From a virus: a stretch of DNA of 64,000 nt. The notes below the pieces were generated by a model, which saw only the letters and a list, made by a program, of their open reading frames with translations, did no database searches and had not been told where the DNA came from. The stretch is taken from IMG/VR virus record IMGVR_UViG_3300025941_000015, positions 41,627 to 105,626 of that record; one strand, 5' to 3'. The position numbers and the translations under genes are program-made. Within the stretch, counting starts at the first letter, position 1, and every line of letters starts with the position of its first letter. Of this stretch, positions 1 to 64,000 are shown one piece after another.

Positions 1-1
1 C

Positions 2-163
2 GGGCGTGAGCTGCTCGACGAGATCGCCAACTCCAATGCGGAGACCGGCTTCTGTGTCATCAAGAAGCCCCGCTGTGCTGACGTCGGTCAGTGGATGGTG
101 TGCATCCCGATGAAGGAGTACGTCGACCAGCAGCTCTCGGTCATGTACCCGCCAGGCCGTTGA
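2..163 (+). CDS. C-terminal end of an unknown protein (partial)
   Basis: The frame is open from base 2 and closes at TGA 161-163, giving the last 53 residues of a gene that starts outside the window. The visible part holds three cysteines and a Met-rich stretch but no motif I recognise. It lies directly upstream of a leaderless promoter, so it probably ends a late operon. Confidence 0.6.
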   Translation, partial: GRELLDEIANSNAETGFCVIKKPRCADVGQWMVCIPMKEYVDQQLSVMYPPGR

Positions 164-164
164 G

Positions 165-176
165 TAGTCTTGCCAC
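165..176 (+). promoter_or_regulatory. Leaderless -10 promoter for 177-446
   Basis: TAGTCT (165-170) is followed by exactly six bases and then ATG 177. This matches the actinobacterial TANNNT -10 with a start site 6-7 bases downstream, so the mRNA would begin at the start codon. No clear -35 and no Shine-Dalgarno sequence are seen. Confidence 0.5.
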
Positions 177-446
177 ATGCTCATTGCAGCCATCCGGTTC
201 ATCCCCGAGCGCGAGGGTGCGACCGCCGACGGGTGGCAGGCCAGCATCGGTGACGAGCAGGCTCAGCCAACGATCACCTACTACGCCACGCTCACCCTGG
301 CACAGGCAGCGGTGAAGGCGGCGTTCCAGGCTGACACCGCCGTCGACGGCTACTTCCTGACGGCTGCGCAGGCCAGCGTGCTCACCACCAACAACGCTGC
401 CGTCACCTCAGCGAAGAACGCCCTGCGCGCCGCCGACGGGTTGTAG
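177..446 (+). CDS. Hypothetical protein, 89 aa
   Basis: An alanine- and threonine-rich small protein that I do not recognise. The start at ATG 177 is chosen because it sits six bases after a TAGTCT -10 element and there is no upstream ribosome binding site. It is followed within three bases by the ParB-fold gene, so the two are probably co-transcribed. Confidence 0.7.
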   Translation: MLIAAIRFIPEREGATADGWQASIGDEQAQPTITYYATLTLAQAAVKAAFQADTAVDGYFLTAAQASVLTTNNAAVTSAKNALRAADGL

Positions 447-448
447 CC

Positions 449-889
449 ATGGTGAAGCTGGGGTCTCAGTTCGACTACTACACAGCGGCAGAGGACAACC
501 CGTACCTGGAGGAGCACCTCGACGCCGTCACCACCCTGGCCCACGGCACTCACGAGGATCCATGGGCGGAGAACGCCTACGGCGAAGAGCTTCCGGCGAC
601 GCGCACACACGTCGACCCGTGGCACGTCAACGCCATGGGTGGGCACACCATGCAGCGGATCGACCGTGCCAGGGAGGGCTACCGAAGCAACCCTGAGAAG
701 ATCCCGCCAGTCGTGTTGGTGCAGCGAGGTACGTGGGATCAGGATGACCCGAGGGCAGGCCACCCCAAGTACGAGGTGGCTGACGGACACCACCGGACGA
801 AGGCCGCCCGAGCCAACGGGATGTCCGCTCTCCACGCCATCGTGGTGAAGAGCCCCCACGACTACGAGCTGGAGCTGCCGTCGTACTGA
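449..889 (+). CDS. ParB/Srx-fold nuclease-like protein, 146 aa
   Basis: The C-terminal half (about residues 86-125) has the ParB N-terminal-domain signature: a hydrophobic strand with PPVVLV, then DGHHR at 112-116, then a helix ending in a glycine. ParB-fold proteins of this kind bind nucleotides or DNA and some act as nucleases. The N-terminal part begins with a GSQFDYY segment that faintly resembles the N-termini of two later virion-region proteins (50671, 51621). Its place among late genes suggests a virion-associated or packaged enzyme, which is inference. Confidence 0.65.
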   Translation: MVKLGSQFDYYTAAEDNPYLEEHLDAVTTLAHGTHEDPWAENAYGEELPATRTHVDPWHVNAMGGHTMQRIDRAREGYRSNPEKIPPVVLVQRGTWDQDDPRAGHPKYEVADGHHRTKAARANGMSALHAIVVKSPHDYELELPSY

Positions 890-955
890 GGCGTAGGCCC
901 GGCCCGACAGGGGGTGGGCACTACCCTCGTGATAGGAGCCAACCAGGGAGCACAC

Positions 956-1279
956 ATGTCCGCACTAGCCGAGGTCGTCACGGTGACCACCAATCAGGAG
1001 GCGGCCATCAAGGTTGCAGCCCGGAGCGACGCCAAGGCTCTCGCCAAGACGATCGCCGGGGCGCTCGCCGACTCCTCGAAGGTGCAGGTGCGTGCGATCG
1101 GGGCAGGCTCTGTGAACCAGGCCATGAAGGCCATCGCCATCGCCCGAGGGTACGTTGCACAGCGTGGTCACGACCTCGTCTGTCGGCCTGGCTTCGAGAC
1201 CACATCGGACATCAATCGCCCCGGCACCTCAGGATCCAACGAGCTGTCGGTGCTGGTGCTGTTTCTGACAGTCGAGTAG
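956..1279 (+). CDS. SpoVS-family protein, 107 aa
   Basis: Residues 22 to the end match the small SpoVS family: ALAKTIAGAL, then the diagnostic RAIGAGSVNQAMKAIAIARG block, then a valine-rich C-terminal strand. SpoVS is a small nucleic-acid-binding protein that affects sporulation in Bacillus; its molecular role is poorly known. ATG 956 is preferred because GGGAG lies seven bases upstream; a GTG at 914 would add 14 residues covering the probable -10 TACCCT (922-927). The C-terminal insertion (around PGTSGSNEL) is longer than in bacterial SpoVS. Confidence 0.85.
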   Translation: MSALAEVVTVTTNQEAAIKVAARSDAKALAKTIAGALADSSKVQVRAIGAGSVNQAMKAIAIARGYVAQRGHDLVCRPGFETTSDINRPGTSGSNELSVLVLFLTVE

Positions 1280-1288
1280 GAGGACGAC

Positions 1289-1684
1289 GTGGGAAGGGAC
1301 GACGAACAAGACCTGGGGCTTCAGCAGATCCGAGAGGATCTGGACGCTCGCATCCAAGCGGAGCGCTATGGCGGTGGTGGGATGCCAGCGCCCTACCATC
1401 CGGTCGCTCCGCCTCCGGCAGCTCAGGCAGAGGGCCCGCGTGTCCGAGCATCCATGGGCTACGCCGGAGCACTCGGCGGGGCCAACTCCTACATGGAGAT
1501 GCTCGTGCAACGCCGTGACTCTCAGGCAGCGCAGCGCATCCCCCGGTCGGCCAACTCGTGGTCGGCTGAGAACAAGCGACCCGGCTCATGGATGTCCGGT
1601 GTCGGCAGCATCTCCCCGGTCGGCACCGGCCGCCAGTACGCCAGCGGCATAGGCCGCCCGCTCATCCAACAGAGGGACAGTTGA
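1289..1684 (+). CDS. Hypothetical Gly/Pro-rich protein, 131 aa
   Basis: Starts at GTG 1289 behind a good GGAGG. The N-terminus is charged and helical, followed by a Pro/Ala/Gly-rich low-complexity middle and a Ser/Gly-rich C-terminus. No family recognised. The tight packing with its neighbours and the low-complexity composition suggest a minor virion component. Confidence 0.65.
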   Translation: MGRDDEQDLGLQQIREDLDARIQAERYGGGGMPAPYHPVAPPPAAQAEGPRVRASMGYAGALGGANSYMEMLVQRRDSQAAQRIPRSANSWSAENKRPGSWMSGVGSISPVGTGRQYASGIGRPLIQQRDS

Positions 1685-1685
1685 C

Positions 1686-2108
1686 ATGACGATCAAGATG
1701 AACAAGCGCTATGCGCAGACCTCTCACTACGTCCCGACGCAGGCGACACCGTGGGCGATCGAGAGCCTGAACCGCGACGCCAACGCCGAGCACACCGAGG
1801 GCATGCTGTCGGCCCACGCCGTGCGTACCCAGGAGGCAGTGGAGAACCAGCACCACGCTCCCGGTGGAGCATCGGGCATGGAGCATGCTGCGGGCCGCCT
1901 GAAGACAGCGGGCTACATCAGCGCCATCAATGACTCCACTGGCCGCGACGCCTTCGGCTTCGACACCCACCCTCTGCCCGAGGTCACCAACCATGGTGGC
2001 GGCATCGTCGCCCGCTCGCCCGAGCGCGACGCCGAGCTGCACCTGAAGAACCCCGGCCTGATGGATCGCTGGCTCCAGCAGGGCAGCCGATCAGATGGAG
2101 GGCACTGA
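1686..2108 (+). CDS. Hypothetical protein, 140 aa
   Basis: Hydrophilic, His/Asn/Gly-rich protein without a recognised domain. It begins two bases after the previous stop and its stop overlaps the next ATG at 2108 by one base, so it is part of one late operon. Confidence 0.65.
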   Translation: MTIKMNKRYAQTSHYVPTQATPWAIESLNRDANAEHTEGMLSAHAVRTQEAVENQHHAPGGASGMEHAAGRLKTAGYISAINDSTGRDAFGFDTHPLPEVTNHGGGIVARSPERDAELHLKNPGLMDRWLQQGSRSDGGH

Positions 2109-2290
2109 TGAGCACCGGTATCACCAACCCCAACCAGTTCAGTGCGCACTGGCGCAACGCCGAGACGGGTGAGATGGAGCCCGTGTCCGACGAGGTGTAC
2201 GCGACCAACCGAGCGGCGTTGAAGCAGAAGAACCAGCAGGCCGAGGCGTGGTCGCAGCTCCGAGGCGACCGGTACTTCAAGCAGGGCTGA
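2108..2290 (+). CDS. Hypothetical protein, 60 aa
   Basis: Small hydrophilic protein starting at ATG 2108, which overlaps the TGA of the upstream gene. It contains a Trp-containing motif followed by a Gln/Lys-rich helix. No family recognised. Confidence 0.6.
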   Translation: MSTGITNPNQFSAHWRNAETGEMEPVSDEVYATNRAALKQKNQQAEAWSQLRGDRYFKQG

Positions 2291-2291
2291 C

Positions 2292-2786
2292 ATGCAGCAG
2301 AGCTTCAATCACACGCAGGATCTGCAGGGCATGGCGACGGGGCTCAGCCCGCGCTCTGGTCCTGAACCCCTGATTCGTGATGCGATGGAAGCGGCGCGCC
2401 TCGCCTGGCGACACACGCCCGAGGCCGACTACCCCGACGGGTACCTGGGCACGACGACGGCTCGACGTGAGGACAAGCTCGCCAACGCCGTCTGGCGCAA
2501 CAAGAAGTCGTACGACCGTGGCGCACACAAGGGCGAGCGCCTCGACATGTCGGACTACCTCTGGCCGGACGTGTTCAACCTGGAGACAGGTCTCAGGATG
2601 GAAGCGGCTGGCTCAAAGTTCACCTCCGTTGCCTACGCCCAGGAACCTGTCGTACTCACGAACGACGGGCGCCCCGGTCCTCGCGACGTGGCGGGCATGA
2701 TGGGTCAGCCCAACACGGGTGTGCCGGTGATGCCCGACCCGCAGCGCATCGGTCAGCTCCAGAGGATGAGGCCGACCTGGCGGTGA
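2292..2786 (+). CDS. Hypothetical protein, 164 aa
   Basis: Starts directly after the previous stop. Soluble, mixed helical protein with several Trp and Tyr residues in the middle (residues 38-90) and a Pro/Gly-rich C-terminus. No recognised motif; position among late genes suggests a virion protein. Confidence 0.65.
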   Translation: MQQSFNHTQDLQGMATGLSPRSGPEPLIRDAMEAARLAWRHTPEADYPDGYLGTTTARREDKLANAVWRNKKSYDRGAHKGERLDMSDYLWPDVFNLETGLRMEAAGSKFTSVAYAQEPVVLTNDGRPGPRDVAGMMGQPNTGVPVMPDPQRIGQLQRMRPTWR

Positions 2787-2795
2787 CGCCACGTC

Positions 2796-2807
2796 TAGCA
2801 TTGACCC
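2796..2807 (+). promoter_or_regulatory. Leaderless -10 promoter for 2808-3167
   Basis: TAGCAT (2796-2801) is followed by six bases and ATG 2808. There is no Shine-Dalgarno sequence between them, so initiation is expected to be leaderless. Confidence 0.5.
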
Positions 2808-3167
2808 ATGCCAGCACCAGTCAACGCCGATCGTGCGAACGACCTGCTGCCGCAGTACTACTCGAAGCCGGGACAGCTCCGGCAGGAGTACGCAGTGGAC
2901 TCTGTGCTCCGGCTCGCCACGGTGCCGGGTGAGATCATCGCCCAGCAGCGCCCCCCGGTCCCGCAGTTCCTCTTCCCTGAGAAGTACGGGTACCGGCAAG
3001 ACCCGCTGACGATCATCGACGTGCTCTCCACCGATCGCTGGGCACCACAGCAGCGCTCGTGGGTGTCGGGGGCACCGAGCCTTGGCAACCCTCGTGTCGA
3101 AGAGGTCGACGGTGCCGAGGGATCGTTCGGTCCCAACACCCTCACGGGCATGACCTACCAGCAGTGA
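2808..3167 (+). CDS. Hypothetical protein, 119 aa
   Basis: Pro/Gln-rich soluble protein with no recognised family. The C-terminal third (VSGAPSLGNPR and a Gly-rich end) looks like the extended tails of phage structural proteins. Start chosen from the leaderless promoter geometry. Confidence 0.65.
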   Translation: MPAPVNADRANDLLPQYYSKPGQLRQEYAVDSVLRLATVPGEIIAQQRPPVPQFLFPEKYGYRQDPLTIIDVLSTDRWAPQQRSWVSGAPSLGNPRVEEVDGAEGSFGPNTLTGMTYQQ

Positions 3168-3195
3168 CGACTACCATGGACGCAGGAGGTTCACA

Positions 3196-3432
3196 ATGAC
3201 GATGCGCACCAACCGCAGCATGAACGAAGACCTGAGGCGAGGTGCCGTCGACGGCAAGCTCCGCTTCCTGCGGCCGAATGCTGGTGGCCCGGCCGACGAG
3301 ACGCACGCTCTGCAGCGCTCCGGCGAGCTGCATACCGAGAACTACGGCTCGATGGGCATCAGCCAGTTCCAGACCGACCTCATCCAGCAGAACGTGGCGA
3401 CCTCTCCGGCGCCCTTCATCGGGGGTCAGTGA
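3196..3432 (+). CDS. Hypothetical protein, 78 aa
   Basis: Starts at ATG 3196 behind AGGAGG. A TACCAT element at 3174-3179 could provide a promoter with a short leader. Hydrophilic, with no recognised motif. The stop overlaps the next start codon. Confidence 0.65.
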   Translation: MTMRTNRSMNEDLRRGAVDGKLRFLRPNAGGPADETHALQRSGELHTENYGSMGISQFQTDLIQQNVATSPAPFIGGQ

Positions 3433-3644
3433 TGGGTTGCGAGAACTACGACTACCTGCCACCGGGCGAGCACATGCGGGTCGCTCCTGAACCCACAGAT
3501 GACCCGACGACCTGGCCGGGCTCGTACGTGACTCGTGAGCCGTACCCCGATGACATCCCGCAGCGCATCAAGGAGCTGCACGAGTACTGGGAGCCGACCG
3601 TCGGCGTCCAGTGGTACCAGCTCCCTCGCGGCACAGCACGATGA
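3432..3644 (+). CDS. Hypothetical protein, 70 aa
   Basis: ATG 3432 overlaps the TGA of the upstream gene. The protein is rich in Pro, Tyr and Trp and is acidic in the middle. No family recognised. It is followed by a terminator-like hairpin, so it ends this operon. Confidence 0.65.
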   Translation: MGCENYDYLPPGEHMRVAPEPTDDPTTWPGSYVTREPYPDDIPQRIKELHEYWEPTVGVQWYQLPRGTAR

Positions 3645-3648
3645 GCGC

Positions 3649-3670
3649 AGCCCCGTTGAGGGGCTAGCGT
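3649..3670 (+). terminator. Small hairpin fused to a -10 promoter element
   Basis: AGCCCC-GTTGA-GGGGCT (3649-3665) forms a six-bp stem just after the stop at 3644. The last base of the stem is the first base of TAGCGT (3665-3670), a plausible -10 for 3702-4217, leaving a leader of about 25 bases with AAGGAG. Confidence 0.45.
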
Positions 3671-3701
3671 CGAACACCCGGAGAACCCAAGGAGCACAAC
3701 G

Positions 3702-4217
3702 ATGTCGATCCCACTGCACGAGCTGTCGAACCGCAAGGCGCTGCGCATCGCCTACTGCTACCAGTGCAAGACCATGACGAAGGTCGAGCCCTACGAGGGT
3801 CCACCCGAGTACGACCAGCACCTGCAGTATTGGATCGACCAGCACCTCCACGGCAAGACGCCTGACGACGCTCGCGGCATGGTGTTCGTCAAGGACGCCT
3901 CGCAGTTCGATCATTCCGGTGTGGCCGGAGACGCCATCGAGGAGCAGATGATCGAGGAGGTCCGAGCCGAGCTGGCCGAGGCCAACCTGGAGGTCTACGC
4001 CATGCGCGACGGCCTCAAGTACGACGCCGTCGTCTGCCACCGCAAGCACGGTCAGCCGTCGTGGCCCGGCAAGCTCTGTGGCGACTACCAGGCCGACCAG
4101 AAGCGCGTGGGCCGCAACGACGTGCCCGAGCAGTACCAGCAGTACCTGTGCACCTATTGCCCGTACGAGGAGACCGTGCGAGTGCAGAAGCGTTGGCAGG
4201 CCGGACAGTACAAGTAG
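3702..4217 (+). CDS. Cysteine-containing hypothetical protein, 171 aa
   Basis: Starts at ATG 3702 behind AAGGAG. There are CxxC pairs near residues 19-22 and 150-153, with further Cys/His near residues 112 and 121, a pattern compatible with zinc binding. The middle (about 75-105) is an acidic helix. I do not recognise the family. Confidence 0.65.
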   Translation: MSIPLHELSNRKALRIAYCYQCKTMTKVEPYEGPPEYDQHLQYWIDQHLHGKTPDDARGMVFVKDASQFDHSGVAGDAIEEQMIEEVRAELAEANLEVYAMRDGLKYDAVVCHRKHGQPSWPGKLCGDYQADQKRVGRNDVPEQYQQYLCTYCPYEETVRVQKRWQAGQYK

Positions 4218-4220
4218 CTC

Positions 4221-4679
4221 ATGCGCCTCCTCATCGTCGAGGCTCCGGGCGTCCTGTACCCCTACGATCAGCAGCCACCCAACGCTGACCCGATCTACAG
4301 CGGCCTGCGCTTCGTGCGGGCGCTCACCGAGGGCTACGGCGTGTCGGTGCTCATCGTGGGGCAGCTCTCCGCCGTCGACCCCGACATGCAGCTCAAGGAG
4401 TGGCTCAGGATCTACGACGTCCAGCACGCTTGGATCCTGACCGGTGACGGCTCGAAGCCCGACAGGGAGTTCTGGGAGACAGACGTGCTGACGTACATAG
4501 GCAAACTGCGCGGAACACCGACCATGGCTGTCGTCCCTCATACTCCAACCGCAACGATGCTCGCCCGGCGCAGTGTCCCGGTCCTGCGCTTCCTCCCGCC
4601 CGTCGGCAAGGTTCCTGACTGGGGCCCGACCAACTCGTCGTGGGCCTCGAAGCAGCCCGTGGAAGAGGCGGTCTCGTGA
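4221..4679 (+). CDS. Hypothetical protein, weakly HAD-like, 152 aa
   Basis: An alpha/beta protein that opens with a hydrophobic strand (RLLIVEAPGVLYP) in the position of HAD motif I but without the two aspartates, and later has VLIVGQLS and PTMAVV strands. This could be an inactive HAD-like or other Rossmann-type fold, but that is only pattern resemblance. It overlaps the next gene by four bases (GTGA). Confidence 0.6.
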   Translation: MRLLIVEAPGVLYPYDQQPPNADPIYSGLRFVRALTEGYGVSVLIVGQLSAVDPDMQLKEWLRIYDVQHAWILTGDGSKPDREFWETDVLTYIGKLRGTPTMAVVPHTPTATMLARRSVPVLRFLPPVGKVPDWGPTNSSWASKQPVEEAVS

Positions 4680-5980
4680 GGGTCTGGTTGAGCGGTGGTG
4701 AGGTGCCGAAGCACCGTGACCTGTTCGGCCGTGCCGGTGCCGAGAAGATCGCCATCAACCTCTCCAGCGTCGTCAAGGACCGCGCTGGCGGTCTGGGTGA
4801 TCTCGACACCCTGCTCCCGTACGCCAAGCTGTTCTACACGTCCCAGAGCGACCTCGAACCGAGCGCCTACGACGACGTCCTGAACCGCTACATGACCGAT
4901 GACAGCCTTGTGCTGGGTATCGAGTCACCGTTGGCCATGGGAGCGGGCCTGTACGTCCCTGAGTGGCACGGCGGCGACGTTGACGAGCTACTCGACCTCG
5001 CCGTCGAGTACGGCCGTGTGGCGGTGTCTGAGGGGGTGCTGGCGACAGAATCGTTGATGAAGCCGATCGCCGTCTTCCACGCCCGGAACCCTCATGTGGC
5101 CATCTTCGCCACCACCTCGAAGACGAAGCTGATCGCCCCGAAGATCGCCACCGACATCCTCGTGTCCGGCTGGCTGTCGGCGCAGAAGCACCGTGAGCTG
5201 CAGGTGTGGGACGGCGCCAAGGTGGCCCGGTTCCCCCGCTCGACGCGCAACAACCAGATCGAGGCGCACCGTGCCCAGATCATCAACCTGGGGTGCGACC
5301 CCGAGCTGATCGCCGAGGGCGACGTTCCAGAGTCGATGAAGCTGGCCGTGGTCTCGTGGCTGCAGTACGAGAAGGTAGTTGCTACCGGGCAGGTCATCGA
5401 CCTGTCGTTACACCGTCCGGGGGGTGCCATAGATGTTGCTACTGACACCCGGCAAGCTCGCAAGCGCGACGACCTCGTGATGCTGCCCGTACTGCGCCCT
5501 CCCACCGAGGACGTTCCTGAACCCCGACCTGAGTCCAGCTCGATGCGCCAGTGCAACGTCTGCTCGCTCTCGGCCGTCTGTCCGAAGTACGAGCGCGACG
5601 CCCTGTGCGGCTTCGCCATCCCCGTGACCCTCCGCACGAAGACCGAGCTGTCATCGATGTTGGCCACCCTGCTGGAGATCCAGAGCCAGCGCGCACTCAT
5701 GGCCAAGTTCGAGGAAGACCTGATGTCGCAAGGCGCATCGTCCGAGGCGAGTGCCGAGCTGGAGCGCTTCTTCCGCCTCGCCGAGTCGGCCAAGAGGATC
5801 TCCGAGGACCGCCAGACGTTGACCGTCGTTGCCACCGCCACCGGCTCCGGCGAGGGCCCGCTGTCGTCCCTGTTCGGCTCCCGAGTGGGTGAGCTGAGCC
5901 AGGGTCTCCGCAACCCGATTCAGTCCGAGGACATCATCGATGCTGCAGAGATCATCGACGCTCCGTTGGGCGATTCGTAG
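4676..5980 (+). CDS. Conserved-looking protein with Cys cluster, 434 aa
   Basis: Starts at GTG 4676 in a GTGA overlap with the upstream gene. Residues 1-230 look like an alpha/beta barrel-type fold opening with WLSGGEVPKHR and several hydrophobic strands. Around residues 298-317 there is a CxxC-x5-C-x8-C cluster that could hold zinc or an Fe-S cluster. The C-terminal 120 residues are mostly helical. It is the largest protein in the first 23 kb, yet I cannot assign a function. Confidence 0.75.
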   Translation: MRVWLSGGEVPKHRDLFGRAGAEKIAINLSSVVKDRAGGLGDLDTLLPYAKLFYTSQSDLEPSAYDDVLNRYMTDDSLVLGIESPLAMGAGLYVPEWHGGDVDELLDLAVEYGRVAVSEGVLATESLMKPIAVFHARNPHVAIFATTSKTKLIAPKIATDILVSGWLSAQKHRELQVWDGAKVARFPRSTRNNQIEAHRAQIINLGCDPELIAEGDVPESMKLAVVSWLQYEKVVATGQVIDLSLHRPGGAIDVATDTRQARKRDDLVMLPVLRPPTEDVPEPRPESSSMRQCNVCSLSAVCPKYERDALCGFAIPVTLRTKTELSSMLATLLEIQSQRALMAKFEEDLMSQGASSEASAELERFFRLAESAKRISEDRQTLTVVATATGSGEGPLSSLFGSRVGELSQGLRNPIQSEDIIDAAEIIDAPLGDS

Positions 5981-6039
5981 CAACTACGGTTGGGTACTCC
6001 GGCACCAATCCAGTGACATGTTCCGAGGAGGGACCAGCA

Positions 6040-6402
6040 ATGAGCGATACCGACATCGAAGATCCGCACGTCGAGGCGTGGGAGAACCGTCAGGAAGACC
6101 CGGCGTTCTCCGACGGCACCGTTGCCACTCCCGGCACCGAGTACCCGGTCGAGCCCGGCCCCGGCCCGGTAGACGAGGAGGGCAATCCCGTCGACCCCAA
6201 CGCTCCCGCCCGTGAGCCCGAGGCTCTCGGCCGCGGCAAGGCCGCCGACGACGACGATGATGACGACGGCTTCGACCCCGCCGACTACTCCGTCGAAGAG
6301 GTGAACGCCTACGTCGACGCCAACCCGGAGTACGCATCCGAGATCGCCTCTCTGGAGGCCGGAGGGAAGAACCGCAAGGGCGTCCTCGACCACATCGGTT
6401 GA
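6040..6402 (+). CDS. Acidic protein with HeH/LEM-like C-terminus, 120 aa
   Basis: ATG 6040 follows GAGGAGGG; an ATG at 6013-6018 would lie in front of this site. The first 85 residues are acidic, Pro-rich and end in a run of seven aspartates. The last 40 residues (YSVEEVNAYVDANPE onward, then GKNRKGVL) resemble the small helical domain often found at the C-termini of phage structural proteins. Function unknown. Confidence 0.65.
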   Translation: MSDTDIEDPHVEAWENRQEDPAFSDGTVATPGTEYPVEPGPGPVDEEGNPVDPNAPAREPEALGRGKAADDDDDDDGFDPADYSVEEVNAYVDANPEYASEIASLEAGGKNRKGVLDHIG

Positions 6403-6428
6403 CCAACAACGCTGTGAGGCGATACCCT
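6399..6428 (+). promoter_or_regulatory. Candidate promoter upstream of the methyltransferase
   Basis: TTGACC (6399-6404), an 18-base spacer and TACCCT (6423-6428). The -35 overlaps the stop codon of the preceding gene. The start codon of the next gene is about 118 bases away, with a strong hairpin in between. Confidence 0.4.
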
Positions 6429-6476
6429 CACGGCGGCAACAGCGACGGGTGCCTTGACAGTCCACCCGGTCCACGC

Positions 6477-6510
6477 AGCGCCCTCTCCCTTCTCGGGGAT
6501 AGAGGGCGCT
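6477..6510 (+). terminator. Ten-bp perfect hairpin (terminator or attenuator)
   Basis: AGCGCCCTCT and AGAGGGCGCT form a perfect ten-bp stem with a 14-base loop. No U-tract follows, as is common for high-GC actinobacterial terminators. It lies between a candidate promoter and the methyltransferase start, so it could attenuate that gene. Confidence 0.6.
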
Positions 6511-6546
6511 GTGTCGCGAAGAACCCACTACCAGGAGAACGAAGAC

Positions 6547-7239
6547 ATGGCGAACAAGACCAAGGGCTCATGGCCCGCCGACACCCCGCGGGACATATGT
6601 TCGATGACGTGGTGGCCGAGCAACGCCGAGATGATGTACGACCTCGTGCGCATCGGCTACGTCGATCCCAACCGCAAGATCGTCGACCTCACCTACGGGC
6701 GCGGCACGTGGTGGACGATGCTCCGAGCCGAGGGCCACAAGCTGCGTCACCTCGTCGAGCACGACGTGTCGATCGACGGCGTCGACTTCCGCGACCCGCT
6801 GCCCGAGCGCGCAGGGTCGGCGCACACCGTCACCTTCGATCCTCCCTACGTCTCGACCGGCGGCCGGACCACCTCGACCATCCCCGAGTTCAACGGCCGC
6901 TACGGCGTGATGTACGCAGAGCGCACACCCGAGCTGAACCAGGAGCTGCTGATCAACCCCGGCATCCTGAACGCGAAACGGATCCTGAACCCCGACGGCA
7001 AGCTCATCGTCAAGGCCACGAACTACATCAGCTCGAACACCTACAAGCAGGCCGCCCGGTGGTCGATCGAGTACGCCGAGTCGATCGGCCTGGAGCTGCG
7101 CGACCAGTGGTTCACCGCCGGTCACGTCCGAGCCCAGCCCGGCGGTCGCAAGGTCAACCACGCCCGCAACAACTGGAGCGTGGCGCTCGTCTTTCAGCCC
7201 GGCAAGACGATGCGGAAGCGGCCCGCCAAGAAGGCGTGA
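6547..7239 (+). CDS. DNA methyltransferase (DPPY class), 230 aa
   Basis: A SAM-dependent amino-methyltransferase. Motif I appears as DLTYGRGT (47-54) and the catalytic motif IV as DPPY (98-101), the pair typical of N6-adenine or N4-cytosine DNA methylases; no PCQ-type C5 motif is present. The order suggests the beta- or gamma-like subgroup with a compact target-recognition part. ATG 6547 follows AGGAGAACG. No restriction partner is nearby, so it probably protects phage DNA. The Lys/Arg-rich C-terminal tail may bind DNA. Confidence 0.8.
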   Translation: MANKTKGSWPADTPRDICSMTWWPSNAEMMYDLVRIGYVDPNRKIVDLTYGRGTWWTMLRAEGHKLRHLVEHDVSIDGVDFRDPLPERAGSAHTVTFDPPYVSTGGRTTSTIPEFNGRYGVMYAERTPELNQELLINPGILNAKRILNPDGKLIVKATNYISSNTYKQAARWSIEYAESIGLELRDQWFTAGHVRAQPGGRKVNHARNNWSVALVFQPGKTMRKRPAKKA

Positions 7240-7390
7240 CCGTGGACCGAGGTGGCGCCGTGCATCGGGCACTCGCTGTTGCTCCCAGGAGCGGCCCACT
7301 GCCCCGGCACCCGGCAGAGGCAAGCCGAGCAGACGGGGCACCAGTGCCCGTCGTACATGTCCTCACAGCGCTTCACGGGAGCACACTACC

Positions 7391-7441
7391 GTTGTGTACA
7401 GCAGGTTGCTTTCCACAACGTTGTTGTGTACAGTGGTGTCC
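7391..7441 (+). promoter_or_regulatory. Leaderless cassette promoter with a duplicated -10 block
   Basis: TTGCTT (7406-7411), 17 bases, TACAGT (7429-7434), seven bases, ATG 7442. The spacer holds the perfect palindrome AACAACGTTGTT. The block GTTGTGTACAG occurs twice (7391-7401 and 7424-7434), so an older copy may lie in tandem. Confidence 0.65.
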
Positions 7442-7732
7442 ATGAGCAAATACGACACCATCGAGATCGACGTCTGCAGCGACTGCCTGAACTGGATCGC
7501 CAACGGCACCCTCCCCGACGACGGGGAGCGCGACGAAGTCAACGCCAACAGCTTCGACGCCATCACCACGGCCCCCGGCATCGACGAGGGCTACGACGTC
7601 GTGCCCGGTTCCGGCGACGACGAGGGGCACTTCTCCCACCAGCCGTGCGACGCCTGCCGCCGCCCGTTCGGTGGCCAGCGCTACAAGGCCACCATGATCT
7701 CCCCGATCCCCAACGACAGAGAGGAAGCCTGA
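7442..7732 (+). CDS. Zinc-finger-like hypothetical protein, 96 aa
   Basis: Has a CxxC near residues 12-15 and a second one (PCDAC) near residues 69-72, spaced like a small zinc-binding fold. The C-terminal segment (CRRPFGGQRYKA) is of a kind seen in many small actinophage proteins. ATG 7442 is chosen from the promoter geometry; an in-frame ATG at 7394 would lie upstream of the -35. Confidence 0.75.
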   Translation: MSKYDTIEIDVCSDCLNWIANGTLPDDGERDEVNANSFDAITTAPGIDEGYDVVPGSGDDEGHFSHQPCDACRRPFGGQRYKATMISPIPNDREEA

Positions 7733-7733
7733 C

Positions 7734-8012
7734 ATGGGCCAGATGAGTGCAGAAGAGATGGCCGCCGCCGTCGGCGAGCACGAGACCACGATGCGCATGG
7801 CGCTGACCTGGCACCTCACGAGCAACCACTTCCCCCCGGTCCACACGATGTTCGTGGACGCAGCGATGGAAGCGATTCAGCTCGCTGCGGACGAGGACTT
7901 CGACTACGTCATCCATCTCCCCAACGACAAGGATCTGACGGTCACCGAGATCGTCGACGAGCTGCACCTGTGGCCGTTTGTCGACAACGCTCTTGGGGCA
8001 GACTTCGACTGA
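7734..8012 (+). CDS. Hypothetical helical protein, 92 aa
   Basis: Starts right after the previous stop. Helical, acidic protein of unknown function; its stop overlaps the next ATG at 8012, so the three genes 7442-8182 form one operon. Confidence 0.65.
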   Translation: MGQMSAEEMAAAVGEHETTMRMALTWHLTSNHFPPVHTMFVDAAMEAIQLAADEDFDYVIHLPNDKDLTVTEIVDELHLWPFVDNALGADFD

Positions 8013-8182
8013 TGTCAACGGTTGACCGAGTCCTCAGCGTCTTCGCCACGCCCGACTGCCCTGACTGTCAAGGCAAGGGAGTGGTGATGGGGCGGGTCTG
8101 GCAGAACGGTCGGGCTTGGGTCAAGGACAACGACCGGATCTGCAACTGTGTTCCGAGGATCACGGTGAGCCAGCGAAACTAG
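8012..8182 (+). CDS. Small zinc-ribbon protein, 56 aa
   Basis: ATG 8012 overlaps the upstream TGA. CPDCQGKG near residues 15-22 and CNC near residues 45-47 resemble half of a DnaJ-type cysteine-rich zinc module. No other domain fits in the length. Confidence 0.6.
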   Translation: MSTVDRVLSVFATPDCPDCQGKGVVMGRVWQNGRAWVKDNDRICNCVPRITVSQRN

Positions 8183-8262
8183 ACCTTGGCGCTCCACCCT
8201 GGTAGGGGTCATTCAGTACGAGAGTGGCATCTCGGAAATGGGAGCGCTACATGCCACCGGAG

Positions 8263-8288
8263 GAGCGTCGGGTTTCGGCCCGGCGCTC
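8263..8288 (+). terminator. Terminator-like hairpin
   Basis: GAGCGTCGGG and CCCGGCGCTC form a ten-bp stem (one G-U pair) with a six-base loop, followed by TTTCGCG. It lies about 80 bases after the 8012-8182 gene. Confidence 0.5.
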
Positions 8289-8295
8289 TTTCGCG

Positions 8296-8339
8296 TCCTG
8301 AACCCCTATGTTCAGAAACCGATCCTGAACCCCTGTGTT
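8296..8339. repeat. Two 17-base direct repeats
   Basis: TCCTGAACCCCTATGTT (8296-8312) recurs at 8323-8339 with one change, a period of 27 bases. Between the two units a GTTCAG can pair with CTGAAC. Function unknown; possibly a protein-binding pair. Confidence 0.6.
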
Positions 8340-8468
8340 TCGATTCCCGTTTCACACGGGTACAACGTGTGCTGCGGCGGGCCCCTCGCAGCATCCCGAG
8401 CGGCCCGCCGACCAAGCCCCCTCCCCCTCCGCAACGATGTTGCGATCGTGTGACGATGGGCACCGAGG

Positions 8469-8503
8469 TTGGAACAGCGTTGTGGACCGTGTACTCTGGC
8501 CAC
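8469..8503 (+). promoter_or_regulatory. Leaderless cassette promoter
   Basis: TTGGAA (8469-8474), 17 bases, TACTCT (8492-8497), six bases, ATG 8504. AACAGCGTT sits directly on the downstream edge of the -35. Confidence 0.75.
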
Positions 8504-8854
8504 ATGACACGAACCAAGCCAACCCACACACCGTCCTCGATCTACTCCGAGCCCAACCCCATGGAGCGCCTGCTCCGCCGTGCGACGTACGACCTGCGCA
8601 ACGCTCAGCTCACGCTCGACGGCATCGACAAGGACATCCTCCGGCTGCGCAAGCTGGCCCGGCACTACGCCGAGGAGGGCAACCACAGCGCCAAGCGGAG
8701 CGCCAACGACCATGCCGATCGGCGGGTGCTCGAACAGCGCAAGAAGACCGTTGAGCGCGACGCCCTCCAGCAGGAGCTGGAAGTGCTCAAGGTGCTCGTG
8801 GCGAACCACGAGTACTGGGTACCGCAGCCCCGCTTCTGGGAGCAGCAGTCATGA
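8504..8854 (+). CDS. Coiled-coil hypothetical protein, 116 aa
   Basis: Thr/Pro-rich N-terminus typical of the cassette-driven genes, then two long charged helices (about 20-60 and 65-102) that look like an antiparallel coiled coil. Start placed at ATG 8504, six bases after the -10. Overlaps the next gene by four bases. Confidence 0.75.
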   Translation: MTRTKPTHTPSSIYSEPNPMERLLRRATYDLRNAQLTLDGIDKDILRLRKLARHYAEEGNHSAKRSANDHADRRVLEQRKKTVERDALQQELEVLKVLVANHEYWVPQPRFWEQQS

Positions 8855-9039
8855 CCACCTACACCGCCGTGAGGGTGTCCCTCACCGCCTTCGCCGTCAT
8901 GGACGGCAACGACATCGTCGCTGTGTGCGAGAACATGGCGACCGCCCGCAAGGTCTACGACGAGACGACCGAGATCTACGCCTCGATCCCCCGTCGGTTC
9001 AAGATCATCAAGGTTCCCTACATCAAGGACGAAGCATGA
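8851..9039 (+). CDS. Hypothetical protein, 62 aa
   Basis: Small beta-alpha protein starting in an ATGA overlap. Hydrophobic first strand and a basic C-terminal strand; no recognised family. Confidence 0.65.
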   Translation: MTTYTAVRVSLTAFAVMDGNDIVAVCENMATARKVYDETTEIYASIPRRFKIIKVPYIKDEA

Positions 9040-9356
9040 CCACCACCTCCGACACCCTCCTCCTGCTCGACAAGGCCACGGCGTACTGGTACGCCTGCGG
9101 CTACAACGACCACCGCGATGGGGACATCGCCCCGTACTGCGATCCGCACGCGTTCGCTGAGCACTGGATCGCTCTGTGCGCCCGGCCCTCTCGCCCCAGC
9201 ATGCAGGACGCTTTCCAGCAGTTCGCATTCGGGGTGAAGTGCACCCGGTGCCACGGCAACGAGGTCATCACCGTCGGTGCCGACCGCCCGGACTACTGGG
9301 GCAACTACGACACCGAGGAGATCCCCTGCCCGGAGTGCCAGGGAGAGGTGGAGTGA
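9036..9356 (+). CDS. Zinc-ribbon hypothetical protein, 106 aa
   Basis: ATGA overlap with the upstream gene. The C-terminal third has CTRC (about residues 70-73) and CPEC (about 99-102), a two-CxxC zinc ribbon. The N-terminal part is helical with several Tyr, Trp and His. Unknown function. Confidence 0.65.
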   Translation: MTTTSDTLLLLDKATAYWYACGYNDHRDGDIAPYCDPHAFAEHWIALCARPSRPSMQDAFQQFAFGVKCTRCHGNEVITVGADRPDYWGNYDTEEIPCPECQGEVE

Positions 9357-9547
9357 TGGACACGATCGACTACAACGCCATGCAGGAAGCTGCCATGCAC
9401 ATCATCAGCGCCCAGCGCTCGCTGCCCATCATCCACACCGTCACCATCACCCTCGACGGGGCGACCGGCGGCGCCCTGGTCACCATCGAGGGATTCACCT
9501 CCGATGAGCTGGACGAAACACTCACCCTCGAAAGGACCGTCCGATGA
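9356..9547 (+). CDS. Hypothetical protein, 63 aa
   Basis: ATG overlaps the upstream TGA by one base. Small alpha-beta protein with two Val/Thr/Ile-rich strands. No family recognised. Confidence 0.6.
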   Translation: MDTIDYNAMQEAAMHIISAQRSLPIIHTVTITLDGATGGALVTIEGFTSDELDETLTLERTVR

Positions 9548-10044
9548 CCACCCTCCCCGACCTCGACAACGACACGTTGAAGTACACGTTCAGGAAGCAA
9601 GACCCCACGTCGTACAAGATCGTGTACAACATCTGGCGCTCGATCAACGGCCGCCCCGAGCAGAAGATCGGCACCGTCGTCAAGACCCGCGATGGCGACT
9701 GGAGCCAGTCGGCGCACTGGGTGGCTGAGAGCAGCGACGGCGAACACCGGGGCAGTGGCGACACTCGACAGAGTGCCGTGCGCTCGCTGGAGAACCGGCT
9801 GCAAGGGCCGGAGTACACCGAGCGGAAGCTCCAGGCGTACCGCGACCAGCTTGCCGCCGAGGGCGCCAAGGCGGCCGCAGCCAAGGCGGCGGACGAGGAT
9901 CTGATCGACGCCCTCATGGCCCGCTGGCCAGCGATCGCCGAGCGGTTGCTCCCGCTCCGCGAGAACGCCGGTCGCTTCACCAGCTACGCCGTCACCACTC
10001 AGCAGGTCATCGACATGCTCAACGCTCTGGAGACTTCACGATGA
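9544..10044 (+). CDS. Hypothetical protein, 166 aa
   Basis: ATGA overlap with the previous gene; last gene of the operon that begins at 8504. N-terminal half is beta-rich with many polar residues, the C-terminal half an Ala/Glu/Arg-rich helix. No recognised domain. Confidence 0.65.
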   Translation: MTTLPDLDNDTLKYTFRKQDPTSYKIVYNIWRSINGRPEQKIGTVVKTRDGDWSQSAHWVAESSDGEHRGSGDTRQSAVRSLENRLQGPEYTERKLQAYRDQLAAEGAKAAAAKAADEDLIDALMARWPAIAERLLPLRENAGRFTSYAVTTQQVIDMLNALETSR

Positions 10045-10059
10045 ATCTGACATCCGAGG

Positions 10060-10094
10060 TTGGCAACAGCGTTGCGGACGTGTACTCTGTTCAC
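10060..10094 (+). promoter_or_regulatory. Leaderless cassette promoter
   Basis: TTGGCA (10060-10065), 17 bases, TACTCT (10083-10088), six bases, ATG 10095; AACAGCGTT lies in the spacer. Confidence 0.75.
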
Positions 10095-10469
10095 ATGACC
10101 CCAACCACCATCTTCCAGTCCCTCTGGGACGCCCCGCTCTCCGCTCGTGGCTTCATGAGCATCTCGACCCACGACGAGGTCACCTTCAACGGCCTGCAGC
10201 ACGGCGAGCTGTCGATCATCGGCCTGCGCAACGTGGCGGGCCTGGGCACCACGCTCACGATCCACGAGAAGGGCAGCACGCACTGGACGGGCCGGGGCAT
10301 GAAGCCCTCCTACAACGGCGCCTCGATCATCACGATCCTCATCTCGGACGACCTCTGGGCGGGCGGCACCTCGCGTCGCTACATCGAGCTGTCCCGTGCG
10401 ATCTCCGCCTCGACCAGCGTCACCGAGCGCGACTCGCTCAACGCCCTCCACGTCGGGATGCTGCGATGA
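10095..10469 (+). CDS. Hypothetical protein, 124 aa
   Basis: First gene of a three-gene operon (10095-10911). Mixed alpha/beta protein with no recognised family. Start taken from the leaderless promoter; an in-frame ATG at 10041 lies upstream of the -35. Confidence 0.7.
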   Translation: MTPTTIFQSLWDAPLSARGFMSISTHDEVTFNGLQHGELSIIGLRNVAGLGTTLTIHEKGSTHWTGRGMKPSYNGASIITILISDDLWAGGTSRRYIELSRAISASTSVTERDSLNALHVGMLR

Positions 10470-10657
10470 GCCCCGAGCTGACCAACGCCCTGGTCGCTGC
10501 ACACCGCTCTGCGCAGCTCGCTGCCAGCAACGCTCGTGAAGCCCTGAGCTACGCACAGACGGCCCTCAGGAAGGCCCAGGAGGCCGCTGACGAGGCGGAC
10601 CTCGCCGCTGCGCACATCGCCGGTGCCTTCAAGATCGTTGAGCAGGACGCACGATGA
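10466..10657 (+). CDS. Alanine-rich helical protein, 63 aa
   Basis: ATGA overlap at both ends. Almost entirely an Ala-rich amphipathic helix, likely coiled coil. Function unknown. Confidence 0.6.
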   Translation: MSPELTNALVAAHRSAQLAASNAREALSYAQTALRKAQEAADEADLAAAHIAGAFKIVEQDAR

Positions 10658-10911
10658 GCGCCCGCCCGAAGCTCGTGCCCGGCCACACGTACCGGTTCAC
10701 GTTCACGCCGACCGAGGCGCTCATCGCTGCGAGGCCGTACAACGTGACCCCCTACACCACCACCGTGACCATCAGCACGACGCCCGGTGGCGTGCACACG
10801 CCCAAGTCGGTCACGATGTGGGCGAACCGCTGGTGCACCCGTGGCCGGTACACGGTCGAGATCGTCGAATTGGTCGAGGAATCTGCCTCCGAGGTTGTAA
10901 CGGCGTTGTGA
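10654..10911 (+). CDS. Hypothetical protein, 85 aa
   Basis: ATGA overlap with the upstream gene. Thr/Val-rich beta protein. Its last codons (EVVTAL and stop) are encoded by the next promoter cassette itself, because the TGA lies inside the spacer of that promoter. Confidence 0.65.
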   Translation: MSARPKLVPGHTYRFTFTPTEALIAARPYNVTPYTTTVTISTTPGGVHTPKSVTMWANRWCTRGRYTVEIVELVEESASEVVTAL

Positions 10912-10929
10912 GCCGTGTATCTTGATCAC
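10895..10929 (+). promoter_or_regulatory. Leaderless cassette promoter
   Basis: TTGTAA (10895-10900), 17 bases, TATCTT (10918-10923), six bases, ATG 10930; AACGGCGTT in the spacer. It overlaps the end of the preceding gene. Confidence 0.75.
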
Positions 10930-11271
10930 ATGACCGCAACCACCACCACCGCACCCGCCACCTACGCCAAGGCCGCCGCCGTCGCCGAGCAGATCACGCT
11001 CGCCGAACTGGCCGAACTGCTCGCCGCCGACGACAACCCGGACGTCTACCCCGGCAAGGGCAAGCGCAAGCAGATCGCCATGAACGCCCGCCTGCGGGTG
11101 AACACGCTCGACACGGGCGCCACCCGCGGCTGGGTCGGCTACGACCGCTGCACCTTCGGCACCGGCTACACGACCTTCGACGGCGTCACGGTCGGCTACC
11201 GCTACGACCGGCCCGTGTTCCGCTTCGAGCGCCACGGCGTCCGCATCGTGCAGGTCGTGGTCCCGTCATGA
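10930..11271 (+). CDS. Hypothetical protein, 113 aa
   Basis: Thr/Ala-rich start (MTATTTTAPAT) as in other cassette-driven genes, then a helix (about 20-45) and a beta-rich C-terminus with many Tyr and Phe. Function unknown. Confidence 0.7.
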   Translation: MTATTTTAPATYAKAAAVAEQITLAELAELLAADDNPDVYPGKGKRKQIAMNARLRVNTLDTGATRGWVGYDRCTFGTGYTTFDGVTVGYRYDRPVFRFERHGVRIVQVVVPS

Positions 11272-11450
11272 GCAGCAAGAGCACGGCCGCCCGTCGGGCA
11301 TCGCAGGCCCGGTCGAACTACGCCGCCATGAAGCGGGCGTCCGACCAGGGCAAGAAGCAACTGGCGTGCCCCCACGAGGTCGTCAACCCCGTTGAGGGGT
11401 TCGAGGGCATGATCCAGTGCGCCGCCTGTGGCGCCTACGGACCTTTCTGA
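11268..11450 (+). CDS. Small zinc-ribbon protein, 60 aa
   Basis: ATGA overlap. Basic N-terminal helix and a CxxC (CAAC, about residues 52-55) paired with an upstream Cys-Pro-His, compatible with a minimal zinc site. Function unknown. Confidence 0.6.
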   Translation: MSSKSTAARRASQARSNYAAMKRASDQGKKQLACPHEVVNPVEGFEGMIQCAACGAYGPF

Positions 11451-11502
11451 GGAATCACCTCATCGACGTTGCAACGACGTTGAAACGGTGTACACTGGCC
11501 AC
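11451..11502 (+). promoter_or_regulatory. Leaderless cassette promoter with GAGGAATCACCTC element
   Basis: TTGCAA (11469-11474), 16 bases, TACACT (11491-11496), six bases, ATG 11503; AACGACGTT in the spacer. Just upstream, GAGGAATCACCTC (11450-11462) is a small inverted repeat that recurs before several other cassettes. Confidence 0.75.
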
Positions 11503-11832
11503 ATGACAAACACCACCATCACCTCCGCCTGGAACTGCAACGACACGACCAGGACCGCCTCCGTCCTCACGGCCGAGCAGGCCGCTGCTGCGGGCATCCT
11601 GCTCGCCGACGACGACGAGTTCGTCATGAACCTCCGCTCCTGGGACGTCGACGCCCCGTTCTTCATCATCGGCCGCTTCACCGGCCGCACGCGTCGCATG
11701 TGGCAGGAGACGTGCCGCACGATCGAGACCTTCGATGTCGAGACCGTCGCCATCGAGGACGACCGCGACGGGACGTTCGCCATCTGGGGCGTCAGCGGCG
11801 CACGGCGCAAGGGCACCTGGGCCTGCCGCTGA
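11503..11832 (+). CDS. Hypothetical protein, 109 aa
   Basis: Cassette-driven, Thr-rich N-terminus. Mixed protein with acidic middle and Trp-rich, basic C-terminus. A stand-alone gene closed by two strong hairpins. Function unknown. Confidence 0.7.
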   Translation: MTNTTITSAWNCNDTTRTASVLTAEQAAAAGILLADDDEFVMNLRSWDVDAPFFIIGRFTGRTRRMWQETCRTIETFDVETVAIEDDRDGTFAIWGVSGARRKGTWACR

Positions 11833-11840
11833 TCTGCGCA

Positions 11841-11906
11841 GGTCGCTCCGGGCGGGGCGACCGTGCGCGTGCCGGGGAGACGGGTAGACGGGACCGTCTC
11901 CCCGGC
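11841..11906 (+). terminator. Two tandem terminator hairpins
   Basis: The first hairpin is GGTCGC/GCGACC (11841-11862). The second is a perfect 13-bp stem, GCCGGGGAGACGG with CCGTCTCCCCGGC (11871-11906). They directly follow the stop at 11832 and insulate the next cassette. Confidence 0.75.
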
Positions 11907-11939
11907 GACAACATCGTACGAAGAATCCTCCCTCTGACG

Positions 11940-11973
11940 TTGGAACAGCGTTGAAGACGTGTACACTGATCAC
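11940..11973 (+). promoter_or_regulatory. Leaderless cassette promoter
   Basis: TTGGAA (11940-11945), 16 bases, TACACT (11962-11967), six bases, ATG 11974; AACAGCGTT in the spacer. Confidence 0.75.
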
Positions 11974-12276
11974 ATGACCGCAACCACACTCTCCACCACA
12001 TTCGGCCCCGTCAAGACGGGCTCGACCGCCGCCTTCATCGCTGTTGTCAAGGCCGAGCGCCTGTGCCGCATCGGCACGACGTCCGTCGAGGGCACCAAGG
12101 TGCTCTGGCGTGCCGAGACCAGCCAAGCGCTGGAGACGCGCCTGCGCCGGGCTGGCCTGGGCCGCTCGTCCGAGTCCGGCCTGTGGTTCATGCGTGGCCG
12201 CTCCTCGTTCGCCGAGGGCGCCATCGTCCCCGGCGAGCTGATCGCCACGGTCGAGATCGTCGAGGTGGCCAAGTGA
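11974..12276 (+). CDS. Hypothetical protein, 100 aa
   Basis: Cassette-driven. Mixed alpha/beta protein with an Arg-rich middle and a C-terminal strand VEIVEV; the VEIVE(V/L) ending also occurs in the unrelated-looking gene 10654-10911. Function unknown. Confidence 0.7.
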   Translation: MTATTLSTTFGPVKTGSTAAFIAVVKAERLCRIGTTSVEGTKVLWRAETSQALETRLRRAGLGRSSESGLWFMRGRSSFAEGAIVPGELIATVEIVEVAK

Positions 12277-12467
12277 GCCGCCGCATCTTCCCCACGTTCG
12301 AGGCGTTCGTCCAGTACCACCCGATGTACCTCCAGAACCGGTACGGCGGCAAGTGCTTCGAGTGCGGGCAGTTCGTCCCACAGTTCAAGGGCAGCGTGGT
12401 CAAGGTGCACGGGAAGCACCGCATCGCCCACCTCCCGGTCGAGGGCCATTGCGAGGGTGCGAAGTGA
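12273..12467 (+). CDS. Small zinc-finger-like protein, 64 aa
   Basis: Starts at GTG 12273 in a GTGA overlap. CFEC (about residues 26-29) and two later His plus Cys form a possible zinc site. Function unknown. Confidence 0.65.
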   Translation: MSRRIFPTFEAFVQYHPMYLQNRYGGKCFECGQFVPQFKGSVVKVHGKHRIAHLPVEGHCEGAK

Positions 12468-12483
12468 TTCTTCCACACCGAGG

Positions 12484-12517
12484 TTGCAATGCCGTTGAAG
12501 ACGTGTACACTGACCAC
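12484..12517 (+). promoter_or_regulatory. Leaderless cassette promoter
   Basis: TTGCAA (12484-12489), 16 bases, TACACT (12506-12511), six bases, ATG 12518. The palindrome is degenerate here (AATGCCGTT). Confidence 0.7.
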
Positions 12518-13282
12518 ATGACAAACACCACCACCAACACCGCCCCGAACGCCCACCAAGCCGAAGTCGACGGCCGCATCGCCGAGGCGAGCGTCGCCTA
12601 CGCCAAGGCCGCCCAGAACGCCGCCTGGTGGGAGAAGCACACCACGTCCGCCTACGACGGCGAAGCCAAGCTCGCCGAGGCCGTCGCCAAGCGCGACGAC
12701 ACCCTGGCCGCCCTCTCCGCGGTCGAGGCCGAGTTCGAGGGCTGGAGCCGCTTCTTCCTCGTGCAGGCCAGCAACGGCCACATCCACAAGAGCCTGTGGT
12801 GCTCGACGTGCTTCCCCACGACGCAGTACGCCTGGCTCCCGGCCCTGTCCGGCCTGACCGAGGCCGAGGCCGTCGCCGAGTACGGCGGCATCCTCTGCTC
12901 GATCTGCTTCCCCTCCGCCCCGGTCGAGTGGACGACGGGCACGAACAAGAAGGACGCCGAGCGCAAGGCCGCTGAGGCCGCCTTGAAGGCGATCGCCAAG
13001 ACGCCCGAGGGCAAGGCCGTCATCCGCAAGCGCGACCTCGTGCGCAGCCACCAGTACGCGATCGACTCGTTCGACCGCACGATCGCACGGCCCGCCGAGA
13101 CGATCGCATTCGCCGCCAGCCGGGGCATCACGGTCACGCTCGACGACGAGCGCGTCGCCAAGGAAGTGCAGTGGGCCAACGAGGCCCAGGCCAAGCGCGA
13201 GCCCGTCGTCAAGAAGCTGGCCAAGGCCCAGGCGCAGCTCGACGTCGCCGAGGCGGCGCTGAACGCCGCTCTGGGGATCTGA
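12518..13282 (+). CDS. Long helical protein with two CxxC pairs, 254 aa
   Basis: Cassette-driven. Residues 15-75 and 150-250 form long Ala/Lys/Glu-rich helices, probably a coiled coil, flanking a central 55-residue zinc-like module with CSTC (about 95-98) and CSIC (about 127-130). The layout (helix, zinc module, helix) suggests a structural or nucleic-acid-binding protein; no family recognised. Confidence 0.75.
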   Translation: MTNTTTNTAPNAHQAEVDGRIAEASVAYAKAAQNAAWWEKHTTSAYDGEAKLAEAVAKRDDTLAALSAVEAEFEGWSRFFLVQASNGHIHKSLWCSTCFPTTQYAWLPALSGLTEAEAVAEYGGILCSICFPSAPVEWTTGTNKKDAERKAAEAALKAIAKTPEGKAVIRKRDLVRSHQYAIDSFDRTIARPAETIAFAASRGITVTLDDERVAKEVQWANEAQAKREPVVKKLAKAQAQLDVAEAALNAALGI

Positions 13283-13303
13283 TCAGGAATCACCTCCACG
13301 ACG

Positions 13304-13337
13304 TTGCAACGGCGTTGTGGAGGTGTACACTGATCAC
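13304..13337 (+). promoter_or_regulatory. Leaderless cassette promoter
   Basis: TTGCAA (13304-13309), 16 bases, TACACT (13326-13331), six bases, ATG 13338; AACGGCGTT in the spacer and AGGAATCACCT upstream. Confidence 0.75.
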
Positions 13338-13562
13338 ATGACTGCAACCACCACCTCCGTTTCCACCCTCGCCGCAGGCGCCGTCATGGGCGCCGCGGCC
13401 CGCTGCTTCGCCGTTGGCGACACGGGCCCCAAGAAGGGCCACCGCATCATCGCTGAGATGCGCGGCGAGCGCGTCGGAGCCGAGGCCGAATGGTTCGCCC
13501 TGTGCGGCGTGCTCGCGCTCGTCCGCTTCGTCAAGGTCTCGGGCATCACTGAGATCTTCTGA
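13338..13562 (+). CDS. Hypothetical protein, 74 aa
   Basis: Single-gene unit between two cassettes. Ala-rich N-terminal helix then two strands; unknown function. Confidence 0.7.
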   Translation: MTATTTSVSTLAAGAVMGAAARCFAVGDTGPKKGHRIIAEMRGERVGAEAEWFALCGVLALVRFVKVSGITEIF

Positions 13563-13580
13563 GGAATCACCGTCGCAACG

Positions 13581-13614
13581 TTGCAACAGCGTTGCGACGG
13601 TGTACACTGTTCAC
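13581..13614 (+). promoter_or_regulatory. Leaderless cassette promoter
   Basis: TTGCAA (13581-13586), 16 bases, TACACT (13603-13608), six bases, ATG 13615; AACAGCGTT in the spacer and GAGGAATCACC upstream at 13561. Confidence 0.75.
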
Positions 13615-13875
13615 ATGACACAAACCACCACCATCGCATCCGCCTCCGCCTACGACACCCCGCACTGGCTGCGCAACGCCGGGCTCGACGTCGAGGGCAC
13701 GCACGAGGCATTCGTCGTGCTGTTCGACGACCTCGACCAGGCGCTCGCCTGCGTCAAGCTGGCCAGCGCCCAGGCGTTCGCCGCCTACGTGCGCCAGGGC
13801 GGCAACGCCCGCAACAAGCGTGCGTTCAGCGCCCAGTTCGCAGCCGTGACCAAGGCCCTCCGGGCCGCAGCCTGA
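13615..13875 (+). CDS. Hypothetical protein, 86 aa
   Basis: Cassette-driven, N-terminus MTQTTTIA. Helical protein with an Ala/Arg-rich C-terminal half. Function unknown. Confidence 0.7.
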   Translation: MTQTTTIASASAYDTPHWLRNAGLDVEGTHEAFVVLFDDLDQALACVKLASAQAFAAYVRQGGNARNKRAFSAQFAAVTKALRAAA

Positions 13876-13908
13876 CCAACCACCACCAAGGAGAGAACCC
13901 CCACCACC

Positions 13909-14175
13909 ATGAGCGCAGCTCGATACACCGTCATCGGAGCGTGGCACGACCACGACTCCACGTACTTCCCCTTCATCGTCCAGGCCGCCGACCTCTTCGA
14001 CAACCGCTCGAAGCAGCTCTACAGCAACGGCGCCATGCGCGTCGTCTTCGACGGCAAGCCCGCCGTGCGCGGCAAGGGCGGCACAACGCCCTTCAAGGGC
14101 GAGACCGCCTGGGCGCACGCTGAGAGCCTCGCACGCTCCCTGCAGGTCTCTGAGCGCTACGTGAGGACCGTCTGA
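13909..14175 (+). CDS. Hypothetical protein, 88 aa
   Basis: Starts at ATG 13909 behind AAGGAGAG, so unlike its neighbours it uses a ribosome binding site and is probably read through from the 13581 promoter. Beta-rich N-terminus with His/Asp/Tyr, helical C-terminus. Unknown. Confidence 0.65.
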   Translation: MSAARYTVIGAWHDHDSTYFPFIVQAADLFDNRSKQLYSNGAMRVVFDGKPAVRGKGGTTPFKGETAWAHAESLARSLQVSERYVRTV

Positions 14176-14456
14176 TGGCGCGCCTCCCGCTCGCCGAGCG
14201 CCTCGCCATGGTGCTCAACAGCCTGCCGAGCTACGCCGAGGTCGACGTCGTGTGCGTGCCCTACGAGGGTGCGCGCACCAACGAGTTCCGGCTGATGGCC
14301 CGAGACTTCCCCACGTACGACATCGAGCTGTCCCGCCGGTTCACGAACCTCACGACCGGCACCGAGTGGTTCGTCAAAGCTGAATCGCTCGCAGCGTTCG
14401 GCGTAGTCTCGGTGGAGATCCACCTCGACGACGTCAAGAACTGGAGCATCCAATGA
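14175..14456 (+). CDS. Hypothetical protein, 93 aa
   Basis: ATG overlaps the previous stop by one base. Mixed protein with three beta strands and an acidic C-terminus. Unknown function; ATGA overlap into the next gene. Confidence 0.65.
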   Translation: MARLPLAERLAMVLNSLPSYAEVDVVCVPYEGARTNEFRLMARDFPTYDIELSRRFTNLTTGTEWFVKAESLAAFGVVSVEIHLDDVKNWSIQ

Positions 14457-14698
14457 GCAAAGGTCACGGCTTCCCCAGCGAGATGATCCACACGCACGCC
14501 TTCGAGCTGCAGGCACACCGCAAGAGCACCGCAGGACGGGCCCTGGTGCCGCTCACGCTGTTGAAGAGCAACGACCGGGCGGAAGTCGAGGCGGAGCACG
14601 CACGGCGCTCTGAGGTCAATTCACAGCTCCGCAACCCCAGCCGCCTCATCATCGTTGAGAACAAGCGGTGGCGAGATGATGGAGTTTCTGGCCCCTGA
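14453..14698 (+). CDS. Hypothetical protein, 81 aa
   Basis: Basic helical protein starting in an ATGA overlap. Its TGA forms the first bases of the next promoter cassette (TGAGGTTGG). Unknown function. Confidence 0.6.
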   Translation: MSKGHGFPSEMIHTHAFELQAHRKSTAGRALVPLTLLKSNDRAEVEAEHARRSEVNSQLRNPSRLIIVENKRWRDDGVSGP

Positions 14699-14700
14699 GG

Positions 14701-14735
14701 TTGGAACAGCGTTGTGCGTCGTGTATCTTGATCAC
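14701..14735 (+). promoter_or_regulatory. Leaderless cassette promoter
   Basis: TTGGAA (14701-14706), 17 bases, TATCTT (14724-14729), six bases, ATG 14736; AACAGCGTT in the spacer. Confidence 0.75.
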
Positions 14736-14966
14736 ATGACCGCAACCACCACCTTCAAGATCACCGTCCCCGTCGCCCACGTCTGGGCCTCCGGCGCCAT
14801 GCGCGGCACGGGCGTCCGCATCGTCGAGATCGTCGAGGAGGCCACCATCCTGGGCGGCTGCCGGGCGATCGACGCCGCCGTCGCCCAGTGCAAGCACCCC
14901 CTCGCCGACGCCTCGCCCGAGATCGAGCCCAACCCCGCCCTCATGGGCTGGGCGCTGGGAGCGTGA
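14736..14966 (+). CDS. Hypothetical protein, 76 aa
   Basis: Cassette-driven, N-terminus MTATTTFK. Contains the strand VRIVEIVEE, which recalls the VEIVE strands of 10654-10911 and 11974-12276; this may point to a small shared fold. Unknown function. Confidence 0.7.
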   Translation: MTATTTFKITVPVAHVWASGAMRGTGVRIVEIVEEATILGGCRAIDAAVAQCKHPLADASPEIEPNPALMGWALGA

Positions 14967-15181
14967 GCGCCGTGACGACCCGTCGCCTCTGCCCCGGCCT
15001 CTACGAGGTCTCCACGCCCCAGGGCGTGTTCACGATCGACCGCATCACGAACGAGTACGGCGGCTCGACGTACACCGAGTGGTTCATCACGTGGCCAGGC
15101 GAGCGGAGCCCCGACGCCATCGGCATCACGCTGCGAGACGCCAAGATGATTGTGGCGGCAGAGGTTGGAACAGCGTTGTGA
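14963..15181 (+). CDS. Hypothetical protein, 72 aa
   Basis: Starts at GTG 14963 in a GTGA overlap. Beta-rich with several Thr/Tyr. The C-terminal EVGTAL and its TGA are encoded by the following promoter cassette. Confidence 0.65.
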   Translation: MSAVTTRRLCPGLYEVSTPQGVFTIDRITNEYGGSTYTEWFITWPGERSPDAIGITLRDAKMIVAAEVGTAL

Positions 15182-15198
15182 GCGTGTACACTGACCAC
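15165..15198 (+). promoter_or_regulatory. Leaderless cassette promoter
   Basis: TTGGAA (15165-15170), 16 bases, TACACT (15187-15192), six bases, ATG 15199; AACAGCGTT in the spacer. The stop codon of the previous gene lies inside the spacer. Confidence 0.75.
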
Positions 15199-15516
15199 AT
15201 GACAACGACCATGAGCTGCGACACCTGCTACGACACGAAGACCATCGACCAGGGCGGGCGCGAGATCCCCTGCCCGGACTGTGTCTTCCGGTATCACCCG
15301 TCGAGCGTGACGATCGAGACCAACCCGGACTACGACCCCAAGTCGACCTCGATGTTCAACGTCCGGTACATCATCCGCGACCGCTCGATGGGCAACTTCA
15401 TCTACGGGAAGGCCCGCAACATGGACGACGCCATCCGCATCCAGCGCAAGCGCCAGGGCGTGATCAAGGCGGCGCTCACCCGCCGGGCGAACAAGGCTGC
15501 GAGGGCCGCCAAGTGA
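15199..15516 (+). CDS. Zinc-ribbon hypothetical protein, 105 aa
   Basis: N-terminal CDTC (7-10) and CPDC (about 24-27) make a compact zinc ribbon, followed by a beta region and a basic Arg/Ala C-terminal helix that could contact nucleic acid. Function unknown. Confidence 0.7.
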   Translation: MTTTMSCDTCYDTKTIDQGGREIPCPDCVFRYHPSSVTIETNPDYDPKSTSMFNVRYIIRDRSMGNFIYGKARNMDDAIRIQRKRQGVIKAALTRRANKAARAAK

Positions 15517-15677
15517 GCACGCTCATCCACTACGGCAAGCCGCGCACGCGGTCGTTCCCGACCGACGTCGACATCTGGCTCCCCGAGGGCGCCATCGTCC
15601 TCCACACCGAGCGCCATCGCGCTGCCACGGTCATCACGTACCTCGTGCCGAGCGGGCGCACGTCGAGGCCCATCTGA
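15513..15677 (+). CDS. Hypothetical protein, 54 aa
   Basis: Starts at GTG 15513 in a GTGA overlap and ends at TGA 15675-15677, just before the next cassette. Small beta protein with Arg/Thr-rich ends; unknown. Confidence 0.6.
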   Translation: MSTLIHYGKPRTRSFPTDVDIWLPEGAIVLHTERHRAATVITYLVPSGRTSRPI

Positions 15678-15694
15678 GGAATCTCACAACGGCG

Positions 15695-15729
15695 TTGCAA
15701 GAGCGTTGTGACCGTGTACACTGGTCACC
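15695..15729 (+). promoter_or_regulatory. Leaderless cassette promoter with two overlapping palindromes
   Basis: TTGCAA (15695-15700), 16 bases, TACACT (15717-15722), seven bases, ATG 15730. An extra CAACGGCGTTG (15688-15698) overlaps the -35, so two operator cores sit side by side. Confidence 0.7.
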
Positions 15730-15852
15730 ATGACAGGCAACCAAGACCACGACCAAGACCGCCGCTTCCCGGCCATGACCGCCACCCGCTACGGCAGCAA
15801 CCACGACTGGTGCTACCGGGGCGACAACACCAAGTACAAGAACAAGAAGTGA
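15730..15852 (+). CDS. Small basic protein, 40 aa
   Basis: A short gene with its own cassette promoter seven bases upstream. The product is very polar (Asp/Arg/Tyr), ends in Lys-Asn-Lys-Lys and has one Cys. The dedicated promoter argues that this tiny protein is real. Unknown function. Confidence 0.6.
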   Translation: MTGNQDHDQDRRFPAMTATRYGSNHDWCYRGDNTKYKNKK

Positions 15853-15919
15853 GCCCCAGCGGCCACTGTCACACCCCCCAGTCACACTGAATCCCCTACC
15901 CAACGAAACCAGGAGAACC

Positions 15920-16303
15920 ATGACCACCACCATCAGCAACCCCGAGGTCCGCTCGACCGACCTCCTCGTGCACGAGCTGCTCGTGCAGCTCCGGGCCGCC
16001 GAGCGCGCCGAGGAGCGCGCCGACGCCATCAAGGCCGAGCTGGTCGAGCGCCTGGGCGACGGCGGCAAGGTTGAGACCCACGAGGCGAAGATCGCCATCG
16101 TGGCCAACAAGACCCAGGTCGTCGACATCGACGCCCTGCAGACCGTCGCCTCGAAGGGCTTCTTCTACAAGGTCACCAAGCGGGTCGTCGACAACACCGC
16201 CTTCAAGGCGTTCCTCGCCCTGGAGCAGGTGCCCCAGGACGTGCTCGACATCGTGACCACGAAGGTCAGCAAGCCCGCCGTCCGAGTCACGATCAAGAAG
16301 TGA
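15920..16303 (+). CDS. Hypothetical helical protein, 127 aa
   Basis: Starts behind AGGAG at 15910. N-terminal 50 residues are an Ala/Glu/Arg helix; the rest alternates strands and short helices and ends in Val/Lys. Size and N-terminal helix resemble small phage proteins that accompany recombination genes, but no recombinase is nearby and I do not assign it. Confidence 0.65.
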   Translation: MTTTISNPEVRSTDLLVHELLVQLRAAERAEERADAIKAELVERLGDGGKVETHEAKIAIVANKTQVVDIDALQTVASKGFFYKVTKRVVDNTAFKAFLALEQVPQDVLDIVTTKVSKPAVRVTIKK

Positions 16304-16467
16304 TCCTCGACGACGGCCACCAGCACCACGTCGAGATCGAGCGTGAGAACCTCCCGCCCCGCTCGTGGTACCCACGCTGCGACTGCGGCTGGGAGGGGTT
16401 CGGCCAGGCGTCTCGACGTGACGCTGAGGACGACGGCGACGGCCACGTCCTCAGCTTCACCCGCTGA
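16300..16467 (+). CDS. Small Cys/His protein, 55 aa
   Basis: Starts at GTG 16300 in a GTGA overlap with the upstream gene and ends at TGA 16465-16467. Has CDCGW in the middle and several His, suggesting a metal site. Unknown function. Confidence 0.6.
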   Translation: MILDDGHQHHVEIERENLPPRSWYPRCDCGWEGFGQASRRDAEDDGDGHVLSFTR

Positions 16468-16549
16468 TCGCCCGTCGACGTGAGGCCGGTCAGGTAGGTG
16501 GCGCCACTGACGACCGGCCACAGCGCCCGGTAAAGCCGGATCGGGTTGG

Positions 16550-16580
16550 GAGCGCCCTCTGCACACCGCAGGGGGCGCTC
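16550..16580 (+). terminator. Twelve-bp hairpin upstream of a leaderless promoter
   Basis: GAGCGCCCTCTG pairs with CAGGGGGCGCTC (one G-U pair, seven-base loop). The stem shares AGCGCCCTCT with the hairpin at 6477-6510. It ends six bases before the -10 of the next gene. Confidence 0.65.
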
Positions 16581-16585
16581 TCGCG

Positions 16586-16597
16586 TACGCTGGAGCC
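16586..16597 (+). promoter_or_regulatory. Leaderless -10 promoter for 16598-17365
   Basis: TACGCT (16586-16591), six bases, ATG 16598. There is no AACRNCGTT palindrome; the -35 zone is occupied by the hairpin. Confidence 0.55.
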
Positions 16598-17365
16598 ATG
16601 GAGTCTCGATCGAGGAGCCGGGCGCCGTCGGGCGCCGACCCGCACCTCGCTGCGCGCCTGGGGCGCCAGCAGGAGAACCGTGATCGCATCATCGGTGCGG
16701 GCGCCGGTCGCGAGCGCGTGCTGGGCAATCGAGCTGCGCTCTTCGAGGCCGGTGAGATCGACTTCGACCCGCACACGCTGTCGATGGAGTCGCTGGGCAT
16801 CCGCAACGTCGAGCGCGACGTGCTGCACAACCGTGTCGAGAACAAGGTGCCGTACGGGCCGCACGATGCGTCGGTGTTCCGCAAGGCTGGTGAGGTGCGA
16901 GAGGTGCCCCTGACGGGCCCTGACGCCGTCACAACGATGCAGAGCCACGTGAGCCCCGCACGTGTCGCTGAGATCGTCAGAGACCCGCACAGCGGCTCTG
17001 ATCCACGCTTCCGAGGCACGCCTGCAGCCGAGATGCCACTGGTCGTCGAGCACATGACGCGCCACCCGGAGACGGGCGCCTGGGGCCGCACGAACGTGGT
17101 CTACAACGGCAACCACCGCATCGTCGCGGCCCTGCAGCAGGGGCAGACCTCGATCCCCGCTCGTGTCATCACGAGGGAGCAGCGCGAGTCTGCGTCCGAC
17201 GTGTTCCGGCGAGACAGGACGCGCTTCAAGGACTCACGAGAGCAGCGCCTCGATGTCGGCAGCACCCGCCTGGTGATGGGCGATCCCACGATCAAGAGGG
17301 GCATGGGCGCTGGCATCTGGGACGAGGTCGCCAAGCAGGACATCGAGAACTACGGGAATACCTAG
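16598..17365 (+). CDS. ParB/Srx-fold protein, 255 aa
   Basis: Residues about 120-195 carry a ParB-like fold: a MPLVVEHM strand, then YNGNHR at 169-174 (the DGxHR position, with Asn replacing Asp), a helix with Gln-Gly and a closing PARVIT strand. The N-terminal 100 residues are Arg-rich and helical. Together with 449-889 and 51621-52124 it is one of three ParB-fold proteins in the window. Enzymatic activity is uncertain because the acidic residue of the motif is missing. Confidence 0.65.
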   Translation: MESRSRSRAPSGADPHLAARLGRQQENRDRIIGAGAGRERVLGNRAALFEAGEIDFDPHTLSMESLGIRNVERDVLHNRVENKVPYGPHDASVFRKAGEVREVPLTGPDAVTTMQSHVSPARVAEIVRDPHSGSDPRFRGTPAAEMPLVVEHMTRHPETGAWGRTNVVYNGNHRIVAALQQGQTSIPARVITREQRESASDVFRRDRTRFKDSREQRLDVGSTRLVMGDPTIKRGMGAGIWDEVAKQDIENYGNT

Positions 17366-17374
17366 CCCGGCAGG

Positions 17375-17408
17375 TTGCAACTGCGTTGTGGTCGTGTACA
17401 CTGGCCAC
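17375..17408 (+). promoter_or_regulatory. Leaderless cassette promoter
   Basis: TTGCAA (17375-17380), 16 bases, TACACT (17397-17402), six bases, ATG 17409; the palindrome is AACTGCGTT. Confidence 0.75.
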
Positions 17409-17777
17409 ATGACCTACCACACCACCACCCCCGCCAACTACACCCCCGTCCTTGGCTCCGTTGTCCCCGGACCCTGGAACTCGAAGTACGCCGTCTCGGA
17501 GCACACGCTCGCCGTGAACCTCGCCAGCACCGCTGCGATCGAGGACGACGACCACACGGTCGTCCGGGCGATCGACGACGCCGTCGCCGTGTTCGAGGAC
17601 GACGACCTCATCAACGACGGCTCGATCCGAGGCTTCTGGGCCTGGGTCTGGAGCGGGCTCGACCGCGGCACGCAGCGTGACGTCGCCAAGCGCGCCGAGG
17701 CGCTCCTCGAAGCGCACCGCGCTGGCGGGTACGGCAGCAAGGCCGACCTCTTCGAGATGTTCGACGGCCAGCGGTGA
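17409..17777 (+). CDS. Hypothetical protein, 122 aa
   Basis: Cassette-driven. Thr-rich start, acidic helical centre with a Trp-rich segment (about 75-85) and a basic helix. First of a three-gene operon ending with a membrane protein. Unknown function. Confidence 0.7.
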   Translation: MTYHTTTPANYTPVLGSVVPGPWNSKYAVSEHTLAVNLASTAAIEDDDHTVVRAIDDAVAVFEDDDLINDGSIRGFWAWVWSGLDRGTQRDVAKRAEALLEAHRAGGYGSKADLFEMFDGQR

Positions 17778-17938
17778 GCGCGCTCACTGGCAAGGCGCTC
17801 GTCGAGCACCGCCGGGACCGCCTCGCCGACCTCGTCGAGATGCGGGCCCGGCAGGCCGCCGAGCTGGCCGAGACCGATGAGGCGATCGCCGAGTGCATCG
17901 CCTCGATCCTCGACGCAGCCTCCGAGGAGCTGTCATGA
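17774..17938 (+). CDS. Small coiled-coil protein, 54 aa
   Basis: Starts at GTG 17774 in a GTGA overlap; ends at TGA 17936-17938 overlapping the next ATG. Heptad-rich Ala/Glu/Leu helix, probably coiled coil. Confidence 0.65.
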   Translation: MSALTGKALVEHRRDRLADLVEMRARQAAELAETDEAIAECIASILDAASEELS

Positions 17939-18570
17939 ACCAGAGTCACGAGGATTGGCTCAACGCCGCCGGAGACCCGGCCGCCACGCACGCCCTGATC
18001 AACCAGGCGGGCTCGTACGAGAACGGCCCGCACCAGCTCCCCCACACCACGCTGATCGCCGGGCTGATGTACGGGGCAGGCGCCCTCTACGTGCCGAAGG
18101 GCCGTGCGCAGTTGTGGTACGCCCTCGTCGTCCCGCTGTTCATCGCCGGGTGCCACTTCCTCCGCGACGGGGGCCGCACCCCGGCCTCTGAGTCATCGTG
18201 GTGGTGGTACGGCGAGTTCCACCAGACCCCGCTCTCGCTGTTCTTCTTCGCCCTGTCGATCGCCAGCGTGTTCCTGCTGAACGCCGAGGTGAACCGGCAC
18301 AAGCGTGCCCGGTACTACGCCGCGGCCGCTGCCGCTCAGCTCGACGCAGACACCGCCTGGATCGCTCAGGGCGGGCGCACGGTCGTCGAGGCGACGGTTC
18401 GCTCTCACAACGACGTTGAGCCCTCACAGGGCCACACAGCGCCTCTCCCGACGTTGTGGCTGCCGAGCAGCCCCGAGCGCCGGGTGCGCCGTGGCGGCAC
18501 GACGCTCAACGGCACACCGATCAAGGATCGCCGATCGGTCAACCCCGAGACACTCTTCGACGAGTACTGA
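17935..18570 (+). CDS. Membrane protein with about three TM segments, 211 aa
   Basis: Hydrophobic segments at about residues 38-55, 61-78 and 101-120, then a charged cytoplasmic-type C-terminal half with Arg clusters. No signal peptide and no enzymatic motif. Its expression with early small genes suggests a role at the host membrane, which is inference. Confidence 0.7.
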   Translation: MNQSHEDWLNAAGDPAATHALINQAGSYENGPHQLPHTTLIAGLMYGAGALYVPKGRAQLWYALVVPLFIAGCHFLRDGGRTPASESSWWWYGEFHQTPLSLFFFALSIASVFLLNAEVNRHKRARYYAAAAAAQLDADTAWIAQGGRTVVEATVRSHNDVEPSQGHTAPLPTLWLPSSPERRVRRGGTTLNGTPIKDRRSVNPETLFDEY

Positions 18571-18580
18571 CAACCCATGG

Positions 18581-18608
18581 TTGCAACAGCGTTGTGACCG
18601 TGTACACT
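18581..18608 (+). promoter_or_regulatory. Cassette promoter with a short leader
   Basis: TTGCAA (18581-18586), 16 bases, TACACT (18603-18608), AACAGCGTT in the spacer. Unlike most cassettes the start codon (18643) is 34 bases after the -10 and is preceded by GGAG, so this copy gives a leadered mRNA. Confidence 0.75.
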
Positions 18609-18642
18609 GCACACCGACCCCTACCCACTGGAGAACGCCACC

Positions 18643-19374
18643 ATGGCACGAATCAACACCGTCAAGAGCGCGCAGCAGCGCTACCGCACCGTCCCCGTCC
18701 TCGACGAGGCGGGCCAGCCCAAGAGCACCCCGGTGCTCCGCAAGGACGGCACGCCCAAGACCACCAAGACCGGCCGGGCCATCACCCGCCGGGTGACGGT
18801 CGCCGACAAGACCCAGCCGCTGCCCAACCACACGTGCGGCAAGTGCGGTGTGGAGATCGAGGTCGGCCACCCGTACCGCTGGGTGCAGATCAAGAGCGGC
18901 CCGTACGGCGGACGCACGATGTACCGCTGCATGAGCTGCCCCTCGTGGCGCCAGTCCGAGCTGACCAGCTCGAAGATGGCGGGCATCTACGCCGCCCAGG
19001 AGCACCTGAGCGACATCATCGACAGCCTGGAGACGGTCGACGATCTCACCGACGCAGCGCAGACGTTCGCCGATGCCGTCCGCGAGGTCGGCGAGGAGTA
19101 CCGCGAGTCGCAGTCCAACATGGTCGACGGCTTCGGCCACGACACCTCGATGAGCGACGAGCTGGGCGAGAAGGCCGACATGCTCGACGACTGGGCGAAC
19201 GACATCGAGTACCTCGACTTCGAGGACTTCGACGAGGAGCCGCCCGAGGAGGACGACTTCGAGGATGAGGACGCCTTCGAGACCGCCAAGGAGGACTGGA
19301 ACGCGAACGCTGACGCCCACTGGGAAGACCAGCGCGCCGTCCTCATCGACGCATCGGACGAGTGCCCGCTCTGA
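18643..19374 (+). CDS. Zinc-ribbon protein with acidic tail, 243 aa
   Basis: Basic N-terminal 60 residues, a four-cysteine zinc ribbon (CGKC about 65-68 and CMSC about 92-95), a helical middle and a very acidic C-terminus (about 185-215 rich in Asp/Glu/Phe). The combination of zinc ribbon and acidic tail could suit a transcription-modulating protein, but this is inference. ATG 18643 follows GGAG. Confidence 0.7.
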   Translation: MARINTVKSAQQRYRTVPVLDEAGQPKSTPVLRKDGTPKTTKTGRAITRRVTVADKTQPLPNHTCGKCGVEIEVGHPYRWVQIKSGPYGGRTMYRCMSCPSWRQSELTSSKMAGIYAAQEHLSDIIDSLETVDDLTDAAQTFADAVREVGEEYRESQSNMVDGFGHDTSMSDELGEKADMLDDWANDIEYLDFEDFDEEPPEEDDFEDEDAFETAKEDWNANADAHWEDQRAVLIDASDECPL

Positions 19375-19634
19375 TGCGCAAGCGGGCCGTGCTCGAACAC
19401 ATCGGCAAGTACGTCGAGATCGAGCACGGCCCGTTCCGGCCCCGCAGCCTGGCCATCGTGCTGGGCTACGGGTACCGGCAGCGCCACGGTCGCGGCTCGC
19501 CGCTCGAAGAAGACTGGACGTCGCGCTCAGGCGGCAGCCAGGTCGCCGTGGCCATGCGCCACGAGGACGGCTCGTGGACCCCCGAGGCCGTCCATCTGAT
19601 TTCAATCCACCGATGCTCCGAGGAGGAGTCATGA
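19374..19634 (+). CDS. Hypothetical protein, 86 aa
   Basis: ATG overlaps the upstream TGA by one base. Small beta-rich basic protein, possibly SH3-like, with no recognised family. ATGA overlap downstream. Confidence 0.6.
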   Translation: MRKRAVLEHIGKYVEIEHGPFRPRSLAIVLGYGYRQRHGRGSPLEEDWTSRSGGSQVAVAMRHEDGSWTPEAVHLISIHRCSEEES

Positions 19635-19993
19635 ACCGAGATGCCCCCATTCTGCGACTGGTCACACCGGCCGTCGATCACGCTGTTGACGTCGTCATGC
19701 ACAACGCTGACCCCGAGCGCTTCCACCGCCAGCACGGCGTGCCGTGCGAGCTGTGCCCCGAGCCCGAGACCGAGCTGCAGAAGGAGATCGCTCGCAAGAT
19801 CGATGAGCTGATGGGTGACACCGAGATGGCCCCGTGGCAACGCAAGCTGGCCAGCGAGGTGCTCGCCGCACAGATGGCGCCTGACAGCATCGAGATGTCC
19901 GACGCACTGCAGACCTACCTCGACGACCGCAGCCTGATGGCTGACCCCGGCGAGATCGAGGACGACGAAGATGACGAAGAGATTGACGAGTGA
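19631..19993 (+). CDS. Acidic-tailed hypothetical protein, 120 aa
   Basis: ATGA overlap, SD AGGAGG. Contains PCELC near residue 40, helical middle and an Asp/Glu-only C-terminus of about 14 residues. The stop TGA is the first part of the next cassette (TGAGGTTGC). Confidence 0.65.
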   Translation: MNRDAPILRLVTPAVDHAVDVVMHNADPERFHRQHGVPCELCPEPETELQKEIARKIDELMGDTEMAPWQRKLASEVLAAQMAPDSIEMSDALQTYLDDRSLMADPGEIEDDEDDEEIDE

Positions 19994-19995
19994 GG

Positions 19996-20029
19996 TTGCA
20001 ACGGCGTTGCGACCGTGTACACTGATCAC
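19996..20029 (+). promoter_or_regulatory. Leaderless cassette promoter
   Basis: TTGCAA (19996-20001), 16 bases, TACACT (20018-20023), six bases, ATG 20030; AACGGCGTT in the spacer. Confidence 0.75.
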
Positions 20030-20743
20030 ATGACCAACGCCACCGCAACCCCCCGCCAGTTCGACTTCATCGCCAAGCTCGTTGACGAGCGCAAGGCCAC
20101 CTGCGGCGTCACCGACGTCGCCGCCTTCATGCAGGTGCTCGCCGACCAGCGCCTCACCAAGACCGGCGCCAGCGCCCTCATCGACAACCTGCTCTCGCAG
20201 AAGCCGGACGCCAAGGTCGCCCCGGCCCCGGTCGCAGGCGCCACCCCGGCCCAGCCCGCGGTGCGCCCCAACCGCTTCGACGCCAAGTGCGACCGCTGCG
20301 GCAAGAACGTGCCCGCGGGCACCGGCACGCTCAACGGTGGCCCTGGCCGCTGGATCGTCGCCCACGTCGAGGGTGGCTGCCCGGTCGACCTGCAGGTCGA
20401 GCTGAACCAGCTCCTCGCCGAGATCCCCAAGGGCTACTACGCCATCCCGTTCATCGGCCTCGACGCCGCCCGCAACGACCTCACCTTCCTCGCCGTCGGC
20501 ACGAAGGACAACGGCGACCGCACGCTGCGCCACGTGGTCGGTGGCCACGGCGAGCTGGACGGCATGAGCATCGAGTGGTGCCGCCGGGCCGTCGCCGGGC
20601 TCAACGCCACGAGCCTCGAAGTGGCAGCCGCCACCTACGGCCAGGAGTACTCCCACTGCGGACGCTGCGGCCGGTCGCTGACCGACGACGCCAGCCGTGC
20701 CCGCGGCATCGGCCCGGAGTGCGCCACCAAGCTCTGGAGCTGA
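20030..20743 (+). CDS. DUF6011-like zinc protein, 237 aa
   Basis: The C-terminal 25 residues (CGRCGRSLTD, then SRARGIGPEC) match the DUF6011 zinc motif common in actinobacteria and their phages. An N-terminal segment (TPRQFDFIAKLVDER) resembles a small helical domain often paired with it, and a second zinc pair (CDRC) lies near residues 87-90. Probably a nucleic-acid-associated protein; exact role unknown. Confidence 0.75.
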   Translation: MTNATATPRQFDFIAKLVDERKATCGVTDVAAFMQVLADQRLTKTGASALIDNLLSQKPDAKVAPAPVAGATPAQPAVRPNRFDAKCDRCGKNVPAGTGTLNGGPGRWIVAHVEGGCPVDLQVELNQLLAEIPKGYYAIPFIGLDAARNDLTFLAVGTKDNGDRTLRHVVGGHGELDGMSIEWCRRAVAGLNATSLEVAAATYGQEYSHCGRCGRSLTDDASRARGIGPECATKLWS

Positions 20744-20751
20744 CCACGGCA

Positions 20752-20785
20752 ACGGGGTTGCGATTGGCGCAACCCCGTGTACACT
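20752..20785 (+). promoter_or_regulatory. Hairpin fused to a cassette -10
   Basis: ACGGGGTTGCG and CGCAACCCCGT form an 11-bp stem (20752-20778) that runs straight into TGTACACT (-10 at 20780-20785). TTGCGA (20759-20764) at 15 bases is the only -35 candidate. It may act as terminator for 20030-20743 and as operator for the next gene. Confidence 0.55.
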
Positions 20786-20833
20786 GACCACACCCTTCCC
20801 CTACCAATGACAACCACCAAGGAGACCACCAAC

Positions 20834-21544
20834 ATGAACACCGACACCACGATCCTCGTCTCGAAGATCGAGAAGCTCTGGCGCAAGGCCAACAGCGCGG
20901 GCTCGACCCCGGCCGAGCGTGACACGTTCGAGGCCAAGGCCCTGAGCCTCATGGAAGAGAACCGCATCACGATGGCGATGCTGGAGATCGACGACCAGGA
21001 CATCCTGGGCGACTACGAGTACGGCGACATCTCGGGCCGCTACGCCCGGCCCGTGCTGGCCATCTTGACCGCCGTGGCCCACGCCTACGACTGCAAGGTC
21101 TGGTGGCGCGACTTCGGCTCGACGAAGCAGGTCTGGCTGTTCGGCTTCAAGAGCGACTGCGAGCGCACCAAGCTGCTCGCCCGCATGCTCATCGCCGATG
21201 CGCAGGCGCAAGCCACGTCCGAGTCGGGCTACTCGCCCGGCGAGACGTTCTCGTTGCGCCACAGCTTCCTCCACGGCTTCTCGTCGGCGATCGCCATGCG
21301 TCTCCGCGAGGCCGCCGTCATGGCCAACAAGGCGTTCGACCAGGAGGCCGCCAAGGGCTCCGCCCTGGTGCTCGTGGCCCGCCGTGAGCAGATGCACGTG
21401 GAGTACTCGAAGAAGCGCCTGCGCAGCGCCAGCCCGAGCTACGCCCGTCGGGGCGGCGCCCGTGGCCGCGGCGTCGAGGCGGGCAACAACGCCCGTCTCT
21501 CGACGCAGGGGCAGGTCGTCAACCGCAAGGCGCTCGCATCATGA
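20834..21544 (+). CDS. DUF2786-like protein, 236 aa
   Basis: Residues 8-45 match DUF2786: a helix KIEKLWRKA, then a short linker, then EAKALSLMEEN, the pattern for this small helical domain of unknown function. ATG 20834 is chosen because AAGGAG lies nine bases upstream. The C-terminal 60 residues are Arg/Gly/Ala-rich and may bind nucleic acid. It is followed by a GxxH-type metallopeptidase gene, an arrangement seen in other actinophages as far as I recall. Confidence 0.8.
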   Translation: MNTDTTILVSKIEKLWRKANSAGSTPAERDTFEAKALSLMEENRITMAMLEIDDQDILGDYEYGDISGRYARPVLAILTAVAHAYDCKVWWRDFGSTKQVWLFGFKSDCERTKLLARMLIADAQAQATSESGYSPGETFSLRHSFLHGFSSAIAMRLREAAVMANKAFDQEAAKGSALVLVARREQMHVEYSKKRLRSASPSYARRGGARGRGVEAGNNARLSTQGQVVNRKALAS

Positions 21545-22047
21545 GCAGCGACCCCGACAAGGACACGGTGTACGCCGCTGAGGCGCTCGCCTTCCTGGGC
21601 ACGCCCCTCGCAGACCGCCAGCAGGAGTCGAGCATCGTGGAGGGCTACCACACGATGCTCGACGCCCCCTGGTGGAAGTGGGGCACCATCGAGATCCGCC
21701 AGGCACGCGCCGACATGGTGCGCGCAGGCGGGTACGCCAGCCTGTTCGGCATCAGCACGAGCGCTGGCCGCGTGGAGCGCTACACGATCAGCCACGAGCT
21801 GGCTCACATGGTGGTCAAGCGCCAGGGCATCTGTGATCGACACGGGCCCCAGTTCCGCACGGCGCACCTGTACACCGTCGGTGCCGGGTTCGGCCGCCAG
21901 TACGCAGACCTCCTCGCTCAGGCGTACGAGGACTACAACCTCCCGGTGTTCCTCACGCCGGGTGGGCTGGGCATCCCCCCGGTGCCCACGATCAACATCG
22001 ATGCTCTCAGCATCGCAGCAGCCCCTCGGGGCGGATGGAGAAGGTAA
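21541..22047 (+). CDS. Zinc metallopeptidase-like protein, 168 aa
   Basis: HELAH at residues 85-89 supplies two zinc ligands and the catalytic Glu; HGPQF from residue 101 supplies the probable third ligand, the spacing used by SprT-like and TIGR04338-type metallohydrolases. The N-terminal VYAAEALA segment also fits the TIGR04338 family. Overlaps both neighbours, so it is translated together with the DUF2786 protein. Substrate unknown. Confidence 0.75.
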   Translation: MSSDPDKDTVYAAEALAFLGTPLADRQQESSIVEGYHTMLDAPWWKWGTIEIRQARADMVRAGGYASLFGISTSAGRVERYTISHELAHMVVKRQGICDRHGPQFRTAHLYTVGAGFGRQYADLLAQAYEDYNLPVFLTPGGLGIPPVPTINIDALSIAAAPRGGWRR

Positions 22048-22238
22048 TGATGGTTCACACAACGGACATCGCAGGCATCCGCGACATCGCTCAGCACTTC
22101 GGTGTGAAGCCCAACGTCGTCAGCAACTGGTCAGCTCGCTACAGCGACTTCCCCGCGCCGATCGCAGAGGTGGCTGCTGGCCGCCTGTGGGATCTGCAGG
22201 AGGTCGTCGAGTGGTACAACGATCGCTGGGCATCGTGA
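22047..22238 (+). CDS. AlpA/excisionase-type HTH protein, about 63 aa
   Basis: MerR-like winged helix: IRDIAQHFGVKPNVVSNW is the helix-turn-helix, GRLWDLQEVVEWY the wing and last helix. ATG 22047 overlaps the upstream stop and follows GGAGAAGG; ATG 22050 and 22035 are alternatives. Such proteins act as excisionases or transcription regulators. No integrase is in the window, so a regulatory role is more likely. Confidence 0.75.
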   Translation: MMVHTTDIAGIRDIAQHFGVKPNVVSNWSARYSDFPAPIAEVAAGRLWDLQEVVEWYNDRWAS

Positions 22239-22417
22239 TCCAGAGTCTGGAGCGCGTCGCACACGACGAGGCGTACCACGTCGCGAGGCGCTCGAAGCAC
22301 GGCGACTTGAAGCAGATCACGCGCAGCACGGGTGACCTCGACGAGGCACGAGCGTGGTGCCACGACGCTGACACCGTCGTGGTGCTCGTGCGCTCCGAGA
22401 CGTACGTGGTGCGCTGA
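22235..22417 (+). CDS. Hypothetical protein, 60 aa
   Basis: Starts at GTG 22235 in a GTGA overlap. Small alpha-beta protein with a Val-rich last strand. Unknown function. Confidence 0.6.
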   Translation: MIQSLERVAHDEAYHVARRSKHGDLKQITRSTGDLDEARAWCHDADTVVVLVRSETYVVR

Positions 22418-22773
22418 TGGGGCTCCAGTCACACTCCAGGCGTGCACGGCTGACCAAGGTCATCATCGCCCCGCCGGTCGCACCCGGCAAGCGTCGGTGC
22501 CAGGGTGAGATCTACGAGCGCGCTCGTCACCATCACGTGGCGATCGGCTACGACGCCGGGGGCCACCGCGTCTGGCAGAAGCAGTGGATCGACGAGCACC
22601 TTCGCCCGTGTCTCAACCCGTGCTCGACGTTCGTCACTGAGGTCAACTACTGCGCGCATCACATGCCCACCGACTGGGTGGTGCTCGCCAACGCTCGTGT
22701 CGAGCTGTGGAACCAGCTCTCGATCGAGGCATGGGAGCACGTGCTCGACACGTACCCTGGCATCGACCCGTGA
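22417..22773 (+). CDS. Cys/His-rich hypothetical protein, 118 aa
   Basis: ATG overlaps the previous TGA. Cysteines near residues 28, 65, 69 and 80 and several His suggest metal binding. A Trp-rich C-terminal helix. No family recognised. Confidence 0.65.
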   Translation: MGLQSHSRRARLTKVIIAPPVAPGKRRCQGEIYERARHHHVAIGYDAGGHRVWQKQWIDEHLRPCLNPCSTFVTEVNYCAHHMPTDWVVLANARVELWNQLSIEAWEHVLDTYPGIDP

Positions 22774-22940
22774 CGCGCAAGCTCGTCACGTCACACGTCG
22801 GTGATGCGCAGCGCGCCATCATCGGCGAGTGGTGGACCGATGAGATCATCACCAACCAGTACGTCCCCGACGACAAGGTCTACATCATCGACACCGACGC
22901 ACTCGATGTGATCCTCGCACCGGAGTGGATATGGGAGTGA
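22770..22940 (+). CDS. Hypothetical protein, 56 aa
   Basis: Starts at GTG 22770 in a GTGA overlap. Acidic alpha-beta protein with a Tyr-Ile-Ile strand and a C-terminal WIWE. Its TGA touches the next cassette. Confidence 0.6.
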   Translation: MTRKLVTSHVGDAQRAIIGEWWTDEIITNQYVPDDKVYIIDTDALDVILAPEWIWE

Positions 22941-22942
22941 GG

Positions 22943-22977
22943 GTGGAACAGCGTTGTGCGTCGTGTACACTGACCAC
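22943..22977 (+). promoter_or_regulatory. Leaderless cassette promoter
   Basis: GTGGAA (22943-22948, one change from TTGGAA), 17 bases, TACACT (22966-22971), six bases, ATG 22978; AACAGCGTT in the spacer. Confidence 0.7.
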
Positions 22978-23202
22978 ATGCCTACCACCATCACCTACAC
23001 CACCCCCTTCGGAGAAGCCGCCTCGTTCACGATCGAGGTCGACCCGGACACCGGCCACGCCACGATCACGGCCGACCTCCGCGACGGCAATGCAGGCGTC
23101 GCTCACTTCGTCGACCTCATCGCGGCGACCGACGTCGCGCTGCGCATCGTGCGCCAGGGCATCGAGGCCAACGCCTCGATCGCACCGTGGATCGAGGTGT
23201 GA
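22978..23202 (+). CDS. Hypothetical protein, 74 aa
   Basis: Single-gene unit with its own cassette and terminator. Thr-rich N-terminus, alternating strands, acidic. Unknown function. Confidence 0.7.
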   Translation: MPTTITYTTPFGEAASFTIEVDPDTGHATITADLRDGNAGVAHFVDLIAATDVALRIVRQGIEANASIAPWIEV

Positions 23203-23209
23203 CTCGAAC

Positions 23210-23233
23210 GCCCGCCGCCTCCGGGCGGCGGGC
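23210..23233 (+). terminator. Strong ten-bp terminator hairpin
   Basis: GCCCGCCGCC and GGCGGCGGGC with a four-base loop, eight bases after the stop codon at 23202. No U-tract follows. Confidence 0.7.
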
Positions 23234-23347
23234 TCCACGGGGCGGGCCAGCGGCCACGCCGCTACCGCACCCGGTGGGGACGGGATCCGCCATGCACTTC
23301 GTGCGATCGAGCCTCGCGCAACGGCGCTGAGGAATCTCGCATGCAGG

Positions 23348-23382
23348 TTGGAACGGCGTTGTGCACCGTGTACGCTGTTCAC
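23348..23382 (+). promoter_or_regulatory. Leaderless cassette promoter for the helicase
   Basis: TTGGAA (23348-23353), 17 bases, TACGCT (23371-23376), six bases, ATG 23383; AACGGCGTT in the spacer and GAGGAATCTC upstream at about 23329. Confidence 0.75.
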
Positions 23383-24912
23383 ATGACCTTCACCACCACC
23401 GAAACCCGCTCCGCCCTCGGCGCCCTCGCCGACATCATCATGCCGCACCTCGCCGGTCAGGCCGTCAGCATCCCCACGGGCCTCGCCCACATGTCCTCGG
23501 CGCACGACGCTGAGCTGGTCGGCCACCCGCTCGCATCGGTGCTCTTCCCCTACCAGCGCGCAGGCGTGGCCTACGCCCTCAAGGCACGCCGTGCCATGAT
23601 CGGTCACGGCATGGGCCTCGGCAAGACCATCCAGGCCATCGCCACGCTCATGGCCAGCGACAGCTACCCGGCCGTCGTCGTCGTGCCGCCGAACCTCGCG
23701 CTCAACTGGGTCCGCGAGTTCGCGAAGTGGGCGCCCTCGATCACGACGGCCCGCCTCACCGGCCAGACCCCTGGCTCGATCCCCGACGTCGACGTGCTCA
23801 TCATCGGTGACTCGGTCGTCGCCCACTGGGCCGACACGATCATCGCCCACGGTCCCCGCGCCCTCGTGATCGACGAGTCGCAGCGGATGAAGAACCGCAG
23901 CGCCAAGCGGACGAAGGCGGTGCTGGAGATCAGCCGCAAGCTCCCGGCCGATGCCATCGTGCTCGCCCTGACCGGCACGGCCGTCAAGGCCAACCACGGC
24001 GAGCTGCTCCCGCAGATCGAGATCCTCGGCGTCACCGACCTCTTCGGCGGCACGTTCGAGTACCTCAACCGCTACTACCCCAAGGTCGGCCGCTTCGACC
24101 GCGAGAACCGCAACGGCCTGGAGCTGTTCAATCGCATGAGCGATTCGTTCTACGCACGCCTGCAGTTCGAGGACGTGGCCTACCAGATGGGCGACAGCGC
24201 GCCGCAGGGTGTCATCCGGGTGCCGCTCGCCGTCGAGCTGGAAGGCAAGGCCGGTCGTGACTACACGAAGGCTCGTGACAACCTCCGCTCGTACCTCATC
24301 GAGACCCGCGGCGAGCGCGCCGCCAACAGCGCCATGCGCGCTGAGGCCCTCGCCCAGCTCGGTGTGCTGCGTCAGCTCATCGGCCTGGCCAAGGTCATCC
24401 CGACCGCCGCTCACGTGCGCAACCTCGTCGAGGACGGCGAGCAGGTCATCGTGTTCGCATGGCACCGCGCCGTGGTCGACGAGCTGGTCGAGGCCATCAG
24501 CGCCTTCACCACGGTCGGCAAGGTCTACGGCTCGATGAAGGTTGAGAACGTCGAGGCTGCCAAGGAGCGCTTCCAGGCCGGGACCGACCGGGTCATCGTC
24601 CTCAACATCGAGGCGGGCTCGGTTGGCCACACGCTGACCGCCGCAGCGAACGTGGTCTTCTGCGAGTACGCCTGGAGCCCCTCGGACATGCAGCAGGCTG
24701 AGGCCCGCTCGAACCGCATCGGCCAGACCCGCAAGGTCGTCAGCCACTGGCTGATGGGAGCCAACGGTGTGCAGACGATCGACGAGCGCCTCGTCGAGAT
24801 CCTCAACGACAAGGCCCTCATCACTGGCACACTGCTCGACGGCAAGGGTGAGACCATGGTCGACAGCGACTCGATCACCGACGCCCTGCTCGATTGGGCA
24901 GAGAACGGCTGA
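23383..24912 (+). CDS. SNF2-family DNA helicase/translocase, 509 aa
   Basis: An SF2 ATPase of the SNF2/SMARCAL1-like type. Walker A GMGLGKT (76-82), Walker B DESQ (164-167), motif III LTGTA (about 197-201), motif V region with EAGSVGHTLT, and motif VI QAEARSNRIGQ (about 438-448). It is a compact version with both RecA lobes and no accessory nuclease. Likely remodels DNA-protein complexes or replication forks in phage replication. It has its own leaderless cassette and a terminator, so it is regulated alone. Confidence 0.9.
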   Translation: MTFTTTETRSALGALADIIMPHLAGQAVSIPTGLAHMSSAHDAELVGHPLASVLFPYQRAGVAYALKARRAMIGHGMGLGKTIQAIATLMASDSYPAVVVVPPNLALNWVREFAKWAPSITTARLTGQTPGSIPDVDVLIIGDSVVAHWADTIIAHGPRALVIDESQRMKNRSAKRTKAVLEISRKLPADAIVLALTGTAVKANHGELLPQIEILGVTDLFGGTFEYLNRYYPKVGRFDRENRNGLELFNRMSDSFYARLQFEDVAYQMGDSAPQGVIRVPLAVELEGKAGRDYTKARDNLRSYLIETRGERAANSAMRAEALAQLGVLRQLIGLAKVIPTAAHVRNLVEDGEQVIVFAWHRAVVDELVEAISAFTTVGKVYGSMKVENVEAAKERFQAGTDRVIVLNIEAGSVGHTLTAAANVVFCEYAWSPSDMQQAEARSNRIGQTRKVVSHWLMGANGVQTIDERLVEILNDKALITGTLLDGKGETMVDSDSITDALLDWAENG

Positions 24913-24929
24913 GGCATCATGGTCACCAC

Positions 24930-24953
24930 GAGGGGCGCCACTCGGCGCCCCTC
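24930..24953 (+). terminator. Ten-bp terminator hairpin after the helicase
   Basis: GAGGGGCGCC and GGCGCCCCTC with a four-base loop, 18 bases past the helicase stop. Confidence 0.75.
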
Positions 24954-24975
24954 TCCCATCGCGAGAGGAACGAAC

Positions 24976-25224
24976 ATGAGAGAACGACGAAACCAAGTCA
25001 TCGACAGGTACAACGCAGCTCGACTGCTGCGACGGTTCGAGATCACGGGCATGACCCTCGGGGCGCTCGCATTCATCGTGGGCACGGCGCTCACCGCGCT
25101 GGCCGGACCGGGCGAGGACGACAGGTGGAACAGCAACACCGCGCTGGTGGCTGGGATCCTCATCATCAGCGGGCCGCTGTTCGCGCTGTGGCTCCTGTGG
25201 ACGATGGAGGACGGGGAGCGATGA
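24976..25224 (+). CDS. Two-TM membrane protein, 82 aa
   Basis: ATG 24976 behind GAGAGGAACG. Basic N-terminus (about 25 residues), TM1 about 27-45, short loop, TM2 about 54-73. Could be a small holin-like or membrane-regulating protein; no lysis gene is adjacent, so I leave it unassigned. Confidence 0.65.
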   Translation: MRERRNQVIDRYNAARLLRRFEITGMTLGALAFIVGTALTALAGPGEDDRWNSNTALVAGILIISGPLFALWLLWTMEDGER

Positions 25225-25688
25225 GGCTCTACCTCGACATCGACGGTGTGATCACCGCCGACCCCAGCTCGTTCGAGGGCATCGAGTCGTTCGGTGTGGG
25301 GGACCACCCCGCGGCAGCCATGATCGACTGGCACCCCGCGCTGTTCGGCGAGATCGCCGACCGCTTCGAGATCGTGTGGGCCACGTCGTGGATCTGTGCA
25401 CCGGCTGAGCTGACGCGCCTGGAGCATGCGCTCAATGTGCAGTGCCCGCGAGTCGACCTCACGTACGAGGAGTACATCAGCACTCACAACGCACGCTCGT
25501 GCGGCAAGCTGCGCGCCGTGCGTCGTCACTTCGAGGCCGACCCCGCGCCGTTCATCTGGGCGGACGATCACATGGGGCTGCTCGATCGCATCTGGGCCAG
25601 CGAGGTGGGCGGGTACGCCATCGCGCCGTCGTACGACGAGGGCGGCCTGTACGCGCTGCTCGACGTGTTGGAGGTCATGTGCTCATGA
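25221..25688 (+). CDS. HAD-family phosphatase-like protein, 155 aa
   Basis: Opens with LYLDIDGVI: D6 and D8 are the nucleophile and acid/base of HAD motif I. ATSW (about 54-57) fits motif II and WADDH (about 114-118) motif IV. Belongs to the small HAD hydrolases often found in actinophages; substrate unknown. ATGA overlaps on both sides. Confidence 0.8.
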   Translation: MRLYLDIDGVITADPSSFEGIESFGVGDHPAAAMIDWHPALFGEIADRFEIVWATSWICAPAELTRLEHALNVQCPRVDLTYEEYISTHNARSCGKLRAVRRHFEADPAPFIWADDHMGLLDRIWASEVGGYAIAPSYDEGGLYALLDVLEVMCS

Positions 25689-25990
25689 CCAAGGCGGAGC
25701 GGCAGACAGGGCGCACCACGCGCATGTTGAAGCTGGCTCTCGTCCGCAGGCAGACCGCGCCCGTGCGCATCGTGGTGCTCAACGCGGCGATGATCAAGGT
25801 GTGCCTACGCATGGAGCCGGAGCTGAGGCACAACGACTTCGTTGTGATCTCACGAGACCTCGATCACCGGCTGCGCGGCATGCGCAGTCAGTCACAGGTG
25901 TTCGTCGACCATGCAGTGTGGGAGCAAGCCTCGACCAGGGATCTCAAACGGCTGCGCGCCGTGCTCCGGCTGATGGACGTGCGCCCATGA
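25685..25990 (+). CDS. P-loop-like small protein, 101 aa
   Basis: Begins with RQTGRTTRML, a degenerate P-loop-like turn seen in small phage NTPase-like proteins, followed by two strands and helices. It lacks the Lys of a true Walker A, so ATPase activity is doubtful. Confidence 0.6.
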   Translation: MTKAERQTGRTTRMLKLALVRRQTAPVRIVVLNAAMIKVCLRMEPELRHNDFVVISRDLDHRLRGMRSQSQVFVDHAVWEQASTRDLKRLRAVLRLMDVRP

Positions 25991-26256
25991 CCGCGCTGCA
26001 CGATGCGATCGACAAGCTCGACGGGCTGCGCCGGATCCCAGGCACGTGGTCACAGCTCATCACGAACGCCTCGAACGACGGCACGCCGTTGTGGTCCCTC
26101 TCATGCAAGTACGGGCCGGAGCATCGGAGCGTGCACTACTCATCAACAGATCTGCTCGAAGTGGTCACCAACCTGGAGACGCACCTCGGGCACCAAGGGC
26201 TCACACCAGAGCAACCAACCCCAACCAAGTACAAACTGAAACGGAGCACAACATGA
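25987..26256 (+). CDS. Hypothetical protein, 89 aa
   Basis: ATGA overlaps at both ends. Alpha-beta protein with Trp/His; unknown function. Confidence 0.6.
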   Translation: MTALHDAIDKLDGLRRIPGTWSQLITNASNDGTPLWSLSCKYGPEHRSVHYSSTDLLEVVTNLETHLGHQGLTPEQPTPTKYKLKRSTT

Positions 26257-26402
26257 TCAAGATCAAAGTCACCGGGTACCTCTACGTCGAGGACGACGAG
26301 GCTGACCTCGAACACGACAGCGGTCTCACACAGGAAGCGTTCGACGACTACAGCGAGCAGTTCCCGCTCGACGACCTCACCTTCGAGGTCGCCCCGGCAT
26401 GA
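26253..26402 (+). CDS. Small acidic protein, 49 aa
   Basis: ATG 26253, ATGA overlap. First strand MIKIKVTGYLYV, then Asp/Glu-rich helix. Unknown function. Confidence 0.6.
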   Translation: MIKIKVTGYLYVEDDEADLEHDSGLTQEAFDDYSEQFPLDDLTFEVAPA

Positions 26403-26716
26403 CCTACACGACGTGGAAGCGAGGGCTACGGGCGGGCACGCGCCTGTTCGTCGAGAACCATCGACGGCCGTGGCTCTCGCGCCACGTCGTTGTCGTGTCA
26501 GTGAGCAAGCGCCACATCGAGGTTGACACTGTGGACGGCAGCTATCCCCGCGCCCGCATCGCTCTGCCCGCTGCGAGCTTCACCTCGATGAAGGACAACG
26601 TGTGCACGATCCTCGCCGATCACGACGGGCCCCGCTTCAACATTGAGCGTGGCAAGATCAGCTCATCGTTGTTGCTCGCCGGTCAGCCACTGCTGAGCAT
26701 CGAGCTGCTGCAGTGA
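26399..26716 (+). CDS. Hypothetical protein, 105 aa
   Basis: ATGA overlap. Beta-rich basic protein, possibly an SH3-like or OB-like barrel. Unknown function. Confidence 0.6.
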   Translation: MTYTTWKRGLRAGTRLFVENHRRPWLSRHVVVVSVSKRHIEVDTVDGSYPRARIALPAASFTSMKDNVCTILADHDGPRFNIERGKISSSLLLAGQPLLSIELLQ

Positions 26717-26904
26717 GAGACGCACGATTCCACCTCGCATGGCTGATGTGGTGCTACCAGCAGGGCTACACCGCGCCGGAGGACCGCGAGGGCGGCATGG
26801 GCAACTGGCTGCTGCGTGACCCCACGCTGCTCGTCGAGGAGGACGCCATCGAGCGTGAGCATCTGCTCGCCATGGCCGACGAGATCCTCGCACTGCTGCA
26901 GTGA
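26713..26904 (+). CDS. Hypothetical protein, 63 aa
   Basis: Starts at GTG in a GTGA overlap. Helical with Trp and acidic residues. Unknown function. Confidence 0.6.
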   Translation: MRDARFHLAWLMWCYQQGYTAPEDREGGMGNWLLRDPTLLVEEDAIEREHLLAMADEILALLQ

Positions 26905-26996
26905 AGCTCCCCAGTGACGGCACGCTCCACGCCATCACACATCTCATCATCGCTGTGTGGCTGCTCGTCCTCACGTACGTCGTGACTCGAAGCTGA
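26901..26996 (+). CDS. Single-TM mini-protein, 31 aa
   Basis: Starts at GTG 26901 in a GTGA overlap and stops at TGA 26994-26996. About 18 hydrophobic residues (ITHLIIAVWLLVLTYVVT) form one TM helix. The overlap and composition support a real small membrane protein at the end of the operon. Confidence 0.5.
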   Translation: MKLPSDGTLHAITHLIIAVWLLVLTYVVTRS

Positions 26997-26997
26997 G

Positions 26998-27351
26998 TCA
27001 CAGGCCCATGCGATGGGCCACGTGCACGTACGGGTAGACATCGACGTTGTGCCACGCCTGTCGACGCCCCGCCACCAGCTCGGCATCGAGGCCGAACCGA
27101 TCGACCGCATCGAGCACGAGCACTGGAGCATCGGTGCGATGCACGTGAGCGAGGCGCTCCATGCTGCCCGACGCCCACTTGAGGCCCCGGTGCGTGATCC
27201 ACCGATTCATGCGCCCCGCCGCATCGATGATGTCGTCGTACTTGCCCAGCTCGAAGTCGCCCTCGATGGTGGTGACATTCACGTGGTATCGGCCGTCGCC
27301 GTTCGGGCCGCAGTCATGCAGCAGGGTGAGCGTTGCGTTGTGGTTTGTCAT
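26998..27351 (-). CDS. Minus-strand hypothetical protein, 117 aa
   Basis: Convergent with the rightward operon, ending one base after its last stop. ATG 27351 (minus strand) is preferred; a GTG three bases upstream is possible. Has a beta-rich first half (NATLTLLHDCG, YHVNVTTIEGDFEL), then a Trp-containing helix. No family recognised. One of three minus-strand genes in the window. Confidence 0.65.
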   Translation of the reverse strand: MTNHNATLTLLHDCGPNGDGRYHVNVTTIEGDFELGKYDDIIDAAGRMNRWITHRGLKWASGSMERLAHVHRTDAPVLVLDAVDRFGLDAELVAGRRQAWHNVDVYPYVHVAHRMGL

Positions 27352-27354
27352 CAC

Positions 27355-27833
27355 CTACTACAAGGAGCGCTCGACCTCGAAGTGTCAAAGCTCTTGGGAG
27401 AAACTTCAGATTGCTGCTACCCTCCCGCAACAGCGATGCCCCGTAAGGTGCGCACCGTTCCAAGGGTCGGCAAACGTGGGTTCAACTCCCATGACCTCGG
27501 TACGGGTCATCGTGAGTGGAGGCATCCACCGGGTCACCAGGCTCGTCGAGGTGGGTAGGCAGAAGGCTTAGCGGCCCGACACCTGGCACCTCGACGACCT
27601 GTCCGGTTGGTATGCCGAATCGGCGGCCCGCTCCAAGCTCGAATCCATGGAGTCAAGAGAGAGCACAGCATGGCCACTCCCACTGCAGTGCCGTTGTGCA
27701 ACACCAGTGCAGTCGAGGAGCTGTGCGTGTACGTGCTACCGGCTGTGAGCCATGTGCCGTATGCCTGGGCTCAGTCCGGCTCGCCCCCACGTCAGAGGCC
27801 CTTTCCGTCGTACGCAGCGCCCCGACGGCCCGC
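27355..27833. other. Gene-poor, hairpin-rich region
   Basis: No convincing coding sequence on either strand. It contains many inverted repeats: the long stem 27433-27445/27501-27513, a T-arm-like hairpin at 27475-27493, GTGGA/TCCAC at 27516-27529, an 11-bp stem at 27543-27597, GCCG/CGGC at 27613-27623 and CACTGCAGTG at about 27681. The density suggests structured RNA. Confidence 0.5.
27433..27597 (+). ncRNA. Candidate structured RNA with T-arm-like hairpin and pseudoknot
   Basis: GCGATGCCCCGTA (27433-27445) pairs with TACGGGTCATCGT (27501-27513) except for one mismatch, enclosing CGTGGG-TTCAACT-CCCATG (27475-27493), which looks like a tRNA T-arm. Downstream CCAGG (27537-27541), an 11-base strand (27543-27553), CCTGG (27582-27586) and its 11-base partner (27587-27597) are ordered as in an H-type pseudoknot. 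The T-arm is not followed by a matching acceptor strand, so this is not a normal tRNA. Strand and ends are inferred. Confidence 0.35.
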
Positions 27834-27845
27834 TACAGTGCCCCC
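27834..27845 (+). promoter_or_regulatory. Leaderless -10 promoter for 27846-28052
   Basis: TACAGT (27834-27839), six bases, ATG 27846; no ribosome binding site. Confidence 0.5.
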
Positions 27846-28052
27846 ATGCCCATCACCATCATCACCAGCCACCACCAGCTCGAACGAGACCATCTGAGCG
27901 ATGAGGAGATCGCCGTGCACGCCCCACACCGGGTGCGCTGTTTGAGCTGCCCCAGCACACCGCTGATGACCATCGCTGTTGCACAAGAGCACTGTGCCAA
28001 GCCGCCCCGCAACCCCACTCCCACGCTCCACCGGCTGTTCACCATCGCCTGA
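27846..28052 (+). CDS. Small His/Cys protein, 68 aa
   Basis: Isolated gene with a leaderless promoter. It contains His-rich first 30 residues, CLSC (about 33-36) and a later Cys, a possible metal site. Unknown function. The start is fixed by the promoter; upstream in-frame codons belong to the structured region. Confidence 0.6.
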   Translation: MPITIITSHHQLERDHLSDEEIAVHAPHRVRCLSCPSTPLMTIAVAQEHCAKPPRNPTPTLHRLFTIA

Positions 28053-28239
28053 GTACGGGCCTCCCCGTGCATAGGTGTTGCAGCTACCATGGCAACGCTG
28101 TTGCACAAGACCTGTGTGATCCCCGTATCACCACAGGGTGCGGGAGGATACCAGCAGGGCGTGCCGAACACAACGTCGTTGCAGTGTGACGTCTGACCTA
28201 CGCAACGACGTTGTGATCCAGCCGCCTGCACGGTAGCCT
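28053..28239. promoter_or_regulatory. Promoter/operator hub with outward-facing promoters
   Basis: Three operator-like palindromes (CAACGCTGTTG about 28092, CAACGTCGTTG about 28171, CAACGACGTTG about 28203). Rightward promoter TTGTGA (28211-28216), 17 bases, TAGCCT (28234-28239). Leftward promoter TTGTGT, 17 bases, TATCCT (complement of 28145-28150, -35 at 28168-28173). Neither is followed by a plausible gene in its direction. Confidence 0.45.
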
Positions 28240-28314
28240 ACCCCCCCACCGCTTAACCGATCTGACGCCAGCCGGGCGGGCCAGGTCACCCTCAGTCGTA
28301 AAGGCCCTTCAACC

Positions 28315-28752
28315 CTATTCCTCGTACTCAAGAGCAACGGAGTTGTCGTACTCAAGCCCCAACAAGGCCATACGCTCCTGGTGCTTCTCCCAATACCACT
28401 CCACTGCATCGTCGTAGTCGTTGAAGTGCTTCTCGATACGCCGCCCGTCTGGCCACCGCAGGCGACAGCGCCAACGGCCCTTGTGCCACCCAACATTCGG
28501 TGTTTCCACTGAAACGCTGTTGAGCTGGTTGTGGCGATCGCCCCCTATACGCAGGTTGCGCCTCCGGTTGTCCAGCGTGTTCTTGTTGATGTGGTCGACC
28601 ACGTCACCCGGCTGGGCGCCCATGATGTGCCGGTGGAGGTACACCATCTTGCCGTTCAAGCGCCTTACGGCATAGCGGTAGCTCTTCCCATGGCGCCCAA
28701 ACTCGCAGATGTACCAGCCTGTGAGGTCAATATCCGGGTCGGCAACGATCAT
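28315..28752 (-). CDS. HNH endonuclease with AP2-like C-terminus, 145 aa
   Basis: On the minus strand. LHRHIMG and DHINKNTLDNRRRNLRIG form the HNH motif (H, N and second N-containing helix), followed by the GWHKGRWRCRLRWPDGRRIEK-type beta segment that resembles an AP2/ERF-like DNA-binding repeat and a Trp-rich helix. These are free-standing homing endonucleases common in phages. It is inserted against the direction of its neighbours. Confidence 0.9.
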   Translation of the reverse strand: MIVADPDIDLTGWYICEFGRHGKSYRYAVRRLNGKMVYLHRHIMGAQPGDVVDHINKNTLDNRRRNLRIGGDRHNQLNSVSVETPNVGWHKGRWRCRLRWPDGRRIEKHFNDYDDAVEWYWEKHQERMALLGLEYDNSVALEYEE

Positions 28753-28816
28753 GTCGAAAGGGTAGCAGCGCAGGGGCTGTAACAGCGTTGTGGCTGGCCG
28801 CCCATCGTGCTACCCT
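28753..28816. promoter_or_regulatory. Divergent promoters sharing one operator
   Basis: Leftward: TACCCT (complement of 28759-28764), six bases, then the HNH start at 28752 (leaderless). Rightward: TTGTGG (28788-28793), 17 bases, TACCCT (28811-28816). AACAGCGTT at 28781-28789 lies between and could control both. Confidence 0.6.
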
Positions 28817-28842
28817 CCTCCCTCTACCAAGGAGGATCAGCA

Positions 28843-29103
28843 GTGGAAGCGCACATCAGTACCTACGGCACCGAGGCGGGGAGCACTCAGCACTGGCAGT
28901 TGTTCGTCGACGGCCTGTTCATTGCCGAAACGTCGGTACCGGAGCATCTGGTGGTGTTCCAGCGCATTGCTGATGTGGTCAATGTTGGAGCCTGTACCTG
29001 TCAGCCGTACTGGCCTGTCGGCCATCCGAACCACATCTGCACCTGTGGGGCGTTTGTGAGCAACAGCGTTGAATCTGGCGGCACGGCGAACCATGGGGCA
29101 TGA
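28843..29103 (+). CDS. Cys-containing hypothetical protein, 86 aa
   Basis: Starts at GTG 28843, six to seven bases after AAGGAGG. Beta-rich; CTCQ and CTCG near residues 50 and 70 give a possible zinc site. An AACAGCGTT operator core also lies inside the gene at 29061-29069. Function unknown. Confidence 0.65.
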   Translation: MEAHISTYGTEAGSTQHWQLFVDGLFIAETSVPEHLVVFQRIADVVNVGACTCQPYWPVGHPNHICTCGAFVSNSVESGGTANHGA

Positions 29104-29251
29104 ATGGGTCGATTTCACCGTGCGGGCGAAGCTCTCACGACACAACTCCGCTCAGGACGACTTCGACGACGAGCGGTGGGCCGAATTGCGCCGTTTGATC
29201 GAGGAGCTGTGCAAGCAGTTCACTGATATTGACGCAGAGGCGTACTCATGA
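29093..29251 (+). CDS. Hypothetical protein, 52 aa
   Basis: ATG 29093 overlaps the previous gene. Charged helical protein, acidic C-terminus; ATGA overlap with the next gene. Unknown function. Confidence 0.55.
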   Translation: MGHEWVDFTVRAKLSRHNSAQDDFDDERWAELRRLIEELCKQFTDIDAEAYS

Positions 29252-29529
29252 GCGTGCAGTGCCACGGAACCACCAGTCAGGGGCGCTGTCGTCGTCAGGC
29301 CGAAGAGGGTTCAATTACCTGCCATCTGCACGAGCACCACGACGTCCGTGGTGCGTACGAGTTGAAGACGAATACGGAGATCCGGCGGCCCGGTGAAGTG
29401 GCTATCGGCGTATTCGGCGGCAAGCCGGACGGATTCGCCTGGGTGTCGGCCGACAAGGCTCGGGCCTTCGCTATGGAGCTGTTGCGGGCGGCTCGCGACG
29501 CCGATGACTACGCTCAGGGGCTCCCATGA
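29248..29529 (+). CDS. Cys/His hypothetical protein, 93 aa
   Basis: N-terminal CHGTTSQGRCRR and CHLHEHH segments form a plausible zinc site (as in small phage zinc proteins that begin with C-x8-C), then a beta-alpha region with GVFGGK. Unknown function. Confidence 0.65.
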   Translation: MSVQCHGTTSQGRCRRQAEEGSITCHLHEHHDVRGAYELKTNTEIRRPGEVAIGVFGGKPDGFAWVSADKARAFAMELLRAARDADDYAQGLP

Positions 29530-29678
29530 CCGAACGGCATTGCAAGTGGTGCGGTATCCGGCTGCCGTGGTGGCGCTGGAGGAACTGTCGAGACTGCCAC
29601 TTCGATCTTGTGTTCGACCGCTCGTCCCCCACTCACCGCAAGAACGCCCGCTACCCGTCAGTAACGGACGAACCATGA
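29526..29678 (+). CDS. Small zinc-finger protein, 50 aa
   Basis: ATG 29526, ATGA overlaps at both ends. CKWC (6-9) and CRDC (20-23) make a compact treble-clef-like site. Ends with RYPSVTDE, encoded by an 18-base repeat that also occurs in two other genes. Confidence 0.65.
   Translation: MTERHCKWCGIRLPWWRWRNCRDCHFDLVFDRSSPTHRKNARYPSVTDEP
29652..29669 (+). repeat. In-gene repeat, copy 1 (RYPSVT)
   Basis: TACCCGTCAGTAACGGAC; read in the host gene's frame as YPSVTD after an Arg codon. See the copies at 29825 and 34574. Confidence 0.7.
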
Positions 29679-30097
29679 TCACGGCGACCATCCACGACGA
29701 CTACAACGGATCAGGCCGAGTAACCCAAGTGCGCGTCGGCAACGTCATCGTCTGGACTTGGGCCTGGCACGTCGATGGCCCACCATCAGCCGACCTCGCC
29801 GACCTGCTCAACACACTTGCCCGTTACCCGTCAGTAACGGACCAAGCCACACACAACACCGAGGAGTACTACGGCTTCGAGCCGGGTCAGAAGGTAGGAG
29901 AAGTCATGACCGGACCAGAAGGCTTCGTGGACGACGATCCACGAGGCGTGCCCACCGAGCTGCTGCAAGCATGGTGGCACGAGACGATCGACAACATGTT
30001 CAACGACGGGCTGCTGCCGTTGCGCATGATCTGTGACAACAAGGCGGGCAACCGCATGAGCATCAGCTACATGGCACCAGAGGAAGAGGAAGAATGA
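29675..30097 (+). CDS. Hypothetical protein, 140 aa
   Basis: ATG 29675, ATGA overlap. Beta-rich N-terminus, helical acidic C-terminus ending in a Glu run. It carries the second RYPSVT repeat (residues about 50-55). Unknown function. Confidence 0.65.
   Translation: MITATIHDDYNGSGRVTQVRVGNVIVWTWAWHVDGPPSADLADLLNTLARYPSVTDQATHNTEEYYGFEPGQKVGEVMTGPEGFVDDDPRGVPTELLQAWWHETIDNMFNDGLLPLRMICDNKAGNRMSISYMAPEEEEE
29825..29842 (+). repeat. In-gene repeat, copy 2 (RYPSVT)
   Basis: Identical 18 bases to copy 1, 173 bases downstream, again in frame as YPSVTD. Confidence 0.7.
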
Positions 30098-30360
30098 GCA
30101 AGGACGTGAACATCACCAGCGAGAGCGGTAAGCGGGTGACGATCGAGCGCAACGTCGTTTCCAACACGGAGCACGCCGTCTACCGGTCGGAGATCGGTGT
30201 GTGGCCCGACGACAAGCCCTCCCAGCGCGCCTGGGCGCTCTCGGTCGTGACACAGAAGCTGATCCCGCTGTTCAAGACCGATGACGACCTGAGTGAGCTG
30301 TTCGAGGCCGCTGAGCGGATCGTGGAGTGGGTAGAGAACGGGAAGGAAGAGGAATCGTGA
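30094..30360 (+). CDS. Hypothetical protein, 88 aa
   Basis: ATGA overlap. N-terminal beta hairpins, C-terminal acidic helix with Trp. Unknown function. Confidence 0.65.
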   Translation: MSKDVNITSESGKRVTIERNVVSNTEHAVYRSEIGVWPDDKPSQRAWALSVVTQKLIPLFKTDDDLSELFEAAERIVEWVENGKEEES

Positions 30361-30779
30361 TCCCCCAAGGACGAGTTACACCGGCCACGCTGCAGAAGCG
30401 GGCCGAGGAGATGGCGAAGCTGTTCGCCGAGTTCGCCGACATGGTGAAACGGGTGCAACTGCCTGAGTCGGCGCTCGGGCAGCAGTACATCGACCCGAAG
30501 GGCTCCTACATCGAGCGGAGCCGGGCGAAGCAGGACTGGTACCGGGACACGCCGACCATGCCCCTGCACGTGGTCACCACGCCCCCGAGCGAGCACGTCG
30601 AGCAACTGCAGGCCATCTCCAGGGGCATGGCCAACGCTGTTCGGCGGATCCGAAAGCTGGAGGAGGACGTGCGTCTCCTGCACGAGGCGCAGTTGGCTAC
30701 TGTTCAGGACGTGCTCAGACTGCAGGAGAGCGTGAGACGTCTGGAACACCACGATGGCTCGCAGCAGGAGCACGGCTGA
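30357..30779 (+). CDS. Coiled-coil protein, 140 aa
   Basis: Starts at GTG 30357 in a GTGA overlap. Two long helices (about 10-35 and 80-135) with Leu/Val heptads and a Pro-rich link. Unknown function. Confidence 0.65.
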   Translation: MIPQGRVTPATLQKRAEEMAKLFAEFADMVKRVQLPESALGQQYIDPKGSYIERSRAKQDWYRDTPTMPLHVVTTPPSEHVEQLQAISRGMANAVRRIRKLEEDVRLLHEAQLATVQDVLRLQESVRRLEHHDGSQQEHG

Positions 30780-30985
30780 TGCCCCGCCCCGCTGCCGCCC
30801 AGGAGCCCCATCTCGGGTGGGCCACCTCCGAAGACATGATGCGTGAACTGATCTGCCGGTTCAAGATGACTCAGTACACCGACGGCATCGAATCGTTCGC
30901 CGCCGTGGAACGTGCCCTGGTCTTGGCGGAGATGCTCGGCAGCATGAGTGCCCCCGAGCGCGAGTACCGAACGGTGGACGGCTGA
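30779..30985 (+). CDS. Hypothetical protein, 68 aa
   Basis: ATG overlaps the previous TGA. Helical, acidic. Unknown function. Confidence 0.6.
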   Translation: MPRPAAAQEPHLGWATSEDMMRELICRFKMTQYTDGIESFAAVERALVLAEMLGSMSAPEREYRTVDG

Positions 30986-31236
30986 TGCCCGGACCCGCCA
31001 CCGTCGACTCGCTCGTCTTCCAGGGCTGCTCCATCCATCGGGGCCACAACGTGAAGCTCTGCATCGGGTGTGTGGACGATTCGCTCCGCAGGCTCGTCAT
31101 GGTCGTCCAGACGCTGGTCGACGTCAGCGAGGAGCGTCACGCCGCCACCCTGGAGCGCCAGGATGCCACCATCGAATCCTTCAAGGCCATCAAGACCGCT
31201 CTAGAGCTGTTGCACCCAGAGGAGATCACCGAGTGA
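30985..31236 (+). CDS. Hypothetical protein with CxxC, 83 aa
   Basis: ATG overlaps the previous TGA. CSIHRGHNVKLCIGC near residues 13-27 looks like a zinc site, followed by a long helix. Unknown function. Confidence 0.65.
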   Translation: MPGPATVDSLVFQGCSIHRGHNVKLCIGCVDDSLRRLVMVVQTLVDVSEERHAATLERQDATIESFKAIKTALELLHPEEITE

Positions 31237-31454
31237 ACCGCGTCGGCTGGCGCAAGACCGAAGTGGTCGAGGGCCACTTCCACTGGTACCAGCCGAGCGA
31301 TGATCTGACCGTCACGGGCATCAACATGCCAATGACGGGCGGGATGCCGGAGATCTTCCACACACACATGATCAGGGGTGCGATCGGCACGACCACGAGC
31401 GGTCAGGTCGAGAAGGACGCCCCGTTCCACTTCCACCAGTTCCCAGCCCCATGA
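31233..31454 (+). CDS. His-rich hypothetical protein, 73 aa
   Basis: Starts at GTG 31233 in a GTGA overlap. Beta-rich with many His and Trp; possible metal-binding beta sandwich. Unknown function. Confidence 0.6.
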   Translation: MNRVGWRKTEVVEGHFHWYQPSDDLTVTGINMPMTGGMPEIFHTHMIRGAIGTTTSGQVEKDAPFHFHQFPAP

Positions 31455-31795
31455 GCGACGACATCTCTGTGCGCGAGGAGCGCTTCATCGCGCCTGACCT
31501 TCACGGCGACGAGATCCGCATGGGCATCCGCATGATGTCGGTCGGGCCCGCTGGCGAAGAGTGGCTGAACGAGCATGCGCCCGGCTGGCGCGACCACGTG
31601 ACCACCATGGACATGAACGTCGCCCTCACAGTCTCCGACTCCGAGGTGCTGCGTACGGCAGCACCGATCCAACTGATCAAGAGCTGCCGAGCCATGCTCG
31701 CCAGAGCGCTGGCGGAGAAGATCATCGATCGCCTCGAACCCATCACCTCGCGCTACACCACCGACCGCCACGAGCACATCCGAGTGTCGAAGTGA
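31451..31795 (+). CDS. Hypothetical protein, 114 aa
   Basis: ATGA overlap. N-terminal beta, C-terminal helices with Arg/Glu. Unknown function. Confidence 0.65.
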   Translation: MSDDISVREERFIAPDLHGDEIRMGIRMMSVGPAGEEWLNEHAPGWRDHVTTMDMNVALTVSDSEVLRTAAPIQLIKSCRAMLARALAEKIIDRLEPITSRYTTDRHEHIRVSK

Positions 31796-31977
31796 CGGGC
31801 TGCCCGATCTGCGGTGCGGCTGCGCCCCCGGCGAGGGACGCCGTGACCCGCTGCGACAACGGCCACGTGTTCTCACTGAACGACAGCGTGCCGAGCAGCC
31901 CCGAGGTGAACGACGAGCACTGGGATGAGCTGTGGCTCAGATTCAACGACGTCAAGGGGGAGTTCGAGCTGTCATGA
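31792..31977 (+). CDS. Small zinc-ribbon protein, 61 aa
   Basis: Starts at GTG 31792 in a GTGA overlap. CPIC (4-7) and CDNGH (about 20-24) form a zinc ribbon; acidic helical C-terminus. Unknown function. Confidence 0.65.
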   Translation: MTGCPICGAAAPPARDAVTRCDNGHVFSLNDSVPSSPEVNDEHWDELWLRFNDVKGEFELS

Positions 31978-32156
31978 AGCACGATCTGAACTTCGGGATC
32001 ACTCGCGAGGAGTACATGCGCGACATCGAGCCCTCGCTGACAAGGCCGCTGTCGCTAGGTGCTCAGCAGACACGGGGCCCGGCGGTCGGGGCCGCAGGGG
32101 CCAATCAGCTCAAGGACATTGAGGTGCGCCGCAAGAAGCCGCCCAAGGACGGCTGA
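31974..32156 (+). CDS. Hypothetical protein, 60 aa
   Basis: ATG 31974, ATGA overlap; last gene of the operon that begins at 28843. Basic C-terminus (RRKKPPK). Unknown function. Confidence 0.6.
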   Translation: MKHDLNFGITREEYMRDIEPSLTRPLSLGAQQTRGPAVGAAGANQLKDIEVRRKKPPKDG

Positions 32157-32296
32157 CTCAGCGTCTATGGTGAGGTAGTCCCCCCGCCCGACAACAATCA
32201 ACTCTTGTGCAGGGTGAGGCCCGGCGCGTCGCTAACTTCATTACTCACAGGCGGACGGGGGGACACCTCAGGGCCGATTGTCCACATCCCACCGTC

Positions 32297-32302
32297 TACT
32301 CT
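32297..32302 (+). promoter_or_regulatory. -10 element for the small membrane protein gene
   Basis: TACTCT at 32297-32302, with a leader of about 20 bases that includes AGGAGG before ATG 32330. No convincing -35. Confidence 0.4.
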
Positions 32303-32329
32303 GGGGACAACGCCTACACAGGAGGAATC

Positions 32330-32521
32330 ATGTTTGCAGTCGTGCTCGCAGCGGATGACGGGATCTGGACAGGCAAGTTCACGCTTGCCGATGTCTGCTT
32401 CCTCGTTGCCTTCATTCTGTTCATCATCGCCTTCGTGATCCGGGTCCAGGCCAAGGCGATCGACGCAGCGATCGTTGCCGCAGCGTTCGCTGCCGTGGCG
32501 CTCGGCTGGCTCGTCCTATGA
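32330..32521 (+). CDS. Small two-TM membrane protein (holin candidate), 63 aa
   Basis: ATG 32330 behind AGGAGG. Two hydrophobic helices (about 21-41 and 45-63) with a short Arg/Gln/Lys turn between them. Size and topology fit class II/III holins, and a lysozyme-like lipoprotein gene lies 1.2 kb downstream. Alternatively a general small membrane protein. Confidence 0.6.
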   Translation: MFAVVLAADDGIWTGKFTLADVCFLVAFILFIIAFVIRVQAKAIDAAIVAAAFAAVALGWLVL

Positions 32522-32575
32522 CCCCCTGATCTCGACCTCATTCCCTGACATACGAAAGGGGGTGCTGTATCTGCC

Positions 32576-32599
32576 AGGAGGGGCCTTCGGGCCCCTTCT
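32576..32599 (+). terminator. Terminator with TTCG tetraloop
   Basis: AGGAGGGGCC-TTCG-GGCCCCTTCT, a ten-bp stem with one G-U pair and a stable tetraloop. It closes the 32330-32521 unit. Confidence 0.75.
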
Positions 32600-32611
32600 G
32601 CGCGTGTTAGG

Positions 32612-32641
32612 TTGCGCACAACAACAATGACGTTGTAGAGT
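32612..32641 (+). promoter_or_regulatory. Promoter for the HTH/H1-like gene
   Basis: TTGCGC (32612-32617), 18 bases, TAGAGT (32636-32641). The spacer contains AACAATGACGTT, a stretched version of the cassette palindrome. The mRNA has a leader with AAGGAG. Confidence 0.5.
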
Positions 32642-32680
32642 GGTACCCGTAACACCCAACCACAACAAGGAGAACAGAAC

Positions 32681-33100
32681 ATGGCAACCATCGAGATCGT
32701 CGGAGCCGCAGAGGTGGCCGAGATCCTCGGCATTGGGAACACGAACTTCTCCCACCTGCGCAAGCAGCGGGCCGGTACTGACGATGCGTTCCCTGATCCC
32801 ATCGTCGTGCTCAAGTGTGGCCCGATCTGGAAGAAGAGCGACGCCGTCAAGTACGCCAAGACGTATGCGGCTCGCCGTCGGCACATCCCCGCTCCGGCGG
32901 CGCCGAATGGCACGGCAGTCGAGGCGAAGAACGGCACGGCCGTTGCCAAGAAGGTCGCCTCGACCCCCAAGGCCAAGGCCACTCCAGTGGAGAAGGCCGC
33001 TGCGACCCCGAGCAAGAAGGTCGCTCCCCGCGAGAAGGTCGCTCCCCGCAAGCTGCCCGCCAAGAAGGCTCCGGTCAAGAAGCTGGCCCTGGCGCGATGA
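32681..33100 (+). CDS. HTH protein with histone-H1-like tail, 139 aa
   Basis: Residues 1-65 are a MerR/AlpA-type winged helix (EVAEILGIGNTNFSHLRKQ, then a wing PIWKKSDAVKYAKTY). Residues about 70-139 are a Lys/Ala/Pro-rich low-complexity tail with KKVAPREK-type repeats, like histone H1 and actinobacterial HupB tails. It probably binds DNA both specifically and non-specifically; a role as phage nucleoid protein or regulator is inferred. Confidence 0.75.
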   Translation: MATIEIVGAAEVAEILGIGNTNFSHLRKQRAGTDDAFPDPIVVLKCGPIWKKSDAVKYAKTYAARRRHIPAPAAPNGTAVEAKNGTAVAKKVASTPKAKATPVEKAAATPSKKVAPREKVAPRKLPAKKAPVKKLALAR

Positions 33101-33162
33101 TGTCTCTGACCTTGGAGCGGTGGACCGTCCTCCACCGCTCCTCGGTCTGAGTCGAGGCTCTG

Positions 33163-33495
33163 ATGGCATTCCCAGGAAGCAAGTTCGCCCCCGGCACGGT
33201 CAACACCGAGGTGCTCCAGCCGGAGCAGTTCTCCAAGCCCGGCCCGTGGTACCCCATGGTCTCCTCACGTGTGACCGAGGCGCGCTACGACAAGGGCCTC
33301 ATGCAGATCCACGTCATCTTCCGAGACGGCACCCCGTGGGTGTACGACGGCGTGCCCACCAACATCTGGCGCAACTTCCGTCGATCCGCATCACCCGGCA
33401 AGTTCATCAACCGTGTGCTCAACGGGTACAGCAATTACCACGGTGGCTTCAACTACGCTGATGACAGTGGGGAAGACGAAGACGACGGTGAGTGA
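33163..33495 (+). CDS. KTSC-domain protein, 110 aa
   Basis: Residues about 30-85 match the KTSC domain: RYD, then IFRDGTPWVYDGVPTNIW, then the aromatic/Ser/Gly segment with FINRVL. KTSC domains are small, of unknown role, and occur alone in many phages. The C-terminus is acidic. It ends immediately before a minus-strand gene. Confidence 0.75.
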   Translation: MAFPGSKFAPGTVNTEVLQPEQFSKPGPWYPMVSSRVTEARYDKGLMQIHVIFRDGTPWVYDGVPTNIWRNFRRSASPGKFINRVLNGYSNYHGGFNYADDSGEDEDDGE

Positions 33496-33624
33496 TCACC
33501 ATCCGGCATGGTTGAAGTTCCACAGGATCTTGTAACCAGCGATCGCTGCTGCCACCGCTAGCAGGATCGGCACAACGGTGTGATACCAGGCCAGCTCGCC
33601 CTGGCGAGGGGGTCTCTTTCGCAC
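33496..33624 (-). CDS. Minus-strand single-TM mini-protein, 42 aa
   Basis: Read from GTG 33624 to the stop at 33496-33498 (complement), with AGGAG seven bases upstream. Basic N-terminus (RKRPPRQ), then a TM helix of about 20 residues (TVVPILLAVAAAIAGYKILW). Tail-to-tail with the KTSC gene. It could be a lysis regulator given its neighbours; this is inference. Confidence 0.5.
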   Translation of the reverse strand: MRKRPPRQGELAWYHTVVPILLAVAAAIAGYKILWNFNHAGW

Positions 33625-33734
33625 CGGACTACTCCTACCAAGGATCACTCGACGCTCACATGACCTTTGTGGCTTCTCGGAGCTGAAGGCATTAGCGTCG
33701 CGGGTTCGTAACCCGACCGAAGGGAAACCGAAAC

Positions 33735-34241
33735 ATGACAAGCAAACGTTTGATGGCGATCGCCCTGGGTGCACTTGCCCTGGCGACCACCGCCTGTACA
33801 CCGTCCCAGATCAACACCTGGGTCAGTTGGCACAACAGCGATCCTGCTGCTGCCGATGCGTTCTTGGAGACACCCGAGTTCCAAGAACTCAGCGACGATG
33901 GTCTGCAAGAAGCAGTCCGACTCAACCCACCTGCCGCCCCGGCTGGAGGGTCAACCGACTCATCCAATGGACAGTGCGTCGGATTCAAGGGTCTGCTCGC
34001 TCAGTACAACCCCGGCTGGTCCGTAGACCGCATGGCCGGGATCATGTACCGCGAGAGTCGCTGTGATCCCTCGGCTTCCAACTCGTGCTGTTCGGGACTG
34101 CTCCAGATGCACCGGATGCACGTTCCTGTCCCCGAGTGCGGCGTGTGGTCTCGTAACGACCTCTACAACGCCGAAGCCAACGTCTGTGCCGCCGCTCAAC
34201 TGTTCAGGGCATCGGGCTACGGCGCCTGGTCAACGTCATGA
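33735..34241 (+). CDS. Lysozyme-like lipoprotein, 168 aa
   Basis: A hydrophobic signal with a lipobox-like TTAC (Cys 21) predicts export and lipid anchoring. Residues about 90-165 resemble the SLT/lysozyme fold: MYRES with Glu 107 as the probable catalytic acid, SGLLQMH, and an Ala-rich NVCAAAQLFRASGYGAW end. Extra cysteines suggest disulfides. Likely cleaves peptidoglycan in lysis or entry. Confidence 0.75.
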   Translation: MTSKRLMAIALGALALATTACTPSQINTWVSWHNSDPAAADAFLETPEFQELSDDGLQEAVRLNPPAAPAGGSTDSSNGQCVGFKGLLAQYNPGWSVDRMAGIMYRESRCDPSASNSCCSGLLQMHRMHVPVPECGVWSRNDLYNAEANVCAAAQLFRASGYGAWSTS

Positions 34242-34253
34242 ACATCACCAGCG

Positions 34254-34282
34254 TTGTGGCAAGCCTGGTGGAGCTGTAGCAT
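34254..34282 (+). promoter_or_regulatory. Promoter with half operator
   Basis: TTGTGG (34254-34259), 17 bases, TAGCAT (34277-34282), preceded by CAGCGTTG, the right half of the cassette palindrome. It resembles the rightward promoter at 28788-28816. Confidence 0.5.
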
Positions 34283-34448
34283 GTCGCCCGTCGGGTTCCC
34301 CCGCATTCAACGCCCCTGCCGCTTCAACCCGGTATGCGGGGAACGCACAAGCGAACGGCACCGTCCATCGGGTCTCTGGATTCACGTCCTATTCCCAGGG
34401 CACCGCCCGCCGCACGTCCCTTCCCAGGGGGAGCCCGACGCGCCATGA
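34281..34448 (+). CDS. Possible small protein, 55 aa
   Basis: ATG 34281 to TGA 34446-34448, with an ATGA overlap to the next gene. Pro/Arg/His-rich with two Cys. The start overlaps a -10 element, so either the start is further in or the frame is not coding. Low certainty. Confidence 0.35.
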   Translation: MSPVGFPRIQRPCRFNPVCGERTSERHRPSGLWIHVLFPGHRPPHVPSQGEPDAP

Positions 34449-34633
34449 CCGACGACGGACTGATTGCTTTCGTGGCCTGGTGCCGCATGAACAAGCCGAC
34501 CATCGTGTTCGACCCCGAGGTAGCACGACGCGTCTACGATGCCTATGACAACGACCGTGACCCGAGGGTGCGGTACCCGTCAGTAACGAACGACCCTGAC
34601 CCTCTCAACCCACCGGGACCGCAAGGAAGATGA
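34445..34633 (+). CDS. Hypothetical protein, 62 aa
   Basis: ATG 34445. Helical N-terminus, Asp/Pro-rich C-terminus that carries the third RYPSVT repeat (residues about 43-48). Unknown function. Confidence 0.6.
   Translation: MTDDGLIAFVAWCRMNKPTIVFDPEVARRVYDAYDNDRDPRVRYPSVTNDPDPLNPPGPQGR
34574..34591 (+). repeat. In-gene repeat, copy 3 (RYPSVT)
   Basis: TACCCGTCAGTAACGAAC, one base different from copies 1 and 2, again in frame as YPSVTN after Arg. Confidence 0.7.
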
Positions 34634-34734
34634 AGCGCAGCACAGCAGCCAACGTCGTCATCGTGGCGGCGCTCTTCGTCTTGATGGTCGTGCTGTTCGT
34701 CATTGCTGGCTGGATCCTGAATGGCGCTCTGTGA
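34630..34734 (+). CDS. Single-TM mini-protein, 34 aa
   Basis: ATG 34630, ATGA overlap with the previous gene, stop 34732-34734. Lys/Arg N-terminus and about 24 hydrophobic residues. Three such mini-genes occur here in a row. Confidence 0.55.
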   Translation: MKRSTAANVVIVAALFVLMVVLFVIAGWILNGAL

Positions 34735-34826
34735 TCGTCCAGATCGTCGCTGGTGCTGGTCTCATCTTCTTGGGGGCCTTGACGATCGGTCTGATCATCG
34801 AGGACTGGATCGAGAACGGTAGATGA
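34731..34826 (+). CDS. Single-TM mini-protein, 31 aa
   Basis: Starts at GTG 34731 in a GTGA overlap, stop 34824-34826. Twenty-two hydrophobic residues then an acidic C-terminus (IEDWIENGR). Probably membrane-embedded. Confidence 0.55.
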   Translation: MIVQIVAGAGLIFLGALTIGLIIEDWIENGR

Positions 34827-34996
34827 GCCGCGGTATCCCCCCGATCGAGCGCTTGCCGCTCTGTGGCAAGGAGTACCGGTACGCCAAGAAGACCCTGACC
34901 TGTAGACGGGCCGAGGGACACAGAGGGAAGCACCGCGTGTCACGCGAGGCCATCACCGACGAGATCAGGATCCGAGCACGCAATGCAAACACCTGA
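34823..34996 (+). CDS. Small basic Cys/His protein, 57 aa
   Basis: ATG 34823, ATGA overlap. Cys at about 13 and 27 with His at about 33 and 37 give a CCHH-type metal site. Basic throughout; may bind nucleic acid. Confidence 0.55.
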   Translation: MSRGIPPIERLPLCGKEYRYAKKTLTCRRAEGHRGKHRVSREAITDEIRIRARNANT

Positions 34997-35081
34997 CTAT
35001 GTAGTCATCGCCGTCATCATCGGCATTCTCACCGCCTGCCTCCTCCTCGATGTGTGGGTCAGGAAGAAGTGGGGTGGGTGA
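34983..35081 (+). CDS. Single-TM mini-protein, 32 aa
   Basis: ATG 34983 inside the end of the previous gene, stop 35079-35081 overlapping the next ATG. TM helix of about 18 residues with a basic C-terminus (RKKWGG). Confidence 0.5.
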   Translation: MQTPDYVVIAVIIGILTACLLLDVWVRKKWGG

Positions 35082-35419
35082 TGAACAAGGTGTGGCTTCA
35101 CAGCTACTGGGTGATGCTCGGCGTCGAGTCGGGTGAGCGCTCGAAGCTCATCCAACGGGCCTGGCTCACCTCTGTATTACCGCCCTTCTATCGGGGTACA
35201 GGTATCTCGATCCGCCTCGGCAGGCGTTCTCTCAAGGTCGGCGTGTGCTATCCCCGCATGCCCGTGACCGTGGACGAGTACACCTACGTTGACGACATGG
35301 AGCAGAACCTCGATGCCCTCCTTGGGTACGAGCTGAAACAGGAGCAAGAGGAGATCAGGAAGTGGCGCGTAGACGAACAGAGCCCGACAAGCACGACACC
35401 GACTTCAGACGCAAGCTGA
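35081..35419 (+). CDS. Hypothetical protein, 112 aa
   Basis: ATG 35081 overlaps the upstream TGA. Beta-rich with Trp/Tyr, then a charged helix. Unknown function. Confidence 0.6.
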   Translation: MNKVWLHSYWVMLGVESGERSKLIQRAWLTSVLPPFYRGTGISIRLGRRSLKVGVCYPRMPVTVDEYTYVDDMEQNLDALLGYELKQEQEEIRKWRVDEQSPTSTTPTSDAS

Positions 35420-35601
35420 GCCGCATCCCCAAGAGGGATGTGATGACGATGGTCGACGGCCACGTCGGGGAGGTCAGCAGAGCTGTGCTGGCAATGCAGA
35501 CGGGCCCCGAGCCGCAGTTCGCCCACGCTCTGTGGGAAGCGACCCGTTTGTCAAGAGAGTTGACGATCATGCTCGAAGAGCTGAGCCCCTTTGAGACCTA
35601 A
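35362..35601 (+). CDS. Hypothetical protein, 79 aa
   Basis: Starts at GTG 35362, overlapping the previous gene by 58 bases in another frame. Arg/Lys-rich N-terminus then helices. The long overlap lowers confidence in the start. Confidence 0.55.
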   Translation: MARRRTEPDKHDTDFRRKLSRIPKRDVMTMVDGHVGEVSRAVLAMQTGPEPQFAHALWEATRLSRELTIMLEELSPFET

Positions 35602-35607
35602 ACGTCA

Positions 35608-35643
35608 TTGTTTGAATCCTGTTGATCCGGTAACTTGTTACAC
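35608..35643 (+). promoter_or_regulatory. Leaderless promoter for 35644-35850
   Basis: TTGTTT (35608-35613), 17 bases, TAACTT (35631-35636), seven bases, ATG 35644. Confidence 0.5.
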
Positions 35644-35850
35644 ATGAGCAATGGGCATTACGAAGCACAGGAAGCGGCTTCCGACGTTCGTGCCTTCATG
35701 GCGAGCTACGGGGCCGATTGCGAGGTGTTGCCTGCGGGCGATCGCGTCGTCATCCATATCCCCCTCCAGTCCGTTACCGATCTGCTCTCTGCGTCTCTCA
35801 TTCGAGGACACGTCGTGTCGCGGCCACGACCGAGCCTCGAATCCGTCTGA
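35644..35850 (+). CDS. Hypothetical protein, 68 aa
   Basis: Starts directly after a leaderless promoter. Helical first half, beta second half. Unknown. Followed by a terminator hairpin. Confidence 0.6.
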   Translation: MSNGHYEAQEAASDVRAFMASYGADCEVLPAGDRVVIHIPLQSVTDLLSASLIRGHVVSRPRPSLESV

Positions 35851-35870
35851 CCCCCAAGTCAGTAGCCAAC

Positions 35871-35894
35871 AGCCGGGCCGCCCAGGGCCCGGCT
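35871..35894 (+). terminator. Terminator upstream of the terminase
   Basis: AGCCGGGCC and GGCCCGGCT form a nine-bp perfect stem; the terminase promoter starts 16 bases later. Confidence 0.65.
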
Positions 35895-35909
35895 GCTGCG
35901 CGCCCGTAG

Positions 35910-35922
35910 TAGCGTTGTGCGC
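35910..35922 (+). promoter_or_regulatory. Leaderless -10 promoter for terminase
   Basis: TAGCGT (35910-35915), seven bases, GTG 35923. There is no ribosome binding site in front of either GTG 35917 or 35923. Confidence 0.5.
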
Positions 35923-37524
35923 GTGACGACGGTCGTGGAGATCCCAGAGGACGAGATCGCCCCTCCTCAATACGACGCAGTCGACGACTCCGCCTACGGG
36001 GAGGACGAGGATGACGCCATCTACCTCGACCCGTCGAGCGAGGAGTTCATCCACGAGCTGACGGTGCGGACCCTCATCTTCGCTGAGGAGTTCTGTGCGG
36101 TGAACCTGTTCCCGTACCAGAAGGAAGTGGCCTACCGGGTCATCCAGTCGGTGCTGCTCGGCGACGGTGAGGAGATCACCGTGCTCCAGGCCCGCCAGTC
36201 GGGCAAGAGTGAGACCCTCGCCTGCTGCATCGTGGCCATCATGGTGCTCCTGCCGCTCCTGGCGAAGAGCTACCCGGAGCTGCTCGGCAAGTTCTCCAAG
36301 GGATGCTGGGTCGGCGTGTTCGCCCCGACCGAGCTGCAGGCCGAGACGGTGTGGTCCCGTGTGCACGACCGCCTGACGAGTGAGAAGGCCATCCAGACGC
36401 TCGGGCACCCCGAGATCGACGACAAGGCTGTGAAGTCGGGTGGCAAGGCCAAGACGGTCACACTGCGCGGCAGCGGCTCGCTGTGCCGCATGCAGACGGC
36501 CAACCCGAAGGCCAAGATCGAGTCGAAGAGCTACCACTTCGTGCTGGTGGACGAGGCCCAGGAGTGCGACGACTACATCGTCCAGAAGTCGATCTCACCG
36601 ACCCTGGCCTTCTACAACGGCACAAAGGTGTTCACCGGCACCCCCAACCGCACCAAGAACTTCTTCTACAACAGCATCCGCTACAACAAGACCCGCCAGA
36701 CCCGAGCACGGCAGCGGCAGAACCACTTCGAGTACAACTACAAGACCGTCATCAAGCACAACCCCGACTACCACAAGTTCGTGCTCAAGGAGCGGGCCCG
36801 CCTCGGCGAGGACTCTGACGAGTTCCAGATGTCGTACAACTGCAAGTGGATGCTCGAACAGGGCATGTACGTGACGGAGGATCGCCTCGACGAGCTGTGC
36901 GATCCCGGCATGGGCCTCGTGCGCTCGTGGTACCGCGACCCGATCGTGATCGGCATCGACCCGGCCCGTACGACCGACTCCACGGTGCTCACCGCCATGT
37001 GGGTGGACTGGAACGCCCCGGACCGCTTCGGCTACTTCGAGCACCGCATCCTCAACTGGCTGGAGATCCACAACAAGACGTGGGAGGAGCAGTACGCCCT
37101 GATGTACGACTTCATCTCCTCCTACAACGTGCTGCGCATCGGCGTTGACGGTCAGGGCATGGGGTCGGCCGTCGCCGAGCGCGTGCAGGCCATGTTCCCC
37201 GACATCGACGTGCACTCCTGCACCTCGGACTCGAAGAACCAGTCAGAGCGCTGGAAGCACCTCTTGGCGCTGATCGAGCGGGGCATGTTCATCTACCCAG
37301 GGAGCGCTCAGGCGCGCCGCACCCGACCGTGGAAGAGGTTCAAGCAGCAGATGGTGGACTTGGAGAAGAAGTTCCAGGGGCCCTACCTGCTCGCCGAGGC
37401 GCCCGACGTGCGTGGCGCCCACGACGACTACCCCGACTCGGCAGCGCTCGCCGCCATCATGACGATCGAGGACATCGTGGAAGAGGTCGAGTCCATCGAC
37501 ACCCCGTTCTCACGGGCCCGCTGA
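35923..37524 (+). CDS. Terminase large subunit, 533 aa
   Basis: ATP-driven DNA packaging motor and headful/cos nuclease. Walker A RQSGKS (91-96), Walker B LVDE (208-211), coupling motif TGT (about 234). The RNase H-like nuclease has Asp 346 (GIDPARTTDST), Asp 409 (GVDGQGMG) and the HDDYPDS acidic motif (about 501-506). The acidic N-terminal 50 residues are an extension. GTG 35923 is chosen from the -10 geometry; GTG 35917 would add two residues. Confidence 0.95.
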   Translation: MTTVVEIPEDEIAPPQYDAVDDSAYGEDEDDAIYLDPSSEEFIHELTVRTLIFAEEFCAVNLFPYQKEVAYRVIQSVLLGDGEEITVLQARQSGKSETLACCIVAIMVLLPLLAKSYPELLGKFSKGCWVGVFAPTELQAETVWSRVHDRLTSEKAIQTLGHPEIDDKAVKSGGKAKTVTLRGSGSLCRMQTANPKAKIESKSYHFVLVDEAQECDDYIVQKSISPTLAFYNGTKVFTGTPNRTKNFFYNSIRYNKTRQTRARQRQNHFEYNYKTVIKHNPDYHKFVLKERARLGEDSDEFQMSYNCKWMLEQGMYVTEDRLDELCDPGMGLVRSWYRDPIVIGIDPARTTDSTVLTAMWVDWNAPDRFGYFEHRILNWLEIHNKTWEEQYALMYDFISSYNVLRIGVDGQGMGSAVAERVQAMFPDIDVHSCTSDSKNQSERWKHLLALIERGMFIYPGSAQARRTRPWKRFKQQMVDLEKKFQGPYLLAEAPDVRGAHDDYPDSAALAAIMTIEDIVEEVESIDTPFSRAR

Positions 37525-37964
37525 TGGGCGACTTCCACACGGGTGTTTGCATCGTGGGACTGCCTCGCGACGCCGTCGAGGACGAGCACATCACCATCGT
37601 GTACGCCGGGGAGACCGATCAGCTCGTGAGCGCCCCGTTCTCGACCATGTGTGAGGTCGTGAACCGCATGGCGTCGCTGTTCAACCCCTTCCCAGCGTCG
37701 GTCATCGGCCACGACTGGTTCGGCCCGCCGGACGAGCGGGTGCAGGTGGCCAAGCTCGACAGCCCCTTCCTGTACACGATGCGGAGCTGTGTGGAGCACT
37801 TCCACAACAGCCAGTTCGGCTTCCGGCCGCACATCACGGCCGTCAACGGCGTCCTGCGCCCCGTCGGCTCAACGGTCTGGTTCAACCGCATTGCCGTCTG
37901 GTACGGGGAGGACCGCATGGAGCGCGTGCTCGGTGTGGGCATGCCGATGTTCAGCATGCGCTGA
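37524..37964 (+). CDS. 2H phosphoesterase-like protein, 146 aa
   Basis: Two HxT motifs, HIT at 22-24 and HIT at 103-105 (the latter in FRPHITAV), each followed by a hydrophobic strand, are the catalytic pair of the 2H phosphoesterase fold. Known members include LigT-type 2'-5' ligases, cyclic phosphodiesterases and the phage anti-CBASS protein Acb1. ATG 37524 overlaps the terminase stop, so it is made with the packaging motor. The substrate cannot be read from sequence. Confidence 0.75.
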   Translation: MGDFHTGVCIVGLPRDAVEDEHITIVYAGETDQLVSAPFSTMCEVVNRMASLFNPFPASVIGHDWFGPPDERVQVAKLDSPFLYTMRSCVEHFHNSQFGFRPHITAVNGVLRPVGSTVWFNRIAVWYGEDRMERVLGVGMPMFSMR

Positions 37965-38036
37965 GCCACGGTCGATCCGGCTGAGGCGGCGCATGTACCA
38001 TGAGGTTGTAGCAGGTCCGACACTCAAGGAGAGCAC

Positions 38037-38438
38037 ATGTCACTCGCACCAAACCCGCTGTACCCCGAGCGTGGTGCTCAGGGTTTCGACCAGGGCCTCG
38101 CCCCGTCGATCCCCGGCGGCCGCGGTCCACTCCGGTTCGAGGAGGGCATCGCCACCGACACCGACGTGCCGTCCGACTTCGCTCGTGGTGCGTACTTCGA
38201 CCCGACGTTCTCGCCGACCCGGTTGAACCACAACAACCCCGAGATGCTGTACAAGCGTGCGGAGGAGACCCTCCGGGCTCGTGCGCACGTCGGCTCCAGC
38301 ACGTGGATCGAGGCTCCGGCCATGCTGAGCGACTTCGTCATCGGCGCACAGAGCGGCCAGACGCTGCCGCAGTACGAGACGGCCATGAACCCTGACTACC
38401 GTCAGGCCCGCATGGCGCCGTCCGTCGTCCTCGACTGA
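38037..38438 (+). CDS. Hypothetical virion-region protein, 133 aa
   Basis: ATG 38037 behind AAGGAGAG; TACCAT at 37997-38002 could be a -10. Pro/Gly-rich extended N-terminus and Ala/Arg helices. Unknown structural-type protein. Confidence 0.65.
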   Translation: MSLAPNPLYPERGAQGFDQGLAPSIPGGRGPLRFEEGIATDTDVPSDFARGAYFDPTFSPTRLNHNNPEMLYKRAEETLRARAHVGSSTWIEAPAMLSDFVIGAQSGQTLPQYETAMNPDYRQARMAPSVVLD

Positions 38439-38446
38439 GGAGCCTC

Positions 38447-39037
38447 ATGCCCTACAACCCGAACTCGGCCTACCCAAGGAAGACGACGTACATCCCACCG
38501 ACGTACGGCGACCATTCCTTCAGGCGCTCTGTGAACTCGCCGGACTTCTCCAGCCAGAACACGTTCGGTGGCGGCCCGGTCCGGCCGCGGGGTGGAGAGA
38601 TCTACAACTCGATGATCGCTGCGGCAGCGGTCTCGGCGATTCACCCCGGAGCTGCATCAGGGATGGCGGCCGCCAGTCGTCATCCCATCCTGAACAAGCT
38701 CTCACCCATCGGTGAGCGGGGTATCGCCACGGGTGTGCAGGCGGTAGCGAACGTCGCTGTGCCAGCAGCCCAGGCAGCGATCACCGGGAACGTCACGCCT
38801 CTGCTCAAGAAGGCTGGAACGGCCGTGACCAACCGTGTGGCCACCCGAGTGCTGGGTGGCCCCATCCACGGTCCCACGCGGCCTCCGATGGCACACGGCA
38901 ACCCGGCAGCCATCAAGACACGGGCCGCCAACACGGCGATGGCCGATCAGCTCGGCGGCATGGTGCTCGACGGCTCCATGCCTGGCGAGACCGGCGCAGC
39001 CAACATCCCGAAGCTCATCATCCCAACCAGATACTAG
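38447..39037 (+). CDS. Hypothetical virion-region protein, 196 aa
   Basis: Pro/Tyr/Ser-rich first 50 residues, then Ala/Gly/Val-rich semi-hydrophobic helices (about 55-130). Could be a capsid-internal or membrane-contacting protein. No family recognised. Confidence 0.65.
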   Translation: MPYNPNSAYPRKTTYIPPTYGDHSFRRSVNSPDFSSQNTFGGGPVRPRGGEIYNSMIAAAAVSAIHPGAASGMAAASRHPILNKLSPIGERGIATGVQAVANVAVPAAQAAITGNVTPLLKKAGTAVTNRVATRVLGGPIHGPTRPPMAHGNPAAIKTRAANTAMADQLGGMVLDGSMPGETGAANIPKLIIPTRY

Positions 39038-39049
39038 GAAGTGACCATC

Positions 39050-39223
39050 ATGGCCCAGCAAGAGCGCCCCCAGGACGTCCCCAACGCGAACCAGATCGCC
39101 CCCGGTGCCGAAGCAGGCGCCATGGGCCAGGACGTGCCGTACGCCGGATGGCGCCGGAGTGAGCACATCGGCTACAGCCTGAACGAGTCATTCGGTCTCG
39201 GTATCGAGTGGGGCCGCGAGTAA
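39050..39223 (+). CDS. Small virion-region protein, 57 aa
   Basis: ATG 39050 with AGGAAG eight bases upstream. Gln/Pro/Ala/Gly-rich; unknown function. Confidence 0.6.
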   Translation: MAQQERPQDVPNANQIAPGAEAGAMGQDVPYAGWRRSEHIGYSLNESFGLGIEWGRE

Positions 39224-39251
39224 CCCACCTCTTCGTACAACAGGAGTGATC

Positions 39252-41165
39252 ATGGCGACCCAGAAGGCGGCTGCGGCTGCGATCAACAAGAAGAAGCCTG
39301 TGAAGAAGCCGACGACGGTGAAGGAAGGGTTCAAGAAGCCCAAGCCCCAGCCTGACATGAGCACTCAGACGCAAGCTGAGCGCGACTACGCCTCTGGTGC
39401 GCGTCTCGACCCGCCCCAACTCCACGAGATGTCGCAGACGAGCGCCGACGTGGTCCGTGCGGGCTTCACCGAGTCGATGTCGAACTGGAAGACCCGTGAG
39501 CAGACCATGCGGGACGAGCTGACCCCGAAGGGGAAGGTGAAGTCGTCAGCTCTCAAGCAGACCACGATCGACCGGCTCGACGATCGCACGGTGGACGTCC
39601 CTGCCGCTGGCCACAACATGGCTCAGGCGTGGGACCGCATGATGGACGCCCCGGACAAGCCCGCTCCGGCGTGGTACTTCGGGCACCACCGTCGCCTCAA
39701 GAGGGTCGCAGACCAGTACGGGCTCGACGCTGACACCGTCATGAGCGCCTCGGCTGGCATGTCGCCGCAGAACGGCCCGGACAACGAGTTCGACGCCGTC
39801 TCCTCTATGGCCGACGCCCACGTCAACAAGCGCCGTATCAAGGCCATCAACGACGTCTGGACGACCCCTTCCGAAGATGAGAAGAAGAAGGGCATCCAGC
39901 CCCGCCTGGTGATGAAGAAGGGTGAGGTTCGTCAGCTCAACAAGATGTCCGGTGAGGACATGCAGGCCGCCACGAGCACAGCCATGGCGAAGAACGTCAA
40001 GGTTGCCAGGGGCTTCAGGCTGGAGGGCTTCCGCAACGCCGGTACCAACCGTCAGGGTGGGTTCAGGACGATCACCGACCCGGACTACAACGCCGTTGCC
40101 GAGATGGGGACCGCCAAGGTTCCCCTCTACGACAAGGCCATCCGCATGTCGACGCCGGACTCGCCGCTGCATCACGAGTACGAGGCGCGCTTCACCGACC
40201 AGACAGCGGCCCGCAAGGTCCGCCTCGACAAAGAGGCAGACGCCAGCGCCAACCGGCAGGGGTCCGAGACGATCCGGGGCACGGGCGACCGCGTCGACCT
40301 GTACGGCCTCATGGGCAAGGGTGCGGAGGCGCACGACGCCGACCCGATCCACGACCACCCCATCCTCGGCAAGCGTGGCATCGCTGTACCCGACACGTGG
40401 GTCGCTGGCATCCTCTCCGGCCAGGACATGACCGACGCTGCAGAGCCCGAAGGGATGTCGGCCTCTCCGGCCAAGATCGCTGGCTCGCAGACGCGCACCA
40501 CGTCCTCCAATGTGCCCGGCACGACCTTCCCCGGTCCGGCCGCAGCGAAGGCCGCTGGGGGCAAGAAGCTCACCGGCAACGCTGCGTGGGGCATGGCGGC
40601 CGTCGAGGCCATCCAGGGAGCGGCCACAGAGGCTCGCGAGGCCGGTTCGCAGACCAGCATCCCGCCCGTGATGATGCAGGAGATGACGTGGACCCACGAG
40701 CGCTCGGAGGTGGCCAAGTCCACACTGCGAGCTGCTGCATCAGGCTTGCTGAAGAAGCACTTGGTCGGCGCCCGTGTGGCGAAGCTGACGAGCGGTGGCC
40801 TGCAGGGTGAGAAGGAGTTCCGCCCCGAGCAGGGGCCTCCTGCGCCCAGTAGGAAGGTCGAGACGCCCGGACTGTTCAGCCGTGGGTACGAGGGCAACTC
40901 GCTCGACACAGACCAGATGAGGGTCGTCCCCGGCGCTGGAGGCCCTGGCTCCACCAGGGGCCGCAACGCCGCCATGGACTCCTTCCACGAGCGCGCTTCA
41001 GGTCCGGCTCCCTCCGAACTCGCCAAGCGGGCAGCGATCCACGCTGCGCTCGGCGTGCACGGTGAAGAGCGTGCCGCCCGTGGCATCACCGCTCCGAACG
41101 ACGGAGGCGCTGCCTACGGCGGACCAGGGCCCCGCCCCTTGCGCAACCTCCGGGGTCCGAGCTGA
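39252..41165 (+). CDS. Large internal virion-type protein, 637 aa
   Basis: Starts at ATG 39252 behind AGGAG. Very Lys-rich first 35 residues; residues about 125-200 include WYFGHHRRLKRVADQYG and SASAGMSPQNGPDNE, a helical module like those in actinophage proteins of unknown role that resemble helix-hairpin DNA glycosylase folds. The remainder is Ala/Gly/Thr-rich and low complexity, with RGITAP and PGPRP at the end. Probably packaged or minor capsid protein. Confidence 0.6.
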   Translation: MATQKAAAAAINKKKPVKKPTTVKEGFKKPKPQPDMSTQTQAERDYASGARLDPPQLHEMSQTSADVVRAGFTESMSNWKTREQTMRDELTPKGKVKSSALKQTTIDRLDDRTVDVPAAGHNMAQAWDRMMDAPDKPAPAWYFGHHRRLKRVADQYGLDADTVMSASAGMSPQNGPDNEFDAVSSMADAHVNKRRIKAINDVWTTPSEDEKKKGIQPRLVMKKGEVRQLNKMSGEDMQAATSTAMAKNVKVARGFRLEGFRNAGTNRQGGFRTITDPDYNAVAEMGTAKVPLYDKAIRMSTPDSPLHHEYEARFTDQTAARKVRLDKEADASANRQGSETIRGTGDRVDLYGLMGKGAEAHDADPIHDHPILGKRGIAVPDTWVAGILSGQDMTDAAEPEGMSASPAKIAGSQTRTTSSNVPGTTFPGPAAAKAAGGKKLTGNAAWGMAAVEAIQGAATEAREAGSQTSIPPVMMQEMTWTHERSEVAKSTLRAAASGLLKKHLVGARVAKLTSGGLQGEKEFRPEQGPPAPSRKVETPGLFSRGYEGNSLDTDQMRVVPGAGGPGSTRGRNAAMDSFHERASGPAPSELAKRAAIHAALGVHGEERAARGITAPNDGGAAYGGPGPRPLRNLRGPS

Positions 41166-41629
41166 ACCACAAGCCTCCGGCGATAGCGCTCATCAGGACC
41201 GTCTTCGCCCCTCTCCTGGCTGGAGGGTTCCTCTCCACGCTGTTGCTGTCGTTCACCGACCCTTCGGTCGAGCTGTTCGCAGCGCTGGCCACGATCCTCG
41301 CTGTGCTGTGGTACGCCCTCGCTCGGTACCTGGAGACCAAGAACCGCTACTGGGGCTTCCTGCTCGGCGTGGCGGTGCCGCCCCACTACGAGGGCGAGGA
41401 CACCAAAGGTGCACTCCTGACGTCTCTCAAGCGCACTGTGGTGCCGCTCGTGATCGGGTGGGCTGTCGCTGTGCTCGCCCGAGCCGGGTACGACACACAC
41501 GATGAGTCGTTATCCCTGACGTTGCAGGCCATCGTCACCTCGGTGTACTACGGGGCGGTCTGCCTCATCGAGGAGCGTCAGCCGAGCGCCGGTCTCCTCA
41601 TCGGCGGCACGCAGCAACCGACCTACTAG
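41162..41629 (+). CDS. Holin-like membrane protein with internal duplication, about 155 aa
   Basis: Two homologous halves, each with RTV(F/V)PL, two TM segments, a YYA or YYG motif, an L(E/C)xE turn and a GxLLG end, the pattern of actinophage holin-like membrane proteins. The first half needs codons from about 41195, but the frame has no ATG/GTG/TTG there; the first standard start (TTG 41243) would delete the first TM. CTG 41162, in a CTGA overlap with the upstream stop, is the likely start. Confidence 0.65.
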   Translation: MNHKPPAIALIRTVFAPLLAGGFLSTLLLSFTDPSVELFAALATILAVLWYALARYLETKNRYWGFLLGVAVPPHYEGEDTKGALLTSLKRTVVPLVIGWAVAVLARAGYDTHDESLSLTLQAIVTSVYYGAVCLIEERQPSAGLLIGGTQQPTY

Positions 41630-41648
41630 ATCCTCCGACAAGGACGGC

Positions 41649-41677
41649 AGAGGGGTCGGGGCTCACCCGGCCCCTCT
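41649..41677 (+). terminator. Terminator hairpin
   Basis: AGAGGGGTCGG and CCGGCCCCTCT, 11 bp with one G-U pair and a seven-base loop, 20 bases after the holin-like gene. Confidence 0.7.
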
Positions 41678-41685
41678 GCTGCGTC

Positions 41686-41698
41686 TACGATGGGCATC
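41686..41698 (+). promoter_or_regulatory. Leaderless -10 promoter for 41699-41950
   Basis: TACGAT (41686-41691), seven bases, ATG 41699. An in-frame ATG at 41690 overlaps the -10 and is unlikely. Confidence 0.5.
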
Positions 41699-41950
41699 AT
41701 GTCAAGCATCGCCTCGGCGTCACCAGGCCGCTGGTACACCAAGACCGTCGATGATCCCATCACAGGGATACCGGATGCGTCCCCCGCCGTGGCTGGAGCT
41801 GTCGACACGTCGTGGTCGCGGGAGCAGTACGACTGGAACACGCCCGCCGGAACAGGGCTCACTTCGACGCCGATCGTGGCCTTGCCCTACAACTCGTGGC
41901 CGCCCGTCAACCCTCAACCAGACACTCTCTACTTGAGGATGGCTCCCTGA
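41699..41950 (+). CDS. Hypothetical virion-region protein, 83 aa
   Basis: Ser/Thr/Pro-rich extended protein, Trp-containing; unknown structural-type function. Confidence 0.6.
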   Translation: MSSIASASPGRWYTKTVDDPITGIPDASPAVAGAVDTSWSREQYDWNTPAGTGLTSTPIVALPYNSWPPVNPQPDTLYLRMAP

Positions 41951-41995
41951 TCTCAGGGGCCACGCACCAGATTCAACCCAGTACAAGGAGACACA

Positions 41996-42349
41996 ATGGC
42001 CCTGCTCGACAACATCCTCGTCATCGGGGCCACCCCCATGAGGACGGCGATCACGCACATCGCTCTGTCCACGGCGGACCCCGGTACGACCACCGGCATC
42101 AACCAGTCGTCAGCAGCGCGCCAGGCGGCGAACTGGGCAACGGTCACGACCGGTGGCGACTTCTCCCTGACGTCGGCGCTCAACTTCACTGGCGGTGCGC
42201 TCGGCGGCCCGGTCCACTCGGCCTGCTTCTGGTCGGCGCTCACGGCGGGCACGTTCTACGGCTCGCAGCCGCTGACAGGCGACCTCTTCTTCAACGGTGC
42301 TGGCGAGTACACGATCACTGCTCTGACCGTCAACGGCTCCTCGACGTAA
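41996..42349 (+). CDS. Fibre-associated virion protein, 117 aa
   Basis: Contains IALSTADPGTTTG and RQAANWATV, a module shared by small actinophage proteins encoded beside tail fibres, with a beta-rich remainder. The next gene is a distant paralogue. ATG 41996 follows AAGGAGA. Confidence 0.65.
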   Translation: MALLDNILVIGATPMRTAITHIALSTADPGTTTGINQSSAARQAANWATVTTGGDFSLTSALNFTGGALGGPVHSACFWSALTAGTFYGSQPLTGDLFFNGAGEYTITALTVNGSST

Positions 42350-42359
42350 GGCGTAGGCC

Positions 42360-42749
42360 GTGGCCCTCGGACTCTCAGTAGCAACAGCGAATGGGTTGCT
42401 CAACGCCCTGTGCCGCGGCACGAGCTACGTCAACTCGGGAGGCATCTGGATCCAACTGCATATCGCCGACCCTGGAGCTGCAGGAACGGCGAGCATCGCG
42501 ACAGAGACACGCCGGATGCAGGCAACGATGGGGACGAACGCTGCGAGCGGTCTGATCTCCAACACGGCTGCTGTGACGTGGTCGACGATCGTCGGTTCGC
42601 AGGATGCAAGCCACTACTCGATGTGGGATGCCTCGACGGCCGGTACCTTCCTCGGCTCGGGCCTCATCAACGCCAACTCGTACATCGCTGGTGACACCTA
42701 CAACATGGCGATCGGGGCAGTCGTTCTCGGTTTCGGGCTCGCTGCGTAA
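42360..42749 (+). CDS. Fibre-associated virion protein paralogue, 129 aa
   Basis: Starts at GTG 42360. IQLHIADPGAAGT and TRRMQATMG correspond to the ADPG and RQA segments of 41996-42349. Beta-rich, Gly/Ser/Ala. It directly precedes the giant fibre gene. Confidence 0.65.
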   Translation: MALGLSVATANGLLNALCRGTSYVNSGGIWIQLHIADPGAAGTASIATETRRMQATMGTNAASGLISNTAAVTWSTIVGSQDASHYSMWDASTAGTFLGSGLINANSYIAGDTYNMAIGAVVLGFGLAA

Positions 42750-42761
42750 CGGGAGCCTCTC

Positions 42762-45700
42762 ATGGCTACCTACGTCGGGGCAGGAACACCAGGCACCACT
42801 ACGGCAGGAACACCTGCCGGTGTTGCCGTTGGCGACTACGTAGGCGTCTTCGCCTACCGCAACGCTGGTACCGCCCCGACCCTCCCGGCAGGGTGGACGC
42901 TCTGCATCAGCAACAACACCAACCCCGCCAGCGTCGCAGCGTTCCGCGAGTGGGACGGCGTCTGGACGATGGCGTCGGCGGTGTTCACCAACGCCAACAG
43001 GTGTGTCTCCTTCGCCGTGCGCGCTGCATCGGGCAAAGAGATAGCGATCGGCTACGCCGACGACACGGCGCGCAACAACTCCAATGTCGTGTGGCCGACA
43101 ATGGCGCTGCACGTCACGGATGGCTCGTCGGTCATCATCCGCGGTGTAGCGCACACCCGGCCCGACTCCACGATCCCGACGCCGACCAACCACACGCTGA
43201 TCGACTCGAACGGCACGCAGCCCGGCTACGGCACGTACCGCAAGAACTCCTCGACCGACGGCAACACCGTCACGGTGACGATCAGCCGCTCGACCACAAT
43301 GACCTTGCCGCAGGTCGAGTACAAGGACGTGATCCCGGTTGCTGTCACGCAGGCGGCGTACCAGTGGTTCAGCGAGGGAACCGAGAGCGGGGCGGCGGCG
43401 CTGGCATCACAGGACACCAAGTACGTCGGCAACATCGCCACTGACGACGTCGAGGTCGGGCTGCGGATACGGCTCCAGAACGCTGGTGGTGGCGCACCCA
43501 CACTGGCGACCGACGACTGGCAGCTTCAGGTCGCGAAGAACGGTGGAGCGTGGTCGAACGTTACGGTCGGGGCTTCGATCGTTTACGCCGAGACGAATGT
43601 CAGTGTTGACTCGATCATGCTCCCAAGTTCTGGCGCCAATGCTCTGGGTCAGTCGTTCCAGGGCAACGGTGGTCTGCTGTGGCGATTCGGTGCCTGGATG
43701 CACAAAGGTAGTCAGATCTCTGACACCGTCGTTGCCACCCTGTACTCCCACACGGGAACGTTCGGCTCGACGGGGGTTCCTGGGACGGTGCTGGCCACTT
43801 CAGCACCGTTGTCTGTCAGTGACATACCTAGCTCCTATGGCTGGGTGTACTTCACCTTCGATCAGACGTTCACACTGACGAACGGCACCCCGTACTTCAT
43901 CGGTGTGTCATGCACCGACGGTCCCGTTTACTGGGGGTTTGATAACACCGCTTCTACAGCTCCAGGCAACGCTGCATCTCGTTCTGGAACAACTTGGTCC
44001 CTGGATTCCACTGGGGACTACGTTTACCAAGTCTTCACTGGCTCGTCCGCTCCCGTTATCGGGTATGCCTGCCCCAACACCGTTGATGGTGGAGCGACGA
44101 CCAACCGGCTGACCGGCGGCTCCGGCACGTTCGTTGCGGGCAAGGTGTCCGAGGACGGCTTGGTCGACGACCTCGGCTGGTCGGGTAACAACTACACCGA
44201 AGTGCTCTACGAATTGGTGGCCTTGAAGGCCAATCTCGCCAGCCAGGACATCTTGACCTTCCGCGTCCTCCGCAACGGTGGTACGTCGGACATGACGTAC
44301 GAGGCGTTGATATCCGGCTACGACGAGACCAACGCTGCTGCGGGGGGAACGTCGGTTAGCCCCGGCCAGAGGGGGGCGCAGTCTTTCCTTGGTGACGGTA
44401 GGAACCTGACGAAAGCCGGGTTCTACCTCAAGAAGTTCGGTGCTCCTACCGGCAATATGGTGGCGGAGTTGTTCGCCCACACTGGCACGTTCGGGTCGAA
44501 TGGTGTGCCGACCGGAACGGCGTTGGCGACATCTGCACCAATCGACATGTCCACGCTTTCAACTGCGTATGGCTGGTTTGACTTCACGTTTACTCCACCC
44601 GTTCCGTTGACGAATGGAACTCCTTACTTCATTGCCTTCAGTAACATCGGCACTGGCGACGGTGGCAACGCCCCGATCTTCGGCCAAGACTCGACTTCCC
44701 CGACTGCCCCTGGAAACGCTGCGTCGTACTTCTCAGGTAGTTGGAGCGGTACTCCACCAGCATACGAAGTGGTCTACCGGGTCAAGACGGAGGCCACCCC
44801 GACCTTGGAGATCACGGTCGGATCTGTCCAGCGTGAAGCGACGATCTCAACGCTGTTCACGTTCACCGCTACCGCCGTTGTCCACATGGACGTACAGGCG
44901 GCGATCTCATCGACGTTCACGTTCACCGCCACGGCGATAGCCGGTCCTCCGATCGCTCAGTTGTTCTTCGGTGGACCGTTCGCCAACCCTCCCATCTCTG
45001 CTGGTCTCCACAGGGCGACCAACAGCGCCAAGCTGAACGGGCAGGCGTTGGGATGGATACCGATTGGCGCTTCTCCGTACCGAACAACAACAGGTTCGCA
45101 GGCAACGCTTCAACCAAGCTCTGTCGCCGGTCCGACCAATGGCATTGAGGTGATCCAATCAGGTAACCCGGTGGAATGGATCTCCCCTCCCCTCGACAGG
45201 AACGTGACGATCTCGGGAACGATCTCAGCGCAACTGTGGGACAGCTCCTCCGCAGGAACCAACGCTGCCATCAACGTGATCGTCGAACGTCTCGACAGCA
45301 AGATGCTCGTCGTCTCAACGGTAGGTCGATCCAACAACACAGTTGCGGCTGATGTCAGCACTAAGCGGAACATGTCCTTCACGCCGACCAGCACGAACAT
45401 GCTCAAGGGTGATCGGTTCCGTATTCGTGCCTTCTTCGATGATGCACCGACGATGGCTGTCGGAGGCGGCACGATGTCGTTCCTCGTGGGAGCGTTGGTC
45501 GAGGACGCCGTTGGCGACTGTTGGATCAAGTTCACAGAGTTGTTCTCGTTCCAATCGACTACGCCAGCCGGAACCGTTCTCTACCTCACCGATACCCAGA
45601 GCGACATGGACGCCGGGGTCAAGGCCGAGAAGGTGATGTGGACCGACCGGGGAACGGTGTCTACCTCTGGCACCTACACCATCCCCGCCACAGCCTGGGC

Positions 45701-48700
45701 CGTACCAGCTCAGTTCGTCAACGTGGGTGCTCTTGAGTGGTACTCCAAGCCTCTCGCCGGGTTCACGCTGGACGGGCTCGTCGAGCTGAACATGCGTATC
45801 TCCGGTACGGGGTCGCTGGACTTTGGTGTGAGGGCCGAACTCGACATTGTCGACCAACAGAACTTCCTGATGACCAACTGGGCCGCAGGAAGCATGATCA
45901 ACAGCACTGCGCCAATAGGTGTCGTGGTTGCGGGGTCGGACAACCTGGGTGGCAACCCGATCACACAGACGCAATGGAAGTCGTGGCTGTCCGGTCCTAC
46001 CTTCGTGGTCGATCCGCAATGGCGGATTCGCCTCAGGATGTACGTCTCCAACCAGGCCCAACAGCAGCAGTTCACCGGCACGACCGCCTCCCTTCACTAC
46101 AACGGGCCCACTCCGGGTGCGAGCGGTGATGCGTGGATTCAACTCCCTCAGGCCATCAGTGAGTTCTCCACGGGCCCGGCGACTCGTGAGGCGACGATCG
46201 CCACAACGTTCTTGTTCACAGGGACCGCAGCGGCTGTCAGGACGCTCCCGGCCACCATCGCCGCCTCCTACACCTTCACGGCGACGGCTACAGCGGGGCC
46301 CTTGCCGACGCTGGGCAATGCGACCGCCGCCCACGTGTGGAACATCTCCCCGATCCAGGGCAGGCGGCCGATGGGCGGTCTGGCCACGTCCGCACACCTG
46401 TGGACGATCAGCCCCCTGACCAGCAAGAAGATCATGAAGGGGCAGGCGACCTCTGCCCACCTGTGGACGCTCGCGGTCACCAGCAAGCGCATCATGAAGA
46501 GCCAGGTGACCGCAGCCCATCTGTGGAATGTCGCCCCGGCAACAGGCACCGCACCAGTCCTCCCGGTCAAGCAGGGGTCCGCCACCGCCTCGTGGACAGC
46601 GACGCTGACGGCAACTGGCAAGAAGATCCAGAAGGGCACAGCCACTACCTCCTGGCGGGCGGTAGTTGGCTACTTCGTCGAAGACGAGTTCAACGGTGCT
46701 GTAGACACCACGCTCTCCTCGCTGGGGTACTTGACCATGTACGGCGGCACGCTCTACCTCGACGGCAGCGGCAGCGCCTACACGAAGGGAGGCTTGGGAG
46801 GCAACACCAACCCCAACGCTGTTCCTAACAACTCGTGGATGGAGACCACCTTCCGGCTCGACGACACATCCAGCTACAGCATCAGCCTGCTGTTCAGGCT
46901 GCCGACGGCATCGGCAGCCAACGGTGTTGACACCGGGTACGCCGTCACGATCACCGAGCTGGGCATCGGTGTCAACCGCCTCGGTGCGAGCAAGTCGAGC
47001 GTTGCACAGACGCTGGTGAACACCAAGGACTACGTCATACGGGCCGACTGGGTGGGGGCCAACATCACGGTCACCCTGGACGGCACTGGGATCATCAACT
47101 GGACCGACCCCGCCCCGCTCGTCGGCACCTACATCGGGCTCTACCTCGACAACAACTATGGCGGAACGTCCGACCGTCTTCGGTACCTTCGTGCAGGCAC
47201 TGCTGCCGTCGGCAAGACCCCGATCACAGCGCCGGGCGCAGGGTCGGCCACAGCGACACACACGTGGAACGTCACCCCGGCTCAGGGCAAGAGGATCACC
47301 AAGACCGCTCAGGTCACCGCTGCTCATCTGTGGACGATCGCTCCTGCCACGGGCAAGAAGATCCCCGTAACGCTCCAGGTCACTGCGACGCACCTCTGGA
47401 CGATCGCACCTGCAACGGGTGTGATGCCGGTCCTGGGGGTGAAGCAGGGCACCTCTGTTGCATCGTGGACAGCGACCGTTGCGCCCGCCACCGGCAAGCG
47501 CATCACCAAGACGACGTCCATGGCGGCCGCTCACGTCTGGACGGTGGCTCCGTCGACCGGCAAGAAGATCATGAAGGCGCTGGCGGCAGCCGCCGCCCAC
47601 ACCTGGACGATCGGCCCGGTCACAGGTAAGCGCATCATGAAGAGCGCCATCACGGCGGCTCACCTTTGGACGATCGCTCCGACCACCGGCAGGCGCGTCA
47701 CCTACGGCCAGGCAACAGCGACCCATCTCTGGAACACCTTCCCAGCCTCCGGCATCTTCCCCATCGTCGGAGTGAAGCAGGGCACTGCCCTTGCCCGACA
47801 CGACTGGACGACCTCCCCGGCCACCGGTAAGAAGTTCCCGCAGTCCCAGGTCACCGCCGCACACACGTGGACGATCGCACCGTCCACCGGTCAGAAGATC
47901 ATGCGGGGCCAGGCCACCGCTGCGCACACCTGGACGGTCTCCCCGTCCACCGGCAAGCGCATCATGAAGAGCGCCATCACGGCGGCCCACCTCTGGAACC
48001 CTGTTGCCACCGGCAAGCGCATCATGCGCGCCGCCGCAACGGCTGCACATCTGTGGAACACCTTCCCGTCGACCGGCGTCATGCCCATCCTCGGGCTGAA
48101 GCAAGGCACAGCGGCCGCCCGACACGACTGGTCGACGACAGCCACCGGCAAGAAGGTGATGAGCGGCAGTGCCACTGCGGCCCACGTCTGGACGTTGGTC
48201 GTCACCAGCAAGCGGTTCATGAAGGGGGCCGCCACCGCTGCCCACGTCTGGAACGTCTCGCCGAGCACCGGCTCGAAGCCGCTGCGTGGCCAGACCACGG
48301 CGGCCCACCTCTGGACCCTCACCGCTCAGGGCATCAGGCCCGTCATCGGTGCCAAGCAGGGATCGGCGATCGCCTCCCACACATGGACCGTCGCTCCCAT
48401 CACGGGCAAGCGCATCATGCGTGGTCCGGCGACGGCCGCTGCACACGTCTGGACGGCGAGCCCTGTCACTGGCAAGAAGATCATGCGGGGAGTGGCGGCG
48501 ACGTCCACACACCTGTGGGTTGTCGGCCCGGCCACCGGCAAGAAGATCATGGGCGGCAGCGCTGCTGTCACTCATCTGTGGTCGGTCAGTCCCTCGACGG
48601 GCCGCAGGCAGACGGTCGGTCTGGCGACAGCCGTCCACGTCTGGCGTCCGACGGCGGAAGGCTTCCGGTTCACCAGAGGCACCGCAGTTGTCTTCTTCAA

Positions 48701-48833
48701 GTTCAAGCCCGACATCGCCAGAGGCTCACCAGGCGTCGTCGGCGTCGTCCAGGGGATCTGGGACGGCTACCCCGTTGTGGCGATGCAGTACGGCGACAAG
48801 CCGATCTTCGAGATCCTGATGGTCGAGGCATAG
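42762..48833 (+). CDS. Giant repetitive fibre/adhesin, 2023 aa
   Basis: ATG 42762. The N-terminal Ig-like region is followed by two copies of a lectin-like module (about residues 280-395 and 530-640; both have SF(Q/L)G(N/D)G, HTGTFGS and LTNGTPYFI), Thr-rich TFTFTATA linkers, beta domains, then about 28 short repeats centred on AAHLWT with TGKKIMKG (from about residue 1183), interrupted by a LamG-like domain (about 1305-1483). Almost certainly a host-binding virion protein. The C-terminal 40 residues are unique. Confidence 0.85.
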   Translation: MATYVGAGTPGTTTAGTPAGVAVGDYVGVFAYRNAGTAPTLPAGWTLCISNNTNPASVAAFREWDGVWTMASAVFTNANRCVSFAVRAASGKEIAIGYADDTARNNSNVVWPTMALHVTDGSSVIIRGVAHTRPDSTIPTPTNHTLIDSNGTQPGYGTYRKNSSTDGNTVTVTISRSTTMTLPQVEYKDVIPVAVTQAAYQWFSEGTESGAAALASQDTKYVGNIATDDVEVGLRIRLQNAGGGAPTLATDDWQLQVAKNGGAWSNVTVGASIVYAETNVSVDSIMLPSSGANALGQSFQGNGGLLWRFGAWMHKGSQISDTVVATLYSHTGTFGSTGVPGTVLATSAPLSVSDIPSSYGWVYFTFDQTFTLTNGTPYFIGVSCTDGPVYWGFDNTASTAPGNAASRSGTTWSLDSTGDYVYQVFTGSSAPVIGYACPNTVDGGATTNRLTGGSGTFVAGKVSEDGLVDDLGWSGNNYTEVLYELVALKANLASQDILTFRVLRNGGTSDMTYEALISGYDETNAAAGGTSVSPGQRGAQSFLGDGRNLTKAGFYLKKFGAPTGNMVAELFAHTGTFGSNGVPTGTALATSAPIDMSTLSTAYGWFDFTFTPPVPLTNGTPYFIAFSNIGTGDGGNAPIFGQDSTSPTAPGNAASYFSGSWSGTPPAYEVVYRVKTEATPTLEITVGSVQREATISTLFTFTATAVVHMDVQAAISSTFTFTATAIAGPPIAQLFFGGPFANPPISAGLHRATNSAKLNGQALGWIPIGASPYRTTTGSQATLQPSSVAGPTNGIEVIQSGNPVEWISPPLDRNVTISGTISAQLWDSSSAGTNAAINVIVERLDSKMLVVSTVGRSNNTVAADVSTKRNMSFTPTSTNMLKGDRFRIRAFFDDAPTMAVGGGTMSFLVGALVEDAVGDCWIKFTELFSFQSTTPAGTVLYLTDTQSDMDAGVKAEKVMWTDRGTVSTSGTYTIPATAWAVPAQFVNVGALEWYSKPLAGFTLDGLVELNMRISGTGSLDFGVRAELDIVDQQNFLMTNWAAGSMINSTAPIGVVVAGSDNLGGNPITQTQWKSWLSGPTFVVDPQWRIRLRMYVSNQAQQQQFTGTTASLHYNGPTPGASGDAWIQLPQAISEFSTGPATREATIATTFLFTGTAAAVRTLPATIAASYTFTATATAGPLPTLGNATAAHVWNISPIQGRRPMGGLATSAHLWTISPLTSKKIMKGQATSAHLWTLAVTSKRIMKSQVTAAHLWNVAPATGTAPVLPVKQGSATASWTATLTATGKKIQKGTATTSWRAVVGYFVEDEFNGAVDTTLSSLGYLTMYGGTLYLDGSGSAYTKGGLGGNTNPNAVPNNSWMETTFRLDDTSSYSISLLFRLPTASAANGVDTGYAVTITELGIGVNRLGASKSSVAQTLVNTKDYVIRADWVGANITVTLDGTGIINWTDPAPLVGTYIGLYLDNNYGGTSDRLRYLRAGTAAVGKTPITAPGAGSATATHTWNVTPAQGKRITKTAQVTAAHLWTIAPATGKKIPVTLQVTATHLWTIAPATGVMPVLGVKQGTSVASWTATVAPATGKRITKTTSMAAAHVWTVAPSTGKKIMKALAAAAAHTWTIGPVTGKRIMKSAITAAHLWTIAPTTGRRVTYGQATATHLWNTFPASGIFPIVGVKQGTALARHDWTTSPATGKKFPQSQVTAAHTWTIAPSTGQKIMRGQATAAHTWTVSPSTGKRIMKSAITAAHLWNPVATGKRIMRAAATAAHLWNTFPSTGVMPILGLKQGTAAARHDWSTTATGKKVMSGSATAAHVWTLVVTSKRFMKGAATAAHVWNVSPSTGSKPLRGQTTAAHLWTLTAQGIRPVIGAKQGSAIASHTWTVAPITGKRIMRGPATAAAHVWTASPVTGKKIMRGVAATSTHLWVVGPATGKKIMGGSAAVTHLWSVSPSTGRRQTVGLATAVHVWRPTAEGFRFTRGTAVVFFKFKPDIARGSPGVVGVVQGIWDGYPVVAMQYGDKPIFEILMVEA
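46310..48700 (+). repeat. Array of about 28 coding repeats of about 22 codons
   Basis: Units read ATAAHLWT-xxPxTGKKIM(K/R)G with variation; five of them end in a longer VMPVLGVKQGT-type linker followed by ASW or ARHDW units, giving a higher-order period. A LamG-like domain (about 46673-47215) splits the array. DNA identity between units is high enough for recombination. Confidence 0.85.
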
Positions 48834-48864
48834 GGCGGGGCCAGAGCGCGGCCCAGGTGGCAGC

Positions 48865-48876
48865 TACTCTGTGGAA
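48865..48876 (+). promoter_or_regulatory. Leaderless -10 promoter for 48877-49719
   Basis: TACTCT (48865-48870), six bases (GTGGAA), GTG 48877. The upstream in-frame GTG 48871 abuts the -10. Confidence 0.5.
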
Positions 48877-49719
48877 GTGGCAACCATCGAGAGCGTCATG
48901 GCGGGAGCCCGCAAGTACATGCGGGACTTCCCCCGGTACTTCACCGCCTCGGTGGGTGTCGTTGGCACCCCCAGGCTCCTCAAGCTCCCGCACCCCAACG
49001 TGGTGCCGCAGGAGCTGTCCGTGGAGGCCATCGGCCCGACGTCGTACTGCACGGGGCTGCTGGCGTTGACGGGCGTCTCGTCGGCTGAAGGTGTGTTCGT
49101 CTACACGCTCGACGTGCGCGAGGGCCTCATCAAGATCCTGAACCCGCCCACCAACGGGTGGGGCGACGCCACGAACTTCAACATGGACGGCTACTACTTC
49201 CCGTGGGTCAGCCCTGGCGACATGCAGTTCTACGCCGAGGTGCTCATCACCGAGCACGGCACTCAGCGGCCCGAGTTCGATCTCGACGAGGTGTCAGACG
49301 CCGAGGAAGACCTCATGCAGCTCGGTACGGCCATCGAGGCGTGCTGGGCCCTGCTGTTCCAGTACTCGCGGGACATCGACGTCAGCACCCCTGAGGCGAT
49401 CGGTCTGCCCCTTACACAGCGCTTCCGGCAGCTCGAAGACCTCCTCATGCACCTGAGCGAGAAGTACAAGACCAAGGCCAACATGCTCGGCGTCGGTCTG
49501 GAGCGCGTCACGGTCGGCATGCTGCGGCGCACGAGCTACACCACCAACCGTCTCGTGCCGGTGTACCAGCCTCGCGAGTGGGACGACGGCTCGCCGCCGA
49601 AGCGGCTCTTCCCGCCCATCGATCAGAACGCACCGTCGACACCTCCACCCGGCTTCCAACCTGCGGCCGTGGTCACGGGCTACTACGAGGAGATCCACGC
49701 CTACACCGGAGAAGGCTGA
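48877..49719 (+). CDS. Hypothetical structural protein, 280 aa
   Basis: Start placed at GTG 48877 by the promoter. Alpha/beta first 130 residues, helical middle (about 145-215), Pro-rich C-terminal tail. Located between fibre and connector-type genes; probably a neck or baseplate-related protein, but no motif confirms this. Confidence 0.65.
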   Translation: MATIESVMAGARKYMRDFPRYFTASVGVVGTPRLLKLPHPNVVPQELSVEAIGPTSYCTGLLALTGVSSAEGVFVYTLDVREGLIKILNPPTNGWGDATNFNMDGYYFPWVSPGDMQFYAEVLITEHGTQRPEFDLDEVSDAEEDLMQLGTAIEACWALLFQYSRDIDVSTPEAIGLPLTQRFRQLEDLLMHLSEKYKTKANMLGVGLERVTVGMLRRTSYTTNRLVPVYQPREWDDGSPPKRLFPPIDQNAPSTPPPGFQPAAVVTGYYEEIHAYTGEG

Positions 49720-50228
49720 TGGTGAGCTTCAACGATGTCGAGTTCGGGTCGTTCGGCGATCACCGGGACCAGTACCGCGGCACGGACCAGCCGTACGTGC
49801 GCCAGGAGATGTACCAGCCGAAGGGCAGCAAGAACCGCTTCGCTCTGACCGAGAGCAACGGCAACGTCACGGCGCATCGGATCGGCAAGCCCGACTCCGT
49901 CCTACCCGGTGGTCGACCGGCCAAGCAGCTCGCTGGTGCCATCTCGGTGTGGGGTGGTGGCACCGGCTCGCCGGAGGGTCACAAGGAGATCCTGCGGGCC
50001 GATGTGCGGGAGGGCTTCCGCGGCACGGGTCTGAGCAGGGCGATGCTGCAGATGGTGGCCGACCGTCACCCCGATGTCTCTCATAGCCCGGCGCTCACGC
50101 CGCAGGGCGCCCGCTTCGCCGCCCGCAACCCGCTCCCCGGCGACACCGAGGCCACGAAGGCGACGCAGAAGCGCAGCATCACCGCTGACGTCGCCACCAC
50201 ACTGCTCGGCGGGCCGAGGAGGGTCTGA
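49719..50228 (+). CDS. GNAT-like acetyltransferase, 169 aa
   Basis: ATG 49719 overlaps the upstream TGA. The segment AISVWGGG, EILRADVREGFRGTGLSRAML (about 85-110) has the GNAT motif A pattern (Arg-x-x-Gly-x-Gly/Thr-x-Gly) that binds acetyl-CoA pyrophosphate, and DVSHSPALTPQGARFAARN fits motif B. It is the first of five small enzyme-fold genes before the portal. Confidence 0.65.
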   Translation: MVSFNDVEFGSFGDHRDQYRGTDQPYVRQEMYQPKGSKNRFALTESNGNVTAHRIGKPDSVLPGGRPAKQLAGAISVWGGGTGSPEGHKEILRADVREGFRGTGLSRAMLQMVADRHPDVSHSPALTPQGARFAARNPLPGDTEATKATQKRSITADVATTLLGGPRRV

Positions 50229-50668
50229 TGCCTGCCAGCGACCACGTGAACCGGACGGAGTTCACCACCATCTTCCACCCGGCGAACCCGAAGGAGATGG
50301 GGGGCCTCTCCTCACACACACTGGAGGCGTGGTCTCCCGAGCACGCTGACACGCCGTGGGCGAGGGAGCACCCCAGCTCTCGCGTGACCTGGGTCGGGAC
50401 CGACGTCGACCCTGGCATCAAGCCGATCGCCTCGATGGGATGGCACCACAAGACCGGTGAGATCAGGGGCGTCTTCACACAGGAAGAGCACCAGCGTCAG
50501 GGCATCGCCTCGGCACTGTTCCATGAGGGCAGCTCGATCCCCGGCACCCCGACCCCCAAGCACTCCCCAGACCGGACACGAGCCGGTGACGCATGGGCGA
50601 GGGCCGTCGGAGGGCGGGTTCCGCGTCATACCCGAGGTGACAACCCGTACCCACCGAGGGAGACGTAG
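50228..50668 (+). CDS. GNAT-like acetyltransferase, 146 aa
   Basis: ATG 50228 overlaps the previous stop. VFTQEEHQRQGIASALF has the acetyl-CoA loop with RQGIA at 90-94, preceded by a beta-strand pair (PIASMGWHHKTGEIRG). The first eight residues (MPASDHVN) recur at the start of the ART-like protein at 53744. Substrate unknown. Confidence 0.7.
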   Translation: MPASDHVNRTEFTTIFHPANPKEMGGLSSHTLEAWSPEHADTPWAREHPSSRVTWVGTDVDPGIKPIASMGWHHKTGEIRGVFTQEEHQRQGIASALFHEGSSIPGTPTPKHSPDRTRAGDAWARAVGGRVPRHTRGDNPYPPRET

Positions 50669-50670
50669 TC

Positions 50671-51621
50671 ATGGTTCGTGTATCTGATCTCGGCCCACAG
50701 TGGAGTGACTCCTTCGGGCCCGAGCCGGTCGTGGCGAAGGCCACAATGGATGTGAACAGCGGTCGCACCCCGAAGCAGGCCAACGTGTGGCGTGGTGAGA
50801 CGAGGAAGATCTACCCGACCCCCGAGTACCCCGACCCGGCCAAGGCGTCGCGGGAAGACCCTGCTGGTCTGATCGAGCACTGGACTTCGGGGAGCCACCC
50901 CTACCCAGCCGACTCGGGCTACGGGACGTACAGAACCAACGACAAGGGAGAGAGCGTCTTCGGACCGGTCAACGAGGTGACCAGTGGTGTTCACTGGACG
51001 GAGTCGCCGCAGTCCATCCCCGAACGGTTCACCGAGAGCACCTTCAAGGCTCTTCAGCACGGCACGAAGATGAGTGCCAACGAGGCGCGGATGATCAAGG
51101 AGGACGAGCGGATAGACGCTCTCACCTTCGGGCCCGACCGCAAGCCCTGGAGGGACGAATGGACACCGGAGGAAACGGCTCTGGAGACGAAGGTGGAGCG
51201 GCGCAAGAACCAAGGGAAGCAGCCCTTTCGAGATCTCGGCCACCGTGCGGAGATGGGTGGAGGTTCAACGGAGCCGTACAACATGGGTGTGATCTGGCAC
51301 GGCAAGATCGACGCCCGTCACATCGATCACAACAACCCGACGACGGACTTCGAGGACGAGGTGAACCTTCGGATGGACTCGAACGCTCCGCCCGTTCCGG
51401 TCCACGCCATGCAGATCAACGTCCCTGAATCAGGATCCCAGGGGTTCCCTGAGGCGGGAGTGACGCACGACATCGTCCGCCGGGCAGGGAAGAGTGGCGC
51501 GGATGCCGATCCCTACCAGGCGGTGCTACCTCACTCCCTGGTCCCTTGGAGCACGGTGCAGTTCCCCCCTGGCCAGGAGAAGCAGATCCCCATTCGGGAT
51601 GGCAGGCGGTCGAACCTCTGA
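50671..51621 (+). CDS. Hypothetical enzyme-like protein, possibly ART-fold, 316 aa
   Basis: Residues about 6-50 (GPQWSDSFGPEPVVA, VNSGRTP, RKIY) match the N-terminus of the next gene. The rest has WRGE, GVHWTESPQSIPERF and a late IPIRDGR, a spacing reminiscent of R-S-E type ADP-ribosyltransferases, but an EXE motif is not clear. Treat the fold as a guess. Confidence 0.55.
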   Translation: MVRVSDLGPQWSDSFGPEPVVAKATMDVNSGRTPKQANVWRGETRKIYPTPEYPDPAKASREDPAGLIEHWTSGSHPYPADSGYGTYRTNDKGESVFGPVNEVTSGVHWTESPQSIPERFTESTFKALQHGTKMSANEARMIKEDERIDALTFGPDRKPWRDEWTPEETALETKVERRKNQGKQPFRDLGHRAEMGGGSTEPYNMGVIWHGKIDARHIDHNNPTTDFEDEVNLRMDSNAPPVPVHAMQINVPESGSQGFPEAGVTHDIVRRAGKSGADADPYQAVLPHSLVPWSTVQFPPGQEKQIPIRDGRRSNL

Positions 51622-52124
51622 TGGTCGCGCTCGGTGCTCAGTTCAACGACTCCTTCGGAGCGGAGCCGGTCCGCTCCAACGCGATCGCCGCCATCAACAC
51701 CGGGCGTGATCCTCGACGGCCCGGTGGCGTTCTCACCAGGGATGCGGTCAAGACGATCTATCGAGCCACCAACATCCGATCGTGGCCCCTGAAGGATCAC
51801 CCCGAGTACGAGGGGAACGACTACAAGGGCACCCCGTCGCCAGGGTTCCCCGACACCAACACGATGGACTCCGTCCGCCACGACGAGCCTCTGCACACCA
51901 GCCAGGCTCACCTCCACGGGCCGACGTTGGAGCGGTACATGCACGAGGGTGCACCGGAGACGGAGTTCGTCAACGGTGAGGAGGACTGGGAGGTGCCGTA
52001 CTCTCCCGACGTGACAGAGGATCGCCACGGCAACACCTGGATCAACGAGGGCCACCACCGGATGGTCGCTTCCCGTCTTCGCGGTGACTACAGCACCGAT
52101 GTGTACAAGGGATACCGAGACTGA
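51621..52124 (+). CDS. ParB/Srx-fold-like protein, 167 aa
   Basis: ATG overlaps the previous stop. N-terminal segment GAQFNDSFGAEPVRS, INTGRDP, KTIY is shared with 50671-51621. The C-terminal 30 residues have NTWINEGHHRMVASRLRG, a ParB-type motif with EGHHR at 143-147 (Glu in place of Asp). Possibly a virion-carried nuclease or modified ParB fold. Confidence 0.6.
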   Translation: MVALGAQFNDSFGAEPVRSNAIAAINTGRDPRRPGGVLTRDAVKTIYRATNIRSWPLKDHPEYEGNDYKGTPSPGFPDTNTMDSVRHDEPLHTSQAHLHGPTLERYMHEGAPETEFVNGEEDWEVPYSPDVTEDRHGNTWINEGHHRMVASRLRGDYSTDVYKGYRD

Positions 52125-53056
52125 TGGATCTGCGTCAGGAGGCCGAGCACATCTTCGGCAACGGGTTTGACTGGTACCAGAGCGAGCTGGGCGAGGTCGT
52201 GTTCTGGCACGAGTTCCTCTCGATGCAGTCGGCCTACAACGACACCTACGATGAAGGCGGCCGCCGCTACTCCGCCGGTCTCCTCGTGCCTGCGCTCTGG
52301 GTGATCGTCAACGAGGACCGGCATCGCCCCACCCCCGAGGGGCGCAAGCCGACGGAGAAGCTCACCTGCGCCATATCGGTGCGAGCGCTGCAGGACTCGG
52401 GCATCTCCGACCCGGAGGACTACACCCGGCGCCTCAACGATCTTGTGCGATACGACGATCGCCTCTGGAGGGTCACCGACTTCAACATCCGAGGTCGTGT
52501 GCCCGACTCCATCATCATCGGTGTGACCGCCACGCAGATCTTCCCCGACGAGGAGATGGCGTTCGACACGATGCCCGGTGGTGTGACTGCCCTTGGGGCC
52601 ACCCGCAGGTACGCCTACCCCAACGAGCGCAACGTACACACCTACGCCGACCACGAGCTGCCCGCCCCCAACGGGTCGGACATGCTCTCGTACCAGCTCT
52701 ACAAGGACTTTGACACCAACCCAGAGGATGACGGCGCTACAGCACCGGGCCCGTCACCGGGCCTCTTCTCCATCAACGTCATACCGGACACGGGGAACCC
52801 GTTCAGGTACTCCTTCACCGTGAACGACGACCCGACTCACAACGTTGATTGGGACTACGGAGACGGCTCCACCACCAACGATGTGCTCTGCTCCGAGACC
52901 ATGGTGCACACCTACGAGCAGGCCGGTGACTTCACCGTCACGGCGTACTGCCACAAGGAGACCGTCACCGCTGATGTCATCGTGGCACCGGGGACGGGAT
53001 ACGGCCTGGGCCAATACGGCATTGTTCAACCCTATGGAGGTTACGCCAGTGAGTGA
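52124..53056 (+). CDS. Virion protein with C-terminal PKD domain, 310 aa
   Basis: ATG overlaps the previous stop. The first 200 residues are an alpha/beta structural region of connector or neck type; residues about 215-300 are an immunoglobulin-like PKD domain (VDWDYGDGSTT, HTYEQAGDFTVTAY). Such domains often decorate capsids or tails. Confidence 0.7.
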   Translation: MDLRQEAEHIFGNGFDWYQSELGEVVFWHEFLSMQSAYNDTYDEGGRRYSAGLLVPALWVIVNEDRHRPTPEGRKPTEKLTCAISVRALQDSGISDPEDYTRRLNDLVRYDDRLWRVTDFNIRGRVPDSIIIGVTATQIFPDEEMAFDTMPGGVTALGATRRYAYPNERNVHTYADHELPAPNGSDMLSYQLYKDFDTNPEDDGATAPGPSPGLFSINVIPDTGNPFRYSFTVNDDPTHNVDWDYGDGSTTNDVLCSETMVHTYEQAGDFTVTAYCHKETVTADVIVAPGTGYGLGQYGIVQPYGGYASE

Positions 53057-53744
53057 TGTGACAATGCCGGTCATCGGCCAGGAGCCGTGGGGAGAGACCC
53101 TCAACACCTGCTTGGAGTACCTGTACGAGGAGATCGAGAGACTGTCCTCTCAGATCGCTACCCACACAACGCAGATCGCTGCCAACTCATCGCAGACGAC
53201 AACGAACACCTCTGAGATCGTCGCCCTCAAGAGTGAAGTCGCCGCCAACCAGACGGCCATCATCAACATGGGCAACGACGTGGGCGCCATGTTCGCCCGC
53301 CTCAATCAGCTTGAGGCTCAGGTCTCCAGCAACACCAATGGCCTCAACAGCCTTGGTACACGAGTCTCGGTGGTGGAGGACAGGCCCGACTTCGTCTTCG
53401 TCCAGACCTCCTACATGTTCTCTACTGCCTCTCCACCTGCTACCGGCAACCAGATCCGACTCGACAACGCCGACCCCAAGCTCGCCACGATCTTGGACGT
53501 CCGGCGGGTGGATGCGGACGGTGCCGACCGCAGTTACGGCCTCAGCCTGATAGACACCAAGTCACAGATCAGGCTCAACGTCTACAACGACGCATCCAAC
53601 TGGCACCGCTTCACAGTCATTGGCACGCCGACCAAGGCCGGTCCTGACAACTGGTATGTCCCGGTCGCTTGGCACTCTGGTGTAGGAACGCTGCCCGGCT
53701 CCAAGATCAACGTCGGTCTGTTCATCGATGTCCCGTACCTGTGA
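53049..53744 (+). CDS. Coiled-coil fibre protein, 231 aa
   Basis: Starts at GTG 53049, eight bases after GGAGG and overlapping the previous gene. Residues about 20-125 form heptad repeats with Asn/Thr at core positions (SSQIATHTTQIAANSS) like trimeric fibres (fibritin-type), followed by a beta C-terminal knob. Probably a head or neck fibre. Confidence 0.7.
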   Translation: MSDVTMPVIGQEPWGETLNTCLEYLYEEIERLSSQIATHTTQIAANSSQTTTNTSEIVALKSEVAANQTAIINMGNDVGAMFARLNQLEAQVSSNTNGLNSLGTRVSVVEDRPDFVFVQTSYMFSTASPPATGNQIRLDNADPKLATILDVRRVDADGADRSYGLSLIDTKSQIRLNVYNDASNWHRFTVIGTPTKAGPDNWYVPVAWHSGVGTLPGSKINVGLFIDVPYL

Positions 53745-54064
53745 TGCCTGCCACCGACCACCTCAACCCGTCGCTCTTCCACGGTACGACGCACCCGTTC
53801 AACGCTGGTGACACCATCGAACCGACCGACTCGGACTGGTCGTTCGAGGGCACGCCGATGGCGTTCGCCACTCCTGATCTCGGCAAGGCGCAGCAGATCA
53901 GTCGCACCAAGGCCAAGATGCACAACCGCAAGAACCCCGACGATCCGAGAGAGGCTCATGTCTTCGAGGTCGAGCACATGAGTGGTCCGGCCGACGTGTG
54001 GGGCCTGAAGCCTGAAGTCGCGGACACCGTCGGGTTCCGTGTGAAGCGTAGAGTCGAGGGCTAA
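53744..54064 (+). CDS. Mini ADP-ribosyltransferase-like protein, 106 aa
   Basis: LFHGTTHPFNAGDTIEP with HGTT at 13-16 and AFATPDLGKAQQ, then HVFEVEHMSGP, match the order of motifs in Arr-type (rifampin) ADP-ribosyltransferases: NAD-binding His, Tyr/Ala-Thr strand, Ala-rich helix and Glu/Val strand. It lies between fibre and portal genes, so it may be packaged. Catalytic activity is not certain. Confidence 0.65.
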   Translation: MPATDHLNPSLFHGTTHPFNAGDTIEPTDSDWSFEGTPMAFATPDLGKAQQISRTKAKMHNRKNPDDPREAHVFEVEHMSGPADVWGLKPEVADTVGFRVKRRVEG

Positions 54065-55749
54065 TGGCATTGTCGTTCTACCCTCCCTCGTACCGAGCGT
54101 CGCAATCCGACCTCACCATCTCGATCAGCCCGCTCGGTCTGGTCGAGTTGGCCGACGAGGAGTTCGAGGTTCACGGCGTCCGGCTCTCGCGCTACTCGCT
54201 GTACTGGGCCCACTACCTCGGCCACATGTACGCCTATCGGCGCGAGGTCGGCGAGCCGCAGTTCGCCGCCAACTACGTGCGGGCGCTGAGCGACTACATC
54301 ACCAACTTCACCTTCGGCAAGGGCATCACCTTCCGCACGCCACCGGCCACAGCGGCCATCATCCCATCACTCCTCAAGAGGGTGTGGGAGCAGGACAACC
54401 GCAAGGAAGCTGTGCTGTGGGAGATGGGCCAGACCGCTGGCGTCACGGGCGACTGCTTCGTGAAGGTGGCGTACGAGGATCCCTACGTCGACACGACGGG
54501 GCGCGTCCACCCCGGCCGTGTGCGCATCCTGCCGATGAACCCGGCCCACTGCTTCCCGCAGTGGCACGAGCACGACCGCCAGCGCATGCTGTCGTTCAAG
54601 CTCAAGTACCGCTTCTGGACGACGGCGGCCGACGGCACCCGCCAGGTCATGACCTACGTCGAGCGGATCTCCGAGACCGGCATCGAGGAGTTCGTGAACG
54701 ATGAGCTGATTGACTCGCGGCCCAACCCGCTCGGCGTCATCCCCATCGTGTACATCCCCAACAACCCCGTCTCAGGGTCACCCTGGGGCACGCCGGACAT
54801 CGCCGACGTTGTGGCCCTGAACCGCGAGTACAACGAGAAGGCGCTGGAGATCAGCGACATCATCAACTACCACTCGGCACCCATCACCGTCGTGACCGGC
54901 GCCAAGACCTCGCAGTTGGAGAAGGGCCCCCGCAAGACGTGGACCCTGCCCAAGGATGCTCGGGTGGAGAACCTCCAGTCGCTCGTCGACCTCTCCGGTC
55001 CGCTCGGCTACATGGACGTCATCAAGCGCGTCATGCACGAGATGACCGGCGTGCCTGAGCAGGCCCTCGGCCAGATGCAGCCGATCTCCAACACCAGCGG
55101 CGTGGCGCTCCACATCCAGTACCAGCCCCTGATGAACCGCTACAACATGAAGAAGCTCCAGTTCACCTCGGGCTTCCAGCGCATCAACGAGATCGTCCTG
55201 CTCACCCTCTTCCAGAAGGAGCCGTGGACGCTCCAGTTCGATGCCCGTGAGAGCGCCGCCCCGCCCGACGGGTCACTGCTCGTGCTCGACCCGGCTGACC
55301 CCAACACGTACGAGACGTCGGTCCACTGGCCACCCCCGTTGCCGGTCGACATCCTCGTCAAGCTGAACGAGATCATGGCCAAGATGAACCTCGGTCTGGA
55401 GTCCAAGCGGGGCGCTCTGCGCGAGCTGGGCGAGGAGTTCCCCGAGGAGAAGATGGCCGAGATCTTCGCTGAGCTGATCGAGGATCAGAAGGAAGCAGCA
55501 GCGTTGCAGCTCCGTCAGGCGGCCACATCGATGGCTGTCTTCCTGCTCACGGGCATGCCGCCAGATGGCCAAGGCCCGCCCGGCGAGGACAACGGCGCTA
55601 CTGTTACATCTGCTGGATCACCCAGCGATCAAGGAAGCACAGGGGCACCCGCTGCGGTGTCGCCAGAAGTGGCGAACATTGCACAACAACTGGTCGAAGA
55701 AGCCTACGGAACGAAGTTGGCTCAGTACCGGAATCCGTCGAACCAATAG
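54064..55749 (+). CDS. Portal protein, 561 aa
   Basis: The dodecameric channel at the capsid vertex. Long alpha-helical family with the typical stem segments; DIIN-HSAPI-TVV around residue 270 and PQWHEHDRQRMLSFKLKY fit actinophage portals, and it is followed at once by scaffold and capsid genes. A Gln/Ala/Gly/Thr-rich C-terminal tail (about 500-561) follows the core. Start at ATG 54064 in an overlap with the previous gene. Confidence 0.85.
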   Translation: MALSFYPPSYRASQSDLTISISPLGLVELADEEFEVHGVRLSRYSLYWAHYLGHMYAYRREVGEPQFAANYVRALSDYITNFTFGKGITFRTPPATAAIIPSLLKRVWEQDNRKEAVLWEMGQTAGVTGDCFVKVAYEDPYVDTTGRVHPGRVRILPMNPAHCFPQWHEHDRQRMLSFKLKYRFWTTAADGTRQVMTYVERISETGIEEFVNDELIDSRPNPLGVIPIVYIPNNPVSGSPWGTPDIADVVALNREYNEKALEISDIINYHSAPITVVTGAKTSQLEKGPRKTWTLPKDARVENLQSLVDLSGPLGYMDVIKRVMHEMTGVPEQALGQMQPISNTSGVALHIQYQPLMNRYNMKKLQFTSGFQRINEIVLLTLFQKEPWTLQFDARESAAPPDGSLLVLDPADPNTYETSVHWPPPLPVDILVKLNEIMAKMNLGLESKRGALRELGEEFPEEKMAEIFAELIEDQKEAAALQLRQAATSMAVFLLTGMPPDGQGPPGEDNGATVTSAGSPSDQGSTGAPAAVSPEVANIAQQLVEEAYGTKLAQYRNPSNQ

Positions 55750-55794
55750 CTTCCGAACACACCGTAGAACTACATCCACAGGGGAAACTGAATC

Positions 55795-56604
55795 ATGAGC
55801 AACGTTGATACAACCGTGTCTACAGGAGATGGCTTCATTGTGGGCGTCGAGCCCGCCGCCACTCCGGCAAGCCGTTTCGCACAGGGAACACAGGACACGG
55901 GTCCAGTCGTACAGCCCGCACCGCAGCAAGGTCAGACCAACGGGGAACGAACCTTCACCGAAGCACAGGTCGAAGAGTTCCGCAAGCAGGAGAAGGACAA
56001 GGTCTACCCTCGCATCGAGTCGATGGCGAAGGAACTGGAGGAGTTGAAGGCCGAGCGCGACGCAGCCCGCAAGGCAGCCGCAGACGCTCAGGCCGCAGCC
56101 GAGGCGGAAGCCAAGGCCAAGGCCGAAGAGGAGATGACCGTTCGTGACCTGCTCCGGCAGACTCAGGAGCAGTTCGAGCAACAGATCACCACGGTCCGTA
56201 CCGAGGCGGAGATCGCCAAGGCGGAGCTGGAACAGGAGCGTCGGCTCCAACAGCTTCGGGACTACCGTTCAGCAGCGTTGTCCGCCAACGCCGCATTGAT
56301 CCTCCCCGACATCGCCGACTACGTCGCCGGGGAGACACCCGAGCAGATCGACGCATCCATAGCGGATGCAATCGAGCGCTCCGAGCGAATCGCTCAGGGC
56401 GCAATGGCCGTTCGCCAGCAAGCAATCCAGGGGATGCAAGGAGTGCGCTCCACGTCCCCGACTGGCAACGGTCCTCTGGAGGAGCAACAGGAGCAGAAGA
56501 CGATCACGCCCGAGCAGATCCGGGCGATGTCACCATCGGAGTACGCCGCACACCGGGGCACCTTGCACGCCGCAGGGCGAGCGCAGTTCTACGGACAGCG
56601 TTGA
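55795..56604 (+). CDS. Scaffold-like protein, 269 aa
   Basis: Gln/Glu/Ala/Lys-rich. A coiled coil covers about residues 55-160, flanked by low-complexity ends, and the gene sits directly between portal and major capsid protein, the classic scaffold position. ATG 55795 follows GGGGAAAC. No separate head protease gene was found here. Confidence 0.8.
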   Translation: MSNVDTTVSTGDGFIVGVEPAATPASRFAQGTQDTGPVVQPAPQQGQTNGERTFTEAQVEEFRKQEKDKVYPRIESMAKELEELKAERDAARKAAADAQAAAEAEAKAKAEEEMTVRDLLRQTQEQFEQQITTVRTEAEIAKAELEQERRLQQLRDYRSAALSANAALILPDIADYVAGETPEQIDASIADAIERSERIAQGAMAVRQQAIQGMQGVRSTSPTGNGPLEEQQEQKTITPEQIRAMSPSEYAAHRGTLHAAGRAQFYGQR

Positions 56605-56660
56605 ACTAGCTGTCCACACATCGAAATCACTCAACCATTCTCCAGAGGAGGAAGTAAGTC

Positions 56661-57797
56661 ATGCCAGACATTGCTGGTGGTATCAGCGGTTCAGGGAACC
56701 TGTACTCGGGGGTCAGCGGCGGGTCCAACCCCGCAGCCGTCCCCGTGGGTGGTGCGTTCCTTGGCGTCCAGGCGGCGCCCGCGCCGTCGGGCATCGTCAC
56801 CCAGGGTTACCCGCAGGGCACTGCGATCACAGGTTCATCCGCGTTGACCCCGGCCATCCAGGCCATCTGGTCGAAGGAGATCCTCTTCCAGGCCATGCCG
56901 ATTCTGCGCTTCGAGCAGTTCGCCGTGAAGAAGACCGAGCTGGGAGTCATGCCCGGCCTGACCGTGAACTTCCTCAAGTACAACAATCTGGACGTCAACG
57001 AGACGCTCGGAGCGGAACTCACCGAAGGTGTGCGCCTGACCACGTCGGCCCTCAGCGCCTTCCAGTTCCGCATCAGCGTTGCGGAGCAGGGCAAGGCCAT
57101 CGCCGTCTCGGAGCTGCTCCTGCACGCTTCGTTCGACGACATCATGGCGTCGGGCTCCCGTCTCCTTGGCCGTCACATGGCGGCCTCGATGGACTTCCAG
57201 GCCCGGAACACGCTGCTCAACTCTGCTGGCAACGTGGCGTTCGGCTACCGCAAGGCGGCCCCGTTCCAGGGTGCCTCGACGAACATCTACGATCCGGGCC
57301 TCGTGGCGGTCAACCAGGCAGCGGTCGACGCCGCCGACGGCACCGCAGCCAAGGAGGCGTACTTCCTCACCCCGCACTCGGTCAAGGATGCTGTCGAGCA
57401 GCTCGCCACGCTCAACATCCCCCGACTCGGTGAGACCTACGTCCACTTCATCCACCCGCACCAGTCGCGCCGCCTGCGTGACACGCCGGAGTGGATCGAA
57501 GTGACGAAGTACGCGGCCCCCGGCAACTTCATGCTTGGCGAGATCGGCCGCATCAACGATGTTGTGTTCATCGAGACCACGCAGGTCCGCAAGACCAACG
57601 TCGGTGCCGTCGGCTACGACACCTACGACTCGATCATGATCGGCGACAACGCCTTCGGTCATGCCGTGTCGCTCCCCGTGGAGCTGCGTGACGGCGGCGT
57701 TCTCGACTTCGGTCGTGAGCACGCCCTCGCCTGGTACGCCATCTGGGGCTTCGGCGCAATCACGCCGCAGGCGGTCTCGCTCGTCTCCACGAACTGA
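56661..57797 (+). CDS. Major capsid protein (N4-gp56-like, HK97 fold), 378 aa
   Basis: The shell subunit. It begins with a Gly/Ser/Pro-rich arm, then ALTPAIQAIWSKEILFQAMP, a long helix and beta region, and the HPHQSRRLRDTPEW and GEIGRINDVVFIET segments that mark N4-gp56-type major capsid proteins. ATG 56661 follows AGGAGG. Confidence 0.9.
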   Translation: MPDIAGGISGSGNLYSGVSGGSNPAAVPVGGAFLGVQAAPAPSGIVTQGYPQGTAITGSSALTPAIQAIWSKEILFQAMPILRFEQFAVKKTELGVMPGLTVNFLKYNNLDVNETLGAELTEGVRLTTSALSAFQFRISVAEQGKAIAVSELLLHASFDDIMASGSRLLGRHMAASMDFQARNTLLNSAGNVAFGYRKAAPFQGASTNIYDPGLVAVNQAAVDAADGTAAKEAYFLTPHSVKDAVEQLATLNIPRLGETYVHFIHPHQSRRLRDTPEWIEVTKYAAPGNFMLGEIGRINDVVFIETTQVRKTNVGAVGYDTYDSIMIGDNAFGHAVSLPVELRDGGVLDFGREHALAWYAIWGFGAITPQAVSLVSTN

Positions 57798-57825
57798 GCT
57801 GCTCCCGTCAGAGCAGAACACAGGA

Positions 57826-57862
57826 GCCCTCACGTCAACGGCTAGCGTCGGGGCGTGAGGGC
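57826..57862 (+). terminator. Hairpin after the capsid gene with an internal -10
   Basis: GCCCTCACG and CGTGAGGGC form a nine-bp stem around a 19-base loop. The loop contains CTAGCGTCG, a TAGCGT element like that at 3665. The hairpin may lower read-through after the highly expressed capsid gene. Confidence 0.55.
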
Positions 57863-57911
57863 TTCGCTCTTCACGTACTCAATCCGTACAACTATGAACA
57901 GGGGAACTCGT

Positions 57912-58247
57912 ATGACAGTCAAGGAAGTTGAAGAGATCGAAGACGACTTCACGGTGGATGAGGATGACTACTCAGACGATGTGGTCGTTGAGGACACTCT
58001 CAACGAGACGACCTCCACTGCGAACTTCATGAATGAGGACGCCGTCGTCGTCGACGAGATCCAAGACCTCGGCGTGGTCGTCGTCGACCCCGAGCAGGAC
58101 GACTACATCGTGCGTGTCATCGTCGATGTCGGCCCGATCTTCTACGGCCCGGAGCGCATCGAGATGAAGCGTGGTCACCGGTACCGAGTGCCGCCGCACA
58201 TCTACCAGTATCTGCAGAAGCGTGACCTTCTCTGGGAGCAGCAGTGA
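57912..58247 (+). CDS. Acidic head-region protein, 111 aa
   Basis: ATG 57912 behind GGGGAAC; GTG 57855 and ATG 57894 upstream lie near the hairpin and lack a binding site. Residues 1-65 are strongly acidic, residues 70-111 a compact domain (VIVDVGPIFYGPERIEM, then a basic/aromatic helix). Probably a head-completion or decoration protein. Confidence 0.65.
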   Translation: MTVKEVEEIEDDFTVDEDDYSDDVVVEDTLNETTSTANFMNEDAVVVDEIQDLGVVVVDPEQDDYIVRVIVDVGPIFYGPERIEMKRGHRYRVPPHIYQYLQKRDLLWEQQ

Positions 58248-58594
58248 CTGCGCGCAAGAAGGCTGCAGAACCGGCGGTCGAGGAAGAGGCCGCCACTCCT
58301 GAGCCGGAGCAGGCTCCTGAGCCGGAGCAGGCTCCTGAGCCCGCACCCCAGCCCGAGCCAGCACCAGAGCAGGCGCCCCCACCCGAGCAGGAGTTTGAAA
58401 CGCCCACCTCACCGGAGGGTGTGGTCCCGAAGCTCTTCGGGATGGTGTACTTCCTGCCAACATCGAACACCATGGGAACCACGACTGAGTCGGGGGCGTC
58501 GTTCGCCCTCGCCGCAGGCGTGCCCGTGAAGATGACCGCCGCCGATGCCGCGGCGCTCGTCGCCGAGGGCCTCGGCTCCATCAAAGGAGACTGA
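58244..58594 (+). CDS. Glu/Pro-rich head-region protein, 116 aa
   Basis: Starts at GTG 58244 in a GTGA overlap. Residues 15-50 are imperfect PEPEQA-type repeats; the rest is a small Ala/Val-rich domain ending in GLGSIKGD. Its length and place suggest a small virion protein. Confidence 0.65.
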   Translation: MTARKKAAEPAVEEEAATPEPEQAPEPEQAPEPAPQPEPAPEQAPPPEQEFETPTSPEGVVPKLFGMVYFLPTSNTMGTTTESGASFALAAGVPVKMTAADAAALVAEGLGSIKGD

Positions 58595-58597
58595 CTC

Positions 58598-60292
58598 ATG
58601 GGGTTCACCGTCCCCAACGGCCCAGACGCTGCTGCCGTCGACCAATCCGAACCCGACTCAGGGGACTACAAGGCGCTCGGTTACGGGCCCACTGGAGTCG
58701 TCTCTGGCTGCGCCGTCGCATCGCAGGGTTCGCCCAACATGTCTGTGGTCGTGGCAAGCGGCAATGCCGTTGTGGACGGTGCTCCTGTGGCGGTCGCTGG
58801 TGGGTCGGTCACCATCCAGACCAGCGACGCCAACCCTCGTTTCGACCTGATCGTCACCAACAACGCCGGGCTGCTCACCGCCGTACGAGGCGTGGCCTCG
58901 GCGACCAACCCGGTCTTCCCCAACTTCGACCCTGCTACGCAATGCCTGCTCGCCTCCGTGCTCGTGGGAGCGAGCGCCGCGTCGATCTCCACGTCGGCCA
59001 TCGTCGACAAGCGCGTCATGATGGAGCAGACACTGCGTCGGACGTTCGCCTCCAACTCGACGTCCTTCGTCGAGTCCGATGCACCAGCAGGACGCTTCAC
59101 CCTGCGAGCTGACGGCAGGTTTACCTGGGTCGAGAGCACGCTCACGCGGCTCGCTGCCTCGGCCATGGAGCTGGCGGCCGGTCTCACCATCAGGGCCACC
59201 GACAGCACCACATCGCTGCTGACGCTCAAGGCGCGCACCGCTACGCCTGCCAACCAGAAGACCCTCGACGTGCAGACGTCGGGTGGCTCGACTGTGGCGT
59301 CGGTGTCGGGCACTGGTGTGCTGCAGGCAGCCAACTTCCTGCGGGGCTCGGGCAAGCCGGAGGGCGTCGTCATCGCCGACAAGGGCTCGCTCTACGTCGA
59401 CGTCGAGGCGCCGCTCAACGCTGCACTCTGGATGAAGGCGGACTCCTCCGGTGCGGCCACGGGCTGGGTCTCGTTCCGCTCGTACGACCCGTCCGACGAC
59501 GCCATCCCGGTCGGCACCATCGCCCCGTTCATCGGCGCGGGCGCCTTCATCCCCGCAGGGTGGATCGGGCTCATCGGACAGATGATCTCGACCACCGCTG
59601 CTGCGACGGCTGAGCTGGCGGCGATCGTCGGCAGCCGCTACGGGTCCGACGTCGGCACGGTCGCACTGCCCAACTTCCAGGGACGCATCCCGATCGGCAC
59701 GGGCGGAGGGGTGGCTCTCACCCTTGGTGACGTAGCCGGGTCGGTGGAGGTCTCCCTCACTGAGGCCAATCTGCCGTCGCACGGCCACCCGCTCACCGAC
59801 CCTGGCCACCGTCACCCGAAGGCGGGGCGCGGCGTCTACTCGACGCCCAACGGCAACCTGCACCCCACTGGAGACCAGAACGGCACCTTCGCCCTCTTAC
59901 TCGACCCGGACACTCTCGACACGACGGCCAAGACCGGCGTCACGGTCGGGAACACCGGCTCGAACGAGCCGTTCGATGTGCTCCCGCCCGTCATCGCCGT
60001 CACGTGGATGGTCAAGGCGCGCTCGACGGGGACGCAGGCCAACGCTGGTGGCACGGGTGGACTCTGGAGCATCACCGAGCTGGATGCCCGCTACCGCCCC
60101 GTCGTGAGCACGCTGCCGCCCACCACCCCGTTCGTGGGTCAGATCTGGATCCTCTCGCCCGACTACCACTCGGCGATCCTGCACCCCAATGGCTGGGCAC
60201 CCATCTCACCGCAGACCGGCAACAACGCTGTGACTACCGGCAACGCCATGCTCGACCTCACTGGATTCTGGGTCGCCACGGACGGTTCCTGA
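58598..60292 (+). CDS. Tail fibre with collar domain, 564 aa
   Basis: N-terminal Ala/Ser/Thr beta repeats; residues about 300-430 are a phage tail collar domain: GTIAPFIGAGAFIPAGW, GSRYG, LPNFQGRIPIG, SHGHPLTDPGHRH and PFDVLPPVIAVTWMVKA. Such domains occur in receptor-binding fibres. It ends in a further beta domain and is co-translated with the next fibre gene. Confidence 0.85.
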   Translation: MGFTVPNGPDAAAVDQSEPDSGDYKALGYGPTGVVSGCAVASQGSPNMSVVVASGNAVVDGAPVAVAGGSVTIQTSDANPRFDLIVTNNAGLLTAVRGVASATNPVFPNFDPATQCLLASVLVGASAASISTSAIVDKRVMMEQTLRRTFASNSTSFVESDAPAGRFTLRADGRFTWVESTLTRLAASAMELAAGLTIRATDSTTSLLTLKARTATPANQKTLDVQTSGGSTVASVSGTGVLQAANFLRGSGKPEGVVIADKGSLYVDVEAPLNAALWMKADSSGAATGWVSFRSYDPSDDAIPVGTIAPFIGAGAFIPAGWIGLIGQMISTTAAATAELAAIVGSRYGSDVGTVALPNFQGRIPIGTGGGVALTLGDVAGSVEVSLTEANLPSHGHPLTDPGHRHPKAGRGVYSTPNGNLHPTGDQNGTFALLLDPDTLDTTAKTGVTVGNTGSNEPFDVLPPVIAVTWMVKARSTGTQANAGGTGGLWSITELDARYRPVVSTLPPTTPFVGQIWILSPDYHSAILHPNGWAPISPQTGNNAVTTGNAMLDLTGFWVATDGS

Positions 60293-62334
60293 TGGTGGGC
60301 ATCCCCAACCGGGGCGCTGGGTTCTACCTCTCGGCTGACATTGACGGTGTCGACGGCTCGGGCCTCTCTGTCCCGACGTCGGCAGCCCTGTCCATCACGG
60401 GGTCGATCGGTCTCGTAGCGCGCATCGCCCCCGACGCCTGGTCTTCAGGTTTGCAACAGGGAATCATCAGCAAGACCTCAACAGACGACAACCAGCGCTC
60501 GTACCGGTGGGGGCTCCTCACGGATGGCACCCCTGTGCTTCGGTGGTCTACCACCGGCTCGAACACCGGGACAGCGACCGCAACGGCGGCCTATGCGTTC
60601 ACCCCCGGTCAGGCAGCCTGGGTCGGGGTCACGGCTGACACTGTGGTCGGCGACGTCAGGTTCTGGACCGGCGGCACGGGTGCGACTCCTACGTGGGTTC
60701 AGCACGGCACCTCCATCGCCGCTGCGTTCCCAGGGAGCTTCGCTTCGACCTCATCGCTTCTCCTGGGCGCCGGGTATGTCCTGTCGGGTGTGGCGATGCG
60801 AGAGGTGCTCAACGGCATCCTGTACTCGGCAGCGGTCTACAACGGTGTGGGAGCCAATACCTCTCCCGTGCTGGGCACCAAGGTGTTCGAGGTCAACGGC
60901 GTGTTCGGCCCTGGCAACACGTTCACGTCGGCCACGGCCCATACGGTGACGAAGCTCGGCGGCACCACGTACGTCGGCCAGGACAAGACGCTCCTCGAAG
61001 CCACGAACACCGGTCTGATCCGTCTGGTCGGGCCGTGCATCTGGACGCCGATCACCTCGGCCAACACCATCACCGCACCTGTGACGATCGAGGCAGCCAG
61101 CAACCGCATGATGCGGGCTGAGGTGTGGCGCAATACCACCGACACTCAGTCGCGCATCGGTGTAGGCGGCTCGATCGCTGCCAACGTGACCAACACCGGA
61201 GCGGTGCAGGCCCTGTGCACGATGAGCGACGCCTCGGTACTGCTCACCACGGTGTCCGCTGCTGGAGCCACGACTCCCTATCAGGTGGACGGCTGGTTCC
61301 AGATCAGCGCAGAGTGGGTGCAGGCGACGAAGACGTTGGCGGTGAAGCTGCGCAAGCCCGGCACGGCACTGGATGACGACACGGGGTGGACCCAGATCGC
61401 CTCCATCACCTCGGCCCTCGACTCGGGCGCTGCGTTGACCACGTACATCTGGAACCAGAACATCAACCCACACCTTGCCCTCCGACGGCTGTACGCCTCG
61501 GGAGCTGTCCGGGCCAACGCCGTGCGTATCACCCCGCACGACATCGGACGCATCACCCCCGGCGCCACCACGTTCCCCGCCACGAGCGGACAGACCGTAA
61601 CCCTGGCGTACACGGCTGCAGCGACCCAGGCGCTGAGCATCATCCCCGACGGGGTCGTTGCCTACATCAACCCCGTCCCGGCCACAGCGACCAACCTGTT
61701 CTCAGTGGCGAACACAGGGGCCGGGGTCTTCAACCTGGCTGCCAACGAGGACGCCGTCCTCGGCTGGGTCGGCGTGCTCGGCAACATCCCCAACCCGGCT
61801 TCGCTCATCGCTGGCCTGGTCGCTGCTACCGACACCTCGCAGTTCAACCTCACCAACGGCACCACCATGCCGGTGAAGGGTCTGTTCAACGGTACGGGCG
61901 GGACGCTGAACACCGTGCTGTCAGCTCAGCCTGCCGCAGCAACGCGCTCTCCTGTGGCCCTGATCATGACCCTCGACCGCACGGCCGCCACGATCAGGGT
62001 GGGCGTGTACAGCACGATGGGAACGCAGCTCGCCTCGGTCACCGGCTCGACGACGGGTCAGGTCGGAGCGGTTAACACGACGCCGTTCCAAGTCCTCAAG
62101 AACCTTCCGGGGTGGACGTCGGGCTTCCTGTGGCGCAAGGGCGTGGGCATCGCTCCGCCCGTGGCCTCGCAGGCTGTGCTGGCGCGCCAGCTCCTCACGC
62201 TGACCTACCGGCCCGCTCGCGCTACCACGAGCCCGGCGCTCCCCATCGCCCCGTACGTGTACGGAGACAGGTGGAAGTCGAGCACCACGGGTGCGATCCA
62301 GTTCTACAACGGGACTGCATGGGTGGCGGCCTGA
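60292..62334 (+). CDS. LamG-like tail fibre protein, 680 aa
   Basis: ATG 60292 overlaps the collar-fibre stop. Gly/Ser/Thr/Val-rich beta protein with concanavalin/LamG-like segments (SADIDGVDGSGL, IGLVARIAPDAW, and VYNGVGANTSP), then long beta repeats with RVGVYSTMG and Thr/Ala runs. Probably a second host-binding fibre. Confidence 0.75.
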   Translation: MVGIPNRGAGFYLSADIDGVDGSGLSVPTSAALSITGSIGLVARIAPDAWSSGLQQGIISKTSTDDNQRSYRWGLLTDGTPVLRWSTTGSNTGTATATAAYAFTPGQAAWVGVTADTVVGDVRFWTGGTGATPTWVQHGTSIAAAFPGSFASTSSLLLGAGYVLSGVAMREVLNGILYSAAVYNGVGANTSPVLGTKVFEVNGVFGPGNTFTSATAHTVTKLGGTTYVGQDKTLLEATNTGLIRLVGPCIWTPITSANTITAPVTIEAASNRMMRAEVWRNTTDTQSRIGVGGSIAANVTNTGAVQALCTMSDASVLLTTVSAAGATTPYQVDGWFQISAEWVQATKTLAVKLRKPGTALDDDTGWTQIASITSALDSGAALTTYIWNQNINPHLALRRLYASGAVRANAVRITPHDIGRITPGATTFPATSGQTVTLAYTAAATQALSIIPDGVVAYINPVPATATNLFSVANTGAGVFNLAANEDAVLGWVGVLGNIPNPASLIAGLVAATDTSQFNLTNGTTMPVKGLFNGTGGTLNTVLSAQPAAATRSPVALIMTLDRTAATIRVGVYSTMGTQLASVTGSTTGQVGAVNTTPFQVLKNLPGWTSGFLWRKGVGIAPPVASQAVLARQLLTLTYRPARATTSPALPIAPYVYGDRWKSSTTGAIQFYNGTAWVAA

Positions 62335-62436
62335 CCTCAGGGCTCACCCTCCTCCTGCTGTGGCACTACTCTGGGATTCGAGTCAGGACAAGCGACCTGC
62401 TCCCCAGAAGCTCAACCCAACGGAAGGCCCAGACGA

Positions 62437-62757
62437 ATGGCCCTGGTCTCGTTCAACGACGAGTTCATTGCCGCGATGTGCGGCGGATTGAACGACGACG
62501 ACACGCTTGACCTGTTCATGGGCGGAGTCGATGCGATGATCGACAAGGTTGCTGTAGCGCTGGAGCGCACCGTTGGTCACCCGGTGGACGTCAAGTTCGA
62601 CGGGGACACGATCTATGTCGACCTCGACGAGGAGGATGCTGCTCGCGAGTACGGCGCCCCCGGTGTTCAGATGCAGCCGGTCTTCCGGCAGGGCATCGCT
62701 CAGTCCACCACCGCTGCTCGCCTCGCGTGGGACAAAGCGGTGAACCAGCGTGGCTGA
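62437..62757 (+). CDS. Hypothetical tail-region protein, 106 aa
   Basis: ATG 62437 behind GGAAGG; TACTCT at 62367-62372 could be its -10. Acidic alpha/beta protein. Overlaps the next gene by eight bases. Possibly tail-completion, not proven. Confidence 0.65.
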   Translation: MALVSFNDEFIAAMCGGLNDDDTLDLFMGGVDAMIDKVAVALERTVGHPVDVKFDGDTIYVDLDEEDAAREYGAPGVQMQPVFRQGIAQSTTAARLAWDKAVNQRG

Positions 62758-63433
62758 CGTCGGGTTCCTACTCGCCGAGGACGAGGCGCTCAAGGCCAAG
62801 CTCTCCAGCCTCACCGTGCCGGATCCCTCTGTGGAGGAGGAGCACCGACGGGTGAAGGTGTGGTTCGGGATGCCCTCCACCGAGCGCGAGGCCATCTTCC
62901 CGTTCATCACGATCGACCTCATCGACGTCGTGTTCGCTTCGGACCGCACGCACTCCCTGGAGACGGTCGACGTCGACTGGTGGCCGTCGACGGCGCCGAC
63001 CTTCGCCGAGTACGCAGAGATGCTCGGCATCGGTGGGCTCGACCCGGCAGCTCCCTATGCGAAGACGATCCTCTTCCAGCCGTACGACCTGTACTACCAA
63101 GTCGCTACGCACTGCCGGTACGCCCGCCAGGACCGCCGCCTCACGGCTCAGCTCCTCTCGTACCAGTACCTCCCGCTGAACAACCTCGGCGCGCTGCACG
63201 TGCCCGCCGACGACACCCAGCGGTGGCTCGACAACATGGGCTCGACTCGCTCCGACTACCTCGACCCCGAGGGCAAGCCGGTGTTCAGGAAGGTCTACAC
63301 ACTCAAGATCTCGGCGCACATGCCCGTCACTGATCCGGCCGAGTACATCCGTGTGCTGCAGGTCGGGTTCTCACTGAGGGGCATACATGACGGTGAAGAG
63401 TACGCATGGTGGGACACGACCGCTGATGCTTAG
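62750..63433 (+). CDS. Hypothetical tail-region protein, 227 aa
   Basis: GTG 62750 start in an eight-base overlap. Contains PFITIDLIDVVF, a Tyr-rich middle (PYDLYYQ and LLSYQYLPL) and a basic middle; these resemble the connector/tail-terminator proteins encoded just before contractile tail sheaths. Assignment is by position. Confidence 0.6.
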   Translation: MADVGFLLAEDEALKAKLSSLTVPDPSVEEEHRRVKVWFGMPSTEREAIFPFITIDLIDVVFASDRTHSLETVDVDWWPSTAPTFAEYAEMLGIGGLDPAAPYAKTILFQPYDLYYQVATHCRYARQDRRLTAQLLSYQYLPLNNLGALHVPADDTQRWLDNMGSTRSDYLDPEGKPVFRKVYTLKISAHMPVTDPAEYIRVLQVGFSLRGIHDGEEYAWWDTTADA

Positions 63434-63478
63434 GAGCACCTTCTCGGAGACTTACGTATCAGCTCGAAAGGACTCACT

Positions 63479-64000
63479 GTGAGCGACAGCTACTATCCCT
63501 CGGTCCAGGTGTCGGAGCGGCTCTTCCGCCCGGCATCGGCCACATCCCAGACCACCACCACGAGTGCCGCCTTCATCGGCCGCTCGTCCCAGGGGCCGGT
63601 CACCCCGACGTTGGTGACGTCGTGGGCCAGCTTCACGACCCTGTTCGGGACGGACTACACCGACCTGCACATGGCCGTGAACGACTTCTTCGGCAACGGG
63701 GGACGGCAGGCGTACATCACCCGCATCGCTGGTGCGAACGCTGTGCCAGCCGACATCGACGTGTTCGACGCCACGGCACCCAACACGTCGGGCACACCGC
63801 TGTTCACCGTCACGGCGACGAGCCCCGGTGTCTGGGGGAACAACCTCCGCCTGGTGACCTACCTGCGCGACCAGACCAACAAGCGCTTCGATGTCGCCCT
63901 GTTCCGAGTCCCGACCGGCACGACCTTCGACCCGGCCAAGCGCAACACCGAGTATCTCGTCGATCAATGGATCGACGTCACGCTCAACCCATCGTCGTCT
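63479..64000 (+). CDS. Tail sheath protein, N-terminal part (partial)
   Basis: GTG 63479 behind GAAAGGA; the frame is open to the window end, giving 174 residues. YPSVQVSERLFRP and AAFIGRSSQGPVTP, then SFTTLFG, SPGVWGNNL and a Val-rich strand fit phage tail sheath proteins, the contracting tube of myoviruses. This shows a contractile tail. Confidence 0.8.
   Translation, partial: MSDSYYPSVQVSERLFRPASATSQTTTTSAAFIGRSSQGPVTPTLVTSWASFTTLFGTDYTDLHMAVNDFFGNGGRQAYITRIAGANAVPADIDVFDATAPNTSGTPLFTVTATSPGVWGNNLRLVTYLRDQTNKRFDVALFRVPTGTTFDPAKRNTEYLVDQWIDVTLNPSSS

Follow-up and report, generated by a model that had tools for sequence, protein, structure and literature searches.

How a phage chooses the proteins that it packs and injects is known in molecular detail for few models, chiefly through the capsid-targeting sequence of T4. 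The T4 internal proteins (IPI-IPIII, Alt) have only this sequence in common (PMC3012670, PMC7697877). The polyvalent proteins of phages and conjugative elements carry 2-15 domains per chain and are predicted to be injected (Iyer et al. 2017, PMC5512222), and the set of domains seen in proteins predicted to be injected is also described in PMC9503650. In the eCIS particles the effector loading signals are N-terminal and have no conserved sequence (PMC11297309).

The window analysed here is a stretch of 64,000 nucleotides of DNA from a soil-type bacterial virus. Its cassette at 49719-54064 consists of seven genes in a single plus-strand operon that runs from V282 to the portal, and all the genes named in the first-pass annotation are present, Table 1. 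The portal is 54-55% identical to those of Borockvirus-type Streptomyces myophages (BRock, Alone3, LuckySocke, GiJojo, pSt2308). In Alone3 and pSt2308, V282 and the neck gene are adjacent, and the enzyme cassette is here inserted between them.

Table 1. Features of the cassette and its flanks, with one tagged gene located elsewhere in the window.
Feature	Position	Strand	Remarks
V282	48871..49719	+	conserved virion-region gene; homologue of Alone3 gp84; left flank of insertion
GN1, GNAT-like, 169 aa	49719..50228	+	RGTGL motif; relatives
GN2, GNAT, 146 aa	50228..50668	+	Pfam Acetyltransf_1; type I tag MPASDHVNRTEF, nt 50228-50263
Putative ART-like (motif only), 316 aa	50671..51621	+	type II tag LGPQW, nt 50689-50703
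ParB-like, GHHR box, 167 aa	51621..52124	+	type II tag LGAQF, nt 51630-51644
Neck-type protein with C-terminal PKD domain	52124..53056	+	untagged; right flank of enzyme insertion
Coiled-coil fibre-like protein	53049..53744	+	GTG start; untagged; relative of Alone3 gp88
Mini Arr-like ADP-ribosyltransferase, 106 aa	53744..54064	+	type I tag MPATDHLNPSLF, nt 53744-53779
Portal	54064..55749	+	PF05133 87 bits; phrog_64 3.5e-41
Scaffold-type protein	55795..56604	+	context gene
Major capsid protein	56661..57797	+	phrog_1357; context gene
ParB-like protein, 146 aa, outside cassette	449..889	+	type II tag LGSQF, nt 458-472

The enzymes turn over quickly at this fixed site. In the relative L007, whose portal is 98% and V282 99.6% identical, other ParB-like and ORF cargo occupies the matching slots. 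Residues 1-160 of the 52124 protein are kept in relatives and resemble Alone3 gp85, and the PKD domain (PKD_4, 30.4 bits against a cut-off of 27) is a C-terminal add-on to this neck-type protein that its L007 counterpart does not have.

The first-pass annotation proposed a shared tag ahead of swapped enzyme domains, and this turns out to hold more broadly than claimed. The tag is present on 45 distinct proteins from about 17 body families, encoded in 16 related records from uncultured phages akin to BRock and other Streptomyces myophages. The families include Arr-like ART, GNAT, ParB-like, papain-like and zincin (HExGH zincin-like) proteins, and the bodies form 21 unrelated clusters once they are compared past residue 14. 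The core of the tag is [LIV][N/S/G]x(x)Q[F/W/L], and its canonical form is M-A-A-S-D/E-H-L-N-P-D-Q-L/F. Among the 1239 genes of the 16 records, where genes beyond the window were predicted with a home-made codon-usage caller and G005/G008 and G010/G012 are near duplicates, 55 obtain a tag score of at least 8 bits, compared with 0 out of 1239 after shuffling. When each family is left out in turn, 41 of the 45 members score above all other genes, and the remaining four are outscored by nothing but a pair of identical genes (MASSEHLSQQF) whose tag is one residue shorter. In the clusters, whose limits were drawn with the tags in view, the motif is found in 52 out of 112 genes against 2.1 expected from shuffling.

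The information content is 0.9-3.8 bits at positions 2-12 of the tag and at most 1.2 bits beyond. Six different codons encode Leu7, and six encode Ser4, over a range from 45% to 66% GC. Because the codons vary while the residues stay, the tag is conserved at the protein level. The motif also occurs near the C-terminus of seven ART-like proteins, for example RHLGPQFSNN, which is comparable to MPLGPQFSNTY at the N-terminus of a zincin; the C-terminal end of one ORF is SHLSEQFGD. A motif at or near the C-terminus is what would be expected of a docking peptide, not of a leader. The tag is real and conserved as an amino-acid sequence; it can be separated from the enzyme fold and is common to about 17 unrelated body families. 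We judged it unlikely to be part of the enzyme fold, a DNA repeat or a set of leader codons, given the codon variation, the information profile, the mini-Arr model and the C-terminal copies. Mimicry of the scaffold was also considered, and no scaffold segment is among the best internal motif matches.

The fold assignments of the first-pass annotation were mostly retained: the mini-Arr is backed by a structural model and support for the GNAT, ParB and PKD assignments ranges from strong to moderate, while the ART call for 50671 has motifs only. GN2 matches Acetyltransf_1 with 21.4 bits (cut-off 20.7), has the acetyl-CoA motif A QRQGIA, and its tag scores 23.5 bits. For GN1 the Acetyltransf_1 score is only 13.2 bits, under the cut-off, and the GNAT-like assignment comes from the RGTGL motif and the relatives. 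The GN1 tag is degenerate in the window (MVSFNDVEFGSFGD), and relatives carry the canonical tag (MPAHEHVSFGQFGD in L011 and MPAGDHVSFGQFGD in L036).

According to the AlphaFold2 model of 53744 (pLDDT 77.9), the protein is predicted to have the Arr fold. The top three Foldseek matches in the PDB are Arr, with E=9e-4 and a probability of 1.00 for 2hw2. In the model the pLDDT stays under 50 for residues 1-6, and residues 11-15 form the first strand. In a tagged relative above the Pfam Arr-ms cut-off (L037_5393), the Arr-ms match begins at residue 11. In the mini-Arr, the one good model, the tag is not part of the enzyme fold. As candidates for the catalytic His-Tyr-Asp triad of Arr, H13 is conserved in all aligned relatives and F41 is aromatic (F/Y/W in most), but the C-terminal part is shortened and shows no clear counterpart of the Asp.

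A 45-residue N-terminus was earlier described as shared by 50671 and 51621. The match is real, with a local score of 82 (2000 shuffles: mean 22, maximum 43), but its length is private to this pair; what the tagged proteins at large conserve is a motif of about 6-12 residues. Past the shared N-terminus the two proteins are unrelated (score 34, p=0.49). We regard 50671 as a putative ART of unproven fold, called from the motifs WRG ... GVHWT ... EDEV that were spotted by eye. It has no Pfam or PHROG match, no homologue of its body was found, and together with the other ART-like tagged proteins it gives a poor MAFFT alignment. The 51621 protein contains a GHHR box that is near-invariant among its ParB-like relatives. 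In a comparison of the profile of 51621 and its relatives with the PDB, ParB, KorB and SbnI rank first, every match being weak, and the AlphaFold2 model is poor (pLDDT 51). The protein stops soon past the GHHR box, without the HTH and C-terminal dimer domain of a true ParB; from its sequence we assign it to ParB-like N-terminal domains and do not class it as a partition ParB. Scans of viral contigs with 50671 and 51621 as single proteins found only one contig, a near-identical one.

In the high-GC members the tagged cassette lies within the head/neck operon, and in relatives the tagged clusters have tail-fibre or virion structural genes next to them. In the low-GC relatives a TATAAT/TAAACT promoter is located 3-9 nt ahead of the start codon, both in tagged genes and in the V282 homologue. 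In three long relatives (G004, G009, G012) the tagged cluster is about 30-40 kb away from the portal. Tagged genes are absent from the approximately 102 of 116 kb of Alone3 that were scanned, and the portal regions of three further isolates contain no tagged gene cluster, so the partner of the motif could be lineage-specific. Against 50,697 phages, megablast with 19.6 kb of the window gave no match, tblastn with the cassette enzymes and tagged relatives (ART, ParB-like, Arr-like, papain-like, zincin-like) gave nothing meaningful, and a tag-plus-ParB peptide had a single match, E=4. The tag pattern had 0 matches in 84,980 bacterial and archaeal genomes.

We propose that this is a polymorphic cargo locus in which a docking peptide recruits late-made enzymes to the virion, a reading to which we give a probability of roughly one half. 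Small single-domain enzymes (GNAT, Arr-like ART, a second ART-like protein, ParB-like) would be produced late, together with the virion genes. Each of them, or its relatives, would present a short docking peptide, usually within the first 12 residues, that may bind a component of the assembling virion, be it scaffold, portal or neck, or the capsid interior. The packed enzymes would then enter the host with the DNA and could modify host or defence macromolecules as infection starts. We infer packing because of the virion-gene operon, the shared head/neck promoters, the fibre neighbours, the repertoire of injected proteins and the T4 precedent. Against docking to the virion stand the three clusters far from the portal, the lack of tagged genes in the scanned part of Alone3 and the tagged gene at 449-889, far from the cassette. 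No match to the S78 prohead protease was found in 5 genomes, so removal of the tag in the manner of T4 has no support; the S77 protease search was silent, and so was its control.

The peptide might instead dock the enzymes to a partner in the infected cell, such as a phage hub, the replisome, the host polymerase or a membrane factor, with the enzymes acting late, e.g. in superinfection exclusion, host take-over or defence. We consider this unlikely. A short and position-flexible motif is compatible with it, as are the clusters of G004, G009 and G012, which lie apart from the head genes, and some ParB-like members have QLxMF or QLxLF beside the tag, which may resemble a sliding-clamp motif. However, the cassette is inside the head/neck operon in high-GC members, the neighbours are fibre genes, the promoter is common to a head/neck gene, and the domain repertoire fits that of predicted injected proteins. 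It is clearly less probable that the genes are ordinary morons in late operons whose N-terminal likeness is a segment of a common ancestral fold. Accessory ART, GNAT and ParB genes are indeed common near phage structural genes (PMC5512222, PMC9503650), but the many unrelated body clusters, the end of conservation at residue 12 and the disordered tag of the mini-Arr model speak against it.

Two explanations would leave the peptide itself without a role. Gene shuffling could preserve the 5' end, with its start codon and ribosome site, by recombination, and the shared N-terminus would be a functionless by-product. The cassettes are clearly mosaic and the 5' ends of 50671 and 51621 are alike also in DNA; against this, residues are kept while codons are fully diversified across 45-66% GC, and other proteins carry C-terminal copies of the motif. 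We give shuffling slightly lower odds than the morons. Least probable is conservation of the first codons for translation or mRNA, for example in leaderless transcripts of low-GC members. A -10-like box does lie 3-9 nt upstream of the start codon in many low-GC tagged genes, but synonymous codons are free to vary, C-terminal copies exist, and the tagged genes of the window overlap or abut the preceding stop codon, so that a leaderless start is not needed.

Extending the docking reading, we tentatively suggest, at somewhat less than even odds, that the previously undescribed, position-flexible motif [H/Y][LIV][N/S/G]x(x)Q[F/W/L] is a cargo-loading code of this one myophage lineage, by which any protein that gains it would be recruited to the virion and injected. 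Its phages would then maintain exchangeable panels of effectors with one domain each, as if a polyvalent protein had been taken apart. A sharp motif across about 17 families makes the packing question directly testable in a second lineage, and it provides a search key for injected effectors without a recognisable fold. If packing is confirmed, the clusters would be a catalogue of enzymes for early host takeover and counter-defence.

Among the known systems, Borockvirus-type phages have an identical portal-scaffold-capsid gene order, and differ in that no enzyme cassette separates their gp84 and gp85 homologues. The predicted fold of 53744 is that of Arr (PF12120; PDB 2hw2, rifampin ADP-ribosyltransferase), but 53744 is shorter (106 aa), tagged and phage-encoded. 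In eCIS, N-terminal peptides likewise direct a range of effectors into a contractile particle (PMC11297309), whereas here the motif has a sharp sequence and the particle is a phage with a DNA-filled head. As in T4, where a peptide of about 10 N-terminal residues is carried by diverse, fast-varying proteins of a myophage and one cargo is an ADP-ribosyltransferase (PMC3012670, PMC7697877), one short N-terminal peptide is found on unrelated proteins of the tagged set. The tag sequence and the phage lineage are, however, unrelated to T4, the motif can be C-terminal, no prohead protease or cleavage site was found, placement in the virion is here a prediction, and the cargoes are ART, GNAT, ParB-like, papain-like and zincin proteins. 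With the polyvalent proteins the tagged set shares ART, GNAT, ParB-like and metallopeptidase domains near terminase-portal genes (PMC5512222), represented by GNAT, Arr-like ART, ParB-like and HExGH zincin-like proteins in a virion-gene context; here, in contrast, the cassette enzymes are separate ORFs of 106-316 aa, linked by a short motif only.

The window makes up 64 kb of a virus record of 105,626 bases, and its portal, capsid and neck genes match one phage lineage. The nearest cultured members of this lineage are the Streptomyces myophages BRock, Alone3, LuckySocke, GiJojo and pSt2308 (portal 54-55% identical), and these five phages encode a tail sheath. Seven genes lie between the virion-region gene V282 and the portal, see the Table.

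The fold calls of the first-pass annotation stood for the most part. GN2 passes the Pfam cut-off of Acetyltransf_1, and the PKD gene that of PKD_4. For the 106-aa protein, an AlphaFold2 model built from 16 relatives obtained a pLDDT of 77.9, Arr enzymes take the first three places among its PDB matches (2hw2, E=9e-4, probability 1.00), and a tagged relative, L037_5393, passes the Pfam Arr-ms cut-off. The ParB-like call for 51621 comes from a GHHR box and a profile with weak PDB matches, mainly ParB, KorB and SbnI; its structure model is poor. The ART call for 50671 did not advance beyond motifs, from which the protein may be ART-like, and its body has no relative among the viral loci compared.

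Features of the window and of related viral loci (L) and records (G)
Feature	Position	Strand	Description
2H phosphoesterase-like	37524-37964	+	2'-5' RNA ligase superfamily, 24.1 bits (below cut-off 27); immediately follows terminase gene; immune signalling nucleotides are possible substrates
38447	38447-39037	+	first 30-37 residues (MPYNPxSAYPR...) kept in L010 4556-5320 and L012 2889-3644, remainder differs
639-aa protein	39246-41165	+	no clear family (weak DUF7178 match); conserved, lineage-specific; homologue directly upstream of portal in L010-L012
Fibre-like protein	42762-48833	+	2023 aa, many tandem ATAAHLWTIAPATGKKI-type repeats
Antisense ORF	45315-48638	-	long, mirrors fibre-like gene; probably spurious
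V282	48871-49719		virion-region gene
GN1	49719-50228		GNAT-like
GN2	50228-50668		GNAT-like
50671	from 50671		316 aa
51621	from 51621		ParB-like
Neck/PKD gene			neck-type with C-terminal PKD domain
Coiled-coil gene			coiled-coil
53744	from 53744		106-aa ADP-ribosyltransferase
Portal	from 54064
Third tagged protein, same genome	449-889		ParB-like, N-terminus MVKLGSQF
L081 (G009)	10538-13588	-	zincin-like, HExGH ... EGxADxxxDR, N-terminal LGxQ
L084 (G012)	16041-17330	-	as L081
L071 (G003)	13249-14646	+	as L081
L042	9017-10285	-	as L081
L006	601-930	+	ORF between mini-Arr gene and portal, resembles LAGLIDADG homing endonuclease; possible agent of cargo-locus turnover

A shared N-terminus of 50671 and 51621 ahead of different folds had also been proposed, and this is borne out: it aligns over 44 columns with a score of 82 (shuffled maximum 43), and the bodies beyond it are unrelated. 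In near relatives, other cassette proteins start with MPASDHLN, MAATDHLS and similar peptides, and the hybrids MAAHEHLGVQF and MPASDHLGPQL bridge the common form of this tag, HLNxxQF, and the LGxQ[FW] form of 50671 and 51621.

A DNA pattern of the tag followed by FHGT was scanned over 2.9 million viral contigs and matched 12 stretches; a tag-only pattern gave five matches. The matched stretches hold series of small ORFs with the same beginnings and different bodies. The same capsid family is found in 11 of 16 related records and the same portal family in 9 of the 14 searched, and the five records without a capsid gene have 14-58 genes in common with others. Of 1239 genes, a 12-position profile marks 55 as tagged and none when the sequences are shuffled, and leave-one-family-out scoring still separates them. 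With the first 14 residues removed, 45 distinct tagged proteins form 21 blastp clusters, or 17 when the Arr-like ones united by profile search are merged. The information content is 0.9-3.8 bits at positions 2-12 and at most 1.2 bits beyond. The tag codons vary freely, i.e. the protein is conserved and not the DNA. The tag is a motif separable from the bodies and used in a modular way.

Six papain-like proteins keep the tag together with the invariant C, H and D. The zincin-like proteins of relatives (422-546 aa) mostly start with MPxLGxQFxNTY, and LG.Q is invariant alongside HExGH. They also share a PxG.LF motif (mostly PQGMLF), resembling a sliding-clamp-binding peptide.

Most likely, the tagged enzymes are cargo made late in infection: the short tag would bind a virion component, and the bound enzymes would enter the host together with the DNA. 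The main alternative is docking of the tag to a partner within the infected cell. In seven ART-like proteins that lack the tag at the N-terminus, the motif lies close to the C-terminal end (among them RHLGPQFSNN, KHLGVQFKEF, KHLNTQQF and YISTQQF), and a 123-aa ORF ends in SHLSEQFGD; this free position fits a docking peptide, unlike a translation leader. With cluster limits set with the tags in view, the motif occurs in 52 of the 112 genes inside clusters, where shuffling predicts 2.1, and in 31 of 753 outside. Another short motif, ~xLPG[M/L/Y], recurs near the C-termini of several cluster proteins (G012 38620, G009 70538 and 71948, G004 79179, G015 62413).

In Alone3 and pSt2308 nothing separates the homologues of V282 and the neck gene; in the window 2.4 kb of enzymes hold them apart, and in L011 and L012 an Arr-like gene lies between them. 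The locus L007 is nearly identical to the window in portal (98%) and V282 (99.6%). In it, the slots of 50671 and 51621 are taken by a ParB-like gene and an ORF of 192 aa, that of the Arr-like gene by two ParB-like genes, and the PKD domain is missing. In low-GC relatives the tagged clusters adjoin genes for fibres or virion structure, and a -10-like box near the start codon is common to tagged genes, the V282 homologue and zincins. In G004, G009 and G012, however, some 30-40 kb lie between the cluster and the portal. TATAAT/TATACT/TAAACT boxes occur 3-9 nt before the start codon in about 5-12% of genes (G003, G004, G009, G010, G012), including head/neck, zincin and tagged genes, and are likely leaderless late promoters.

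We found no description of a tag of this sequence in the papers searched, nor the tag itself in 50,697 phage records, where the single match had E=4; one exact pattern was not found in 84,980 genomes. That ARTs and GNATs can be packaged in phage heads is, as a general idea, already known. Packaging was predicted for ART genes close to myophage head genes (PMC9503650), and polyvalent proteins predicted as injected draw on the same domain stock as the tagged enzymes (PMC5512222). The T4 internal proteins are a highly diverse set with only a capsid-targeting sequence in common (PMC3012670; PMC7697877), the same working principle as the virion role predicted here.
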